Both the position numbers and the translations under genes were made by a program. Under the pieces are notes generated by a model. The model did no database searches. It worked only from the letters and a program-made list of their open reading frames with translations, and was not told the origin of the DNA. 64,000 nt of DNA from Oasisia sp. SBJ-2009. Lineage: Eukaryota > Annelida > Polychaeta > Sabellida > Siboglinidae. Shown piece after piece: positions 1 through 64,000 of the stretch (positions are counted from its first letter, which is position 1; each line of letters opens with the position of its first letter). The stretch spans positions 45,582,816 to 45,646,815 of the forward strand of contig OZ024860.1 in NCBI GenBank assembly GCA_964017155.1, given 5' to 3'.

Positions 1-423
1 CTCTCTTACTATGCACTGTTTTCTCATGTCTTTTCTGAGATCAATGTTTGTGTGTCTGTGTTGTGATCTATCTACATTTACACAACTTAAGATGCATGGT
101 TTTGAATCATGACCACAGCATGACCACACAAATGGGCGATCTAAGTAAACAAGTTCTTCCAGAACACCCCCTATGACACCCGCCATGACCGGCCCTAACT
201 GAAATCTGCCCAACGTAAATGGCACAAGAGGATTGGACGATGGGCTCAGCCAAAGTCCTGTTTGGGCAAAGCAATATGCTAAATGGGTACATAGACTGAA
301 TACATAATCAGTAGCTCGAAGATAGTTTAGTTTCCATTCACATGAAAGCTAAACATTCTTCCATCTGGTATTAACTGCATATTCCTTCCTCAGTGTGCAG
401 CCACTGTTCTGTTCTGTCCCTAC
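1..423. other. PIBF1 intron, nothing recognised
   Basis: This is the intron that follows the last PIBF1 exon visible in the window. It starts, in minus-strand sense, with the donor GTAGGG at 423. No exon, RNA gene or repeat was recognised; short open frames here have no protein-like composition. Confidence 0.5.
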
Positions 424-605
424 CTGGAGGCGATGTACTTGTCGTACAACTCTTCCCGCGCCTGTTTAGTTCGCTCCAGGTTCTCTGTGGCCTGAGTGAG
501 TCTGTCGTCGGAGTGCAGCAGTCGGTTCTGAAGGTCTGACGCCTGCTTCGAGAAGAACTCCTTGTCCTGCTGAAGCAGCAGTGTCGTCTGCTTCGCCGCA
601 CTCAG
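424..605 (-). CDS. PIBF1: PIBF1 exon 6
   Basis: Acceptor TCCCCAG, 60 codons plus two bases, donor GTAGGG. Encodes LQQDKEFFSKQ and TKQAREELYDKYIASR, matching LLQKDKEYLNRQ and KKAREEMYEKYVASR of vertebrate PIBF1. The next exon is outside the window. Confidence 0.92.
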
Positions 606-3600
606 CTGGGGACACATGTGACACGGTGACAACATATGGACATCTCGTTTGTTTCCCCACAATTTTTAATAATAATAATAAAATTTATAAAGCGCCATAA
701 ATCTAGAAATATCCATTCGGAGGCGCTGTACACGAGTAAGTATACATGTGTCGTAGAATTATAATAATAAGTTTGTTAAGGTAAATAAAATACATAAAAT
801 ATGTATATAAAAAGTAATAGTAATAAATAATAAAATAAATAAGTTAACTAAAAATCATTATTAAAATAAATGGTATATTGATAAGAAAATAATAAGTATG
901 ACATTTGTTTAATTAAAATTAATGTAAAACATATACAAGATAATAAATAGGTAAAAAAATACAAATTAAATAAACTGACAGATGTCTACACTTCATACAC
1001 AGCCCGGAATAGGTGAGTTTTCAATGGTCTTTTAAAAGTCACAAGGCAACTGGTTTTCACCATCTCGGCAGGGAGAGAGTTCTACAGTCGTGGACCAGCT
1101 ACTGAGAAGATTCTATCACCGTATTGGCTGCGAGATGTGACACGGTGATAACATATGGGAATCTCATTTGTTTCCACATAATTTTTAATTCCTAAAACTA
1201 ACTTCAATATTGACAAAGACGCTTTATCGGTAGCTGCGCCAAAAATCTGGAATCAACTTCCTATCACAGACATTCACAACAATAATATGACAACTTTTAC
1301 TGTGCTTGAATCCTTAGAAACCAAACTCACAGGCCACAGGTGCGTCAAGTGAAAAGGGCTGATCGATCTCAGAGTCGATAAATATTCCAGTTGTCAAAAG
1401 ATGGATTGATGTGCCATTATCTGGGGCCATGTCCACCTTTTTGCAAAGACACTGTTTGACTACACTGTTCGACAAGACTTCACTATTTGACCAGACTGTT
1501 TGGCAATATTTCACTGTTTGAAATTGCATGCCACCAAAAAGACTTTGGCGGTTTGTTGCTCTAATGATGACTCCCTATTCACAATTATATCTAATGGTTA
1601 TTATTTTATGCAGCACTTCCAGTCGGCGTAGGTGATATGCAAGTTTGTTATATTATTATATCTTGTTGTGAAAAGACCGACTAAGTCAGAGAATAAATTT
1701 AAAATAATAATCTGTCAGCATGATTTGTGAGGTGTGTAACCGAACTGCTACAAAATAGAAACAAATGAGCAGTCAGACTGCCAATGCCTGCACTGCAACA
1801 AACATGGCAGACAGACAATGAACTACAATCATGTTACCACAGGTGGGAGTTTATTGATGTTTTCACTTAGCTGGTTCACACTTCTTTTCCGCAACTTTAT
1901 GCATGAATTATTTGTGAACAACCTTAACATGGGACCAGGACAGTGTTACATCCAGTTAAATGGAATGGGCAAAAATCAAAGAAAAGGTGCCCCTCTGAAG
2001 TAGTTTAAATATTTGGGCAGTACAGGTAATTGTACTATAAACGGATATATATATATATATGAATAGTGAGTGTACACTCTCATTATGTCAACTGAGGTAT
2101 CTAATCTGTGAAGTTTTATTCTGTATAATGCACAGTGTTGAGAAATCTTGGCATTGCCTGATTTCTGAATGTCTACCCTTACCTCTGCCCTAGTGGCGTC
2201 TCTCTCGTTGACGGCGGACTCATGGGCTGCCACCAGGTAACTGTGCTGTTTGTTCAGGTCTGCAAGTTCCTGCTCCAAGTCATCGTGGCGTCTAAACACA
2301 AACACAATGTTCCAGGTCATCGTGGCGTCTAAACAAAAACACAATGTTCCAGGTCATCGTGGCGTCTAAACACAAAACAAAATGTTCCAGGTCATCGTTG
2401 CGTCTAAACACAAACACAATGTTCCAGATCATCGTGGCGTCTAAACACAAACACAATGCTCCAAGTCATTGTGGCTTCTAAACACAAACACAGTGTTCCA
2501 GGTCATCATAGCGACTAAACACAAACACAATGTTCCAGGTCATCGTGGCGTCTAAACACAAACACAATGTTCCAGATCATTGTGGCGCCTAAACACAAAC
2601 ACATTGCTCCAGGTCATTGTGGCGTCTAAACACAAACACAATGTTCCAGGTCATCTTGGCGTCTAAACATAAACACAATGCTCCAGGTCATTGTGGCATC
2701 TAAACACAAACACAATGTTCCATGTCATCATGGTGTCTAAACATAGACAGAATGTTCCAGTTCATCATGGTGTCCAAACACAACGTTTCCAGATCACCAT
2801 GGCATCTACACACAAACACTATGTTCCAGATCAGTATGGCATCTAAATATAAACAAATGATAATCATATCATCTAACCGTAGTGCTCCAATCATGAATAT
2901 TGGTCAAACCCTGGCAGTTCTGTCCAGCCACTGCAGCCAGATATATTTTGACGTCTCTAAGAAGCATTAATCCATTATGGCAATTACACTGTGATGTCGA
3001 TTTATATAGAAATATCACCAAAGCCTGTGACCTAGTGCTGAATGACCTAGAGCAACACACAGTGAACAAATTTGAACCGGGATTCTCTCGACTGACTCCA
3101 GACGACTGCGGTATTCAACTGTTCCTACCTCTTCACCCTGTCATAGTTCTCCATCTTGTAGTTGTCGTTCTGCACCTGAGACTTGGTGTCGGCGTAGGCC
3201 AGGGCCAACTTCTGGTGCTGTATCTGCAGGTTGGCATGGACGCGCTTCTCCTCCTCTAGGGCCTGACGTCATAAGAATACCAGTCATACCAACAGTACTA
3301 TATCCAGTCTGCTACGCATTACGCATATACACCCATTGCATGATGGTGTCATAAACTATGAAAGAATGACATATTATAATGATAATTCCATTTCTTACTA
3401 TAATGTTTTTTAGATAAATTAATGCCAATTGAAGTGCTTCACAGACTAGATTGATGCTAATGATACTAAAAAATCCATTAAATTAAGCTAGAACATAAAA
3501 TATTTAGGGTGTAAACAAGTTTCAATCAATAAAATAACATAAACCCACTCATTTGTAGTGTGGGAAATGTGATTGTTTGGATACAAAATTGCTATTAACA

Positions 3601-6372
3601 TCAACGTGCACCAACTTGTGTTACACTTACTACATCGAGCCATTGTAGAACTTATTTCCCTCAAAGTATGTGATGATGGCCATTTTGCGCCCTACCCTAT
3701 GATGTAATAGACATATTTTGCGGTTTTGTGAAATTTTGCTTATTCAGATTAAGTTGGAAATCTGTGGGGTATCTATATAAGAGTGTAACTTCATATATCT
3801 ATAAAACGTTTAAATAAAATTATTGTTGTTTCGTTTGTTCAACATTATAAGAATTATTGTCAGAACTGTGTATTCTGATTAAATAAAATGTGTGTATGTA
3901 AAGACAGTTAAGTCATTTGCAATGTGTAACAACATTTCCATTATTTGTCCATGTTTCCAATATTAAAATGAATTTGTATCAGATAAATAATTGTAGCCAT
4001 GTACTACATACAACACAAATATAGAAACTCACGTCTTTGCAGTTCTGCAATTCCGTGCAACATTTATGCAACTCATCTCCTAAACTCCGCACACGAGTCT
4101 TCATCTCTCGGTTCTCATGTTTCCATGGTAACACGGCCTCGTACAGCTTCACCTGCAAACACAATGAATGTGACTATGCTAACGTGTCAACATTTCCAAA
4201 CTTATAATTTGTTTCACATTTTTGTGTGTGTTTACAAGCATCCTACTCCATTTATTAGGACATAACTTCATGTAACAGCTGTTAACAATGTCGGAGAATG
4301 GGACTATTGTGACTGTTTAAGCACTTTTAAGCCCTTCAACGCTGCCTGGGAAACTAATGCTCTGCATTTGTAACTGCCAGGGCGGCCTTACCCCACATTA
4401 GGGTAGAGACTTTTATTGGCTTTCAGGCCAACTTTGAAATTAAAAAATAAAACGATATACTTTTACAAGATAATGATATCCTATGAAAACTATTCGACAT
4501 TGAACTTTTATTTAACACAAAAATAAGTAAAAATTCAAATTTAGTTACAAATTTATAAAATAAGAATTACGGCAGGATTAACCAGTATCCGTGAGGTGGC
4601 AGCATTGTTTAGTCCTACAGTGACACTGATAGCATACAAATTAAATAAGGAGACTTTTTTTAAATAATGTTGTATTATAAAAACTATTAAAAATTAAACT
4701 TTTATTAACATAAAATAAATAGAAATACAAGGTTGAAGTTGTTTATAAAATATAAATTACAGCAGGATTAACCAGTATCCGTTAGCCTGAGGTGGCAGCA
4801 TAATATTCAAAAGCCGGCAAAATCCCCAGACTGTCTTCTCGGCGTAGTTACGCAGCCGACCGACAGTCGGTTAAGCGAGACTAGAGACATGTAGACCTGC
4901 ACCACACAGTCTCACTGATTTACATCCTACACCAGGGGACCATTTCACTGATGTTGTTAGAAGCTGTTAAATCCAATTCTGCACTTTAAAATCAATCTGA
5001 ATCCTTAACAATGACCGTGAATACATGACAACTGTTAACACCAAAAAATATTAAATTTAACAACAGATTTTATGTGAGGATGAATTTTCCTTAAAAGACC
5101 TCTTTATCTTGGTGAAACAGCCCCCAAGGATGTGCCCCGATTTCAGGGTGGGCGTCACTGGATGACCTACTGCAACAATGTCTTTGAGTGTCAGTTCTGC
5201 CTCGTTGTGAGCCTTCAACTGATGGTAGCGCCCCTCGGACAGCTCCAGGTCCTGCAGACTGCGGCGGATGTCTGTCGCCTTCTCCTGCAGCCTCTCATTG
5301 GTCCGTTCCAACTGCTGTTGCCGTTTCAAGATGGCGCTCAACTCCTGCTGGATCTGATACTGCTGACGTCTGTAAAACATGGTCACATAAACAACAGATT
5401 AAAATTACATGTTTCAAAGAGCTGTTCTAAAACTGTCTCACATATAGACAGCATTGACATATGTGTGTGACAGTTTGCAAGAAATATCAGTGGTTTATAA
5501 TCTGACCTAAATGGGATATTGTTTTCCTCTGGCCAGAACTGTTGAATCACTTATTATAATAATGAAATTATTATTGCAAAGAACTGCTAATTTCGGTTTA
5601 CACAAAATAGCCTAAAAAAGATGCAAACTTTATTTTAAGAAAGGTCATATTCTATTCACACAGCATACAACAATGTTCTAGAACAGGATATCAATGCTGA
5701 TGCTTGGCTATGCAATGTTGTATGTGCACTGCAGTTAGTTGGATAGGTCCAATATATGTGCTGTTACCATAGGCATGGCTGTAGGCACTAGCCGATGGGA
5801 GGTGTTCCTAGATGAGGACGGTGGCTTCTCAGCTGCAATATTTGGATTGGTAGATGAGGTGTTGTAGGGGTATTTACAGAGCAGGTGTGTGCACTCTGTA
5901 GGCATCCAGTGTATTGTTGACCAGTGTGTAATGTGGTCTCACCGCCCACATGTGACCCCATATGGCATGTCAGTCATGCAATAACACAGAATAAAGAGGT
6001 AGCTCACCTTGCCTCCTCTTGTTCTATCTTCAATTGTGACTCAAGTTTGGTTTGCAGGAGATTTTTCTGATGAAGAGCGTCACTGAGTTTTTCTTCCAAG
6101 TCATCCACTTTTTGCATATGATCGGCTTTTAAATTGTCAATCATCAAACTTTTCTGTGACAATTCAATCTTAACAACCTGTAGGTCGTGTGCGAGTTGCT
6201 TTCTCTCAAGCAAATATTTATTGTGCGTCCGTCTCCGACTGTGGTTATGTGTGTGATCGCTCAGTTCATCCGGCGACAGTGTCAGCGATAAATCTGTCGG
6301 AACCGTGGTTTCCAAGCTTAGATCTTCCGATTCCATGTCTTGAAATGTTTTAGAAAGATCGCGTTTTGCCAT
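424..6372 (-). CDS. PIBF1: PIBF1 (CEP90) orthologue, 5' half, six coding exons
   Basis: Encodes the N-terminal half (about 369 residues) of progesterone-induced blocking factor 1/CEP90, a coiled-coil protein of centriolar satellites and the distal centriole needed for ciliogenesis. Seen directly: exons 6372-6008, 5369-5171, 4152-4033, 3262-3129, 2291-2183 and 605-424, all with GT-AG junctions and phases that join without a break (2,0,0,2,0,2). Residues 19-27 (SLETTVPTD) and later blocks such as IELSQKS, DNLK and EEKLSDALHQK match what I recall of vertebrate PIBF1 almost word for word, and exon 3 has the 40 residues expected there. The chain is heptad-rich throughout. Human PIBF1 is about 757 residues, so the C-terminal half lies beyond the left edge. 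The start is the first Met of exon 1, in the same context as the vertebrate protein. The gene is divergent from the RHIM gene, 487 bp away. Confidence 0.93.
671..1134 (-). mobile_element. 5'-truncated LINE 3' end in PIBF1 intron
   Basis: On the minus strand this encodes the C-terminal tail common to non-LTR retrotransposons (FSVAGPRL*NSLPAEMV, then TFKRPLKTHLF), with the Trp of the RLWNSLP motif changed to a stop, and ends in an (ATT)n tail at 671. It is bracketed by a 55 bp direct duplication (616-670 and 1135-1189), which I read as an unusually long target-site duplication. Confidence 0.7.
1191..1340 (+). mobile_element. LINE C-terminal remnant
   Basis: The plus strand reads DALSVAAPKIWNQLP, the same LINE tail motif as in the neighbouring element but from another family and in the opposite orientation. 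No ends can be defined. Confidence 0.5.
1341..2182. other. PIBF1 intron, no feature
   Basis: Intron between exons 5 and 6. It contains a short TA run near 2046-2062 and nothing else I can name. Confidence 0.4.
2183..2291 (-). CDS. PIBF1: PIBF1 exon 5
   Basis: Starts after GTGTTTAG with the single base that completes the Arg codon, encodes 36 further residues (HDDLEQELADLNKQH...), and ends before GTAAGG. Its acceptor and first ~20 nt are the seed of the minisatellite that fills the adjoining intron. Confidence 0.88.
2289..2850 (-). repeat. 37 bp minisatellite built from exon 5 splice acceptor
   Basis: About 15 head-to-tail copies of a 37 bp unit. In minus-strand sense each holds a GTGTTTAG acceptor-like end followed by ACGCCACGATGACCTGGA, which is nearly the first 20 nt of PIBF1 exon 5. 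Copies near the exon are almost identical; those toward 2850 are more diverged. Confidence 0.9.
3129..3262 (-). CDS. PIBF1: PIBF1 exon 4
   Basis: Starts in phase 0 after GACGTCAG and ends in phase 2 before GTAGGA. Encodes a block with LALAYADTKSQ and KMENYDRVK, matching the LALELADTK and ENYDKVK region of vertebrate PIBF1. Confidence 0.9.
3270..4032. other. PIBF1 intron, no feature
   Basis: AT-rich intron between exons 3 and 4. Nothing recognised. Confidence 0.4.
4033..4152 (-). CDS. PIBF1: PIBF1 exon 3
   Basis: Phase 0-0 exon of exactly 40 codons between acceptor TTTGCAG and donor GTGAGT. It starts VKLYEAV, the counterpart of VRFYELV in the vertebrate protein. Confidence 0.9.
4312..4876 (+). 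mobile_element. DNA transposon family X, copy 1 (truncated)
   Basis: Same family as the copies at 21185-22039 (opposite orientation) and 40974-42745. Shared landmarks are the GTGAGGTGGCAGCA box (twice here), the TACTTTTACAAGATAAT segment, and the end ACCGACAGTCGGTTAAGCG. It lacks the outer left end seen in the other copies. It lies in PIBF1 intron 2. Confidence 0.8.
5171..5369 (-). CDS. PIBF1: PIBF1 exon 2
   Basis: Acceptor TTTTACAG; one base completes the Arg codon split with exon 1, then 66 codons to GCA before the donor GTAGGT. Gln/Glu-rich coiled coil (QQELSAILKRQQQLE), collinear with vertebrate PIBF1. Confidence 0.9.
6008..6372 (-). CDS. PIBF1: PIBF1 exon 1
   Basis: Begins at ATG (6372) and ends in phase 2 before the donor GTGAGC. 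Encodes residues 1-121: an acidic N-terminus with the SLETTVPTD block, a His/Arg-rich linker, then the start of the coiled coil (ERKQLAHDLQ onward). Confidence 0.93.
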
Positions 6373-6859
6373 TACTGCTTAGCGCTATGATTTCAGCTGG
6401 AATGTATGCAACGAATATTGCCGATAATCTTACAACACTTCTTCCTTGCCATAGCATGATCAAACACGTTCGCCGCCTTCAAAACATCTTAAAACGTATA
6501 CATCCGGTGTCACGAAAAATAATCACCGCGGCTTAGACTTTTATATTTGTCCGTTTATATTTCTTGGGTGTTCAACGCGCAATGTAGCTAGTGAAATGGT
6601 CTTCAATCTAATTAGTACCACAGTATTGATTAATCCCTTGTTAAACTCTTTTTGTATTGCTATGCAAACAATATGCTGTAATAAAATAAGTTGTAAAGGA
6701 CCCGTTTTGTAAAATAGTATCCGTAACAAAAACAGCGCCCTCTTTCGGATAATTTCGTTTCGTTTCCGTCATTCCGGCAGCGTAAACGCGATGGAAATGT
6801 TTTAGTTGCGGAACTAATATTACTAAACGACATTGTCAGTTAACCGTTAGATTGTCAGA
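6373..6859. promoter_or_regulatory. shared head-to-head promoter region
   Basis: 487 bp separate the divergent start codons of PIBF1 and the RHIM/death-domain gene, so both promoters and 5' UTRs must share this interval. No TATA box is placed where either start would require it. The regulatory role is inferred from layout alone. Confidence 0.6.
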
Positions 6860-6920
6860 ATGAGTAAGCACGGTGCCAGCGATAAACCAAAGCAGGCTAC
6901 AAATGTGTTCATGTTCGACG
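6860..6920 (+). CDS. RHIM adaptor exon 1
   Basis: ATG at 6860, 20 codons plus one base, then donor GTATGT. Encodes the short N-terminus MSKHGASDKPKQATNVFMFD. The start is the first ATG after the divergent promoter, and the frame closes immediately after the donor (TAG at 6926), which supports splicing here. Confidence 0.78.
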
Positions 6921-9900
6921 GTATGTAGCATGGAGTAATTCTGAGATAAATGTCAAAAAGGTTGGCTTCCGCGTAGAACTGTAACCATTTGGTCCATTAA
7001 TGGCATTATGATCATGTTCTGAGTGAGACCTTATTAAATTATGGCTTATTATATAATAACATTATAACCATAATTTATACAAACTCGTCAGTTAATAGAA
7101 CCCTGCCGAGTGCTCGAAACAAGACGAAAGTGTAAGCCAAAGCTTAGCCTTATGCTTAAACTCTTAATCTTGGCAAACCGTACACGTATTAAATTTATTC
7201 AATTATTGTTGGTATTCCTGTCATGCCCATGGTTATGTATTTGGATTTGCTAATTCCGCATTAAATGCCTAGTCTAAGCATTGAGCTAAGGCCTAAGCCA
7301 GTGGCGATGGAACTTTGACTGAAAGGAAGCCGGTTAAGAAGCTGATAATGGGAACTTCTGTCACCTTCAGTTCTGCCACCAAAACATGGGGACAAAGTGA
7401 CCTGATACTGACAGGATGGAGACAAAGTGACTGGACACTAGCTGACATGATGGAGACAAAGTGGTCTGACACTGACAGGATGGAGACAAAGTGACCTGAC
7501 ACTGACAGGATGGGGACAAAGTGGCATAACTGACACATTGGGGACATCATTAGTTTATTGACATCAGGAACATGATTGATCCTGGGGGCATTTGGCTTGT
7601 TAATAAATGTAACATGGGAATTGTGCCAGGTAGGCTGTTGGAGAATTGACTAGAACTGGACAGGACTGGGAACATTTGGCCTGATGGCGTGAGAAAAAAC
7701 ACAGGTTGATCGCAGTTTGTTAGCTTCGAATGGTGTGCAAGTTGACGGTATCCAGAGAACGCTTGGGGCGAGGCGCATGCAGTTGGGAAATTTTCGAAGA
7801 GCTGTCACGCACGGTTTTATCTGAAGACCAGTCCTGTCATTTACTTGGCCTGAATGTGCCGCCCTCATGCTGAAGCCAGTTCTCATCCCACCAAACCTTT
7901 ACGCAAGATCAAAGTTTTGCCATTCAAAATAATCCTGTTACATGTGTTTACTGTATACAAAATGTGCATGATCATGAATATGGACTCAAGCATGCAAACC
8001 ATGGACTATGGTGTGGGCATTATTACTTAAATAATTAGCATTATCTACCTACTAAATACTCACTGAGTTTAGGAAGAGGGTCAGCTTTGAACAGTAGAAG
8101 GACACTGTCACATTAACAGATTACCTACCAGTGGTCCTGCTGTTTTATGTCTAATGCCAGAACACAGTAACCCGTGTCAAGTGTCAACTGACATTTCTTC
8201 CTGCTGAAACTGATAAGTTCCAGTTCAAATGACTGGTGGACTGGTCTCTATATAAAGCTGTCTCTCTCCCTAAGGAGTACACAGAAGTTACCAGACATGG
8301 AGTCAAATACATTTGTATTTGAAAGTATTTAAATCCTTTTTTCAAAGTATTTGTATTTACCTTTAGGAATGAAAAGTATTTGTATTTAAATACTTTCCTA
8401 AAGTATGTCTTTTTTTTCAAATACTTTCAAATACTTTTTTCAAATACATTTCAACATCAACACTTCTGTTTCAAGATCACATGTAGTGCCAGCCAAACTG
8501 ATTACCTTCATTGCAACTTCACCCAACAGTGCTAATTACTGATGAAGACACTTAACAGCAGGTGTTCCCATGGCCCTGTCAGTGACCACAACTTTTGTTT
8601 GCTCAGAGCCAGAGTATACATTAACACATGACAGTGACCATAGGTCAATATCCCCTTTGTTCTTTAGTCAGGTTCTGGTCTGCTTATCATCATATGAGCA
8701 AAACACAAATTATGCCAATAAACTAGATGTCTCAATATGTGAGTTCTTTTCTTTTACTTACATAGTAATACATCCTGAAAATTAAAAGTATTTAAAAAAG
8801 TATTTGAAATACTTTCCAATGTATTTGTATTTAAATACATTTGTACTTAAACATATTTGTATTTGAATCCCTCAAGAGTATGTGTAGACATCTCAATGTA
8901 TATGATCCCATGTCTGGTAGGTACACAATGCTAATAACCTTAATTGGCTAATTATACCGAAGCCATGCAAGACTGGCAACAGTTTGATCCCGCATAGAGG
9001 CCTGCTTTCGGTCTAGGTCCGTTATATACCTACTTCCCATGATAGCTACTTCCCGTTAGCTACAGTTTTTCCCCGATATAGCTACTCGTTCAGATTGACA
9101 GGCAAACTAGTCCCGTTATAGCTACTTATTTAATTACACAATTTCGGAGGGGACAGCAAGAGGGAGCATTAACTATTTCAGATTACTGTAAGAGTACAGA
9201 ATTGCATTTATCAAAAAGTAAAGCTATGTTGTGTGGTGATGGGATGGCAGCATCATGTTTAGCAACCATGAACTAGAAGATGTTGGGATGGTATTTCCCC
9301 ACCACTTTCGCAAACTTGGAATTCCATCCCCCAACATGGTTGTTTGTTCATGTATCAGTTTACTGTGTAGACCTTCCACATGGCCATGGTGATTTTGTAA
9401 TCATCACCAAGCCATGTCTCCACAAAGTACAAGTTCGTTAAATATTATCACTTGACTTTGTGGAAATTCCTCAATCAAAGCCATCCACCTCTTACATTGG
9501 CTGGATGGAGATTAAAAAGTTAATGCTCCCTTATCTTGTTACATTGTAAAATGGAGAACACGAAAAGTAGCTATAACGGGACTAGTTCAACTGTCAAACT
9601 TAATGAGTAGCTATAACTGGAATAAAAAGTAGCTATAACGGGAAGTAGCTATAACAGGAAGACACCCTGCTTTCATGGGGTATGCAGAATTGCAGACATT
9701 TTCAGAGAGCCACTGCTCGCTCTTTGAATAGTCATCCCAATCTGTCACCAGTGTCTGGCAGCACATGTGTAACCATCACCCACGAGACAACTGTTGACAT
9801 GTGGATGCCTTTGTGTTTGGTTGCAGGGCCAGACTTGAAGGGTAAGATGCACATTGCTAATGCCAGTAATGTGCAAATTGGCAATGGCAACGTGATGGTC

Positions 9901-11045
9901 ATTCAATCTGGCAAACGCCGTCCAACAACACCAAAAACCAAGCACAGACCAGAGCCACCTATAACAGGTACAATGATGCACAAGCAATGTTACCAGAAAA
10001 ATACATCATCAGCAGCATCGGTTTCATATTATATCCCAGCAAACAAGGAACCATTTCTGAACCAGTTGGCACATGTCATACTGGTTCATAATTGGTACCG
10101 CTCCATCAATATGTGTTTTCATGTGTATTCACATGAATACATGTGTTCTGCCTGTTGTCACGAGTTTTGACCAAGTTTGACACGAGTCGTACTGGATCAG
10201 AACTGGTACGGTTTCACTGACATGTGTCGTCACGTGAAAAACTTGTAATTTCACGGTAAACACACCAAATTTGTTCACAGAATCCGGTGAAATCACGTAT
10301 GGAAACACGTGAATTGAGCCAGTTGAACTCATGAATTCACTTACAGAACATGTGAAATCACGGGTCCTTGTTTGCTGGGATAACCTATCATTTTTTTTAT
10401 TTTTTATTTTACCTTATCTATTATCTTGTACATGTTTTTACAATAATTGTACACACTATCTTCACTCATTTATTACCAATATACCCTTTATTTTAATAAT
10501 CACCTGTCGCTGTAACTTATTAGTTATCATAAAATTGTATTACTATTACATTTAAATACATATTTTATGTACTGTCATTTACTTTTTTAATTTCTGTCCA
10601 GTTATGTGTAGTAGTACCTATGTCAAACAGCTCCATTACAAAAGATAACCTCTACAAATGTTGCTGTGGAATCACCAACATCATTAGTTATTGTTTTTAC
10701 ACATATCATTTTTACAGTCATAAATTTACAGTGTACCAAGGTTTTTGTTAAGAGCTAGTATGCACGTAATTTATCTGTCTTTAGCAATCCTTGTAGCCAT
10801 CTAATACTGTATTGGGAAGGGAAGATTTTTTTATTAGTACTTTGCTAACATTATAGTTGTTCATTTTTTGTGTAACTAATCCACTGATCCATGCATTAAG
10901 AACTATCAATTCAAATATGGAAGACTACAATTTGTATGGCTATAAACAACTTTAAAAAGTATATCCTTCTTTAAAAAAATGTATTTTCAGTAACATATAA
11001 GTTAATGTTTTTGATTTTGGTGTCCGTCCATCATAATTGTTGTTT

Positions 11046-11103
<58 letters not shown>

Positions 11104-12018
11104 ATGCGAGTGTGCATGCTTGTGTGTGTGTGCGTATGTGTATGTTTGTATTTGTGCATGACTGCCATCAATTTATTTGGATCAGAACATTTCCAATTTT
11201 ACGTACACACATATTGATATTACTTTCTCTGGCAAGTAGTATGGTTCAATTCCAGGGCTTTAAGCAGGACCAAATTATTGCCAGTCACACATGTTTTGAT
11301 GGATGTTAACTGTAAAGCCAGTTTACAAACTTTAAAACATGTCTGATGACCTGAAATTGGCTACAAACAAACATGACACCATTTACATTCACTTCTAAAG
11401 TATAACTGACAATATCTATAGTTTTGGAAGACTTCATTTTTGATCCTGTAATTATTTACCCATCCACCAGACTTCTACTCTTCCACAATGGTTTTTACCC
11501 ATCCAAATGACGGGTGGATGGGTCTCTGCATAAAGCTATGCTCAATTCAAACAACTGAGTCTCTAAGTCACTGAAATAAAACTAAAATTTAATGACTCAG
11601 TTAACACACATAATGATGTTGGCAATTGTGGTATGAGTCTTTTTAAGTAAACAGGCAAACATTTGTGCCATTGTTGAAACAGGTTTTTAGTATGTAATTA
11701 TTTTGTTTGTTAATAGATTGTTGTGATGTCATCACTGGTGATGACATGGATTTGATGGAAACACATCTTGGAAGTAACTGGACGACGATTGCTCGCAAGC
11801 TTGGCTTTGAGGATGGTGAAATTGACATTATAAGAGAGGACTACCGCGGCAATCTACGAGAACAAATCCATCAGATGCTGCGACAGTGGAAAGAGAGAGA
11901 GGAAGCCAGGGCCACAGTTGGTGCACTGGCTAAGGCGATCTTCTCTGTGCCAGAATGTGCTGGTGTCCTCAAGTACCTGGAACGAACCCATCCAAGTGAC
12001 GGAGCTAAACCCAGTTGA
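6860..12018 (+). CDS. RHIM plus death-domain adaptor (IMD/RIPK1-like), three exons
   Basis: Predicted 167-residue protein from exons 6860-6920, 9827-9967 and 11717-12018, joined at phase-1 introns with canonical GT/AG ends. Residues 36-44 (VQIGNGNVM) fit the RHIM consensus [IV]-Q-[ILV]-G-x-x-N-x-[MLI], the amyloid-forming core of RIPK1, RIPK3, TRIF and ZBP1 and a relative of the Drosophila IMD motif. Residues ~74-157 form a death domain (LGSNWTTIARKLGF, then EIDIIREDY and LREQIHQMLRQWKERE). Residues 50-66 are a Lys/Pro-rich linker. There is no kinase domain, so it is an adaptor rather than a RIP kinase. Inferred role: cytoplasmic relay between death-domain receptors or adaptors and RHIM partners in NF-kB or cell-death signalling. 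A FADD- or IMD-type name would be a guess; no symbol is given. Confidence 0.85.
7050..7130 (+). repeat. dispersed repeat fragment
   Basis: The segment with GTCAGTTAATAGAAC and TGCCGAGTGCT is also found at about 62150-62185 and, more diverged, downstream of the micro-exons near 47100 and 54720. It is a dispersed element in intron 1 of the RHIM gene. Confidence 0.6.
7383..7540 (+). repeat. ~30 bp minisatellite
   Basis: About five imperfect copies of a unit built on GGAGACAAAGTGACCTGACA, with one expanded copy (~34 bp). It lies in intron 1 of the RHIM gene. Confidence 0.85.
8292..8916. mobile_element. hAT-type MITE
   Basis: 625 bp bounded by inverted CAGACATGG / CCATGTCTG with long subterminal inverted tracts of AAATACATTTGTATTTGAAA type. 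Flanking 8-mers GAAGTTAC and GTAGGTAC (6 of 8 identical) fit an old hAT 8 bp target duplication. No transposase. Confidence 0.8.
9010..9665. mobile_element. MITE with TAGCTAC-rich inverted ends
   Basis: Terminal inverted repeats consist of reiterated TTATAGCTACTTCCCG-type sequence (compare 9110-9130 with 9560-9585). The perfect 9 bp direct repeat CCTGCTTTC at 9001-9009 and 9666-9674 is the likely target duplication. Non-coding. Confidence 0.8.
9827..9967 (+). CDS. RHIM adaptor exon 2 (RHIM motif)
   Basis: Acceptor GGTTGCAG, 141 nt, donor GTACAA; phase 1 at both ends. It carries the whole RHIM core and the basic, Pro-rich linker. The symmetric phase means skipping would remove the RHIM but keep the death domain in frame. 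Confidence 0.85.
10032..10382. mobile_element. MITE with CCCAGCAAACAAGG ends
   Basis: 351 bp with inverted ends TATCCCAGCAAACAAGG and CCTTGTTTGCTGGGATA, and many internal CACGTG/CATGTG-like palindromes. It lies 65 bp downstream of exon 2 of the RHIM gene. Confidence 0.82.
11049..11102 (+). repeat. (GT)n microsatellite
   Basis: A pure GT run of about 27 repeats, followed by a degenerate GT-rich tail to about 11155. Confidence 0.97.
11250..11545 (+). repeat. dispersed repeat, inverted copy at 43.4-43.7 kb
   Basis: Shares, in opposite orientation, GCCAGTCACACATGTTTTG, the GTTTACAAACT segment and CCCATCCAAATGACGGGTGG with 43435-43665. A third trace (CTGGCAACAGTTTGATCC) lies near 8975. Likely a non-autonomous element. 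Confidence 0.7.
11717..12018 (+). CDS. RHIM adaptor exon 3 (death domain)
   Basis: Acceptor TTAATAG, then 99 further codons and TGA at 12016-12018. Encodes the complete six-helix death domain and a short tail ending GAKPS. Confidence 0.9.
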
Positions 12019-12860
12019 TATGGCACTATATGTAAGAGAATCTGATTAAGTGAGATATATATGACTTAGAACACACAAACCATTGATATTATATAATATC
12101 CTGTGCTTGTATTATACTATTTACCATGTGCATGAGGGTAGGGGTTCAGGTAAAATAATTATGGCAATTTATATATCTATAGGAAGGTAATATCATGAGA
12201 CATCAGTCACATCGCCCTGTTGAGTTAAGGATGGTACAGGGGGACCTCCCTCTCTAATAAGGTCACCCTTGGGACTGACAAAAACTGACGTGAAAGCAAA
12301 AAGGTGACAAGAACTGGTACTTGGTTTGTATAATTTGCTGTATATGGAAGTCATTTCGGACTATCTTGATTGCAGTGTAGCTGTATTACAGAGCCTGAGA
12401 GATGGCCACAAAACCAAGGTTGGCTGTAGTTGACTGTATTACTCTTGGCTGAATCAATTGTACATTATTATAGTGTGTTATTTTGTCAGTTGTGATTCTG
12501 ACCATGAGAATCATGTGGATACATGCACCTCATATCAAAGGACAGCCCCACGGAATCCAAATAACTACCAGTCAGTCCTTTCATTTGTAGTGGACTTTCT
12601 ACTAAATAATCCAACTTCCAGAACATTACATTTAATGTGAATTTTAATTGCTAAGGTGTCCATTTTACTTATAGTTGTTCTTGACGTTTTTGACCACTAT
12701 CATACCCCCGGTGCGCATTACGAACTGTCAGTAAAATAATGATTATGGGAGATTAACATTTTTGTATGATTTCCCTTAACTATTACAATGTTACCCAGTG
12801 ATGTAAGTGCCTCAAGATGAAGTTGTTTAAAATGAGAATAAAACAAGGCTGTTGCGGCTT
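12019..12860 (+). other. 3' UTR and poly(A) signal of the RHIM gene
   Basis: Follows the TGA of the death-domain exon. The first clear AATAAA is at 12837-12842, so a 3' UTR of roughly 850 nt is likely. No other gene feature is seen. Confidence 0.5.
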
Positions 12861-13156
12861 GGCACATGTTTCAACCTTTTGTGAAGGTTAACATGTAGAA
12901 AACTATGAATTGTGTGTTGTTAATTTTGATGGATTTTATTAAGATATTGTTTTCATTGTGTTGACTGCATTTATGTATTCATGAATGTGTTTGTGATGTC
13001 TTCGAAGGACTACCAAATCAGTACATGTACACCCATAATTATGTACTGTGCACATAAGTATAATCCTCCTCTTGTAGATATACACTGCATTTTGTATTGT
13101 AATGCACATATTTGATGGTTCATAGCAAGCCGTGACCCGTTGTGAAAGTCGTGCTG

Positions 13157-13197
<41 letters not shown>

Positions 13198-14320
13198 TAA
13201 TTTGCACGTAAATGAAAATCTTTCCGAATGCCATGTCACGATTTGGGGTTATTGAAATGCCACCTAGTGGTCAACTATGCATGAACCAGTCCTGTGAGTT
13301 CAACTCAATGTCTCCTAAGAACACTGTAATTGTTTTATATTAAATATATACATACATATATATATATATATATTTACGTCTCATGAAACAAGGCATGCAA
13401 TCCAAATGTAAAAAAATCATGTATTGCCTTTTTATTAATACACTGCTGTTTTTCATGAAATATGTAAAAGCATCTTTGTGTTTGTTTTCTATAATGACAT
13501 TTGCCATCATTATATAAATATGCTTACTTTTGGAGTGAATGTTTCCTGCCTGTGTCGACTTCTGTAAATATTTTACTCAGACAAATCATTGATCTATTGG
13601 AAAAACACAAGACGGGTTCACTCGATGCAGCATCGTCGCTTGAAACATGAAACGGCATCACTTTCAACTTGGTTGCATCATATTATTCATATAGACAGCA
13701 CGTCACCTGCGATTGTGTTGCAAGCAACCACAAATTATTACTTGCGATGCCATTGCAACGATAGAAAGGTCCCTGTTCCCTGCAATGTTGGAAGCGATTT
13801 CTACGTCATACAGAATCTGTCCAATCAATGGCTGCACTCTCCTAGCATGCCAGGGGTTGCTGCGGCTGATTATGTCAGTACCCCTGACACACCTCTAAGT
13901 TTGGGTCATGAGTGGGTCATTATATTCCACCAGTCATGGATCTGTCTTCAGATTGGGGCAGGTATTTGCACTGTCCCACAACAAACAGTAGCGGCTGGCA
14001 AAGTCAGCTGCTATAATGTTATAGTTTGTGACTCCGCTCACTTCCACAGTTTGCGGAGATGATCAGCCATGAGCCCTACTGTAGCACAGCGCGATGACCC
14101 CTGGGCCTGACTTGTGAGGATGATCTGGAATAGTTGAAAATGTAAACATCAATGGTTGAGCAGTGTAGCGTCGAATCTGTTTATCGACAACTCAGCAAAA
14201 GAGCAATTAATATGACGTATATGTGGCGTTTGAATGTAGGTGTTTGCATAAACAATGCAGACTAATGTAGGGGCTCTTGGAGGTATTTTTAATGTAGTGT
14301 TTAAGGCGAGTGGTCGGCAA
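12861..14320. other. intergenic, two TA microsatellites
   Basis: Contains TA runs at about 13159-13193 and 13345-13373. The remainder holds a long open frame at 13589-14062 with no recognisable protein character. I see no supported gene. Confidence 0.4.
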
Positions 14321-14384
14321 TTCTTCAGCAGACAACAGCAAACAACAGAGGGCTTCCTATGTGAGGGCTCTCTCTTAAGCTATG

Positions 14385-15235
14385 GTCCCATGGAGCCTGC
14401 GTTGGTAAATACGATGCAACGTCTACAATGGTAGAATCGTGTAACATCGCCGAGCCCATCCTGCGTCGACGTACGATTTTGTGGTCACGAAGGGTCATCA
14501 TAGGTTGGAAAATCATCTTTTGAAATGTTAAAAAAATGGTCAACGTCGTACGCCCGTCGTACGATGTCGTAGACCATCGTACGACCACGTAGATAACTTT
14601 CACCTGTCCACAGGTAAATGCCAGATATGTTTGATATCGTACGACGTTGTACGATATATAGTACGACGATCCTGCGTCCTCGTAGCTATTCTGCATGGGT
14701 ATATATAAACCCCAGCCATCACCTCATTATCATCAGGTCTCCCTCTGACACGGATGTTGTCTGGACAGGCCACGTCTTGGTCTTCATTTTCTTGGCTGGG
14801 CCGGCCACTATTGGCTCTTCATCAACGTCACTGTGTCCTTCACTCCGGTCAGGGTCTCCCCGGCTGTCTCCCTCCGTCTCGGCCTCTCCCTGCTTCATCA
14901 CATCTTGTTCTTCTGGCTCTTCCTGACACAACAGGTGTCAGCTGTCTCCCCTTGTCCTTGCTCTTGCCACCTTTTGGACCCATCTTCAAGTAGTTATGTA
15001 CTGAAAAGAAAGTGGAATTGACCTGAATTATATATACCATACTGCAATGACCCAGGACATCGTAGACCAACCTGCGATGTCATAGTCCGTTGTACGACCG
15101 TCATACTATGTCGTAGACCATCGTACGACCACGTGAGAACCGTGGGCCTATCGCATGATGGTCGTGCGACATCGTACAATGTCGTACGACGTCATCGTAC
15201 GATGGTCGTACTATAACGTGCGTCGTCATGTGATT
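14385..15235. mobile_element. CGTACGAC-rich repeat block, probable foldback element
   Basis: Two flanks dense in CGTACGAC, GTCGTACGA and TCGTAGACCATCGTACGACC surround a GC-richer core (14720-14990). Both flanks share the 20-mer GTCGTAGACCATCGTACGAC. The arrangement suggests a DNA element whose ends are made of a short reiterated palindrome. Exact ends and target duplication are not resolved. Confidence 0.6.
14722..14983 (-). pseudogene. short acidic ORF inside the CGTACGAC block, frameshifted
   Basis: ATG at 14983 begins MGPKGGKSKDKGRQLTP; after one frame change near 14935 the reading continues with a Glu/Asp-rich stretch (CQEEPEEQDVMKQGEAETEG), then PAKKMKTKTWPV and a stop. The composition is protein-like and differs from the flanks. 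It could be the N-terminus of a transposon protein or a captured exon; I do not recognise it. Confidence 0.4.
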
Positions 15236-15479
15236 GCAATAGTATGTAGATGACCCAGGGTCACGGCCAGACCGTCATACAATTTGTCACCCGACTGCGG
15301 GCAGCTGTCAATGACTGCGAGGACGCGGAGAACCAGATACGGCATGAAGTTATCTGTAAATGTCGCTCCGATTATTTACGCCGCAAAAAATAAGTTGCTT
15401 GAAGCCGGATATGGGTTAACGCTAGAATTCCTAGTTATCAAAGGGAAATGAATACCTCTGTTCGGCAAGCAGACAACCA

Positions 15480-16205
15480 TGAAGCTGGGTATGCTAATGG
15501 TTGGAGTTGACATTGCCGCGGTCGCTGAAACTTCACAACTGCTGAAACAGGAATACCCTGAAGTGTTTAGACTTTAGTAGCGCAGGCAATTAGATAAACA
15601 CCAAACATAGGACACCTATATCATTGGACATCGATCCTGTGGTGAAGGCGGTTGCTCAGCCGTCAATCTGAGACACAAGATGGTGCATGTTCCTGGAACA
15701 GAGAACATCGTTGATCTTCTATCACACTTGCTATATAGATGGCAAAGACGGACCACCAGAACACCAACACGAAGCCGAACAGTATGTTCTATTTGTGGCA
15801 ATCAATGCGACGCCGAGAGCAATGAACACTCGTGAGGTGGAAGAAGCATCAGCCACTGATGACGAACTACACAACGTGAGAAGAGCCCTCAAAATCGCTG
15901 CTTTGATGACTGCAAACCGTATCAACCAGTCGCTTGAGAGCTATGTGTCATTGGTCATTTGGTGTTACGCAGTACAGTACATGCCAAATTATGACCCCGG
16001 GCACTAGCCCTGGCACACGAAGGACACCTGGACATAGTTGACCATGCATAGTGGCCAGGAATGGACAAAGCAGCGGAGCGACACTGCAGATCCTGTCATG
16101 GTTGTCAGATAATGGCACGACCTAGCTGATCCATATGGACCATTGAAAGCGACGCCTTTCCTGGACGGACCATGGCGAGACATCGCTCTACACCTAATCC
16201 CATGC
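15480..16205 (+). pseudogene. Ty3/Gypsy pol remnant (RT linker, RNase H tail, integrase zinc finger)
   Basis: In order and in broken frames: LLKQEYPEVF, the usual protease-RT linker; HMVHVPGTENIVDLLSHL, the end of RNase H; AEQYVLFVAINATPRAMNTRE, the RNase H-integrase linker; then GHLDIVDHA...WPGMDKAAERHCRSCHGCQ, the HHCC finger of integrase. Most of RT is deleted. It abuts the next pseudogene in the same orientation. Confidence 0.75.
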
Positions 16206-16209
16206 TATA

Positions 16210-18910
16210 ATGGCTATCCCCACTTTGAAGTCGCTTGCCCACCAAACAGTTGCAGTTAGGAGAGCGTCGGAGGTCAATCACAGTTTCCTACAGGACATCC
16301 TTGCAAAGGAGGACTGCCCAGAGTTTCATGGTTACAACACGAAACTATGCAGGGAGCAGGGTCATCTTCCACAACCGAAGACGAAAGCCATCTACTTGCC
16401 CCTGATCGACATGAAGTCATCCGATCCAGATACGATGTTAACAGCTATGGTTAGAGTGCAGGAGTTTACATCGCAAACCAGTCAGACATTCAGCCTTTGA
16501 ACGTGCGACCAACAACTCTACCGGGTTGCAGTGCATGTATCTTGGGATCAGCCAGAAAGATTCAAAGACATGTACTTGCGTCTTGAGGGTATGCATGCTC
16601 TGATGAGTTTTGCTGGGGCTGTAGGTTCATTGATGGCTGAAAGCGGGCTATCTGATATCCTTTCCGAAGTGTTTGGAGGGGTTCCAAAGATGTTGAGTGG
16701 TAAGAAGTTCCCACAAGAGGTACGTGCCCTTCGGATGATGGCAGAGGAGGTAGTTCGGGGCCTGTTCATGGATCATCATTTTGAGAATACTGAAGACCTG
16801 ATGAAAGCCTTGGATTAGATTGCTAGTGAGAGCAGGACAGTGAAACTGTGGGTTGAGATCTTGATGAAGCCTGTATTGCTGATGATGACATAATATGTTA
16901 GGGCGGAACGCGAGGGTGACTGGCTTCTTCACCTAGCAACATTTTAAAAGATGCTTCCATACTACTTCGCTGCCGGTCATGTAAACTATGCACGGTATGG
17001 CTTGTACTACTTGCGTTCCATGGAGAAACTTCCCCCTCACGTAGAAAGACTTTTTCTAAAGGGACAACATGTAACCCGACATATTCAGGGCATATGGAAT
17101 GGTCTGTGGAGCGACCAGTTCATAGAATCCACCTTTATGAAGTACGGTCACAGTGTTGGCGGAATAATAGGAATCACGCTAAAGTCGAAAGCATTGAAGA
17201 TATGGGCGCTTAGCCGTCATATCTGCTGCAAGATAGAGTCTGACATGGGGGAGGTGAAAGAGGAGGAGACAGGTGCCACTAAGGTTCAACTGTATCACAA
17301 AGAGGAGTCCAAGGCAAGGATACAAGCTGATGCGAAGGACAGGGCTGGACTCCGTCGCAAACTTGACTATTGCATAGATCCTATGGATTCGAAGGAGCAT
17401 CCAGAAGGCAGCATTGTGAACATTGTTAGCGGGAAGCTATCCCCAGCATCTGTCAATGTAGAAAATGCTGTAATGATCGGAGAGACTATGTTGGAAGATT
17501 ACGAGAAGACATGGCCGGAAGGATTCAACAGCACCATCTCCAAGAAAGTGGACAAAATGGCGGCATCATGCAAATTTGTAAAGATTGGTGACTCTAAAGT
17601 CTACGATTTGAATGCAATCTACTCAAGGGTCATTGCATTGTTATCTAGTGACCGGGATGTCGACGTGAATGATGTATTTGCTTATGAGCTTGCACCTGTC
17701 CCAACTTCAATGTTCATGAAGGATGGAATGCGGATTTGTAAAGCTAAGTAAAAGCTTAAGAGGTCGCTCCAGATTGATGTTACGCGGAGGAATGCTGGTG
17801 ATGCAGATGCCACTGTCATAGATGGGTCAGCCCTTCTATGGACTGTACATTGGCCAGCAGATGGATCTGTTGCAGATTTCATCGTTAATGTCAAGAAACG
17901 GATAGCTTCATACCTGACCAACAGTGATGTCTACCTCATCTTTGACAGATACCATGAGTACAGCATCAAGTCCACTACGCGAGATGGCAGAGAGACCGGA
18001 ATTACTAGGAAACATCATCTGCTACGGACAACAAAGTTGCCTGCACAGAAGGTTGTTTTGTCTTCTGTTGAAAACAAGAAACAGCTGATCCGGATCCTAT
18101 GTGAAGAGCTGACAGAAGACAGGCTTTTACATCTGCGGAGTACGGGAGACCACAAGTTGGTTGTCACAGGGGAGGATCCTTGCCCCATCGAAGTGCAAAA
18201 CGAAGAGAGAAGGACCCGGTACTATCTGGAAACACATCAGGAAGAGGCTGACATCATCATTGTCCAACAAGTCTTGAAGTGTGTCGGAGAGGCCCAATCA
18301 ATTTCAGTGATTTCAGACGATACTGATGTTTTTGTTTTGCTACTGCATCACTACCAAATGGCAGGACTGGAAGTGCCACTGACTATGGAATCCCCAAGTA
18401 AAGAATGGGCGATACTGGATATCAAGTTGACACAGGCAAAGCATAAGGAAATTGTGACGAACCTTCTACCTGCGCATGCTATATCAGGATGCGACACAGT
18501 GGCATGTTACCTTGGCATTGGCAAAGGCAGAGTAATCAAACACCTGAAAGAAGGATGTGACTTATCAGCAATTGGCAATGTGGATGCACCCCTCCAGCAA
18601 GTGATAGATTAAGCCACTCGTTTTATTTCAGCGTGTTATGGCATGAAGGACAGCACAGACATGTCACACACTAGGCTTCTTGTATGGGGAATAAAGAATG
18701 GCAAAGGCCATTCGTCTTCTCCAAACTTGGCTTCTCTTCCACCAACGAGGGAGGCATTCACAGAAAATGTGAAGAGGGCCCATTTTCAGACAGTGTTGTG
18801 GCGTACTATCAATATTGACCGTAGGCAGCTGAAACCATAAGAATTTGGTTGGAAAATGGACACAGACATCAATTTACTGAGTTCGATCGGTTTACCAGAC
18901 GACACAAAAC
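16210..18910 (+). pseudogene. copy of a multicopy uncharacterised gene family, one frame with seven stops
   Basis: About 900 codons read in a single frame with in-frame stops at 16498, 16816, 16891, 16945, 17749, 18610 and 18838, yet I see no frameshift. Recognisable blocks include PLIDMKSSDPDTMLTAMV, DQQLYRVAV, GMHALMSFAGAVGSLM, LPYYFAAGHVNYARYGLYYL, WSDQFIESTFMKYGHSVGG, ELAPVPTSMF, DVYLIFDRYHEYS, ISVISDDTDVFVLLLHH and LPAHAISGCDTVACYLGIGK. I recall this family as repeated, unnamed proteins in many aquatic animals. The EAD and SDDTDV acidic clusters near the C-terminus resemble a PIN/FEN-type nuclease fold; that is inference. It follows a Gypsy integrase remnant, so it may travel with a retroelement. 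Confidence 0.65.
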
Positions 18911-19480
18911 CTGTTTGGTGATTTTGACCAAACTGAAGCACATTGTCGTGCACCCTACTACCAATACATGTTATAACACTGTCAGACCTGACTCTATTCA
19001 TCACCCAGAATGTGTCATTGATAAAAAAAAGTACGTTTGAGCATGGTAAAGTGGGTATAACATGGTACATTAACCCTCTGTTTGCGACAATGCATAAACT
19101 ACGTTATTGAATTTTTGTTTTTGTTTTATCTTAATAAATACGGCATGCAGAGCAATAATTGTGGGATATGAGTATATATATGTTTTAGGGTATTCTGATT
19201 TCAAATATATAATTTCTTTGCTCCTCCGGCATTTATTTCCGCCATTTTTAAAGATGGCGGTCGTCAATACAAATGTTACAATATATCAAACACTACATCA
19301 CCTAGAGCAATTATTTGGACGTAGTTGGACAGCTTGGTGGATAGCGATACCAACCATGTTATTGTCACCTTCAACAACATAAAAATTCGCACACATTTCA
19401 CCACATTTAAAGTGCTTCATTTCGTAGAAGGGCGTAGCTAATATACAGTGATTACCTGTTTGACCCACTGTTGACATTAG

Positions 19481-19735
19481 TTATAAGCTTGGGACGAGTT
19501 CAACGTCGTATATGATATGTTCCCTATTATCGCTCAATATACATGAGATCGAGCCCTTGGAGATGAGGACGCCGGCGTAGATTGGTTTCAATGCTCTTGT
19601 GAGTACTAAGACTGTCCCAGTTGTAATGATACGATACCTTCCCTTCATCAACGCCTCGCCATCTGATATGTCTACCATTTTTACAACTTTGTTGAAGCTA
19701 GTGCGCATATCTGAGGAGTTGGGGCAGCACCACAT
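19481..19735 (-). CDS. unrecognised 84-codon open frame
   Basis: A continuous minus-strand frame with reasonable protein composition (VKMVDISDGEALMKGRYRI, then ISKGSISCILSDNREHIIYD). No splice context or family recognised. It may be another transposon fragment. Confidence 0.2.
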   Translation of the reverse strand: MWCCPNSSDMRTSFNKVVKMVDISDGEALMKGRYRIITTGTVLVLTRALKPIYAGVLISKGSISCILSDNREHIIYDVELVPSL

Positions 19736-19759
19736 ACTCGTTACAGCAGACCTTGCAAT

Positions 19760-20175
19760 CTACAGCAAGGTACAATAGATTCTGTGGAGCAGACCGGAAC
19801 CACTGGTGGGCAAAGTGACGATGAAGCTGGGAGCATTGCATCTGATAATGGCTTTCCTGGCAAGCATTGGTAAGATATTCGGAGATGGTGGACTTAAGAA
19901 CATCCTAACTTCATCAGATGTATACAAGGAAAACAGTGTGCCCGTGCAATCCAAGGCACATGAAGCTCTGTCGCAGATGTTCCTGACTTCAGCTGAAGCC
20001 TTTGCCATCATAAACAGTTTGCAATGGCTGACCAATGAAACCAAGCATCTAATACGAGATCTGGAGTAGTCCTTCGGATCAAAAGATGCAACTGCCTGTG
20101 CTACCGTTTGCCAGAAAGCTGAGGACGCAATTCCCCAGTCCGTATTGGATACGATCACTCGCTTTCAAAAAGAAG
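19760..20175 (+). pseudogene. second fragment related to the 16-19 kb family
   Basis: Encodes LGALHLIMAFLASIGKIFGDGGLKNIL, parallel to GMHALMSFAGAVGSLMAESGLSDIL in the larger pseudogene but clearly a different subfamily. Only a few hundred bases remain. Confidence 0.5.
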
Positions 20176-20442
20176 GGCGATAGAACTCAGCAACATTTGC
20201 ATACTGGGATAGCTTCCTTGAGTCTGGTAACATACTACTTCGACTCTTACGAGCAGACAGGGAGGCAAATTTCATAATGCACATACAAGCTGTGATAGAA
20301 ACTGTCCTCTATTTCGTCCTAGCTTGCTGGGCGAATTAACTATTACCGATACACCCCAGTGTACATCGCAGAGATGAAGCAACTGGAAGAAAGAGAACCA
20401 CTGATGTATCGCCACATGATGTCTGAGTAAACTGTTTCCTTA

Positions 20443-20720
20443 CCCTTACAAAAAAGTGCCAATGATATACCATTGAATACCATTGAATACCACTGAATAC
20501 CATTGAGTACCATTGGACCATTCAATTATATTTCAGCAGGACTCAGTGGTACTCTCAACGGTAATTTAAGATACCATTCAATACCAGTGAACGGTACACA
20601 GAATACAAAATATCATTAAAAAAACCATTCAGATACCATTCAGATACCATTCAAATACCATTGGCCATTATACCCCCTAGTACCATTCAATGGTATTTGA
20701 ATGGTATTTTTGTGTAAGGG
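20443..20720. mobile_element. Tc1/mariner-like MITE
   Basis: 278 bp bounded by inverted CCCTTACA / TGTAAGGG and flanked by TA on both sides. The interior is reiterated ATACCATTGAATACCATT-type sequence on both arms. Confidence 0.82.
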
Positions 20721-20884
20721 TATGTCTAACGCGCTAGTCTACGATTATATAAAGTGTCTTTCTACATGTCTAGTAGCCAGTACAAGTACCCAGTACATTG
20801 ATTATATAATTATATAATTAATATGATTAAATATTAAAAGCTAAGCAGTGCATTATGATTGTATATGATTAAATATTAAAAGCT

Positions 20885-21184
20885 AAGCGGTAATTCTTTA
20901 CAATCTGGAGTAATAGTCAACAATGCCAATGTACACTTTCCCATGGAGTTCAAAGAGATCTACTCCGACTGTCTCCCACGGAGGAGAGGGGAAGGAAGCT
21001 GACATTAAAGTCTCCTTTGGCTCTGGCCGTACCTTCGCACAGTACCTTGGCTCGAGAGCGACACTTTGAGAGGTGTCCCTCTTAGATAACTTTCAAAGTG
21101 TCGAGTCGCATGCAACGCGGCATGACTATGCGCTCATCGAAGGGCAGTAGGTCATTGATAATAGCGAGATGGTTTCTGCTCTCC
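20885..21184 (-). pseudogene. Gypsy integrase N-terminal part
   Basis: Continues directly from RNase H across the insertion: NHLAIINDLLPFDERIVMP, then in a shifted frame PPWETVGVDLFELHGKVYIG and IVDYYSRL, the first catalytic Asp block of a Gypsy integrase. The rest is lost. Confidence 0.75.
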
Positions 21185-22039
21185 TAGTCTCGCTTAACCG
21201 ACTGTCGGTCGGCTGCGGAACTACGCCGAGAAGACAGTCTGGTACCATTTATGGCTTTTGCTTGGTATCCGCGTGATCTATACAGAGCTGTCACCTCACG
21301 GACACTGCCCTAATATATATTTTTATAAACAACTTCAAATTTGTATTTCTATTTATTTTGTGTTAATATAAGTTTTATTCTGAATAGTTTTTATAATACA
21401 GCATTATTTGATAAAAAAAAGGTATCCTTATTTAATCGGTATGCTATCCATATGGGGCTAGACAATGCTGCCACCTCACGGATACTGGTTAATCCTGCCG
21501 TAATTCTTATGTTATAAACGACTGTAAATATGAATTTTTACTTACTTTTGTGTTAATATAAGTTCAATGTTGAATACTTTTTGTCGCAGGGTGTTAACTG
21601 CTTGCTTGTGTAATGTAGTCCGTGTATAAGTACGCCATTGTACCCGTATATAAGCTGCTGCACGCGGGTGCAGCAGCCCTTCGCTTCGTATACTGGAACT
21701 TGAACATGACGTATTGTCCGACTTGGTGGTATGGCGCAGCCACGCCTATAATTCGTGGCCAGACTGAACGATGCTCAAGTTGGATGCAATAAACACATGC
21801 AGGTAATAAACCACACGTGTCTTGCGTCCTTCCACATTTTCATATGATATTATTATCTTGTAAAAGTATATCGTTATTTTAATTTTAATTTCCTAGTTGG
21901 CCTGAGAGCCAATCAGCGTCTCTACCCTAATCTGGGGTAAGGCTACCCGGATGTAGAAACTTAAGCCCATTAATGTCCCAGGCGGAGTTGAGGGGCTTAA
22001 AAGTGCTGCCACCTCACGGAGTCTGGGTAACCGTGGCTA
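21185..22039 (-). mobile_element. DNA transposon family X, copy 2, with 9 bp target duplication
   Basis: 855 bp inserted in the Gypsy element. Perfect 9 bp direct repeats CTGCTCTCC (21176-21184 and 22040-22048) flank weakly matching inverted ends, TAGTCTCGCTTAACC and, reversed, TAGCCACGGTTACCC. Gypsy coding sequence resumes exactly on either side. A 9 bp duplication fits a MULE-like origin, but no transposase is present. Internally it repeats the GTGAGGTGGCAGCA box. Confidence 0.85.
21582..21836 (+). mobile_element. solo LTR nested in family X
   Basis: 255 bp, TG...CA ends, 4 bp target duplication TTTT (21578-21581, 21837-21840). The copy of family X near 41630 shows the empty site (TACTTTTCAT). 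Contains a GTATATAAG TATA box and AATAAA signals, as expected of an LTR. Confidence 0.88.
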
Positions 22040-22048
22040 CTGCTCTCC

Positions 22049-22932
22049 CAGTATGCACGCAGTAACAGAATATGCGGCATGAATGCAGGCCAGCCTTCAT
22101 GGCAATATCGCCGCACCTCTGCGCATACTTCGTCGTCTTTCTGTGCCGTGGAAAGGTCATGTAGACGTTTTTCCGTAGCCGGAAGTACAGTCACCGGGGT
22201 TGTCGCGTAGTGTTCCACTTCTTCGAGAAACATGACATCTGTCTTCTCTGGGATGTTCACTGGAGCGCGAGATAAAGCGTCAGGTGTCGTCTGTTGCTTT
22301 CCTGGTACGTATGCGACTTCCGGGCTGTATCGCATTAGTCTCATTCGAAACCGTTGGATGCGAGGTGGCATCTTGGCTAGCTCTGTTGATTTCAGAAGAG
22401 GGACGAGAGGTTTGTGATCAGTTTCGAGGGTGAAGCTTAGACCCATCACATACTCTCTGAACTTCTCGCAAGCCCAGGTTGCTGCGAGAGCTTCTTTCTC
22501 TATGACAGCTTAGCGTTTCTTGGTGTCGGTGAGCGATCGGGATGCATAGCAGACTGGACGACGTCTGCCATCATCTTGGATTTGCAGTAGCACTGCGCCG
22601 ATCCACTCCGAAGATGCGTCTGCTGTGATCACTGTTGGGCGATCTTGATCGTAATGTGCAAGTATCTCGGGTTATACAAGCATGTCTTTCACTTGCTGAA
22701 AGGCAGTTTCTTGTGATGCTTCCCATAACCATGCAGTGTCTTTGCATAGTAACTGGCGTAATGGTTTGTTGATCTCAGCCAGTCGAGGGATGAATTTTCC
22801 CAGTTGATTCACCATGCCCATGAAACGTTGAAGTTCTGCGACATTTGTGGGTGCTGGGAAGTGCGCGATCGCTGCTGTCTTGCTGCTGTCTGCATGTACG
22901 CCAGATGCGTCAATGATGTCGATTTCGCCCAA
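22049..22932 (-). pseudogene. Gypsy RT C-terminus and RNase H
   Basis: Reads FPAPTNVAELQRFMGMVNQL (RT thumb/connection), then after stops the RNase H tail with ETDHKPLVPLL, PPRIQRFRMRLMRY and YVPGKQQTTPDALSR. The YVPGK...DALSR motif is characteristic of Gypsy RNase H. The frame ends at the transposon insertion (target repeat at 22040-22048). Confidence 0.85.
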
Positions 22933-22975
22933 GAAAACATCGCGACGCTGTGCACGTGCGACTTGCCACGTGGCT

Positions 22976-23801
22976 TTATTTGTGGACTGCTACGGCAAAC
23001 TGAGCTGAAGTGGCCTGCTTTCTGACAGTTGTGACAAATGGCTTGTCAGCGACAGGGCAAACTTTCCGGTCATGCTGCTGCTGGACGCACCACTTGCACT
23101 TGCCGGCGTGATGTTTGGTTGTTGCTGCGTTACGTTTCCCCGTAGATCTTTGACCCCGCTTGACCATCTCGACGGTCGTCGGATTGAATTTCGTGTCCCC
23201 GCCGCGTACAACGTTCCGTTGCAGCTTCCGAACCTCGGCTTGCCGACTCAGCTGCACTGATTGATCAAGTGTCAAGTCGGCCTGCGCCTGCAGGCGGTCG
23301 GACAGGGCGTCATCAATCACCCCCACGACGATGCGATCCCGGATCAGCTGTTCTCTGAGGACACCGCAGTCGCAATGTTCGGCCGATCTGTGTAACTCTT
23401 GGATAAATACATCCACAGATTCCCCCGGTTGTTATGTACGACGATTAAATTTCGCCCTTTCAGATGATGAGATTACGCCGAACGCCAAAGTACGCATCAA
23501 GCGTCTGCTTTAATTGCTCGTATGAAGCATCGTCTGGGACATGTAATGTGTTTAATATGTCCTCGGCTTGATCTCCCATAGCATACACCATGGTGCTAAT
23601 TTGGTCGTGAGCTGGGCGGTTTGACAAACCTGACGCGACTCGGAAGCGGTCGAAGCGTCGGACCCATGCTGGCCACGTGTCAGGCGAGGTGAAGTCGAAC
23701 CGATCGGGTAACGGTACCTGAACGGGGTTGAAGTGCGGTTGTGCTGCTAGCTGTACCTGCGGTTGTGCTGCTTGCTGTACCGGCTGGTTGTCTTCTGCCA
23801 T
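22976..23801 (-). pseudogene. Gypsy gag, frameshifted
   Basis: ATG at 23801 opens a capsid-like protein (LPDRFDFTSPDTWPAWVRRF...) that continues after a frame change near 23440 with RDRIVVGVIDDALSDRLQ and KCKWCVQQQHDRKVCP. A CCHC zinc knuckle (CHNCQKAGHFSSVC) follows in yet another frame near 23030-22990. At least two frameshifts, so not translatable as one gag. Confidence 0.8.
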
Positions 23802-24653
23802 GTCTTCTAAGTGTGTTTAGGGGTCTGTTGAGACCGCTGCCACCATGTAATGTTGCGTGCGAGCGTAGCTATACTAGGGTTTAGACGGAAGAATGACAGA
23901 GACATGTGTAGCGTTTGATATAATTTATTCAACCCATATCTGGGTCATAGCTACCCGGATGTGTGTAGCATTGTCTTCAATGCAGCAAAGCCTTGATGGC
24001 ATTTGTGCTAATACTACAATTATAATATATAATATTGATATAACTACCAATCCTAAAAATTAACTGGGCTAATTTAATAAAATAAGCAAGTAAGTGAAAA
24101 CGTATTTTGTTCATATTGTGCTGCACACAAAGGGTTAATTCAGTATGTTGTATAAGATTGCTGCAACTACAACATGGTTTTTCAGAAACTAAAGATTCAT
24201 ATGGTCTAAATGAGACCGGTCCCAGCTTGTTATACCTTACCTTAGGATACCTTAGGACGGTTCTGATCGTAGGATTCTGTGTTCCTCTGTGATCAGCTCT
24301 TCGTTTTCACTCTCTATTAATATAAAATCGCGTGTTCCGGTTCTATTGTTAGTAATTCTTAACGGTGCTTCGAAGTCATACACAATATCCTGGTTATACC
24401 AGAATTTGTCTAGTCGTGTTTTGAATGATTCTAGAGATTTAGCTGTTACCACTGTATCAGGGAGACTATTCCATGGTTTGGTAAGTCGAATTGGAAATAC
24501 ATTGTTTCTTAAGTTTAGTTTGGCTCTTTGTGTGATTAGTTTTAGAGAATTTTTTAGAGATTTGGTACAGATTCGTGGTCATAAATGTTGTGTATTATTT
24601 TATAGACTTCTATCATGTCTCCTCTTAATCTTCGATATGCTAATGTAGGTAGT

Positions 24654-25914
24654 TTAAGCAATTTGAGTCTTTCTATATATGATAGGTCCCTCCCTCATAC
24701 CTGGTAATTCTTTAGTGGCTCTTCTCTGAATGTTTTCTAAGGCAATTTTGTGTTTTATTTTATATGGGTGCCATACTGCCATAGCATAGTCTAGGTGTGA
24801 TCTAACCATTGTTTTGTAGAGTGGCAAAAAAGTATGTTTATCTAGAAATTGGAAGGTTCTTCTAATTATTTTGGTCATTTTAGTTGCCCTGTTTACAACT
24901 TGGCTTATATGTTGATCAAATGTGAGTTTTGAGTCAAAGGTTACCCCTAGGTCTTTTTGTTTATCATGTGTGTCTATTGTTTTTGTGACATTGTTCATTG
25001 TTGTGTAGTATTGATTTTCACCTACATTATTTTTTCCAATTTCCATATGTGTACATTTATCTGGGTGTAGTGTGAGCATCCAATCATGACTCCATTTTTC
25101 TATGGTGGTTATGTCCTGTTTTAGTATATCATGTATATTTATTATGGATCTAAATATTTTAGTAACATCAGCAAATAGAAATGTGTCAGATTGAGTAAGG
25201 TCTGGTAAGTCGTTTATGTATAATACAAAGAGTAAAGGTCGTAGGACTGTTCCCTGCAATATTCCAGATGTTACATCATGCCAATTCGACTCTTTTCCAT
25301 TTACTGCCACCTTTTGTCTTCTGCTTGAGATGAAAGCCTCTATCCAGTTTACTATTTCTTTACTAATATTTAGACTGTTTAATTTACTTATTAGTCTTTT
25401 GTGTGGTACAGTGTCGAAGGCCTTTTTAAAGTCCATGTATATAACATATGTGTGGTGTCCCCTGTCTATTTCATAGGTCCATGTATCTAGTATTGTTATT
25501 AGTTGTAAGACTGTAGATCTGCCAGAAATAAAGCCATACTGTTTTGGACTGAAAAGACCATTTTCTTTCATATAACTGGTAATGTGATTTCTGACTATTT
25601 TTCCATTCATTTGCAGACTATGGTTGTTAGACTTACTGGACGGTAATTACTGACCATTTTTGTATTCCATTTTTGTAGATTGCTCATATCTTTGCATCCT
25701 TCCAATCGTCAGGAATACAAGATGTTTTTATTGATGTTTCAAATATTTTACACAGAGGGTGACAAATTATATCTGACAGCTCCATTAGTAGCCTAGTGCT
25801 TATTTCGTCAGGACCAGGTGATTTACTAATGTTAAGTTCTTTTAAAATTGATAATATAGTGTTTACAGTTATAGTTAATTTATCCATTTCTGTTTTGTTG
25901 TTAATTGTGGGCAT
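24654..25914 (-). pseudogene. LINE B reverse transcriptase
   Basis: Two open pieces. SKSPGPDEISTRLL opens the finger domain; then QYGFISGRSTVLQL, YMDFKKAFDTVPHKRL, GILQGTVLRPLLFVLYINDL and TFLFADVTKI. The catalytic YADD/FADD box reads FADV here, so the second Asp is lost and the enzyme would be inactive. Confidence 0.85.
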
Positions 25915-26300
25915 AGTTGGAATATACCCTGGCTGTTCTGTAATAAAGACACTAGAGAAGTAGTCTGCAAATATATTTGCTTTTTCTTCATCTTTTGTTG
26001 TTGTTTGTGATTTTGAATCTGTGTAATCTGTGTTTAATTCACCGATTCCTTGTTTGATTGTAGTTTTGGATTTGTAGTATCTTCAGAATACTTTTGGGTT
26101 TTTCTTTGTCTGGTTTGCTAAGTTTCGTTCAAACTCCTTTCGGAGCTTTCTTGTTAATGCTCTGAGTTTATTTCTACATTTGCAGTATTCTAGATACTTT
26201 GTCCCATCCCTGGTCTCCACATATCTTAGTCTATAGTCTATTTTTACGGCTGATTAGCTTTCTGGTGTTAGCGTTTATAGGGAAGTTTCCCTTGCTATTA

Positions 26301-27188
26301 CAGTGGTACAGGTCTGTCTTCAGCGGCCCCCGAGATGAGCGGCCACCTACGATGTACAGACACTTTTCCGAGATCCCGATTGATTTTCAACGGATATGTC
26401 CCTTAGATCAGCGGACACCTACTGAACGCGGCCGCGGAAATTTTTTAAAATTATTATTCCACTGCTAATGCGGAGTCATACCGATTTTTTTTTCTTCAAA
26501 ATAAACAGCATTTTATTGTTGTATACGATATTTTTAAAGATGGCGTCGCACATTTTATGAAGACATCTTGCACAGTGCATGCTGGGAGTGTTGTTTCTGT
26601 CGAATCACAAGAGACCGCGAGCAACCCGTGCGATTTCAACCCACAACTGTTTTTACATTCCGTTTTACAGTTTGTTCGATAAGCACGCGTATCTAGTGAT
26701 GGCAAGCGAAGGGAAGAGACAAGTGCATGCTGGGAGTGTTGTTTTTGTCGAATCACAAGAGACCGCGATAAGCACGCGTATCTAGTGATGGCAAGCGAAG
26801 GGAAGAGACAAGTGTTGAGTTGTGGACTATGCAACACGCACTGGAAATGCAGCCATGCTGGACGCCGTCACGACAGTGCAGGGTCTTGTCCAAGAACACT
26901 GCATTAAGCAGGCAACCTTCGCAAAGCAGAAATCAATCACAGGCTTTTTCACTGCGAAGTGAGATGTGGAGACATTGTGGCCAAGGACATAGTTTACTGA
27001 CTTCTTGATTTTTCAGTGCTATGTATGTATATATGTTGTGGGTATTGGTGTGGTGGAGGTTAATAAAGATTGTAAATATGTTCCAAAAAAATTGTCTGTA
27101 ATTCTTGTCCCTCTGATGAGAGGACACCTGCGATGTACGGACACTTTTGCTCGGTCCCACAGGTGTCCCTAAAAGACAGGTACCACTG
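26301..27188 (+). mobile_element. Tigger/pogo-like DNA transposon remnant
   Basis: 888 bp with inverted CAGTGGTAC / GTACCACTG ends and TA on both sides, inserted in LINE B. Near 26920-26955 the plus strand reads QKSITGFFTAK then stop, like the C-terminal SITDFF tail of Tigger transposases. An internal ~115 bp direct duplication (unit with GTGCATGCTGGGAGTGTTG at 26573 and 26723) is present. Confidence 0.83.
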
Positions 27189-27512
27189 TACTTGAGACTT
27201 CCTTTTGAGGTACATATTTATCTTCTAATGTATGTAATATTGTTTTAAGGATCTCCCATTGATCACTAGCTTACATTGTCCTTACAAAGTCTGAATTCAT
27301 CTTCCCAGATTATGTGTGCGAGGTCGGTCCTCATTTCATCATAATTAGCCATGTTGAAAAGCTTTCTCTTTTTTGTATAATTGGTTATGGCGATATTGCA
27401 GAGAATGTTAAATCTGATGACACTGTGATCACTTTTACCCAAAGGGCTAAAGTATTTAATTTAATCTATATTGTCTTCCTCATTTGATAAGATTAAATCT
27501 AAGAGATTTGAT

Positions 27513-28199
27513 TTATTTGTTCCTCTTCCTGTAGTTGGTTTTTTTAACATGTTGGAACATAAAGTTGTCCCTGAGGCATTCGATGACTTTAAAAGGTATA
27601 TTATTTGGGTTTTCTGATTTGGTTGTCCAAAGATCCCAGTTTATGTCTGGTAGATTGTAATCACCTGTGAGTACAATATGTGTATATTTAAGTTTGGACA
27701 CTGACCCAATCATATTTAGGAGTTCAGTGTTGTTTTCCTCTGTCCCCCCATCACTTCTATACAAACATCCAAATAGTAGTTTTGTTTTGTTTTTAAGTTT
27801 GACATCTATAAATAAGCATTCTTTGAAAGTTGTGAGAATATTTATTTGTTCTGCCTGTAGGGTGCTAATTGTATAAATTACGATGCCTCTACCTTCACTA
27901 GATTCAATGTTTTTGGTGAACATGGTGTATCCTTTTATGGAAAATTCTGGGATTGTTACATTGCATTTTGGGTTTTTGGGTTTTACCTCGTTTATAGCAA
28001 TTATGTGGGGTTTTAATTCTTCAATGCTTCTTTCAAATTCATTCAATTTATTTCTTAGTTGATCTGCATTTGTATAGAAACACAGGATATTGTTCACATC
28101 AGAATTTTCATTTATTGTGTTTACCTTTCTGTCTGCATTTGTTTGTGGGTGTGTAGTGTTTATTGTGTTTTCCTTATCTTTCTTATTTTTCTTTCCCAT
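27513..28199 (-). pseudogene. LINE B endonuclease domain
   Basis: APE-type endonuclease: INEVKPKNPKCNVTIPEF, the GRGIVIYT block, LLFGCLYRSDGG and LTGDYNLPDINWD match the usual motif order (N-terminal Glu, GGG/VY, GD(Y/F)N). The frame ends before the RT because of frameshifts. Confidence 0.82.
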
Positions 28200-29060
28200 G
28201 GTGGACCCCTGACTCTGTGTATGTATTCCCCCGACTGATCAGCTGCTTCCTGTCTATTTGCTTCTTCAAATAGTTTTTTTGTTTCCTCTCTTTCTTGTTT
28301 TGTTTTGTCATGGTCTATTTTGATGTTTCCAAGTTTGTCATGGTTTTTCAGTCGGTGGAAATTTCTCAGAATAGAACGTTTATTGTCAGTGTTTGGAAAT
28401 TTGATCTGAACTGGTCTGGGATTGCTTGTATCTTCGCTTAATTTTCTAAGTCTACGGATTTCCATGTGCATGATGTCTGTTTCTGTGAAGTTGTTGTCTA
28501 TTTCTGTGCATAATTCCAGGATTTGTTGTTCGTCGTGTTGCTGTTTTGTGGTTTTTAGCTGGGATGTTGATTCAGTAAGGTTGAAGATAATCACATTGTT
28601 GAGTCTTTTTTCTCTTTCTTTAGCTTCTAGGTTTTGCTCTTTGACTTGGTTTTGGATGACTTCTTTGACTTCGTTAGACGTAATTTTACTGTCTGTCTGG
28701 GCTGATGTAGGCCTACTCTTGTCTAATTTAGCTGCTGCGATTAGTTCATTGACACGTTTTTCATCCACTTTGTTATTTAATTCTTTTTCTAGGTGTGCAA
28801 CCCTTTCTTCAATTTTTTTCAGGAAAATTTCGCACCTTTCCTCACAGCTTTTTTCGTTCTTTATATTTGTCATGACTTTTTTTTCACAAGGTGGGCAAAA
28901 CCAATGGATTTCTGCTTTGGCTGTCATCAATTTATATTCTTTGTCATTAAAGCTTACACATTCTATACAAAAATGTTCATCGCCGTACTCACATTCGAGC
29001 AGTTTCTGGTTTTCTCCCTTGATTTTTTTTTACAGGTAGTGCATGTCCAAATTTGTTCTT
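28160..29060 (-). pseudogene. LINE B ORF1 with PHD-like zinc finger
   Basis: Read on the minus strand: CTTCKKK, then LECEYGDEHFCIECVSF and HWFCPPCEKKV give the Cys/His spacing of a PHD finger, followed by a long Lys/Glu coiled coil and a basic region (EIRRLRKLSEDT). A run of T at 29028-29037 shifts the frame inside the finger, so only the part from 28930 is open. In this LINE group ORF1 binds the element RNA. Confidence 0.75.
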
Positions 29061-29144
29061 CAATTATCGTCCTTTCAAATTCTATCTCCGGTAGGGGTGC
29101 ATCTAATTGTTTGGGTCTCGGCCGCTGCACTATGTCTATAGGGC

Positions 29145-30530
<1,386 letters not shown>

Positions 30531-30819
30531 AAACTGCAAAAGCCAGCTACCTCACGAAAAAGCCTGGCTAAACCTATAGTATAGTCCTGTATGAACTAAA
30601 CAGTAGAATTTGATAATGACTGTGAATCTCTAATAAGTGTTCAGTGACAACGACAATATCATGCACATGGTTTTTTCGACGTACGGGTTAGACCATTAAA
30701 ACTTGATGTTATACGTTATTTGATTGACCACTTTCGTTATGAGTTTGCGACGAAATAACCACAGCCACAGGCGTGGGATTTTCCAAGATCTATTTTTACA
30801 TTCCGAACTGTCCTGTCAA

Positions 30820-30925
30820 TTCGGGGTTGCGTTTTTACGTCATGACTAAATTAAACGCACGTGGCGGTTTGTTTGTAGGGCAGAAAGCCGCTGCTGCAGC
30901 AGGCGCTCAAATGTAAACAGGGCCG
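30820..30925. repeat. ~100 bp segment with inverted copy at 40.87-40.97 kb
   Basis: TAGGGCAGAAAGCCGCTGCT, CTGCTGCAGCAGGCGCTC and AAACGCACGTGGCGGTTTGT recur in reverse complement at about 40875-40965. It marks the outer limits of the palindrome cluster. Confidence 0.82.
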
Positions 30926-30934
30926 CGTGCCGTT

Positions 30935-31115
30935 GTCGCGCTTAAATTTTTCCGATCGTTAAAACCGTTCCGATTGACGTTTCTGCGCATGCGCGTATCT
31001 AGGGGATAAACGTAAGCGCTACCTACGATGGTCGCGCTTACATTTTTCCGGTCGTTAAAAACGTTCCGATTGACGTTTCTGCGCATGCGCGCATCTAGAG
31101 GCGCAAGCGACAGCG
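30935..31115 (+). repeat. tandem ~100 bp repeat with GCGCATGCGC boxes
   Basis: Two copies of a unit carrying GTTCCGATTGACGTTTCTGC then GCATGCGCG. Two further inverted copies lie at 36195-36350 on the other side of palindrome 2. Confidence 0.8.
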
Positions 31116-31167
31116 CTAGCTAGCTACGATGGTTGTTGTTCACGTGTATTTGGGAGTTTGAGCGTTA

Positions 31168-31237
31168 TAGCACGGATTAATTGGACCAGTGACAGCGGAT
31201 AACAAAGCGCTGTCACTGGTTACGATTAATTGTGCTA
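31168..31237. repeat. 70 bp hairpin
   Basis: Arms share TAGCAC...ATTAAT and a perfect 13 bp ACCAGTGACAGCG / CGCTGTCACTGGT stem around a 10 nt loop. Non-coding, possibly a transposon end. Confidence 0.8.
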
Positions 31238-31568
31238 GGATTAACTGCTACATCTTTAGTAAATAAAAAATAGTAGTTATTGCTTCGTATACAAAGATGT
31301 ATTGTTTATTTATTCTTAATATTAATAGTAATTGGATGGATAAATAAATAGTTGCACCAAGTTTGGCATAACGAAGTTGTGTAATTTGTTGTGTGATAAG
31401 TGGCTTAAATTTGCATTTAACGCGTACGCGGGAGGAAAATAATGACTTATACATTAACAATCTTTATATTATACTGACCAGTTTCCTCTTGTCTACGTTT
31501 AAATAATTACAGACATTACTGAAGTAACATGATATATATTTGTTACATTTATTAAAATAACATCATGA

Positions 31569-31830
31569 TCATCGTCTTACCTTCAGGAGTAAATGTGAAA
31601 AGATAATGTTAGTTATGTTCAGTGATGTTTTGTTGAAATGAATCCATACTGATATTTTTTTGTATTCTGAATTTACTTCGTGAATAAGCCTGTCACAGTT
31701 GTGTGTAAGTGAAACATATTGATGTCCTCTATAAATAGCACATAATTTTATTGTTTTAATAATGGCCTTTAAGTATAATATGAACATAACTGGACCCAAT
31801 ACAATTCTTTGTAGTATAACTCATGTGGCC
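31569..31830 (-). pseudogene. LINE RT palm remnant
   Basis: The minus strand reads VLGPVMFILYLKAI (the LGP motif before the catalytic Asp box), then ISVWIHFNKTSLNI, the usual helix after it. Only this part survives. Confidence 0.6.
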
Positions 31831-32082
31831 GCCATTACCTCTGAACTGGATTGATTAAGCAAACACTGTTGCCTAGTTCATTATTTAAGCACAGTAGACA
31901 CACAATCCTCATTCAATAACAATTTATTGTAAAAATTTAAATAATCCCAAATCCAATCTATCTTGCGTGGCTGTGGCTAAATTGATATACATGCTGTATA
32001 TAAAAAATCAATGAATTCTTGGGATAAAAAAATTAAAACATTCCTTTGAAAGCAAAATAATTGTACATAGATCGTCTGTATA

Positions 32083-32352
32083 AAACGTTCAAAATCACAT
32101 CACATAATGACTAAAAATAAACCTATATGCAACCAATCATGCATGCATATTTTTAAAACTGCAATATGCATTAAAGTGGTTAGATTTCAGGATTCCACAA
32201 AAATGTATTGCCAATTTGTTTTAAAGTGTCTTATGTTATGTATTTACTGCTAAAATTGAAACTGTTTATTTACTTTTTGAAAAATATGCATGCATGATTG
32301 GTTGCATATAGGTTTATTTTTAGTCATTATGTGATGTGATCTTGAACATTTT
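32083..32352. repeat. small foldback
   Basis: Arms of about 75 bp (32083-32160 and 32272-32352) are reverse complements, sharing CATATAGGTTTATTTTTAGT and CATGCATGATTGG. It directly precedes palindrome 2. Confidence 0.85.
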
Positions 32353-32945
32353 ATAATCTGAGACATTATATGAGCAGTGGCGTGCACCACCCGGCAGTAG
32401 CCAAGCATGACAATGTCCAGAGAAGGGTACGCTCAGCAGCGCTGAAGCATACTTTAAAAGGTGTGTTCAAAAAGGCTAAATTCGAGTCGACTCAGTCAGT
32501 GGCACTGCTGACTCAGGAGCTGAGTCCAGTTATCAGTAAATAAGATTATCGACATCGTCAAACGTTTATCACAAATAATAATAATTATTATATTAAGTAA
32601 CATTGTCATTGGCATCGGAATATGACTATTGGGTTGCATTAATTAAGTCGTTTATGTAGAGTAGAAATGATACAGTTAACGATAGGAGTGAGCCCTGCAT
32701 CAGTGCATGGTCATGTGTGTTTTCAATATCTTTATTTCAGATTGTCATAGTACATACAGATGTCCACATAAACATAAAAAAATACAAGTGACTAGAAAAA
32801 TATAAAAGTATTGCACATGGTAAATAGAGTAAAAAAACATTGCACAATGGTACATTCAATCAAAAACTATTATGTATATACAACATTGTGATCCAATGTC
32901 GTCTTATCCTGGATTGGCGTTTTATATCACTGTTGATAATTGCAG

Positions 32946-33721
32946 TTACCAACTTATTATAAGAGCATCAAGTCTCCGCATGAATTTATATACAAGGTTT
33001 CTAATTACAGCTTTACTATCTGGTACATGGTATTCTACAAACATGGTGGAGGCACTGCAATATTTAGGCTGATTTAGCAATAAGTGAAACACATTATTGT
33101 AAGCCACATGACGATTTTGTATACTTGCTACTGTGTAATTACACCACAGCTGAGCAGTATACATGGGAGAGCAGAAAGTTCTAAGCAAAGTCAGCTTCAC
33201 TTCAGTGGAACACATGTAAAATTTCCGCAATAGCATATTACCCCTAGCATATAGTTGTCGGCATTGGCGTAAGATATCTTTGTCATCACGTAATGTATTA
33301 GAAATAAAGTGACCCAAATATTTCACATTGTCCACTTCCTGGATTGTTTCACCATTAATCTTTAATGATGGAACATCAACATTTTTCATATAATTTTATT
33401 ATTTACTTTTAAATATTAACACAGCACTTTTCTTGATATCATGATTTAACCCATAGAGTCCATATACCTGCATCAGTTCAGACAGTCTTGATACAGATGG
33501 GGACAGAATTACCAAGTCATCAGCATACATAAGATGGTTGATAGTTGTACTACGTATTACACACCCTGCGTTACATTTGTTTAAAGCTATGGTTAAATCA
33601 TCCATATATATATATTAAAAAGGTGTGGTCAGAGTATACCACCTTGCCTGATACCATTTGTAACACCAAAATGTTCCGACAACTTGCCTGACTATCTTAT
33701 ACACATAGTCTGATTCGAATA

Positions 33722-33775
<54 letters not shown>

Positions 33776-34308
33776 CAGTCTAACAATATATCCAGGCACT
33801 CCCCTGTCAATCAACTTGTGAAATAAGATAGAATGTTTCACTGTGTCAAAGGCTTTAGAAGCATCTAAAAACATGTAAACATAGACCCATTTAGACTCCT
33901 ATGCCTGTCAGTAACTTCCTTTAAGACATAAATACACAAGTCTGTCCCGTGTTTGTTCTCATATCCAAACTGATTGGACATTGTTGACCGCGTAACTGAC
34001 ATTCTGTCTAACAATATGTTTTCAATTTTTTTTGACACAATACTAGCTAATGCAATAGGTCTATAATTGTCTTTGCTGTTAATCTTGCTACATTTATCTT
34101 TGATAATAGGAACCAGCACAACAGATACAACAGATAACAAAGATCTAGGTAAAAATCCATGTACAAAAACCCCAGTTATACACATAGCAAGTAAAGGCAC
34201 AATGCGCTTTTCACAATGTTTAAGGTGTTCAGCATATACACCATCCATACCATCAGTCTTATTTATATCTAGGCATTTAATAGCATTTTCAACTTCGCTA
34301 ATTTCCAC
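32946..34308 (-). pseudogene. LINE RT in the left arm and spacer
   Basis: Minus strand, in pieces: DGMDGVYAEHLKHCEK (finger), NYRPIALASIVSKKIEN, then FLDASKAFDTVKHSILFHKL, INHLMYADDLVILSPS (intact YADD), and the thumb/tail with ARGNMLLRKFYMCSTEVKL. A TA microsatellite at 33726-33773 and frameshifts break it. Confidence 0.85.
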
Positions 34309-34474
34309 AACTATGTCATTTGTATATTTGGAATCACATTTGATCTGTTGAATGTCTATATCCCTAATACAATTAAAAAGCTGTTTAAAATGAGACCGCC
34401 ATAATTCAGTTATTCCAAAAATACCACTAACATCCTCAATACTATTAGGTAAAGGTAAAAAAAATTGAAAACAT

Positions 34475-35518
34475 GTTTAGACAGAATGTCAGTTACGCGG
34501 TCAAAAATGTCCAATCAGTTTGGATATGAGAAAAAACACGGGACAGACTTGTGTATTTATGTCTTAAAGGAAGTTATTGACAGGCATAAGAGTCTAAATG
34601 GGTCTATGTTTACATGTTTTTAGATGTTTCTAAAGCCTTTGGCACAGTGAAACATTCCATCTTATTTCAAAAGTTGATTGACAGGGGAGTGCCTGGATAT
34701 ATTGTTAGACTGCTTATATATATATTGGTATTCGAAGCAGACTATGTGTATAAGATGGTCAGGCAAATTGTCGGAACATTTTGGTGTTACAAATGGTATC
34801 AGGCAAGGTGGTATACTCTGACCACACCTTTTTAATATATATATATATATGGATGATTTAACCATAGCTTTAAACAAATGTAACACAGGGTGTGTAATAG
34901 TACAACTATCAACCATCTTATGTATGCTGATGACTTGGTAATTATGTCCCCATCTGTATCAAGACTGTCTGAACTGATGCAGGTATGTGGACTCTATGGG
35001 TAAAATCATGATATCAAGTACAACTCCAAGAAAAGTGCTGTGTTAATATTTAAAAGTAAATAATAAAATTATATGAACATTTTTGATGTTCCATCATTTA
35101 AGATTAATGGTGAGACAATCCAGGAAGTGGATAATGTGAAATATTTGGGTCACTTTATTTCTAATACATTACGTGATGACAAAGATATCTTACGCCAATG
35201 CCGACAACTATATATGCTAGGGGTAATATGCTATTGCGGAAATTTTACATGTGTTCCACTGAAGTGAAGCTGACTTTGCTTAGAACTTTTTGCTCTCCCA
35301 TGTATACTGCTCAGCTGTGGTGGAATTACACAGTAGCAAGAATACATAAACTTCATGTGGCTTACAATAATGTGTTTTGCTTATTGCTAAATCAGCCTAA
35401 ATATTACAGTGCCTCCACCATATTTGTAGAATACCATGTACCAGATAGTAAAGCTGTAATTAGAAACCTTGTATATAAATTCATGCAGAGACTTGTTGCT
35501 CTTATAATAAGTTGGTAA
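34475..35518 (+). pseudogene. LINE RT in the right arm
   Basis: Inverted duplicate of the left-arm RT, starting inside the finger region and running to the C-terminus: FLDVSKAFGTVKHSILFQKL and INGETIQEVDNVKYLGHFIS. The Asp in KAFD is Gly here and the frame is broken, so this copy is inactive. Confidence 0.82.
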
Positions 35519-36669
35519 CTACAATTACCAACAGTGATATAAAATGGCAATCCAGGATAAGACGACATTGAATCAAAATGTTGTATATACATAATAGTTT
35601 TTGATTGAATGTACCATTGTGCAATGTTTTTTTTCTTCTATTTACCATGTGCAATACTTTTATATTTTTCTAGTCACTTGTATTTTTTAATGTTTATGTG
35701 GACATCTAGCTGTATGTATTATGTATGACAATCTGAAATAAAGATATTGAAAACACACACGACCCTGCGGTTGCACTGCCACTGATGCAGGGCTCACTCC
35801 TATCGTTACTGTATCATTTCTACTCTACATAAACGACTTAATTAATGCAACCCAATAGTTATATTCCGATGCCAATGACAACGTTACTTAATATAATAAT
35901 TACTATTATTTGTGATGAACGTTTGACGATGTCGATAATCTTATTACAGATAACTGGACTGGACTCAGGTCTCAGCTCCTGACCTGAGTCAGCACTGCCA
36001 CTGACTGAGTCGACTCGAATTTAGCCTTTTTGAACACACCTTTTAAAGTATGCTACAGCGCTGCTGAGCGTACCCTTCTCTGGACATCGTCATGCTTGGC
36101 TACTGCCGGATGGTGCACGCCACTGCTCATATAATGTCTCAGATAACTGTAAAACATCTCGGAAACTACAAACTTTCGCCGGTTAACAAACTGGTTGACA
36201 CGCGCATGCGCAGAAACGTCAATCAGAACGGTGTTAACGGTGGGTGCCGCGGGGTGGGAAACGTAAACATCCCGCATAGCAACCAAGGCCCGCATCTGAC
36301 TCGCGCATGCGCAGAAACGTCAATCGGAATGGATTTAACGCCGGAAAAATGTAAGCGCTACACCGTTTTCCACAAGTTCATACCCGGTGGTCATGCCAAT
36401 GAAAATACAATTTTTCACATGTTATACTTTATCAGAAAATGTAGATGGCCTGTCAGTGTGGATACTTCCCATATGCCGGATTATTGGGCAGATAAGCCTA
36501 AGGGTCATTGCGTGAAGTCGTTTGTGTCAACTAGGCAGCTATCCATCGTATGCATTGCATGGATGCCCAGTCAGAGAGCACACCAGGATTTGTTGCATTG
36601 TTTCTGCACATGTTTGTAAATTGGAGTTGTTATGTACAGTATATTTACACCACAACACATCCACACATA

Positions 36670-38219
36670 CCGTAAATCCTGTATTACTAGCCGCGGCTAC
36701 TATTACAGTAGTGTGTAGCCGAAATGAGGACGAAAACGCAAAAGTTGGGGTGCGGCTTTAAATACAGTAATTTGCCGACATAAATTGACATTTGGAACAC
36801 AGAATTGTCGGTATAAACGTGAAAAGCTTACCGCAGAAACGAAGCCGGTTTTATAAATAATACATAGTATTACAATTGCCACTTGTGCAAAACAAATGAT
36901 ATAACATAGTTAATAAAATCCCATGTCCATAAAATGTTCAGATGCAACGATCAGAATGTGAAAACGTGTCATAGTTAAACTCCACAAAAGTCCCTTTCAT
37001 CGTCGCCGTCAAAGAATGCCTTGGCTACGTTGGGGAAGGCAACGGCACGGCGGCGCCATTTCACGTATCCATAACGTTGGCAACATCGGTGACCGTTGCC
37101 GTGAGTCCGCGTGCACCAGAAGATCAGCATTAAATATGATGAAATAAGTCCTTCCACAGTTAATAGAATCCTTTGTCATTACTATTGTAGTATTGTCGCT
37201 GTCAAAGAACGCTGTCGCGAATGGCATGACGGAGTCGTTCAGTACGCGTATAGTGTAACCGTGTCTGAGTCGTTGCCGCTGCCGCTACCGCTGCCGCACG
37301 CGCCGGCAAATAAATATTATGTCATCGTCCTTTGTTGGCATCAATCCCACGCCGTTTGTTTTGTTCTGTCACTAGTTTTAATCTCAGTTCAAAGAACAAT
37401 AATCACACGTTTACAAAAGCCAGGCTTCATGCTGATTGTCAAAATAACACCACACTCTAACCAGAGCTTCCTAGCCACTGACGACCGAGTTAATTGCATT
37501 TGTTTTCGACTTCCCTGTGCCTGGGCAAACACAGGTGGCTGGTGACCCAATTAAGGGACGACTGTCTGAGTTGCGTCCTTTCCCACGCTGGCTGCGACGC
37601 AAGTTATTACAGTGTTACAAGCCGGCAAGGAAGCGTCTTTGAAGTAAACACAGGCCTGGTTGAGGATGGGTACCGTAGCTTACCCGTTATAGGCGCCAGC
37701 ATTATGCATGGTTCTATATAAAATCCTATAAAACCAAAACTTCTTAACGTATTTTAATAATTTTAGCACCATTGCATAGTTAAAATATGTGGCTACATTT
37801 TATCCATTGGATGTATGGACATTCTGCCACCCAATTATATTCTGATAACATGGTGAAATTCTGGTTATTTTTTCCCCGTTTTTCTACAAATCCACGTAGT
37901 AATATTCCGATTAAAATACATATTGTGTCGTAATTATATAAATGCATTACAATAATGAGTGTTTCAATTATTCATTTATGATCATTATTAGCAAAGTTAT
38001 AACTTTTATGAAACACATTAAATTGTTTCCAAATTGCGTGCGCTACGGCAGTATGGCGCACGTAATTAATGGTCTTGGCTCAAAGTCGGGGTGCGGTAAA
38101 GCCGGGGTGCGGTTAAGGGTTTTGCCGATATCAAACAGCGCGGAAGAAATTCGGGATTTAGGTCAAAAGTCGGGGTGCGGCTTTAATTAGGGGTGCGGCT
38201 AGTAATACAGGATTTACGG
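36670..38219. mobile_element. DNA transposon in the left arm of palindrome 3
   Basis: 1550 bp with inverted ends starting CCGTAAATCCTGTATTACTA, TA target duplication, and subterminal GGGGTGCGGC repeats in the style of Tigger/pogo relatives. The opposite arm (near 40553) keeps the empty TA site. Confidence 0.85.
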
Positions 38220-39095
38220 TAGTGATTTTAGTTTATTGTTTTGCTATGGTAATTGCAGCCATAATAGTGTTTTGATAATACAACTATAGGCTTTCATTAT
38301 TCTGATAAATATTCCGTTTGCAAAACAAAACTATTGATTTTTTATACAATATTTTATAGGATGTTTGCATTTAGTTTTCCATAGAATTATATAGAATAGT
38401 CTATAGGATTTGTACTTTAGAAACCATAGGATATTGCCTATAGAAAATAATATTCCATAGAAAACCATAGGATATTTCGTAGTTCTCTATGGAATACTTC
38501 CTACAGGGAATATCCTACAGAACATTTCCTATAGAATTGTAAAAAAAGTCTTTAGAAAACTATAGAGAATATTATATTGACTGTATATTGACGTTTAATT
38601 CTTCACAGTGTCAGGCACCAGAATACGTATCGGACATGTTGATTCATATAAACCACGCATGATTAAAATCACAGAATTATCTAACACTTATCATGACTGT
38701 GATTTTCGTTCTCAGTACAAAAACAGGGCTCTGTGATAATAATAATATTTATTATTTATAAAGTACAATAGCCAGCATGTTCAAAGTGTTGTATAATAAC
38801 ATATCAAATTACTCATTATGTGTTATAAAATAATAATAATAAATATAACCGTCAAAATTATGTCCAGATAAATAAGTATACACATTAAATTAATCATATT
38901 AAAATTGTTAATAATTTATTAAACATAGCAAATAAGTAAAGTCGATGACTAGAAAAACCTAAAACTAATTATTACACTATTTACATGTGAATTAAACACA
39001 TACTAAACATTCGCACAAATAAATAAATACCGACAAAAACAATACATAATTTTATGTATACAAATAAGGCAAGATAAAATATTTAGACCAATGTC

Positions 39096-39684
39096 AAACA
39101 TAGCAACCCCGACGGGGTTGCTGTGTTTGGCAACAAAGCGAAGTAGGTCGCGCATGCGCACGGTCGCGTAGGGCAGAAAGCCGTAAACAGCAGCGGCGCT
39201 AAGCCGGGGAGTGCTGGGTTATGTTGGTTAGTCGTTCGTTTTGTGGCTGTTATAACAGTTATCAATTAGTTCTTTTTGTGGATGGACACATGTGAGTAAT
39301 GGCACACTTGGCTGGCCAAATAAACCATCTTGACAACGTGTCGTTGAATCGCTATAGCGCAGACACTGTCATTATCGGGATAGATGTCCCAGACCCGTAC
39401 AGCTTGGATGCTTGACACTGACAGGACGGAATGGGTGGGTAGATGATGTGTCAAAGTGGCCCTCTGTAGATTATGGCTGCATATACACATAGTTCATAAA
39501 CACTAGGGTATGTACACTGCAGAAACCCTGAAGTCATTCAGAAGTCACGATTCATACGCACCGTATCTCGCAGCACATGTGCAGACTGTGGTGTATCATG
39601 CATGCATGTGGTGTATTGTACATGTTACTGCTGACATCTTAAATAGGCCGTTGTAAATATCCCATAACAGTTCTAGACATTGAT
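39096..39684. other. spacer of palindrome 3
   Basis: Unique sequence between the arms, with a 12 bp hairpin at 39103-39124 (GCAACCCCGACGGGGTTGC) and a GCGCATGCGC box. No gene recognised. Confidence 0.5.
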
Positions 39685-41016
39685 CTAAATATGTTATCTT
39701 GCCTTATTTTTATACATAAAAAAATTATGTATTGTTTTTGTCGGTATTTATTTATTTATGCGAATGTTTAGTATGTGTTTCACATGTAAATAGTGTAATA
39801 ATTAGTTTTAGGTTTTTCTAGTCATCGACTTTACTTATTTACTATGTTTAATAAATTATTAACAGTTTTAATATGATTAATTTAATGTGTATACTTATTT
39901 ATCTGAACATAATTTTGACGGTTATATTTATTATTATTATTTTATAACACATAATGAGTAATTTGATATGTTATTATACAACACTTTGAACATGCTGGCT
40001 ATTGTGCTTTATAAATAATAAATATTATTATTATTACAGAGCCCTGTTTTTGTACTGAGAGCGAAAGTCATGATAAGTGTTAGATCATTCTGTGAATTTA
40101 ATCATGCGTGGTTTATATGAATCAACATGTCCGATACGTATTCTGGTTCATGACAATGTGAATAATTAAACGTCAATAGACAGTCAATATAATATTTTCT
40201 ATTGTTTTCTAAAGACTTTTTTTTAACAATTCTATAGGAAATGTTCTGTAGAATATTCCCTGTAGGAAGTATTCCATAGAAAACTACGAAATATCATATC
40301 GTTTTCTATAGAATATTATTTTCTATAGGCAATATCCTATGGTTTTCTAGAGTAAAAATCCTATAGATTATTCTATATAATTCTATGGAAAACTAAATGC
40401 AAACATCCTATAAAATATTATATAAAAAATCAATAGTTTTGTTTTGCAAACGGAATATTTATCAGAATAATGAAAGCCTATAGTCAGTACAGTTATATTA
40501 TCAAAACACTATTATAACTGCATTATCATAGCAAAACAATAAACTAAGATCACTATGTGTGGATGTGTTGTGGTGTAAATATACAGTACATAACAACACC
40601 AATTTACAAATATGTGCAGAAACGATGCAACAAATCCTGGTGTGCTCTTTGACTTTGGGCATCCATGCAATGCATACGATGGATAGCTGCCTAGTTGACA
40701 CAAACGACTTCACGCAATGACCCTTAGGCTTATCTGCCCCAATATTCCGGCATCTGGGAAGTATCCACACTGAGAGGCCATCTACATTTTCTGATAAAGT
40801 ATAACAAGTGAAAAATTGCATTTTCATGGGCATGACCACCGGGTATGAACTTGTGGACAACGACACACCGCCCTGTTTACGTGTGAGCGCCTGCTGCAGC
40901 AGCCGCTTTCTGCCCTACAAACAAACCGCCACGTGCGTTTAATTTATTCATGACGTCAAAACGCAACCCCGAATAGCCTCGGTTACCCAGACTCCGTGAG
41001 GTGGCAGCACCTTTAA

Positions 41017-41469
41017 GGGGTCATGACACAGTTATACTTCCTGTGTGGTTACCGCAACATAGTCCCATAAAAAATTTTTTTTTCAACATTCACCTGCTGT
41101 GACATAAGTGCATTTGAGCAGTCAGATTTCCAGGTGTGAATGCCGTGTGATTGTGGAAGCTGTTGACAGTGAAGTGGAGCATTTTTAGCTGATTTGACAA
41201 AGCGGATGGGTACTTGACAGTGATTTGGCTTGTTGACACCTCTTTTGTATTACCGCCTGCATGCATGTGTAAATATTGACGGGTGTCACACATAGCGGCA
41301 CTTTACGAGAGAACGAAATATTGGAACTTGACTAAACTCGACCAGCTTGTCACTGAGATGGTGATAACAACAGCCAATAAGTTTTAGAATTTTCCTGCGT
41401 CTGGTTTTCTTATAATCCTACAAAACGCTAACATGGTGGCCAATGGAAAGTTAACTGTGTCATGACCCC
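41017..41469. mobile_element. piggyBac-like MITE (TTAA)
   Basis: 453 bp, inverted ends GGGGTCATGACACAGTTA, TTAA at both sides (41013-41016, 41470-41473). Copy 2 of the host element shows the uninterrupted TTAA. Confidence 0.85.
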
Positions 41470-41775
41470 TTAAGCCTCTCAACTCCGCCTGGGATATTAA
41501 TGGGTCTTAAGTTTCTAACATCCGGGTAGCCTTACCCCAGATTAGGGTAGAGACACTGATTGGCTCTCAGGCCAACTAGGAAATAAAAATCCAAATAACG
41601 ATATACTTTTACAAGATAATATCATGAAAAGTATTCAACATTGAACTTATATTAACACAAAAGTAAGCAAAAATTCAAATTTACAGTTGTTTATAAATAA
41701 GAATTACGGCAGGATTAACCAGTATCCGTGAGGTGGCAGCATTTTCTAGCCCCACACAGATAGCATTCAAATTAA

Positions 41776-42494
41776 AGTTGCATTCTGACATAATTTCCCC
41801 TTTTTAACGCATTTTAGAAAAGTCAATGTACACCATGACCGATATTTGCTTATTAGTATACTTCCTACCACATGTCTCACTTTGTGATTTTATGCGTTAT
41901 TTGATCAAATATAAGTTTGCAACAAACAACGGCTCTGGAATTTCCCAAAAGTCGATCTATTTTTACCCTCGGAACTCTCCGGTCAACGTAAGTAAACGAT
42001 GGGGCAAACTAAAAGGCGGTTCCACATATCCACGTTAATCGCTAGAGGCGCCACTAGGCAACAATACCCTAGTTATTTAAATCATCCTCAATTAGCTATT
42101 GACCGTACAGGCGCGTAGCCAGCGATAGTTTGTATATGGGCAACTGGACATGCCGTAAATATGGAGCGTATCGAGCGGTGGCATCTTTGTGAATGTGGTA
42201 TGTCTTTCCGTGCGGTCTGCCAATTGTGATCCGCCTTTTAGTGTGGCCCTAGTGTGGTTTCCTGACAGCGCTTTTCACTGGAATTCCCTTCATCGAGGTC
42301 TAAACCAATCAGATAATTCTAACTGGTGAGGCTCACCGCAACAATTTTTCGTCTTTTGCTGCTTTTTATCTTAGAATGGCATATTATGTGAAAATAAGTT
42401 GATAGGTAGTTGAGGAAAACAATATATAGTGTATGGGGAATGCTGGTTTACTGGGAAATTGTATCTTAAACATGGCGGAAGTCAGAATGCAACT
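41776..42494. mobile_element. second TTAA-site MITE
   Basis: 719 bp, inverted ends AGTTGCATTCTGAC, TTAA at 41772-41775 and 42495-42498. Copies 1 and 2 of family X show the empty site (CAAATTAAATAAGGA at about 4636). The interior is related to 30705-30815. Confidence 0.85.
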
Positions 42495-42850
42495 TTAAAT
42501 AAGGATACCTTTTTATCAAATAATGCTGTATTATAAAAACTATTCAAAACTAAACTTATATTAACACAAAATAAATAGAAATACAAATTTGTAGTTGTTA
42601 ATAAAAAAATATACATTCCGGCAGTGTCCGTGAGGTGGCAGCATTGTATAGATCACGCTGATAAACAAACAAAAGCCGTTAATGTGGCCAGACTGTCTTC
42701 TCGGCGTTGTTCCGCAGCCGACCGACAGTCGGTTAAGCGAGACTATCCTGTCAACGACAACGAGGGACAGTGGTTTTCCAATTGGCGGCCATGTTAACGT
42801 TTTGTCTGATTATAAGAACTGTACTTGATAATTGTTTTATTTCTACACAG

Positions 42851-42933
42851 TGACTGCAATCATGTCATTGACATGCTCATCAAAGGTCTACAAAATCACA
42901 TACCTCAGGCTCTGGCTCTTAAAATGCAAGCAG
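42851..42933 (+). CDS. candidate exon a of the micro-exon gene
   Basis: Acceptor TTTCTACACAG; reads DCNHVIDMLIKGLQNHIPQA then LALKMQA. The donor GTGTCA is weak, so the 3' end is uncertain. Phase at exit fits exon b. Confidence 0.4.
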
Positions 42934-45900
42934 GTGTCATTGTGTGTTGCTTGTCAATATTGACCAAATTTAGCCTGTTTTTCTGTATCTGCAGCTGCAG
43001 GGTCGTGTAAAATTTACTAAAATGTCTTAAAATCACTATGCAAACTATACTCTGCCTAACATGGCACATACGTAGTTACACTGCAGATACATCATTGCAC
43101 CGAATAAGTTACTGTGCATGTTTTATTGCACCCATTTTACATTAAAAAAAATCAAAATTTTACATAACACATTTATAATTGGTCAAACCAGGAAGTCTAA
43201 CTATGCACTGCCCCCCTAATACTAGTAATAGGAAATTTGAATTATTTTAAAAACCTTGAATTTAGTGTCTTGAAAACTACATATTATTATGCAGAAGGCC
43301 AAAAAAATCAATAAAGTCATCCCTTCATGTAGTATTTTTTATCAACTTCACAAGTGACCACCCATGCCATACACATGGGCCAATATTGAATACAAAATAA
43401 TATCTGTTATAGTGTTGACCACAGTACAACTGACAGATTGCTCATACATGCATACAGAATTGATCTGTGACAGCCCGTCCACCCGTCATTTAGATGGGTA
43501 AAAACCGTGGACGAGTGAGTGTAAGTAGTGTCACATGTGTGTTTGTAGTTCATTTCAGGTCATCACAGAGTTTGTAAACTGGTTTAACAGTTAACATCCA
43601 CGTGTCAACCAAAACATGTGTGACTGGCAATAGTTTGATCCTGCATAAAGCCGTTGTGACCGCCCACCATATAATATCAAAAAAAATCGTGCATAGCGTG
43701 TTATTACCATGTGGTGAAATATATCTGGTAAGCAGTCTTGTATATCCTTACTGAATGCTCTTATTGCAAAACAATGTTACTTTATGTCTCTAGATATGGA
43801 AAATATATGACAGCATTGCAAACCATACAGTATTATCTGTGAAATCACTGTTTTTAATCAATTTCCTGTTTCCACCGTAACTGCGTTTCAATGAAAATTA
43901 CTGAAGAGTGTTCAAGATGCATCCAGGAGTTATGACAGGCTCACAGGAAGTGTGACCGGACATGCCTTTGATCTAACATCTGGCTGTAAGCTTTGTGAAA
44001 AGACAACAATCATTGTTCCTTTGTTCTGAGCAAGTGCAGTATTTGGGCATTACATTTTACAAGTTGTATTATCTCACTTTTCTGAAATCACCATTTTAAA
44101 GTGAAATATAGACATCTTTATAATTATAGGGTAGGAGTGGCACAATTTCTTTTTTAAGTGATTTGTTCTTTTGTAGAAAGCCTGAGTGACAAGGTTTTCA
44201 TTTTCTGGTGGAGCAGGAAAAATACCATAAAATTGACATCTACCTGGGACAGTTAATAATGGTTTTATGATGGATTATGTGTGATCACCCCTTCAGTAAT
44301 TTCCATAGAAAAACAGTTACGGCGGAAAAGGGAAATGGGTTAACATGGGCGATGTCAAAGAGAATAATGTTAGCTTGGCAATGCTATCCCTATTTTCCAT
44401 CTCTAGCAACATATGCAAACATTCTGGTGCAATAAGCTTCCTGAAAGATGACATATGAGGTCATTACAAAGAACTTTCAATGATTGATTTTGTTGATGAA
44501 AACGCGAATGGTTTAGATTGCATTTTACATTGTGGTAGATAAAATGTTATAACATCTGCAATTTTTAAGGGATTAAAATACTTTTAATATGGCTGTTGAA
44601 CCATCATTTTCATGAAATTTTCATACTTTTCAGTCCTGAGTTGTGTACTCATTATTTTATAGTGATTTGTCTTAGGCAACCCCTTCAGCAATTTCACTGA
44701 AAATTTGTTGTCGTGAAAATGGGGTTCATGCTAAAAAAATTGATTTCTCATAGAATGGTGTTAGTCCTGCAATGCTATCACATATTTCCTATCTCTAAGG
44801 ATGGAAAATCAAAAAATCACTGTGAGCATTTGTTCCTAAATGTACTCATTGCCCAAATTTTGGGGTGTGGCTCATGGCCTATTAGTCATAGGACAAATTC
44901 AGAATTGAGGTTCCAGGGGAATGTGACATTGAAATGGTGATTTTGCAGGAACACCCAAAGTAACCAAGATCATGGCTTTGGACAGCTTGCATTTGCCTAG
45001 TGGCAGCACAATGGAAGGGTAAGTCAGTAATATCTTTAGAATGTAAGTATAATGTGAAGAATTTCCAGCTATTAAATATAGAGTAAAGGTCCTTTCATCA
45101 AATGTTACTAATCTATAATTTAGGAACATTTGTAAATATTAATTACTACAATTTAACAAAATGGCTTGTATCTGATAGTTACTCTATGGAATACAAGTAG
45201 ATTACTTATGGAACCGCTAGCAAGGGATTACTTTGCCCTGCAGTGTCTCGGTGGTACCAACTGTAGATCTCATCTCAAGTACTTTTTGCTCTGGATATCT
45301 CCACCCAGTCTTCTCCTGTATTTCACTCTTGGGAGTAGATGTTGGACTTGAGCACAACACAGATAATGATCATGTGTTGGATGTATTCCATCAGTGTTGT
45401 TGGCATTTGTAGTAAGGATGGGACGAATCTGGAAATTCTATCGAATTGAATGTCCTCGACATTTCAAATTCGATTAGAATAATGAATTGTGTCGAGATGT
45501 CTTGCCGGGATGCGGCGTCATCCCGTGGCCATGGGCACAAGTCCGTGCCGGAGTCGTCAGCATCGTGGCCATACGCATCGATCTTTTTATTTACTTCCTG
45601 ACCTAACCATGAAAACGATTTCTTACAACCACCAAACTTATCCTCACATATCTTGTGTACATAACTACATACATATTCACACAATAGATTACAAAATATA
45701 ATATCTTACATTCCTGTAAAAAATATTTAGAAAACAAACTCATGCAAAACTCGACATGATCTATGGTGGCTACACAGAGCTCGTCACTTACCATAACATG
45801 GCTAATTTATCGCAGGCATCGATAAATAAATAACCATCATTCCAGTTTCAAGCTAACCCTAAAGTAACCCTAACTAAGCCTAAGCTAACTGTAACTAATC

Positions 45901-48900
45901 ATAAACTTACCCGAAACCCTAAGCTTAAACCTTAACCCAACACTGCTAACAAAAGTCCTCTTGACACAATACTGTTGCATTGCTGGCGGGTTTTATGCGA
46001 GTTTGTTTAGTGAAGTTTATTTGTTTAAGTAATGTTAGTGATTTTATTTTGTAATCTAGTGTGTATTTACATATAAGGCATAGTTAAGTCAGAAAGTAAA
46101 AGATCACCCATGACCGATTTTGCGGTGGAGGACATGAAGGAAAATATTCAAGCAATATTCATTTATATATATAGCTTCTAATTTTTAATCGAATAACGGG
46201 AAAACGTTTGAATTTTCGAAAATTCGTATATGAATCAAATATTTGTCCCATCCTTAATTGGTAGTTTAGTAGCTTATCCATGGATGGCTGGTATAATTGC
46301 CTGATGATCACAGGACTCTTGCTTTAACAGACCACTCTTCTTGACATGTCATTTGTGATTTCACACACACAGTTAGTTGGGGCGGAACTCGAGCAGTGGT
46401 TTACCTCTGCCGTTGTGTCTTGCTATGGACCAGGATGACAATGATCTGTGGTGTGTGCCCTGGTATTTGTTTGTGTTATTTAATGTGACTGTTTGCTGAA
46501 ACTGATAGGGCTATGTGCCTACACAAATATGATCATGGTTTCCTGCTGATATATGCACGATGAGTGAGTATGATGTACATACAACAAGAGGTTGGTTTTA
46601 AAGAATTAAATTTCTTGTTCAACTTGTACACAATTTAATCTACAGTGCTTGTGGCCAGAGCGTGTGTAAACAAGGTTGACATGATGGTGCCTTGGTAAGG
46701 TTGTGCAGACAGAATTTACATCTGACAATCCCAGAGATGTTTCTCCGACCTACGATCACTGTGCAACAAGCATGATAAACTGCTTTCTTACTGAGTACAT
46801 TGTTGTTACCTGTTTAGACATTTTCATGCAGTTCTATAAAAAAAAGTATCATTTCAAGTGATTGTAGGTTTTGCTTGTATATATTAAAAAAAATCTATAA
46901 ATTGTGTTATGTGTCCTATTAGGCTGTATAATTGTCATTGAACTGATGTAATGTTGTATAAATGTGGTGTAACTATTGTTTACACACTTTTGTAGGGGTG
47001 TGCAGCAGGAAGAAGGGGACTGGAGGTAAGAAAGTAATGCCAGAGCAGTGATTACCATATTTCCTGCATCCTGCTTGGCGACAATGTTGAGAAAAGGATG
47101 TCTAGAAGAATGAGATCTCATGAGATCATGAAACTGTAACCACCATACATATAGACTAATCATTTAGTTGAAAATCAGAGAGCACTAGCAACAACTCCGA
47201 CTCATCTAATAGTTTATAGTTAGTGCAGTTTTCCTTTTCTTGGAGGTCACAAGTTTCCCACCATACAATAAATACACTTAGTTCCATTGTTATTGTAGTA
47301 AGCATGCGATTTTTGAAGCACATTGGCATACAAAAAAATATATTGTATTTTACATTTCTATCGCTGACTTCGTTTCAACCTGGTGTCTATGCCATTTTGT
47401 GCGTTTCAGCCTTTACGTGATGCTAATATTCGGCAATATTTTTATGTCAAGTTCAGAGCCTACGCCATCATAAATATTCACAGAATTTTTATAGATCTGC
47501 AGTAAGCTGTGATACTGTGTGAGGAAATTGTGCTGAATAGTAAACACAAATGTCTTGCCAACTGGACACAGTAAAGTCGGGCAGTAAACAGCGGATAGTG
47601 CGCGGATACTGTGTCCACTGTAGTTAGCTGTCCTGTCGTCACTATATTCATACAGTTTTCTATAATTTCAAGTGATGGTAGGTTTTGTGTAAATATTTTT
47701 TTTTAATTTGTTAAATTGTTTCCTGTTTCCTATTAGGTTCCTATTTGTGTTCGTTGGATGGACTGTTGAGACACAGTTCTGGGTGTTCTGCCTCTAGCAC
47801 CTTTGTGCATCAAACTCCTGGGAGGTAGTGACAGAGGACTGCATTCATGAGTCACAGCAGCCACTGTCCCCCCTGATCTGAGGTGGTGAGACACTTGAGT
47901 AGTTCAACCACTTTCAGGTTGAATGTTGCAGTCTCATACTTGTCTTGACACTCAGGTCAGGCAAGTGTCATACTAGATAAGCAAGGGCTGTATGAGTGCA
48001 AGTACCTGTGGGAACTTTGTGCATGCCACAGGCAGGGCATTTCCTTGGTGGGTGTGCTGCATCACAATTACAACATTTCTGTGTGTAACAGAATTTCACA
48101 GTTTCTATTGTTGTAATTATTTGTTGTTGTATTGCACAGGTCCTTTTGTCTTGAAGTACCTTATGGCAGTTTGTTGTGCTGTATGTGCTTCTGAAGCATC
48201 AGTGGAAATTGCCTCTGTGTTGTTTCTGCTGCCTGACAAATCTTGGTGGCAGTTGCCAGGTTCAAGTTGTCTTCTCGCACCAATCTCTCACGCACCCTGT
48301 GGCTCACAGTGTCCAGCACTATACAGTCACGTGTCATGCTCTCACACATGTCCCCTGTGACCATGTCTGAGCCTTCAGCTTCAGGTCTGTCACAAACTGT
48401 CTGTGCTTTCAACTGTTTTTTTTCACGAAAAGTTTTGTCCATACATCGTATTTTCACATTGTAGAAAGCCTGTGATTTTTTAAGCACACTGGCAAACTTT
48501 CCTGTACTGAAAGAAATTAATTTAATTTTACACTTCTATGGCTGACTTCTTTGCAACCTGGTGTCATTGCCATTTTATACATGTCAGCCTTTGTGTGACA
48601 TTAGTTTTTGTCAAATATCCCCGTCAAATTCAGAGATTGTGTCAAGGACTAGACATGTTTTCATAGACCTGCAGTAAGCAGTGGTACTGTGTGAGGAAAG
48701 TGTGCTGAATAGTAAACAAAAACGTCTTGCTAACTGGACACAGTAAAGTCAGGCAGTAAACAGTGGATACTATGTACGCTGTAGTTAGCTATCCTGTCGT
48801 CTCTATTTTCATACAGTTTTCTATAATTTCACATGATTATAGGTTTTGTTTGAATACATTTGGTAAATTGTTTAATTTTTCCTATTAGGTTGTATACTTG

Positions 48901-51900
48901 TTATCGAGCTAACATAATATTGTATAGATATGGTGCAATTGTTTTACTGGTTTTTTGTGTGCAGGAGAATCTTTCCACTGCGGGAGGGAACAGAAGCGAC
49001 CTGGAGGTAAGTGACATCAATGCAGTGGTCACCCTCACTTCCTGCATCATGCTTGACCACAATGTTCAGTGAATACTGTCTAGTTGAGTGAGAGATACTC
49101 CACGAGAGCATAACATTGTAACCACCATACATACAGAGTGTCACAAGTTTCCCACCATACAATAAATATATTCTTAGTTCCATTGTTATTGGCGAAAGCA
49201 TGTGATTTTTGAAGCACACTGGTAAAAAAGTAAATTGTATTTTAACAAGATTTAACAAGATTGCCACCTAGAGAATCAACTCAAGATGGCAGGTGGACAA
49301 GGAAGCCCTTTGGCTTATCGAGAGTCCAACCTATCTATCTAAATGTACCCCGCCCTTCTTAGGTACATGTCAATTTTATTTTTAAACATATTAACACTAC
49401 TAGCACCTACACAATCAGCCGATAATCTGTTCCATTCATTTACTGTTCTTTGTGAAAATGAAAATTTTCTAATATCTAATCTACACTGCTTCTTTGCTAA
49501 TGTAACTCCATGTCCTCTAGTCCTTCTCTCTTCCTTAACTGAGAAAAAAATATTTCTGTCAATATTTTCATACCCATTCAATATTTTAAAAACTTCTATC
49601 TGATCTCCTCGCAGTCTCCTGGTTTCTAGTGTTGTTAATCCACATTCTTTTAGACGCATTTCATAACTAATATTCCTGAGTTTTTGTATCATTTTGGTTG
49701 CTCTTCTTTGTACTCTTTCTAGCATATCAATATCCTTCTTGCGATAAGGCCTCCATGCCTGTATGCAATATTCTAAATGAGGCCTAACTATTGTTTTGTA
49801 CAGTGGTATTATTAGTTCTTTTTCCTTGTACACTATATTTCGCCTAATTAATCCAAGAATTTGGTTTCCCTTCGCTGCTGCAATTGCACACTGTTCTGAT
49901 ACCTTCATATCAGCACTAATAGTTAACCCTAAGTCCTTTTCCTTTATGGTAGTATTTAGTACAGTATCACCCATTGTATATTGTGCATCTTCATTCCCAT
50001 GTCCTGTGTGGAGGCACTTACACTTCCCATAATTAAACAGCATTTGCCACTTCTCAGACCATTCGGTCAACTTATTTAGATCATCTTGTAATTGCTGTCT
50101 ATCTGCATCACTTTTTATTTTTCTGAACACTTTTGTATCATCCGCAAACTTCAACACCTTGCTTGTTATATCATCATCCAAATCATTGATATATATTAAG
50201 AACAAAATAGGTCCCAATACTGATCCCTGCGGTACTCCACTCAAAACCGATTTCCAGTTTGAAACCTCCCCATCAACTACTACTCTTTGTCTTCTATCAA
50301 TAAGCCATTTTTCTATCCAGTTAATCATAACATTGCCTATGCCATGGGCCTTCAGTTTAAGTAGTAATCTTTGATGTGGCACTTTGTCAAAAGCTTTTTT
50401 AAAATCTAAGTATATTATATCTACTGGTGATCCCTCATCTACCCACTTTGTGACATCTTCCAAAAAACATAAGATATTTGTTAAGCATGACCTCGCTTTT
50501 AGAAACCCATGTTGAGATGGGTTAATCAAGTTATTTTTAACAAGAAAATCAACCAAGTGATCTTTAATTAGTCTTTCTAATAGTTTACAAATCACTGATG
50601 TTAAACTCACTGGTCTATAGTTCTCTGACTTGCTTCTTGATCCTTTTTTAAATAATGGTATGATGTTTGCTTCTTTCCATTCTAACGGAACTACTCCTTC
50701 CTCTAATGCCAAATTGAACACTGTTGCAAGTGGTATGCTAATTTGTTCTACAATTTCCAGTAGTAATTTGGGAGGAATGCCATCCACTCCAGGTGACTTA
50801 TTATCCTTCATATCCCTTATTTTCTTAGCTACCATTTTTGGTGTTACAATTAGTTGTCCTAAATAGTCTGACTCTCTCCCTTCGAATTTAGTCTCTGGTA
50901 CTGGTAATGCACTAATATCTTCCCTGGTAAATACCGAACTAAAGTATTCATTTAGGTTTTCTGCCATTAAGAATCCCTCTGTTATTATGTTTCCATCACG
51001 ATCTTCTAGAGGTCCGACCTTATCCTGAACTTTCTGTTTACTTCGAACATACGCATAAAAACTCTTGCTGTCATGTTTTATATTAAAAGCTATTTTTTGT
51101 TCATAGCTTCTCTTTGAATTTCTAATTTCAGCTGTAGCTTGGTTAAGTGCTTCTTTATAAATGGCATAGTCTTCTTCACTTCCATTATGTCTATATGTCT
51201 TCCACATCATTTGCTTGTATTTGATTTTTTTAATGGCTTCTTTTGATAAGTGTTTCTTTTTTGTCCGTTTCCCCTGTTTTTTCAAGGGGACAAATTTTTC
51301 GACAATGCAGTCAATTTCACTCTTTAAGATATTCCAACATTCTGTTGCTGTCTTATTCTCCAGTGTGTTATTCCAGTCTATCTTTGCTAAATATTTCCTC
51401 ATGTCCTTATATCTTCCTTTGTGAAAATTTTTCCTGTACCGTATTTTTTTATTCTGTTCTCCTTTTACTTTGATGATAAAATGTATCTGGTTGTGATCAC
51501 TACATCCCAGTGGCTCACATATCCTGACATTATCAATAAATTCCTTCTGTGAGCTCAACACTATGTCCAACACGTTCTCACCCCTTGTTGGTTCTAACAC
51601 ATGTTGAATAAGGAAACTGTCTTGTACTAAATTTAAAAACTTTTGATCTTCACTCCCAGTACTCTGTAGAGATTTCCACTGTATATGCCCATGGTTAAAA
51701 TCCCCCATAATTATACAGTCCCGTTTACTGACTTCCTTTATAGCGTTTTGTATTTTCTCATTCTCTTCTGTGTTTATGTTTGGACTTCGATAAACTAACC
51801 CAACAGTTAACGTTGAGTTTCCTGAAACTATGTTACACCAGACAGCTTCTTCACATTCTGCTTCTTTTTCTAATTTTATTTCGTAAGCCTGGATGGATTC

Positions 51901-54900
51901 TTTAATATATAAAATAACGCCACCTCCCCTTCTCCCTATTCTATCTTTCCTAAACATGACATATCCTGTCATTCCTAATTCAGCATCTGATATGTCGGGG
52001 GTGGCCCAAGATTCAGTTATACCTATTATGTGAGGGTCAGTATCTTCTACCATAATGTTTAGTTCATTTCTTTTGTTTACTATGCTCCTTGCATTTAAAC
52101 AAACACATTTATAACCAAATGTGGTAGAGTTTTCCAGACTGTTCTTTGCCGTTTTCTTTGTGCTGTCCTTATCTGTGCCTCCAGTATTTGGCTTCTCTGT
52201 GAATCCCCCCTGCGAATCTAGTTTAAATAACTGCAACCTGTTCCACTGTTCATAGATCGAAGCAAGTTCTCAGAGAAAACTGCAGCGCCCTTTCCGCTTA
52301 GATGGAGGCCATCTCTCGTATACATATCTTCTTTCCCAACAAAGTATCCCCACAAATCTACAAATCCAACTCCTTCTTCTTCACACATCTGCTCTACTAG
52401 AACATTGATTGCCATCCTCTTGCAGTTTCTATAAGCTACACCCCTTCCTCCCATCACTGGCAAAATTCCTGAGAGAATAATCTGCTCAACTCTTGTCTTC
52501 TTCAGTTTCCCTACCAACTGTCTGTATCTTTTCACTATTCTAGTTGTCCCCTCCCTGTCTGCATTGTTCGTCCCTACATGTACTAATATAGATCCTCCCT
52601 GGCCATGCCCCAATGTATTCTCTACCCTTTCTGTCACATGCTCTATCCGAGCGCCCGGAAGACAAACAACAACATCTTCGCCTTTGTTTAAAGTCTTGTC
52701 TGTCTTTCTCAAAATTGAGTCGCCCATAAACACCCTTTCTGTTCTCGATGCCCCCTCAATCACTGCCTCAGAGTAGCTCCTCCGTGTTGCATCTCCCTGG
52801 TCGTTGACTTTTCTTCCTCCCGCCTTCTCTGTTGTTCCTTTTTTCCCTACCTCTTTTCGTCCTGTCATCATCCCTGTTATTGACTTCCCTTTCGGCACAT
52901 TTACTCTCACTTCCTTTCTTCCATTCATCTTTCCTCCGGTCACATGAACTTCTCTCCTCTCCTGTCCCATTGCTCCCCCCTCATCTACTGTCACTTTCTC
53001 CCCTGTCACCTTCCTGCATGCCATGCTTTCTCTTGTTCTTTCTCCATTTGTTTTCCTTGCACTTACCCTCCCTCCTCTCAATCTCCTGTCCTCATCCTTC
53101 TTGTCACTGCATTGCTCATTCCGACCTCTTCCATCCGTCTCTTTGGTTATTTTTATATCCAGCCCCTTCACAATATCGGTTAGCCTAGCTAACTCTACTG
53201 TAAGACATTCCACTTTACAACATCCTGTGCACTGGAAAGTAAAGTCTTCCTCCATTGTTTCTGCCCATGACTTTGTGCATCCGGATAGAGCAAAATCGAC
53301 AAAGCTGTGACAATAGTCACATACTAAGTGCCTCCTTGCCTTCACTTGCCGCTTGCAAGGGGCCATATTATGATTACACAGGAACTCAAAATTTACTCAG
53401 TCTGTATACCAATTAGTCTTTAGAAAGACTGTTTTATGTGGACAGTAACTGCAGCTCACTTTATGTTATACACAACTGACAAATTTAGTCTTTACTGGTG
53501 CCGTTCCCTAGCGGACACGTTGGACACTACCTACATAAACAAACTAAGGTTTCTACTAAAAAGCTTGCTTATTTTTTAATAACAATGCTACCTGATCAAA
53601 GTATTATCTTACTTATGTAGCTGTTATGTTTGCTACTTTATATGTTACATATTCTATCAAATAATCAGATTTGCTAAATCTTGTAAACAACCTTGTCGAA
53701 GGCTAGATTACCCTATTGTCACCCACTATGCTAATCTGCTCAAAAAATACTTTTAACTAACAAACTTATTACGAAAACTTTATGAATAATCTTCACATAA
53801 GAATAATACTGTAGCTGTTATGCTGAATACTATATCTGATAAATATTCTATCAAATAATAAGTTTTGCCAAATCTTGTTTACAAACTTGTCGAAGGCTAA
53901 ATTACCCTATTATCACCCACTATACTATAATCTGCTCAAAAATACTGTTAACTGACAAACCTTTAACCAAACTATTACCCAATATATGTCTAGTACTGCT
54001 TTATGAATAATCTTCACATAAGAATAATACTTATCAGTCACTATTTCCTCTTGTTTTTCAACTTTTATGCACCACCAATTTCAAACATCTGCTCCCGCCA
54101 ATGTTCCCGCCAGTATATACACTTCTGTGACTGATTTCTTTGCAACCTGGTGTCAATGCCATTTTCTGCATGTAAGCATTTGCAAGACACTAGTTTTCGG
54201 CAATATCCCCATTAAGTTCACAGACTCTGTCATGATAAGTATTCACAGACACGGACTAGACATGTTTTCACAGATCTGCAGTAAGCTGTGGTACTGTGTG
54301 AGGAAAGTGTGCTGAATAGTAAAAAAAGTCTTGCTAACTGGACACAGGAAAGTCAGGTAGTAAATAGCGGATACTGGGTACACTGTAGCTAGCTGTCCTG
54401 TCGTCACTATTTTCATACAATTTTCTATAATTTCAAGTGATTGTAGGTTTTGCGTGAATACATTAAAACAATTACATTAGTTGTGTCATGTTTCCTATTA
54501 GGCTGTATAATTGTCATTGAACTGATGTAATGTGGTATAGATATGTTGTAACTATTATTTATACATTGTTGCAGTGATGAACTGGATGAACTGGCCTGGT
54601 GGTAAGACAGTTACATCAATACAGTGATCACCCTCACTTCCTGCATCATGCTTGGCCACAATGTTCAGGAAAGGGTGTCTAGATCATAACACTGTAACCA
54701 CCATACACACAGACTAATCATTTAATTGAAAATCAGAGAGCACTGGCAACAACTAGAACTCCGACTGCATCTAATAGTTTACTATTAGTGCAGTTTTCCT
54801 TTTCTTGGAGGTCACAAGTTTCCCACCATACAATAAATACACTTAGTTCCATTGTTATTGTAGTAAGCATGCGATTTTTGAAGCACATTGACATACTAAA

Positions 54901-57900
54901 TAAGGAAATTGTATTTTACACTTTAATGGCTGACTTCGTTTCAACCTAGTTTCAATGCCAATTTGCGTGTCAAGTTCAGAGCTGCCGTCATCATAAATAT
55001 TCCCAGAAAAGCATCAAACGTAGACCTGCAATAAGCTGTGATCCTGTGTGACGAAAGTGTGCTGAGTAGTAAACAAAAACGTCTTGCTAACTGGACACAG
55101 TAAAGTCAGGCAGTAAACAGTGGATACTATGTACACTGTAGTTAGCTATCCTGTCGTCTCTATTTTCATACAGTTTTCTATAATTTCACATGATTATAGG
55201 TTTTGTTTGAATACATTTGGTAAATTGTTTCATTTTTCCTATTAGGTTGTATAATTGTTATCGAGCTAACATAATATTGTATAGGTATGGTGCAATTGTT
55301 TTACTGGTTTTGTGTGTGCAGGAGAAGCTTTTCACTGCGGGAGGGAACAGAAGCGACCGGGAGGTAAGTGACATCAATGCAGTGGTCACCCTCACTTCCT
55401 GCATCATGCTTGACCACAATGTTCAGTGAATACTGTCTAGTTGAGTGAGAGATACTCCACGAGAGCATAACATTGTAACCACCATACATACAGAGTGTCA
55501 CAAGTTTCCCACCATACAATAAATATATTCTTAGTTCCATTGTTATTGGTGAAAGCATGTGATTTTTGAAGCACACTGGTAAAAAAGTAAATTGTATTTT
55601 ACACTTCTGTGACTGATTTCTTTGCAACCTGGTGTCAATGCCATTTTCTGCATGTAAGCATTTGCAAGAACAGTTGATACTGTGTCCACTGTGGTAAGCT
55701 GTCCTGTGACCTGTGGTCACTATTTTCTTAACGTTTTCTATAAATTCAGGTGGTCATAGCTTTTGTTCAAATAATTTATTTATTTCTGTAAATCTTGTCA
55801 TATTTTCATACAAAGTATACGTGTTATCATAAAGATATTGTATAAATAGGGTGTAACTAATTTTACTGTTTTTTTTGTAGTAATACCTGCTTCATGGATG
55901 TATCTGACTCCGGCAGGTGAGTAATATCAATGCAGTGATCACTCTCACTTCCTGATCATGGTTGGCCACAATGTTCAGACAAAGCTGTCTAGTTGAATGT
56001 GACTTTGTGAGATCGTAACATTGTAACCACCATACATACACACTAATCAATTAGTAGAACATCACAGAGCACTTGAAATAACTAGTATTAAAACTTCAAC
56101 TGCATCTAATAGTTCACAGTAGTCTTCCTTTTTTGACGTAGTTATTGACAGTATACAGTGGCCTCGGTGGTCAGATTTTGATGTTGCTCCATGAAAGAAA
56201 TGTTTCCCTACTCCAATTTTTATCTAAGCTGTGTCTAAATGAGCTAAGTCATTAAATTATTCCACAAGTTTATTATTTTATTTGAAATGTGTACATTTTT
56301 TATCTCTACTGATGATGCATTGCTTGTTCATTGGTGTCCATAGGATTTACTGTTGAGACATAGTTCTGGGTGTTCCGCCTCTAGCACCTTTGTGCATCAA
56401 ACTCCTGGGAGGTAGTGACAGAGGACTGCATTCATGAGTCACAGCAGCCACTGTCCCCCCTGATCTGAGGTTGGGAGACACTTGAGTAGTTCAACCACTT
56501 TCAGGTTGAATGTTGCAATCTCATACATGTCTTGACACACAGGTCAGGAAAGTGTCATACTAGATAAGCAAGGGTTGTAGGTGTGCAAGGACTTGCGGGA
56601 ACTTTGTGCAATCCACAGGCAGGGCATTTCCTTGGTGGGTGTGCTGTGTCACAATTACAACATTTTTGTGTGTAACAGAGTTTCACTGTTTCTGTTGTTG
56701 TAATTGTTTGTTGTTGTATTGCACACATCCTTTTGACTTGAAGTACCTTATGGCAGGTTGTTGTGCTGTATCTGCTTCTGAAGCATCAGTGGTAATTTAA
56801 CTCTGTGTAGCTTATGCTGCCTGACAAATCTTGGTGACAGTTGCCAGGTTCAAGTTGTCCTCTCGCACCAATCTCTTACGCACCCTGTGGCTCACAGTGT
56901 CCAGCACTATACAGTCACATGTCATGCTCTCACACATGTCCCCTGTGACCATGTCTGAGCCTTCTGTTTCAGGTCTGTCACAAACTGTCTCTGCTTTCAA
57001 CTGGTTTCTTCATGAGGAGATGTTTTGTCCATACATCTCATTTTCACATTGTAGAAAGCATGTGATTTTTTAAGCACGCTAGCATACTTACCTGCACTGG
57101 AAGAAATTAATTGTATTTTACACTTCTATGGGTGACTTCTTTGCAACCTGGTGTCAATGCTATTTTCTACATGTCAGCCTTTGTGTGACACTAGTTTTTG
57201 TCAAATATCCCTGTCAATTTCAGAGCTTGTGTCATGATAAGTATTCACAGACAAGGACTAGACATGTTTTCATAGACCTGCAGTAAGCAGTGGTACTGTG
57301 TGAGGAAAGTGTGCTGAATAGTAAACAAAAATGTCTTGCTAACTGGACACAGTAAAGTCAGGCAGTAAACAGCAGATACTGTGTACACTGTAGTTAGCTA
57401 TCCTGTCATCACTATATTTATACAGTTTTCTATAGTTTCAAGTGATTGTACATTTTGCGTGAATAAATTTGTCTAATTTGGTAAATTGTTTCATGTTTCC
57501 TATTAGGTTGGTTACTTGTTAGCGATCTGACATAATATTGTATAGATATGGTGCAATTTGTTTACGATTTTTTGCAGCGAGGAACGAGCAGCTACTAAGA
57601 GGTAAGTGACATCAATGCAGTTTCCTTTTTTAGGAGGTCACCTGTTTTCCACCATACAATAAAAACACTTAGTTCCATTTTTATTGTAGTAAGCATGTGA
57701 TTTTTAAAGCACACCGGCATTCTAACCTGCATTGAAAAAAGTTAATTATATTTTACACTTCTATGACTGACTTCTTTGCTTACTGGTGCCAATGCTATTT
57801 TTTGCGTGTCAGCATTTGTGTGACACTAGTTTTTGTCAAATATCCCTGTCAAGTTCAGAGACTGTGTCATGATAAGTATTCACAGACAAGGACTAGACAT

Positions 57901-58256
57901 GTTTTCATAGACCTGCAGTAAGCAGTGGTACTGGGTGAGGAAAGTGTGCTGAATAGTAAACACAAATGTCTAACTGGACAGAGTAAAGTCAGGCAGTAAA
58001 CAACGGATACTGTGTCCACTGTAGTTAGCTCTCCTGTCGTCACTCTACTCATACAGTTTTCTATCATTTCAAGTGATGGTAGGTTTTGGGTGAATACATT
58101 TAAAAAAAATGGGTGAATGTGAATTGTTTCCTGTTTCCTATTAGGTTGTGTACTTGTTATCAAGCTGACATAATATTGTATAGATATGGTGCAACTATTG
58201 TTACTGTTTTTTTGCAGGGAGTTCACACCGATTATAGAGGAAAGTGAACTCGGCAG
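42851..58256 (+). CDS. unrecognised gene with an array of symmetric micro-exons (partial)
   Basis: Nine exons on the plus strand join into one open frame. Exon a (42851-42933) leaves in phase 1; exon b (44949-45018) is open only when entered in phase 1 and leaves in phase 2. Seven micro-exons of 30, 42, 27, 42, 36, 24 and 39 nt follow, each with a poly-T acceptor and a GTAAG or GTGAG donor, and phase 2 is the only frame open in all. Together they encode about 130 residues, mostly short charged peptides (GVQQEEGDW, DELDELAW, EERAATK, PIIEESELG). No domain, signal peptide or start codon is visible; the first and last exons lie in unassigned sequence or outside. Each micro-exon sits in a copy of a ~0.7 kb duplicated block. 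I do not recognise the protein. Alternative inclusion of cassettes would keep the frame. Confidence 0.6.
43430..43700 (-). repeat. dispersed repeat, inverted copy of 11.25-11.55 kb
   Basis: Same landmarks as the copy in intron 2 of the RHIM gene, in opposite orientation (CACCCGTCATTTAGATGGG, ACCAAAACATGTGTGACTGG). Confidence 0.7.
43865..44340. repeat. inverted repeat in the intron between exons a and b
   Basis: TTTCCACCGTAACTG with AAAATTACTGAAG at 43868-43907 faces CTTCAGTAATTTCCA and CAGTTACGGCGGAAA at 44291-44330. A partial third copy lies near 44684. Probably a MITE. Confidence 0.6.
44949..45018 (+). CDS. candidate exon b of the micro-exon gene
   Basis: Acceptor GATTTTGCAG and strong donor GTAAGT. 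Of three frames only one is open: TPKVTKIMALDSLHLPSGST. It exits in phase 2, the phase required by every micro-exon downstream. Confidence 0.55.
45413..46256. mobile_element. hAT-type MITE
   Basis: 844 bp, inverted ends TAAGGATGGGACGAAT / ATTTGTCCCATCCTTA, flanked by ATTTGTAG and ATTGGTAG (7 of 8 identical), a hAT-style 8 bp target duplication. Confidence 0.88.
46996..47025 (+). CDS. micro-exon 1 (30 nt)
   Basis: Acceptor ACTTTTGTAG, donor GTAAGA. In phase 2 it encodes GVQQEEGDW plus split codons. Confidence 0.6.
47990..48420 (-). pseudogene. Gypsy-like gag fragment inside an array block
   Basis: The minus strand reads DCIVLDTVSHRVRERLVRED, then NLNLATATKICQAAETT, the end of a Gypsy capsid, and near 48090-48020 CNCDAAHPPRKCPACG, a zinc-knuckle region. 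It was copied along with the block (see 56590-57000). Confidence 0.7.
48965..49006 (+). CDS. micro-exon 2 (42 nt)
   Basis: Acceptor TTTTTTGTGTGCAG, donor GTAAGTG. Phase 2 gives RIFPLREGTEATW. A close duplicate is micro-exon 4. Confidence 0.65.
49339..52236 (-). CDS. CR1 ORF2: endonuclease and reverse transcriptase, intact
   Basis: 965 residues in one uninterrupted frame. APE endonuclease at about 40-260: NARSIVNKRNEL, GITESWATPDI, RRGGGVILYIKE, GLVYRSPN, MGDFNHGHI, SDHNQIHF. RT at about 440-730: NKSPGVDGIPPKLL, NYRPVSLTSVICKLLE, QHGFLKARSCLTN, YLDFKKAFDKVPH, GVPQGSVLGPILFLIYINDL, LKFADDTKVF (intact FADD). The tail ends with the usual NEWNRLSADCV and a basic helix. It nicks target DNA and primes cDNA synthesis there. 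Start codon choice is uncertain since the frame opens inside ORF1; reinitiation or shunting from ORF1 is likely. Length and motif set fit a complete CR1 ORF2. Confidence 0.92.
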   Translation of the reverse strand: MQLFKLDSQGGFTEKPNTGGTDKDSTKKTAKNSLENSTTFGYKCVCLNARSIVNKRNELNIMVEDTDPHIIGITESWATPDISDAELGMTGYVMFRKDRIGRRGGGVILYIKESIQAYEIKLEKEAECEEAVWCNIVSGNSTLTVGLVYRSPNINTEENEKIQNAIKEVSKRDCIIMGDFNHGHIQWKSLQSTGSEDQKFLNLVQDSFLIQHVLEPTRGENVLDIVLSSQKEFIDNVRICEPLGCSDHNQIHFIIKVKGEQNKKIRYRKNFHKGRYKDMRKYLAKIDWNNTLENKTATECWNILKSEIDCIVEKFVPLKKQGKRTKKKHLSKEAIKKIKYKQMMWKTYRHNGSEEDYAIYKEALNQATAEIRNSKRSYEQKIAFNIKHDSKSFYAYVRSKQKVQDKVGPLEDRDGNIITEGFLMAENLNEYFSSVFTREDISALPVPETKFEGRESDYLGQLIVTPKMVAKKIRDMKDNKSPGVDGIPPKLLLEIVEQISIPLATVFNLALEEGVVPLEWKEANIIPLFKKGSRSKSENYRPVSLTSVICKLLERLIKDHLVDFLVKNNLINPSQHGFLKARSCLTNILCFLEDVTKWVDEGSPVDIIYLDFKKAFDKVPHQRLLLKLKAHGIGNVMINWIEKWLIDRRQRVVVDGEVSNWKSVLSGVPQGSVLGPILFLIYINDLDDDITSKVLKFADDTKVFRKIKSDADRQQLQDDLNKLTEWSEKWQMLFNYGKCKCLHTGHGNEDAQYTMGDTVLNTTIKEKDLGLTISADMKVSEQCAIAAAKGNQILGLIRRNIVYKEKELIIPLYKTIVRPHLEYCIQAWRPYRKKDIDMLERVQRRATKMIQKLRNISYEMRLKECGLTTLETRRLRGDQIEVFKILNGYENIDRNIFFSVKEERRTRGHGVTLAKKQCRLDIRKFSFSQRTVNEWNRLSADCVGASSVNMFKNKIDMYLRRAGYI
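52218..53366 (-). CDS. CR1 ORF1: zinc finger plus SGNH esterase
   Basis: 382 residues. Residues 14-55 carry a Cys cluster (CDYCHSF, SGC, CTGCC) resembling the atypical PHD fingers of LINE ORF1 proteins. A Lys/Arg/Gly/Thr-rich low-complexity stretch (about 90-200) follows. The C-terminal half is an SGNH-hydrolase domain: FMGDSIL (catalytic Ser), HVGTNNA (Asn block) and DGLHLSGKG (Asp-x-x-His). Esterase-bearing ORF1 proteins are typical of the CR1 group and are thought to bind the element RNP and membranes or lipids. The frame is intact, and its last 19 nt overlap the open frame of ORF2. All catalytic residues are present. Confidence 0.9.
   Translation of the reverse strand: MAPCKRQVKARRHLVCDYCHSFVDFALSGCTKSWAETMEEDFTFQCTGCCKVECLTVELARLTDIVKGLDIKITKETDGRGRNEQCSDKKDEDRRLRGGRVSARKTNGERTRESMACRKVTGEKVTVDEGGAMGQERREVHVTGGKMNGRKEVRVNVPKGKSITGMMTGRKEVGKKGTTEKAGGRKVNDQGDATRRSYSEAVIEGASRTERVFMGDSILRKTDKTLNKGEDVVVCLPGARIEHVTERVENTLGHGQGGSILVHVGTNNADREGTTRIVKRYRQLVGKLKKTRVEQIILSGILPVMGGRGVAYRNCKRMAINVLVEQMCEEEGVGFVDLWGYFVGKEDMYTRDGLHLSGKGAAVFSENLLRSMNSGTGCSYLN
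54575..54601 (+). CDS. micro-exon 3 (27 nt)
   Basis: Acceptor CATTGTTGCAG, donor GTAAGA. Phase 2 gives DELDELAW; phase 0 opens with TGA. It is separated from micro-exon 2 by the antisense CR1 insertion. Confidence 0.62.
55322..55363 (+). CDS. micro-exon 4 (42 nt)
   Basis: Acceptor TTTTGTGTGTGCAG, donor GTAAGTG. Phase 2 gives RSFSLREGTEATG; four base changes from micro-exon 2, three of them altering the peptide. Confidence 0.65.
55881..55916 (+). CDS. micro-exon 5 (36 nt)
   Basis: Acceptor TTTTTTTTGTAG, donor GTGAGT. Phase 2 gives NTCFMDVSDSG; phase 0 opens with TAA. Confidence 0.62.
56590..57000 (-). pseudogene. second copy of the gag fragment
   Basis: Near-identical to 47990-48420 and in the same place relative to the array block (VLDTVSHRVRKRLVREDNL), so the insertion came before block duplication. 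In-frame stops differ between the copies. Confidence 0.7.
57578..57601 (+). CDS. micro-exon 6 (24 nt)
   Basis: Acceptor GATTTTTTGCAG, donor GTAAGTG. Phase 2 gives EERAATK; phase 0 has a stop. Confidence 0.62.
58218..58256 (+). CDS. micro-exon 7 (39 nt)
   Basis: Acceptor GTTTTTTTGCAG, donor GTAAGG. Only phase 2 is open: EFTPIIEESELG. This is the rightmost unit before LINE C. Confidence 0.65.
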
Positions 58257-58676
58257 GTAAGGCATTGGCATCAATGCAGTGATCACCCTCACTTCCTGCT
58301 TCATTAATGACAGTACACAGTGGCCCTGGTGGACAGATCTTGATGTTTCTCTCTGAAGGTTCACCAAATTCACGACAACCCAGATTTATGGTCTGAAAAC
58401 AATTCTGTACTTTAATATTAATCTGATTCTGATTTGCTATAGTGCAAGACCCCTACTGGGGCATCACACACTAGTAGTTCGGTAGGTTGGTCGACTAGTA
58501 GGTCGGTTTCAGGATGGCTGGCTTCATGTTATCTGGAAGTGGAATAAGAGTATTTGTGCTTGGGAATATGGGATTAGGGTGGGCTGGATGGGGAAAGTAC
58601 AAGCCTGCGATGGGGGAAGGTGGGGGTGTGGTAGGGATGGGGTGTGGAAAGGGACTGGGGTAGTGGTGTGTGTTGT

Positions 58677-58883
58677 CTATTGGAGGTGCCTGAAGGGTGC
58701 AGTTGTCAGGTTAATGTCCTGCAATGCACCCTTGACAGTGTCGAGACTGATGTGGGTAAATAAATTGGATGGAAGTCTGTTCCACTGGGTTATTGTTCGG
58801 GGAAAGAAGCTGTATTTATAGTAGTCGTAAGAGGTGGATATTTGTCTGTGTTCTAGGGTTAGCCAGGAGAGGACAGAGGCCAA
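58677..58883 (-). pseudogene. LINE C C-terminal tail
   Basis: Reads YYKYSFFPRTITQWNRLPSN, then DTVKGALQ, the conserved end of jockey/CR1-type ORF2 proteins. Confidence 0.8.
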
Positions 58884-59291
58884 GGTGTTTCCCAGCTATA
58901 ATTATGGACCACGAATCTTGCTGCCCGGTGCTGGACCCCCTCTAGATGGTTGATGTTTCAGGTAGTGTATGGGTCCCACACTGGGCAGCAGTATTCGAGG
59001 TGTGGACGGACCAGACTCCAATAGGCTTGATGGACTGGGGAATCGATTTTAAGTTTCTTTTAATGTCAAAACTAAGTTTGCTATTTGCTTTGTTTACTAT
59101 TTTATTGATGTGTGGGTTCCAGGAGAGGTTGTTTGCTATGTCTATGCCAAGGTATGTTGCTACTGGTATTACTCTGAGACTCTGAGTGTTTCGTCATGTA
59201 TTGTGTATGGGTCATCTAAGAGTGATTTTGATCTGGTGATGTGCATTATTTCACATTTGGAGGGTTTGAAAGTCATTTGCCAAGATTGTTC

Positions 59292-59543
59292 TCAGTCAAT
59301 TAGTCTATTAAGGTGGTGCTGTAGGTTGTTTTGGTCGGTGTGATTGTTGATTTTTCGGTAGAGCATTGCGTCGTCAGCGAAAAGTTTGAGGGAGGTTCCT
59401 GGTGAAATATGGGAGGGCATGTCATTTATGTATAGAAGGAAGAGGAGGGGGCCAAGAACAGTACCCTCTGGGACTCCAGAGCTCATGTATATCTGACCTG
59501 ACTTGCACCCTTCTACCACCACTTCTTGAGTTCTATTGGTCAA
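59292..59543 (-). pseudogene. LINE C RT palm
   Basis: Reads SSGVPEGTVLGPLLFLLYIN, then LKLFADDAMLYRKI: the catalytic FADD box is preserved, but flanking frames are broken. Confidence 0.82.
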
Positions 59544-59774
59544 AAAAAATTAATCCAGAGGTGGGTGCTAGCTCTAGTTCTGTAATGGTCTAATTTGTGG
59601 AGGAGTCGATTATGGGGGAAAGTGTCGAAAGCCTTGGGGGAAAACCAGTAGTACAAGGTCAATTTGGTTATTTTTTTAGGGTGCTAGTCAGATCCTTGCA
59701 GTGAAGCAGTGAAGTCTCACAGGAACGCCTAGATCTGAAGCCATGTTGTCGGTCAGTGAGGATATTGTAGCTTT

Positions 59775-60077
59775 CTCTACTGATGATGCATCGTTGGCTC
59801 ATTGGTGTCCATACGATTTACTGTTCAGACCATGTCCAGCAGTCACGTGTCATGCTCTCACACATGTCCCCTGTGACCATGTCTGAGCCTTCAGCTTCAG
59901 GTCTGTCACAAACTGTTTTTCCTTGCAACTGGTTTCTTCACTAGGTCCATACATCTCATTTTCACATTGTAGAAAGCATATGGTTTTTAAGCACCCTGGC
60001 ATATTTACCTGCATTGAAAAAATTAATTGTATTTTACACTTCTGTGGCTGGTTTCTTTGCAACCTGTTGTCAATCCC
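59775..60077 (+). repeat. micro-exon array fragment inserted in LINE C
   Basis: About 300 bp matching the array block (CTACTGATGATGCATC, the gag fragment part CTCTCACACATGTCCCCTGT, TTTACACTTCTGTGGCTG). LINE C sequence resumes on each side. It carries no micro-exon. Confidence 0.75.
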
Positions 60078-60079
60078 AT

Positions 60080-60432
60080 TTGTTTATGGATTGATGTGGA
60101 TATGATATGTTCAAGAATTGTGCATGGTATACTAGTGAGGGAGATTGGCCGGTAGTTTGAGGCAATGGTTCTGTCATTTTTGTGGATAGGGACTATATGT
60201 GCTTTCAACCAGTCTGAAGGGGGGTTCTGGAATGTATTGATTTCTGGAATATGATTGTCAGCATGGGTGTACTTCTAGAGGCCATTTCCTTCAGGATTCT
60301 GGCAGGAATGTTATCTGGGCCTGTTAGTAATTTCTCGACACCTCTGACTGTGATTTGGATTGGGGGCATTTGTGGGGATCGGTTTTGGTTAGGGAGCTGG
60401 GGGAGGTTGGTTAGGTTTTCAATGGTGAACAC
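60080..60432 (-). pseudogene. LINE C RT finger region
   Basis: Two frames: LLTGPDNIPARILKEM (finger) then AHIVPIHKNDRTIASNYRPI, SLTSIPCTILEHII. The fragment is cut by the inserted array-block piece. Confidence 0.75.
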
Positions 60433-61234
60433 AGACTGGAATTAGTTTGAGAGGATATTTGCTTTGGATTTGCTATCTTTATGAAGGATGCCTTTATCTT
60501 TCAGTGGGCAGATTCCATTTTATGTAGTGCCAAAAGGATTTTTTTCTTTGTCTTGTTCTGGGTCAATTATGTGTGTAAGGTATTTCCAGTATTCTGACTG
60601 GATCTTCTTTTGTGTAGCTCTACTGAATGTCCTAAATGATGTCCAGTCAGTTTCTCTTTGGTATTTCTTAGCTTTGTTGTACAATCATTGTTTTTAGTTT
60701 ATCATTTTTTATGTCTTTAGTAATCCATGGGAGTGAGTATCGTTTGGAAGAGTATTTGAAGGGGATGAACTGGTTTATGATTTCCTGGATGCTATGTTTG
60801 AAGAGATCCCAAAGTGGTTCTGGGGAGTCAGTGAGTGGGGCTTGGTTTTGAATTTTGTTTCCTAGGTCCTGGAGTTCTTGATCAATGTGTTCCCAATCTG
60901 CCTTGTGATATTTGAAAACTTTGTAGGGAGGGGGAATATTTCTGGGTAGGTTTATGTTGTTGTTTAATAAGAGGATACTGTCATGGTCACTGATGCCTGG
61001 TATGCTGTGCGTGCTTTCTATGAGGGAGGGGTTGGTAGTGAGGAAAAGTTCTATATGTTTTTGCCTCTAGTAGGTTCCCGTACAGCTTGGTGGAGGTAGA
61101 AGTCTTTAGTCAGGTCTAGTAAATTAGTAGATGTTTTGTAATTTTCTGGGCAGGTTAAGGAGGTCCAATTAATCTTGGGACAGTTAAAATCACCAGCTAT
61201 CCATATGTTATGTTTATCATTTTGACTAATTCTG

Positions 61235-61642
61235 CTAATGGAGTGTCTGAGATGGGTCAGTCCTGTCTCGTCGGTTGGTGGTCAGTAGAAACTGCAGATT
61301 TGATAGATCTGGGTTGTTTTTTGATGTAATTGTTGCCCAAATAAGTTCTCCGTCAGTGTCTAAGTCGGTTTGCATGGAAGGATTAATGGAGTTTTTAATT
61401 GCCAGGAGTACTCCTACACCTTTGGAGGAAGGATCTTTTCTGTAGACTGTGTAATTATCGGGTAGGATTTCTAAAGTTTCAATTTTCTCGTTTAGCCATG
61501 TTTTACATCCAAATATAATATCAGGATTGGCATTGTCTATTGTTAGTTGAAGATCAGGCTTTTTATTTTTTAGGCTCTGAAAGTTTACAACAATGGCTCT
61601 TAAGTTGTTATTTTTGTTTCTAACTTTGATCTTTTCTCTCAA
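61235..61642 (-). pseudogene. LINE C endonuclease N-terminus
   Basis: Reads IVVNFQSLKNKKPDLQLTI, NPDIIFGCKTWLNEKI, DNYTVYRKDPSSKGVGVLLA. The Glu expected in the GTETWL block is a Cys-Lys pair here (GCKTWL), so the active site is damaged. Confidence 0.78.
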
Positions 61643-61868
61643 GGGGGACTGAGGTTGGGTTGTGCAAGGGGAGGAGTGGGCTATAGAATTGGCGGGAAAA
61701 TTGGGCGGATCCAGATGTTTGAATTTGGTGGTGTATAAAAGTTGAAAAACAAGCGGAAATATTGATTGATAAGTATCATTCTTGTGCTAAGGTTGTTCAT
61801 AAAGGTGTACTAGACATATATTGAGTAGTAGTTTGGGTTAAAGTGTATTAGTTAACAGTATTTTTGAA

Positions 61869-62189
61869 CCGATCCCCGGTACCGGCAGTTGTGATATATT
61901 TGATGTAAAAATCTGGCTCTCAACATTGGGGACTGTGTATCCCTCGTGAATCGGAGAATCACGTTAATGTCGGTCCCGTCTCAATTTGGGACGTAAAAGA
62001 ACCACTGAGGACGACAAGCATCCTGGCAGTGACCATCCTCAGTGCCAGCATAGAAAGGTCGGCTTGGCGTAGACGTTCTGAAAAAGGCTGACTAGTTAAA
62101 TGAGACCTCATAAGATCATACGTTGTAACCACAACATACACAGACTAGTCAGTTAATAGAACGTTGCCGAGTGCTGGAGACAACTAGAA
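61869..62189. repeat. insertion in the 5' UTR of CR1 copy 2
   Basis: Absent from copy 1 between CAGTATTTTTGA and TAGTGGGTGATAAT. It ends with the dispersed segment GTCAGTTAATAGAACGTTGC also seen at 7085 and, diverged, in the array blocks. Confidence 0.7.
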
Positions 62190-62750
62190 CTAGTGGGTGA
62201 TAATAGGGTAATCTAGCCTTCGACAAATTGTAAACAAGACTGAGCAAATCTGTAAGCAATAAGCGTAACAACAATATATGTAAGGTAACACTCTGAATAG
62301 GTATCATTGTTATTAAAAATAAACAAGCTTTTTAGTAGGAAACCTTAGTTTGTGCAGACTATTATTTATAGTGGGTAAAATAGGGTAATCTAGCTTTCAA
62401 CAAAATTGTAAAAAAAATTAGCAAATCTGATAAATTGATATAATATATAACAGATAAAGTAATATAACAAAACAGCTACATACATAAGATCATTCTTTGA
62501 TTCGGTGCCATTGTTATTAAAAATAAGCAAGTGTTTTAGCAGGAAACCCTAGTTTGTTTATATACGTAGTCTCCAAAGTATCCGCTAGGGAACGGTACCA
62601 GTATATACAGAATAAACTTATTGGTCATGGTAGCATAGGTAGTAAGTTGTTTATAACACGTAGTGTGCTGCAGTTGCTGTACACAATAAACAAACAGTCT
62701 TTCTAAAGACTAAGTTGGTATAAACTAAGTTTATTTTGATCAATCGTAAT

Positions 62751-63814
62751 ATGGCACCTTCCAAGTGGCAAGTGAAGGCAAGGAGGTATTTGGTGTGTGA
62801 TCACTGCCACAGCTTGGTGGATTTTGCCTTATCGGGGTGCGGAAAGTCTTGGTCAGAGACAACAGAGGAAGGGTTTACTTCCTAATGTTTAGGGTGTCGG
62901 AAAGTCGACTGTCTGACAGCAGAGTTAGCTAGGCTAACGGATATTGCGAAGGGGGTGGAGAGAGGAGGGAGGATGATAGCAAGGAAACAAATGGAGAAAG
63001 AACAACAGAAAACATGGTATGCAGGAAGGAGACAGTGGAGAAATTGACAGCAGAGAAGGAGGGAGGGACAAGGGGACAGGAGGTGATAGAAGTAGATGCG
63101 ACAGGAGGAAAGACGAAGGGAAGAAAGGAACTGAGAGTAGATGTGACCAAACGGAAGTCAATAACAAGGAAGATGTCAGGAAGAAAAGAGACAGGAAATA
63201 AAGGAACAGAGAAAGCGGCAGAGGGGAAAATCAGCAACCAGGGAGATGCAAAACGGAGGAGCTACTCTGAAGCAGTGATCGAGGGTGCATTGAGAACAGA
63301 AAGGGTATTTATGGGAGACTACATTTTGCGTAAGACGGACAGGACGTTAAGCAAAGGAGAAGACATTGTTGTTTGTCTTCCGGGGGCAAGAATAGAACAT
63401 GTCACTGAACGGGTAGAGAATGTATTATGGCATGGTCAGGGAGGATCTATATTAGTACATGTAGGGACGAACAATGCAGACAAGGATGGAACAACCAAGA
63501 TAGTACAGAGATACAGAGAGTTGGTAGAGACACTGAAGAAGACAAGAGTTGAACAGATTATTCTCTCAGGAATATTGCAAGTGATGAGGGGAAGGGGAGC
63601 AACATATAGAAACTGCAAGAATATGGCAATTAACGCACTAGTAGTGCAGATGTGTGAAGGAGTTGGATTTGTAGATTTGTGGGGATATTTTGTTGGGAAA
63701 GAAGACATGTATATGAGAGATGGCCTCCATCTAAGCGGAAAGGGTGCAGCAGTGTTCTCCGAGAACCTGCTTCGATCTATGGACAGTGGAATAAGTTGCA
63801 ATTTTGTTAACTAG
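62751..63814 (+). pseudogene. CR1 copy 2 ORF1 (broken)
   Basis: Starts MAPSKWQVKARRYLVCDHCH as copy 1 does, then meets a stop at about 62883. The later part (63014-63814, 266 residues) stays open and holds the esterase domain, but FMGDYIL replaces FMGDSIL, so the catalytic Ser is lost. HVGTNNA and DGLHLSGKG are retained. Confidence 0.88.
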
Positions 63815-64000
63815 TTTCGCAGGGGGGATACACAGAGAAGCCAAGTACTAGAGGCATAGCTAAAGACAGCAAAAAGAAATCAGCAAAGAACGGCCTGGAA
63901 AGCCCTACGGAATTTGGTTCTAAATGTGTTTAAATGCAAGGAGCATAGTAAACAAAAGAAACGAACTAAATAATTATTATGGTAGAATATATTGACCCTC

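Follow-up and report, generated by a model that had tools for sequence, protein, structure and literature searches.

In schistosomes, a group of genes was described, the micro-exon genes (MEGs), whose numerous tiny exons mostly have lengths divisible by three and are set apart by long introns, and whose proteins share an N-terminal secretion signal, according to the accessible text of PMC10526429; 35 such genes are mentioned for a flatworm. The limit set for a microexon differs between sources, being 30 nt or less in one abstract and 27 nt or less in another. In fast skeletal troponin T, exons 4 to 8 and a foetal exon are alternatively spliced and belong to one phase class (PMC2447309, in excerpt). 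Among signalling adaptors, IMD carries a cryptic RHIM and, at its C-terminus, a Death domain by which FADD is bound (PMC9496462, in excerpt). A survey of the nemertean Lineus ruber reported an imd gene, and no RHIM, in that worm (PMC9835746, in excerpt).

Here, we describe a locus in the annelid Oasisia sp. that brings features of these systems together. The window, i.e. the whole stretch of 64,000 nucleotides that was analysed, corresponds to positions 45582816-45646815 of contig OZ024860.1 (C7 in our numbering), and the genome searched comprised 764 Mb on 33 contigs. All positions are given in window coordinates; those above 64000 lie on the same contig, downstream of the window. We consider the locus to hold, with reasonable probability, an adaptor gene of the IMD/RIPK1 type in which an array of 20 tiny exons, all of phase 2 to 2, precedes a C-terminal Death domain (the array gene). 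A second gene in the window (sister gene A) carries a related Death domain, and the pair is labelled as IMD/RIPK1-type adaptors because IMD joins a cryptic RHIM with a Death domain and an imd gene is reported from a nemertean.

With the MEGs the array gene has the exon design in common, all 20 lengths being multiples of three, and the likeness to MEGs put forward in the original prediction was borne out as far as symmetric tiny exons of one phase are concerned. It does not extend to the kind of gene, the single locus and the annelid-type linker domains of this genome. MEG products are secreted, whereas the array gene ends in a Death domain, which argues for an intracellular protein; MEGs form a gene family in a platyhelminth, whereas the array unit was located at one locus (40 of 643 candidates scored). 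We regard the schistosome MEGs as an analogy and not as the family of the array gene. The erythrocruorin linker domain, which is known from annelid haemoglobins, has 6 matches in this genome, making an annelid the likely source, and none in 14 control genomes; as these are apparently of microbes, they leave room for animals of other groups. The 5' cassette exons of troponin T are small. Like the array, those of fast skeletal troponin T form a run of same-phase optional exons within one gene, whereas they number five plus a foetal exon, in a muscle protein, against 20 in a Death-domain gene, and the accessible part of PMC2447309 mentions no recent block-wise expansion such as the array has undergone.

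The tandem array of tiny exons

Seven candidate exons in the window had been proposed, lying between acceptors and GTAAG/GTGAG donors, and all seven are present, with lengths of 24-42 nt:

46996..47025, plus strand, micro-exon E1, 30 nt, GVQQEEGDW
48965..49006, plus strand, micro-exon E2, 42 nt, RIFPLREGTEATW
54575..54601, plus strand, micro-exon E3, 27 nt, DELDELAW
55322..55363, plus strand, micro-exon E4, 42 nt, RSFSLREGTEATG
55881..55916, plus strand, micro-exon E5, 36 nt, NTCFMDVSDSG
57578..57601, plus strand, micro-exon E6, 24 nt, EERAATK
58218..58256, plus strand, micro-exon E7, 39 nt, EFTPIIEESELG
46788..58337, plus strand, tandemly arrayed intron blocks, the portion within the window

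As proposed, the lengths are divisible by three in 7/7 exons, phase 2 is their sole common frame (offset 1 alone is open in all seven), and the introns of the window are tandem copies of one block. The chance of 1 in 2,000 attached to these lengths needs correction, since it assumes seven independent exons and two of those with 42 nt are almost the same sequence (3/42 differences). The term micro-exon applies to three of the seven at a limit of 30 nt, or to two at 27 nt, and not to the rest. An array of seven is likewise accurate for the window only, as the array totals 20 exons, 13 of them downstream. These 13 and the downstream Death domain lie outside the window and were absent from the original prediction, which moreover overlooked the sister gene with its RHIM and Death domain inside the window, at 9.8-12 kb.

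Each block has an upstream flank of about 200 nt, with a pyrimidine tract followed by GCAG or GTAG at its end and with branch-point-like sites recognised by eye, and a downstream flank that begins, after the donor, with GTAAGTGACATCAATGCAG or close to it. Flank profiles were built from the window units and applied to 264 kb of sequence, the exons being read between the flank matches. The upstream profile matched 23 times and the downstream profile 21 times, always on the plus strand and within 46.8-102.2 kb. By our tally, 17/23 upstream-flank matches reach the acceptor and each of these leads to an intact exon, while the remaining six stop short of it and carry no exon; the upstream flanks of E12, E16 and E20 have diverged. 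Beyond the window, the following exons were read:

73173-73214, plus strand, E8, read between flanks
75383-75424, plus strand, E9, read between flanks
81259-81288, plus strand, E10, read between flanks
82035-82076, plus strand, E11, read between flanks
82533-82574, plus strand, E12, read between flanks
84335-84376, plus strand, E13, read between flanks
downstream of E13, plus strand, E14-E17 and E18-E20, duplicates within an 8.96-kb tandem repeat

The full array thus comprises 20 tiny exons over about 54 kb, summing to 750 nt and including 14 distinct sequences. All 20 are divisible by three and open at offset 1, and no other offset is open throughout. About six sequence families can be told apart by eye, some of which mix lengths; the 24 nt of E6, for instance, correspond to the 3' part of E8 (42 nt). 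The 8.96-kb tandem repeat is present in three copies at 75500-102400, 98.8 to 99.6% identical over the longest alignments; it represents a recent expansion, and copy-number variation is possible. Besides micro-exons, this repeat carries a piece of a LINE, as judged from a recurring LINE-like peptide match. The array would have grown from a single exon-plus-intron block that was repeatedly duplicated in tandem. Relics of the downstream flank are found at 62020-62147 (or 62020-62183), where the donor is lost by eye, and, partially, at 73393-73427. Another such relic lies at 7034-7122, upstream of the RHIM exon of sister gene A, and the array unit may predate the gene duplication.

In the genome search, the array unit was located at one locus only (40 of 643 candidates scored). 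That the blocks are a dispersed mobile element was rejected, as the listed matches of 54000-56000 all lie at this locus, with query positions 1-128 (the LINE part) set aside and 40 of 643 candidates scored. Searches of the micro-exon and upstream peptides against Pfam, PDB and a protein database gave nothing informative. DxxD, a caspase-site pattern, is present in two exon peptides and may be there by chance.

The surroundings contain further elements. A LINE of about 4.9 kb, recognised by domain matches and with inferred ends, lies inside the array:

49339..53366, minus strand, LINE open frames (reverse transcriptase/endonuclease; GDSL lipase), inserted in the interval from E2 to E3 and not belonging to the gene

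Two big inverted-repeat pairs (32356-36144 and 38220-40555; arms 91% and 93% identical) are likely mobile elements, and neither of the two open frames at 16951-18612 (266 and 191 aa) matches a Pfam family. Downstream of the window, one 100-aa open frame recurs nine times at 191777-212204 with a spacing of about 2.5 kb, and long open frames built of short tandem repeats lie at about 154.9-156.9 kb. Rfam and tRNA scans of the window gave no matches.

Downstream exons, Death domain and sister gene A

On either side of the array, and in sister gene A, the following features were found:

44949..45018, plus strand, candidate exon E0, phase 1 to 2, TPKVTKIMALDSLHLPSGSTME, weak acceptor
105549-105715, plus strand, exon X, 167 nt, phase 2 to 1
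106357-106443, plus strand, RHIM-exon remnant of the array gene, 87 nt, 28 residues, phase 1 to 1
106590-106915, plus strand, terminal Death-domain exon of the array gene, to the stop codon, Pfam 1e-15
9827..9967, plus strand, RHIM exon of sister gene A, 141 nt, phase 1 to 1, Pfam RHIM 20.6 bits (cut-off 20)
11717..12018, plus strand, Death-domain exon that ends sister gene A, coding sequence up to the stop codon, bounds by eye

Death domains are typical of intracellular immune and cell-death proteins. Among solved structures, that of the array gene is nearest to RIPK1 by sequence (1.6e-12 against PDB), followed by FADD (1e-8); a single-sequence AlphaFold model of it reached a pLDDT of 54. A genome search with this domain gave two strong matches only, the array gene and sister gene A, next to three weak ones on contigs C5 and C6 (E 1e-5 to 4e-4). 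The phases join throughout: the micro-exons leave two codon bases, X opens with one and closes with one, the 87-nt exon opens with two and closes with one, and the Death-domain exon opens with two. X is the sole lead-1 candidate within 100.6-106.4 kb at the thresholds used, and an exon of its size appeared in 0/300 resamplings, with thresholds fixed after X was seen. With a codon score of 0.19 it exceeds the 95th but not the 99th percentile of random open pieces, and a genome search with its peptide gave a single match.

The Death domains of both genes share 98% protein identity, with 5/297 nt differing between the exons (3 synonymous changes, 2 not). Their similarity ends about 23 nt into the intron, which fits gene conversion. 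Sister gene A has a RHIM-type motif of marginal score before its C-terminal Death domain, as IMD adaptors do and as RIPK1 does; genome-wide this RHIM scored 22.4 bits, the best of two matches and not significant (E 0.127). Exons of sister gene A further upstream were not found. The array gene shares the C-terminal Death domain with IMD, whereas the RHIM is missing from it: its 87-nt exon aligns with the 141-nt RHIM exon of sister gene A with one gap of 54 nt, and this gap spans the whole Pfam RHIM match. As far as known the array gene is RHIM-less, and its 5' exons could hold a RHIM. IMD further has an N-terminus that is cut by a caspase, which exposes an IAP-binding motif. RIPK1 moreover has an N-terminal kinase domain, whereas none was seen in the plus-strand stretches scanned (-39999 to 10000 including a 2.5-kb N run, 12050-15850 and 40950-46900; cut-off E up to 0.1 or 0.5). 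A combined RHIM and Death domain query found no homologue in the protein database, which is suspected to be poor in animals, and when the 5' regions of the two genes were compared at protein level, the similarities were, as we read them, repeats.

At the upstream end, E0 has a codon score of -0.05, between the median (-0.36) and the 95th percentile (0.08) of random open pieces, and at E below 1e-6 the E0 part of the query matched its own place only. Another open and phase-compatible interval, 42851-42933, was rejected as an exon, as it sits in a dispersed repeat (42764-43215) that mimics a coding exon and has similar DNA at 3/3 further loci. A joint query of this interval and E0 gave 48 matches at E up to 1, two of them their own places and 46 weak (E 0.006 or more). 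The chain of the array gene would run from E0 (phase 1 to 2) through E1-E20 (2 to 2) to X (2 to 1), the RHIM remnant (1 to 1) and the Death domain, with some or all of the micro-exons spliced between the upstream part and X.

In the upstream stretches examined, a separate 5' exon of the array gene was not found, and this is one of the observations in favour of sister gene A and the array gene being a single transcription unit with alternative C-termini, in which the RHIM exon joins E0 and the micro-exons would come to stand after a RHIM and before the downstream Death domain. Both lie on the same strand, and the phases fit, the RHIM exon ending in phase 1 and E0 running from phase 1 to 2. We consider this arrangement unlikely, as about 35 kb with mobile elements lie in between, sister gene A has its own terminal Death-domain exon, and a remnant of the RHIM exon is kept on the array side, as expected of a separate duplicate.

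Chance, neutral decay and change in the exons

That the intervals are real exons was weighed against chance, with splice-site thresholds chosen post hoc, just under the weakest real site. At those thresholds each of the seven window units holds exactly one open, frame-keeping exon candidate, whereas 300 first-order Markov resamplings gave no such unit in 270 cases, one in 29 and two in a single case (maximum 2/7). Over 46.0-106.3 kb, equal thresholds yielded 55 AG...GT intervals of 15-75 nt. Twenty of these are the array exons, all divisible by three, while the other 35 are spread as 10/12/13 over remainders 0/1/2, it being noted that among these 35 several copy one another, overlap array exons or use their inner sites.

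The lengths point in the same direction. Indels between intron copies are divisible by three in 9/29 cases (from overlapping pairs that are not fully independent), whereas the exon length states from 24 to 42 nt differ by multiples of three; six such length changes would occur by chance with a probability of (9/29)^6, about 9e-4, and seven with 3e-4, on the assumption that the exon lengths arose from one ancestor. In simulations of neutral decay with assumed divergences of 5%, 8.5% and 12% per lineage, nine exons stayed intact with their splice sites in 5.8%, 0.6% and 0.08% of cases, and kept the frame alone in 34%, 16% and 7%. These simulations favour constraint in a suggestive and not crushing manner.

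The same results bear on the possibility that the blocks are non-coding repeats, in which the exon-like intervals are splice-site mimics or the dead exons of a decayed duplicate. Truncated blocks without an exon do occur (6/23 upstream-flank matches), the locus is rearranging and contains a LINE, and survival of the frame alone in 7-34% of the simulations is compatible with it. Against it stand the 20/20 frame-keeping exons next to unbiased background intervals, the match of their phases to the downstream exons, and the failure to find the unit elsewhere in the genome (40 of 643 candidates scored), so that we hold this explanation to be very improbable. It is likely, judging from the sequence, that the array exons are spliced into mRNA.

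In recent copies the exons seem, on the best reading, to change at a higher rate than the introns. Over three such sets (E2/E4/E11, E8/E9/E13 and E10/E18), hand parsimony counted 14 changes at 114 exon sites and 20 at 630 sites of the adjoining 210 nt of intron, an excess in the exons with a one-sided Fisher p of 1.7e-4. Thirteen of the 14 exon changes are nonsynonymous, an excess that is not significant alone (p 0.10). In the older pairs E5/E10, E12/E13, E12/E8 and E2/E12, the exons do not clearly surpass the upstream flank (0.23, 0.33, 0.36 and 0.50 differences per site against 0.19, 0.41, 0.44 and 0.47), and the downstream flank shows 1 to 5 differences per 55-60 sites. Such exon sequences may have been pushed to change, plausibly by microbes.

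Possible use of the array

As the exons are symmetric and of the same phase, every combination keeps the frame, even a direct joining of E0 to X without any of them. It appears somewhat likely that exon inclusion varies between transcripts, and very small exons are often skipped. This tendency speaks against constitutive use, in which all exons would be real, coding and always included and would give a repeat-built linker without a repertoire of isoforms. Constitutive use nevertheless accounts for several observations: symmetric exons are the necessary outcome of any tolerated tandem exon duplication, the donors are mostly strong (15/20 score 6.4 or more), and no clear competing RNA structure was seen in the upstream flanks of the seven window units (covariation term +0.72; both-side changes in 4/26 predicted pairs). 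We consider it a doubtful alternative, somewhat more plausible than a single transcription unit.

Within the adaptor gene proposed here, a linker of 0 to 250 residues could tune the spacing of the protein or offer variable short docking peptides. A product without RHIM would not itself be able to enter RHIM amyloids, and its near-identical Death domain might let it compete for, or bridge, the same partner, possibly in a regulatory role as a decoy. In Drosophila, PGRP-LF, a member of the receptor family without RHIM, restrains the pathway, according to the accessible text of PMC9496462. As a tentative proposal, slightly ahead of constitutive use in our judgement, the array could be a splicing-based generator of diversity in an innate immune adaptor. 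This adaptor would first have lost its RHIM and then gained the fast-changing exons, which in varying combinations supply a large repertoire of docking or decoy linkers ahead of a conserved Death domain; the repertoire perhaps differs from cell to cell and, through copy number, from one individual to another.

Among the literature matches listed, none concerned a micro-exon array in a gene of the imd or RIPK type or of annelids (e.g. the best 20 of 3,383, with few subscription papers covered). The novelty would best be described as a tiny-exon array of symmetric design that sits in an unexpected gene, has recently expanded and shows signs of rapid change in its exons. Such exons are easily missed by gene prediction, as one exon here amounts to 8 codons. 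The search for combinatorial diversity in innate immunity usually centres on receptors. If the proposal is true, such diversity would have a new site in a downstream signalling adaptor, whose linker is varied by means of tiny exons, and the sister gene, which keeps RHIM and Death domain, would offer a natural test of how Death-domain signalling is tuned independently of the RHIM.
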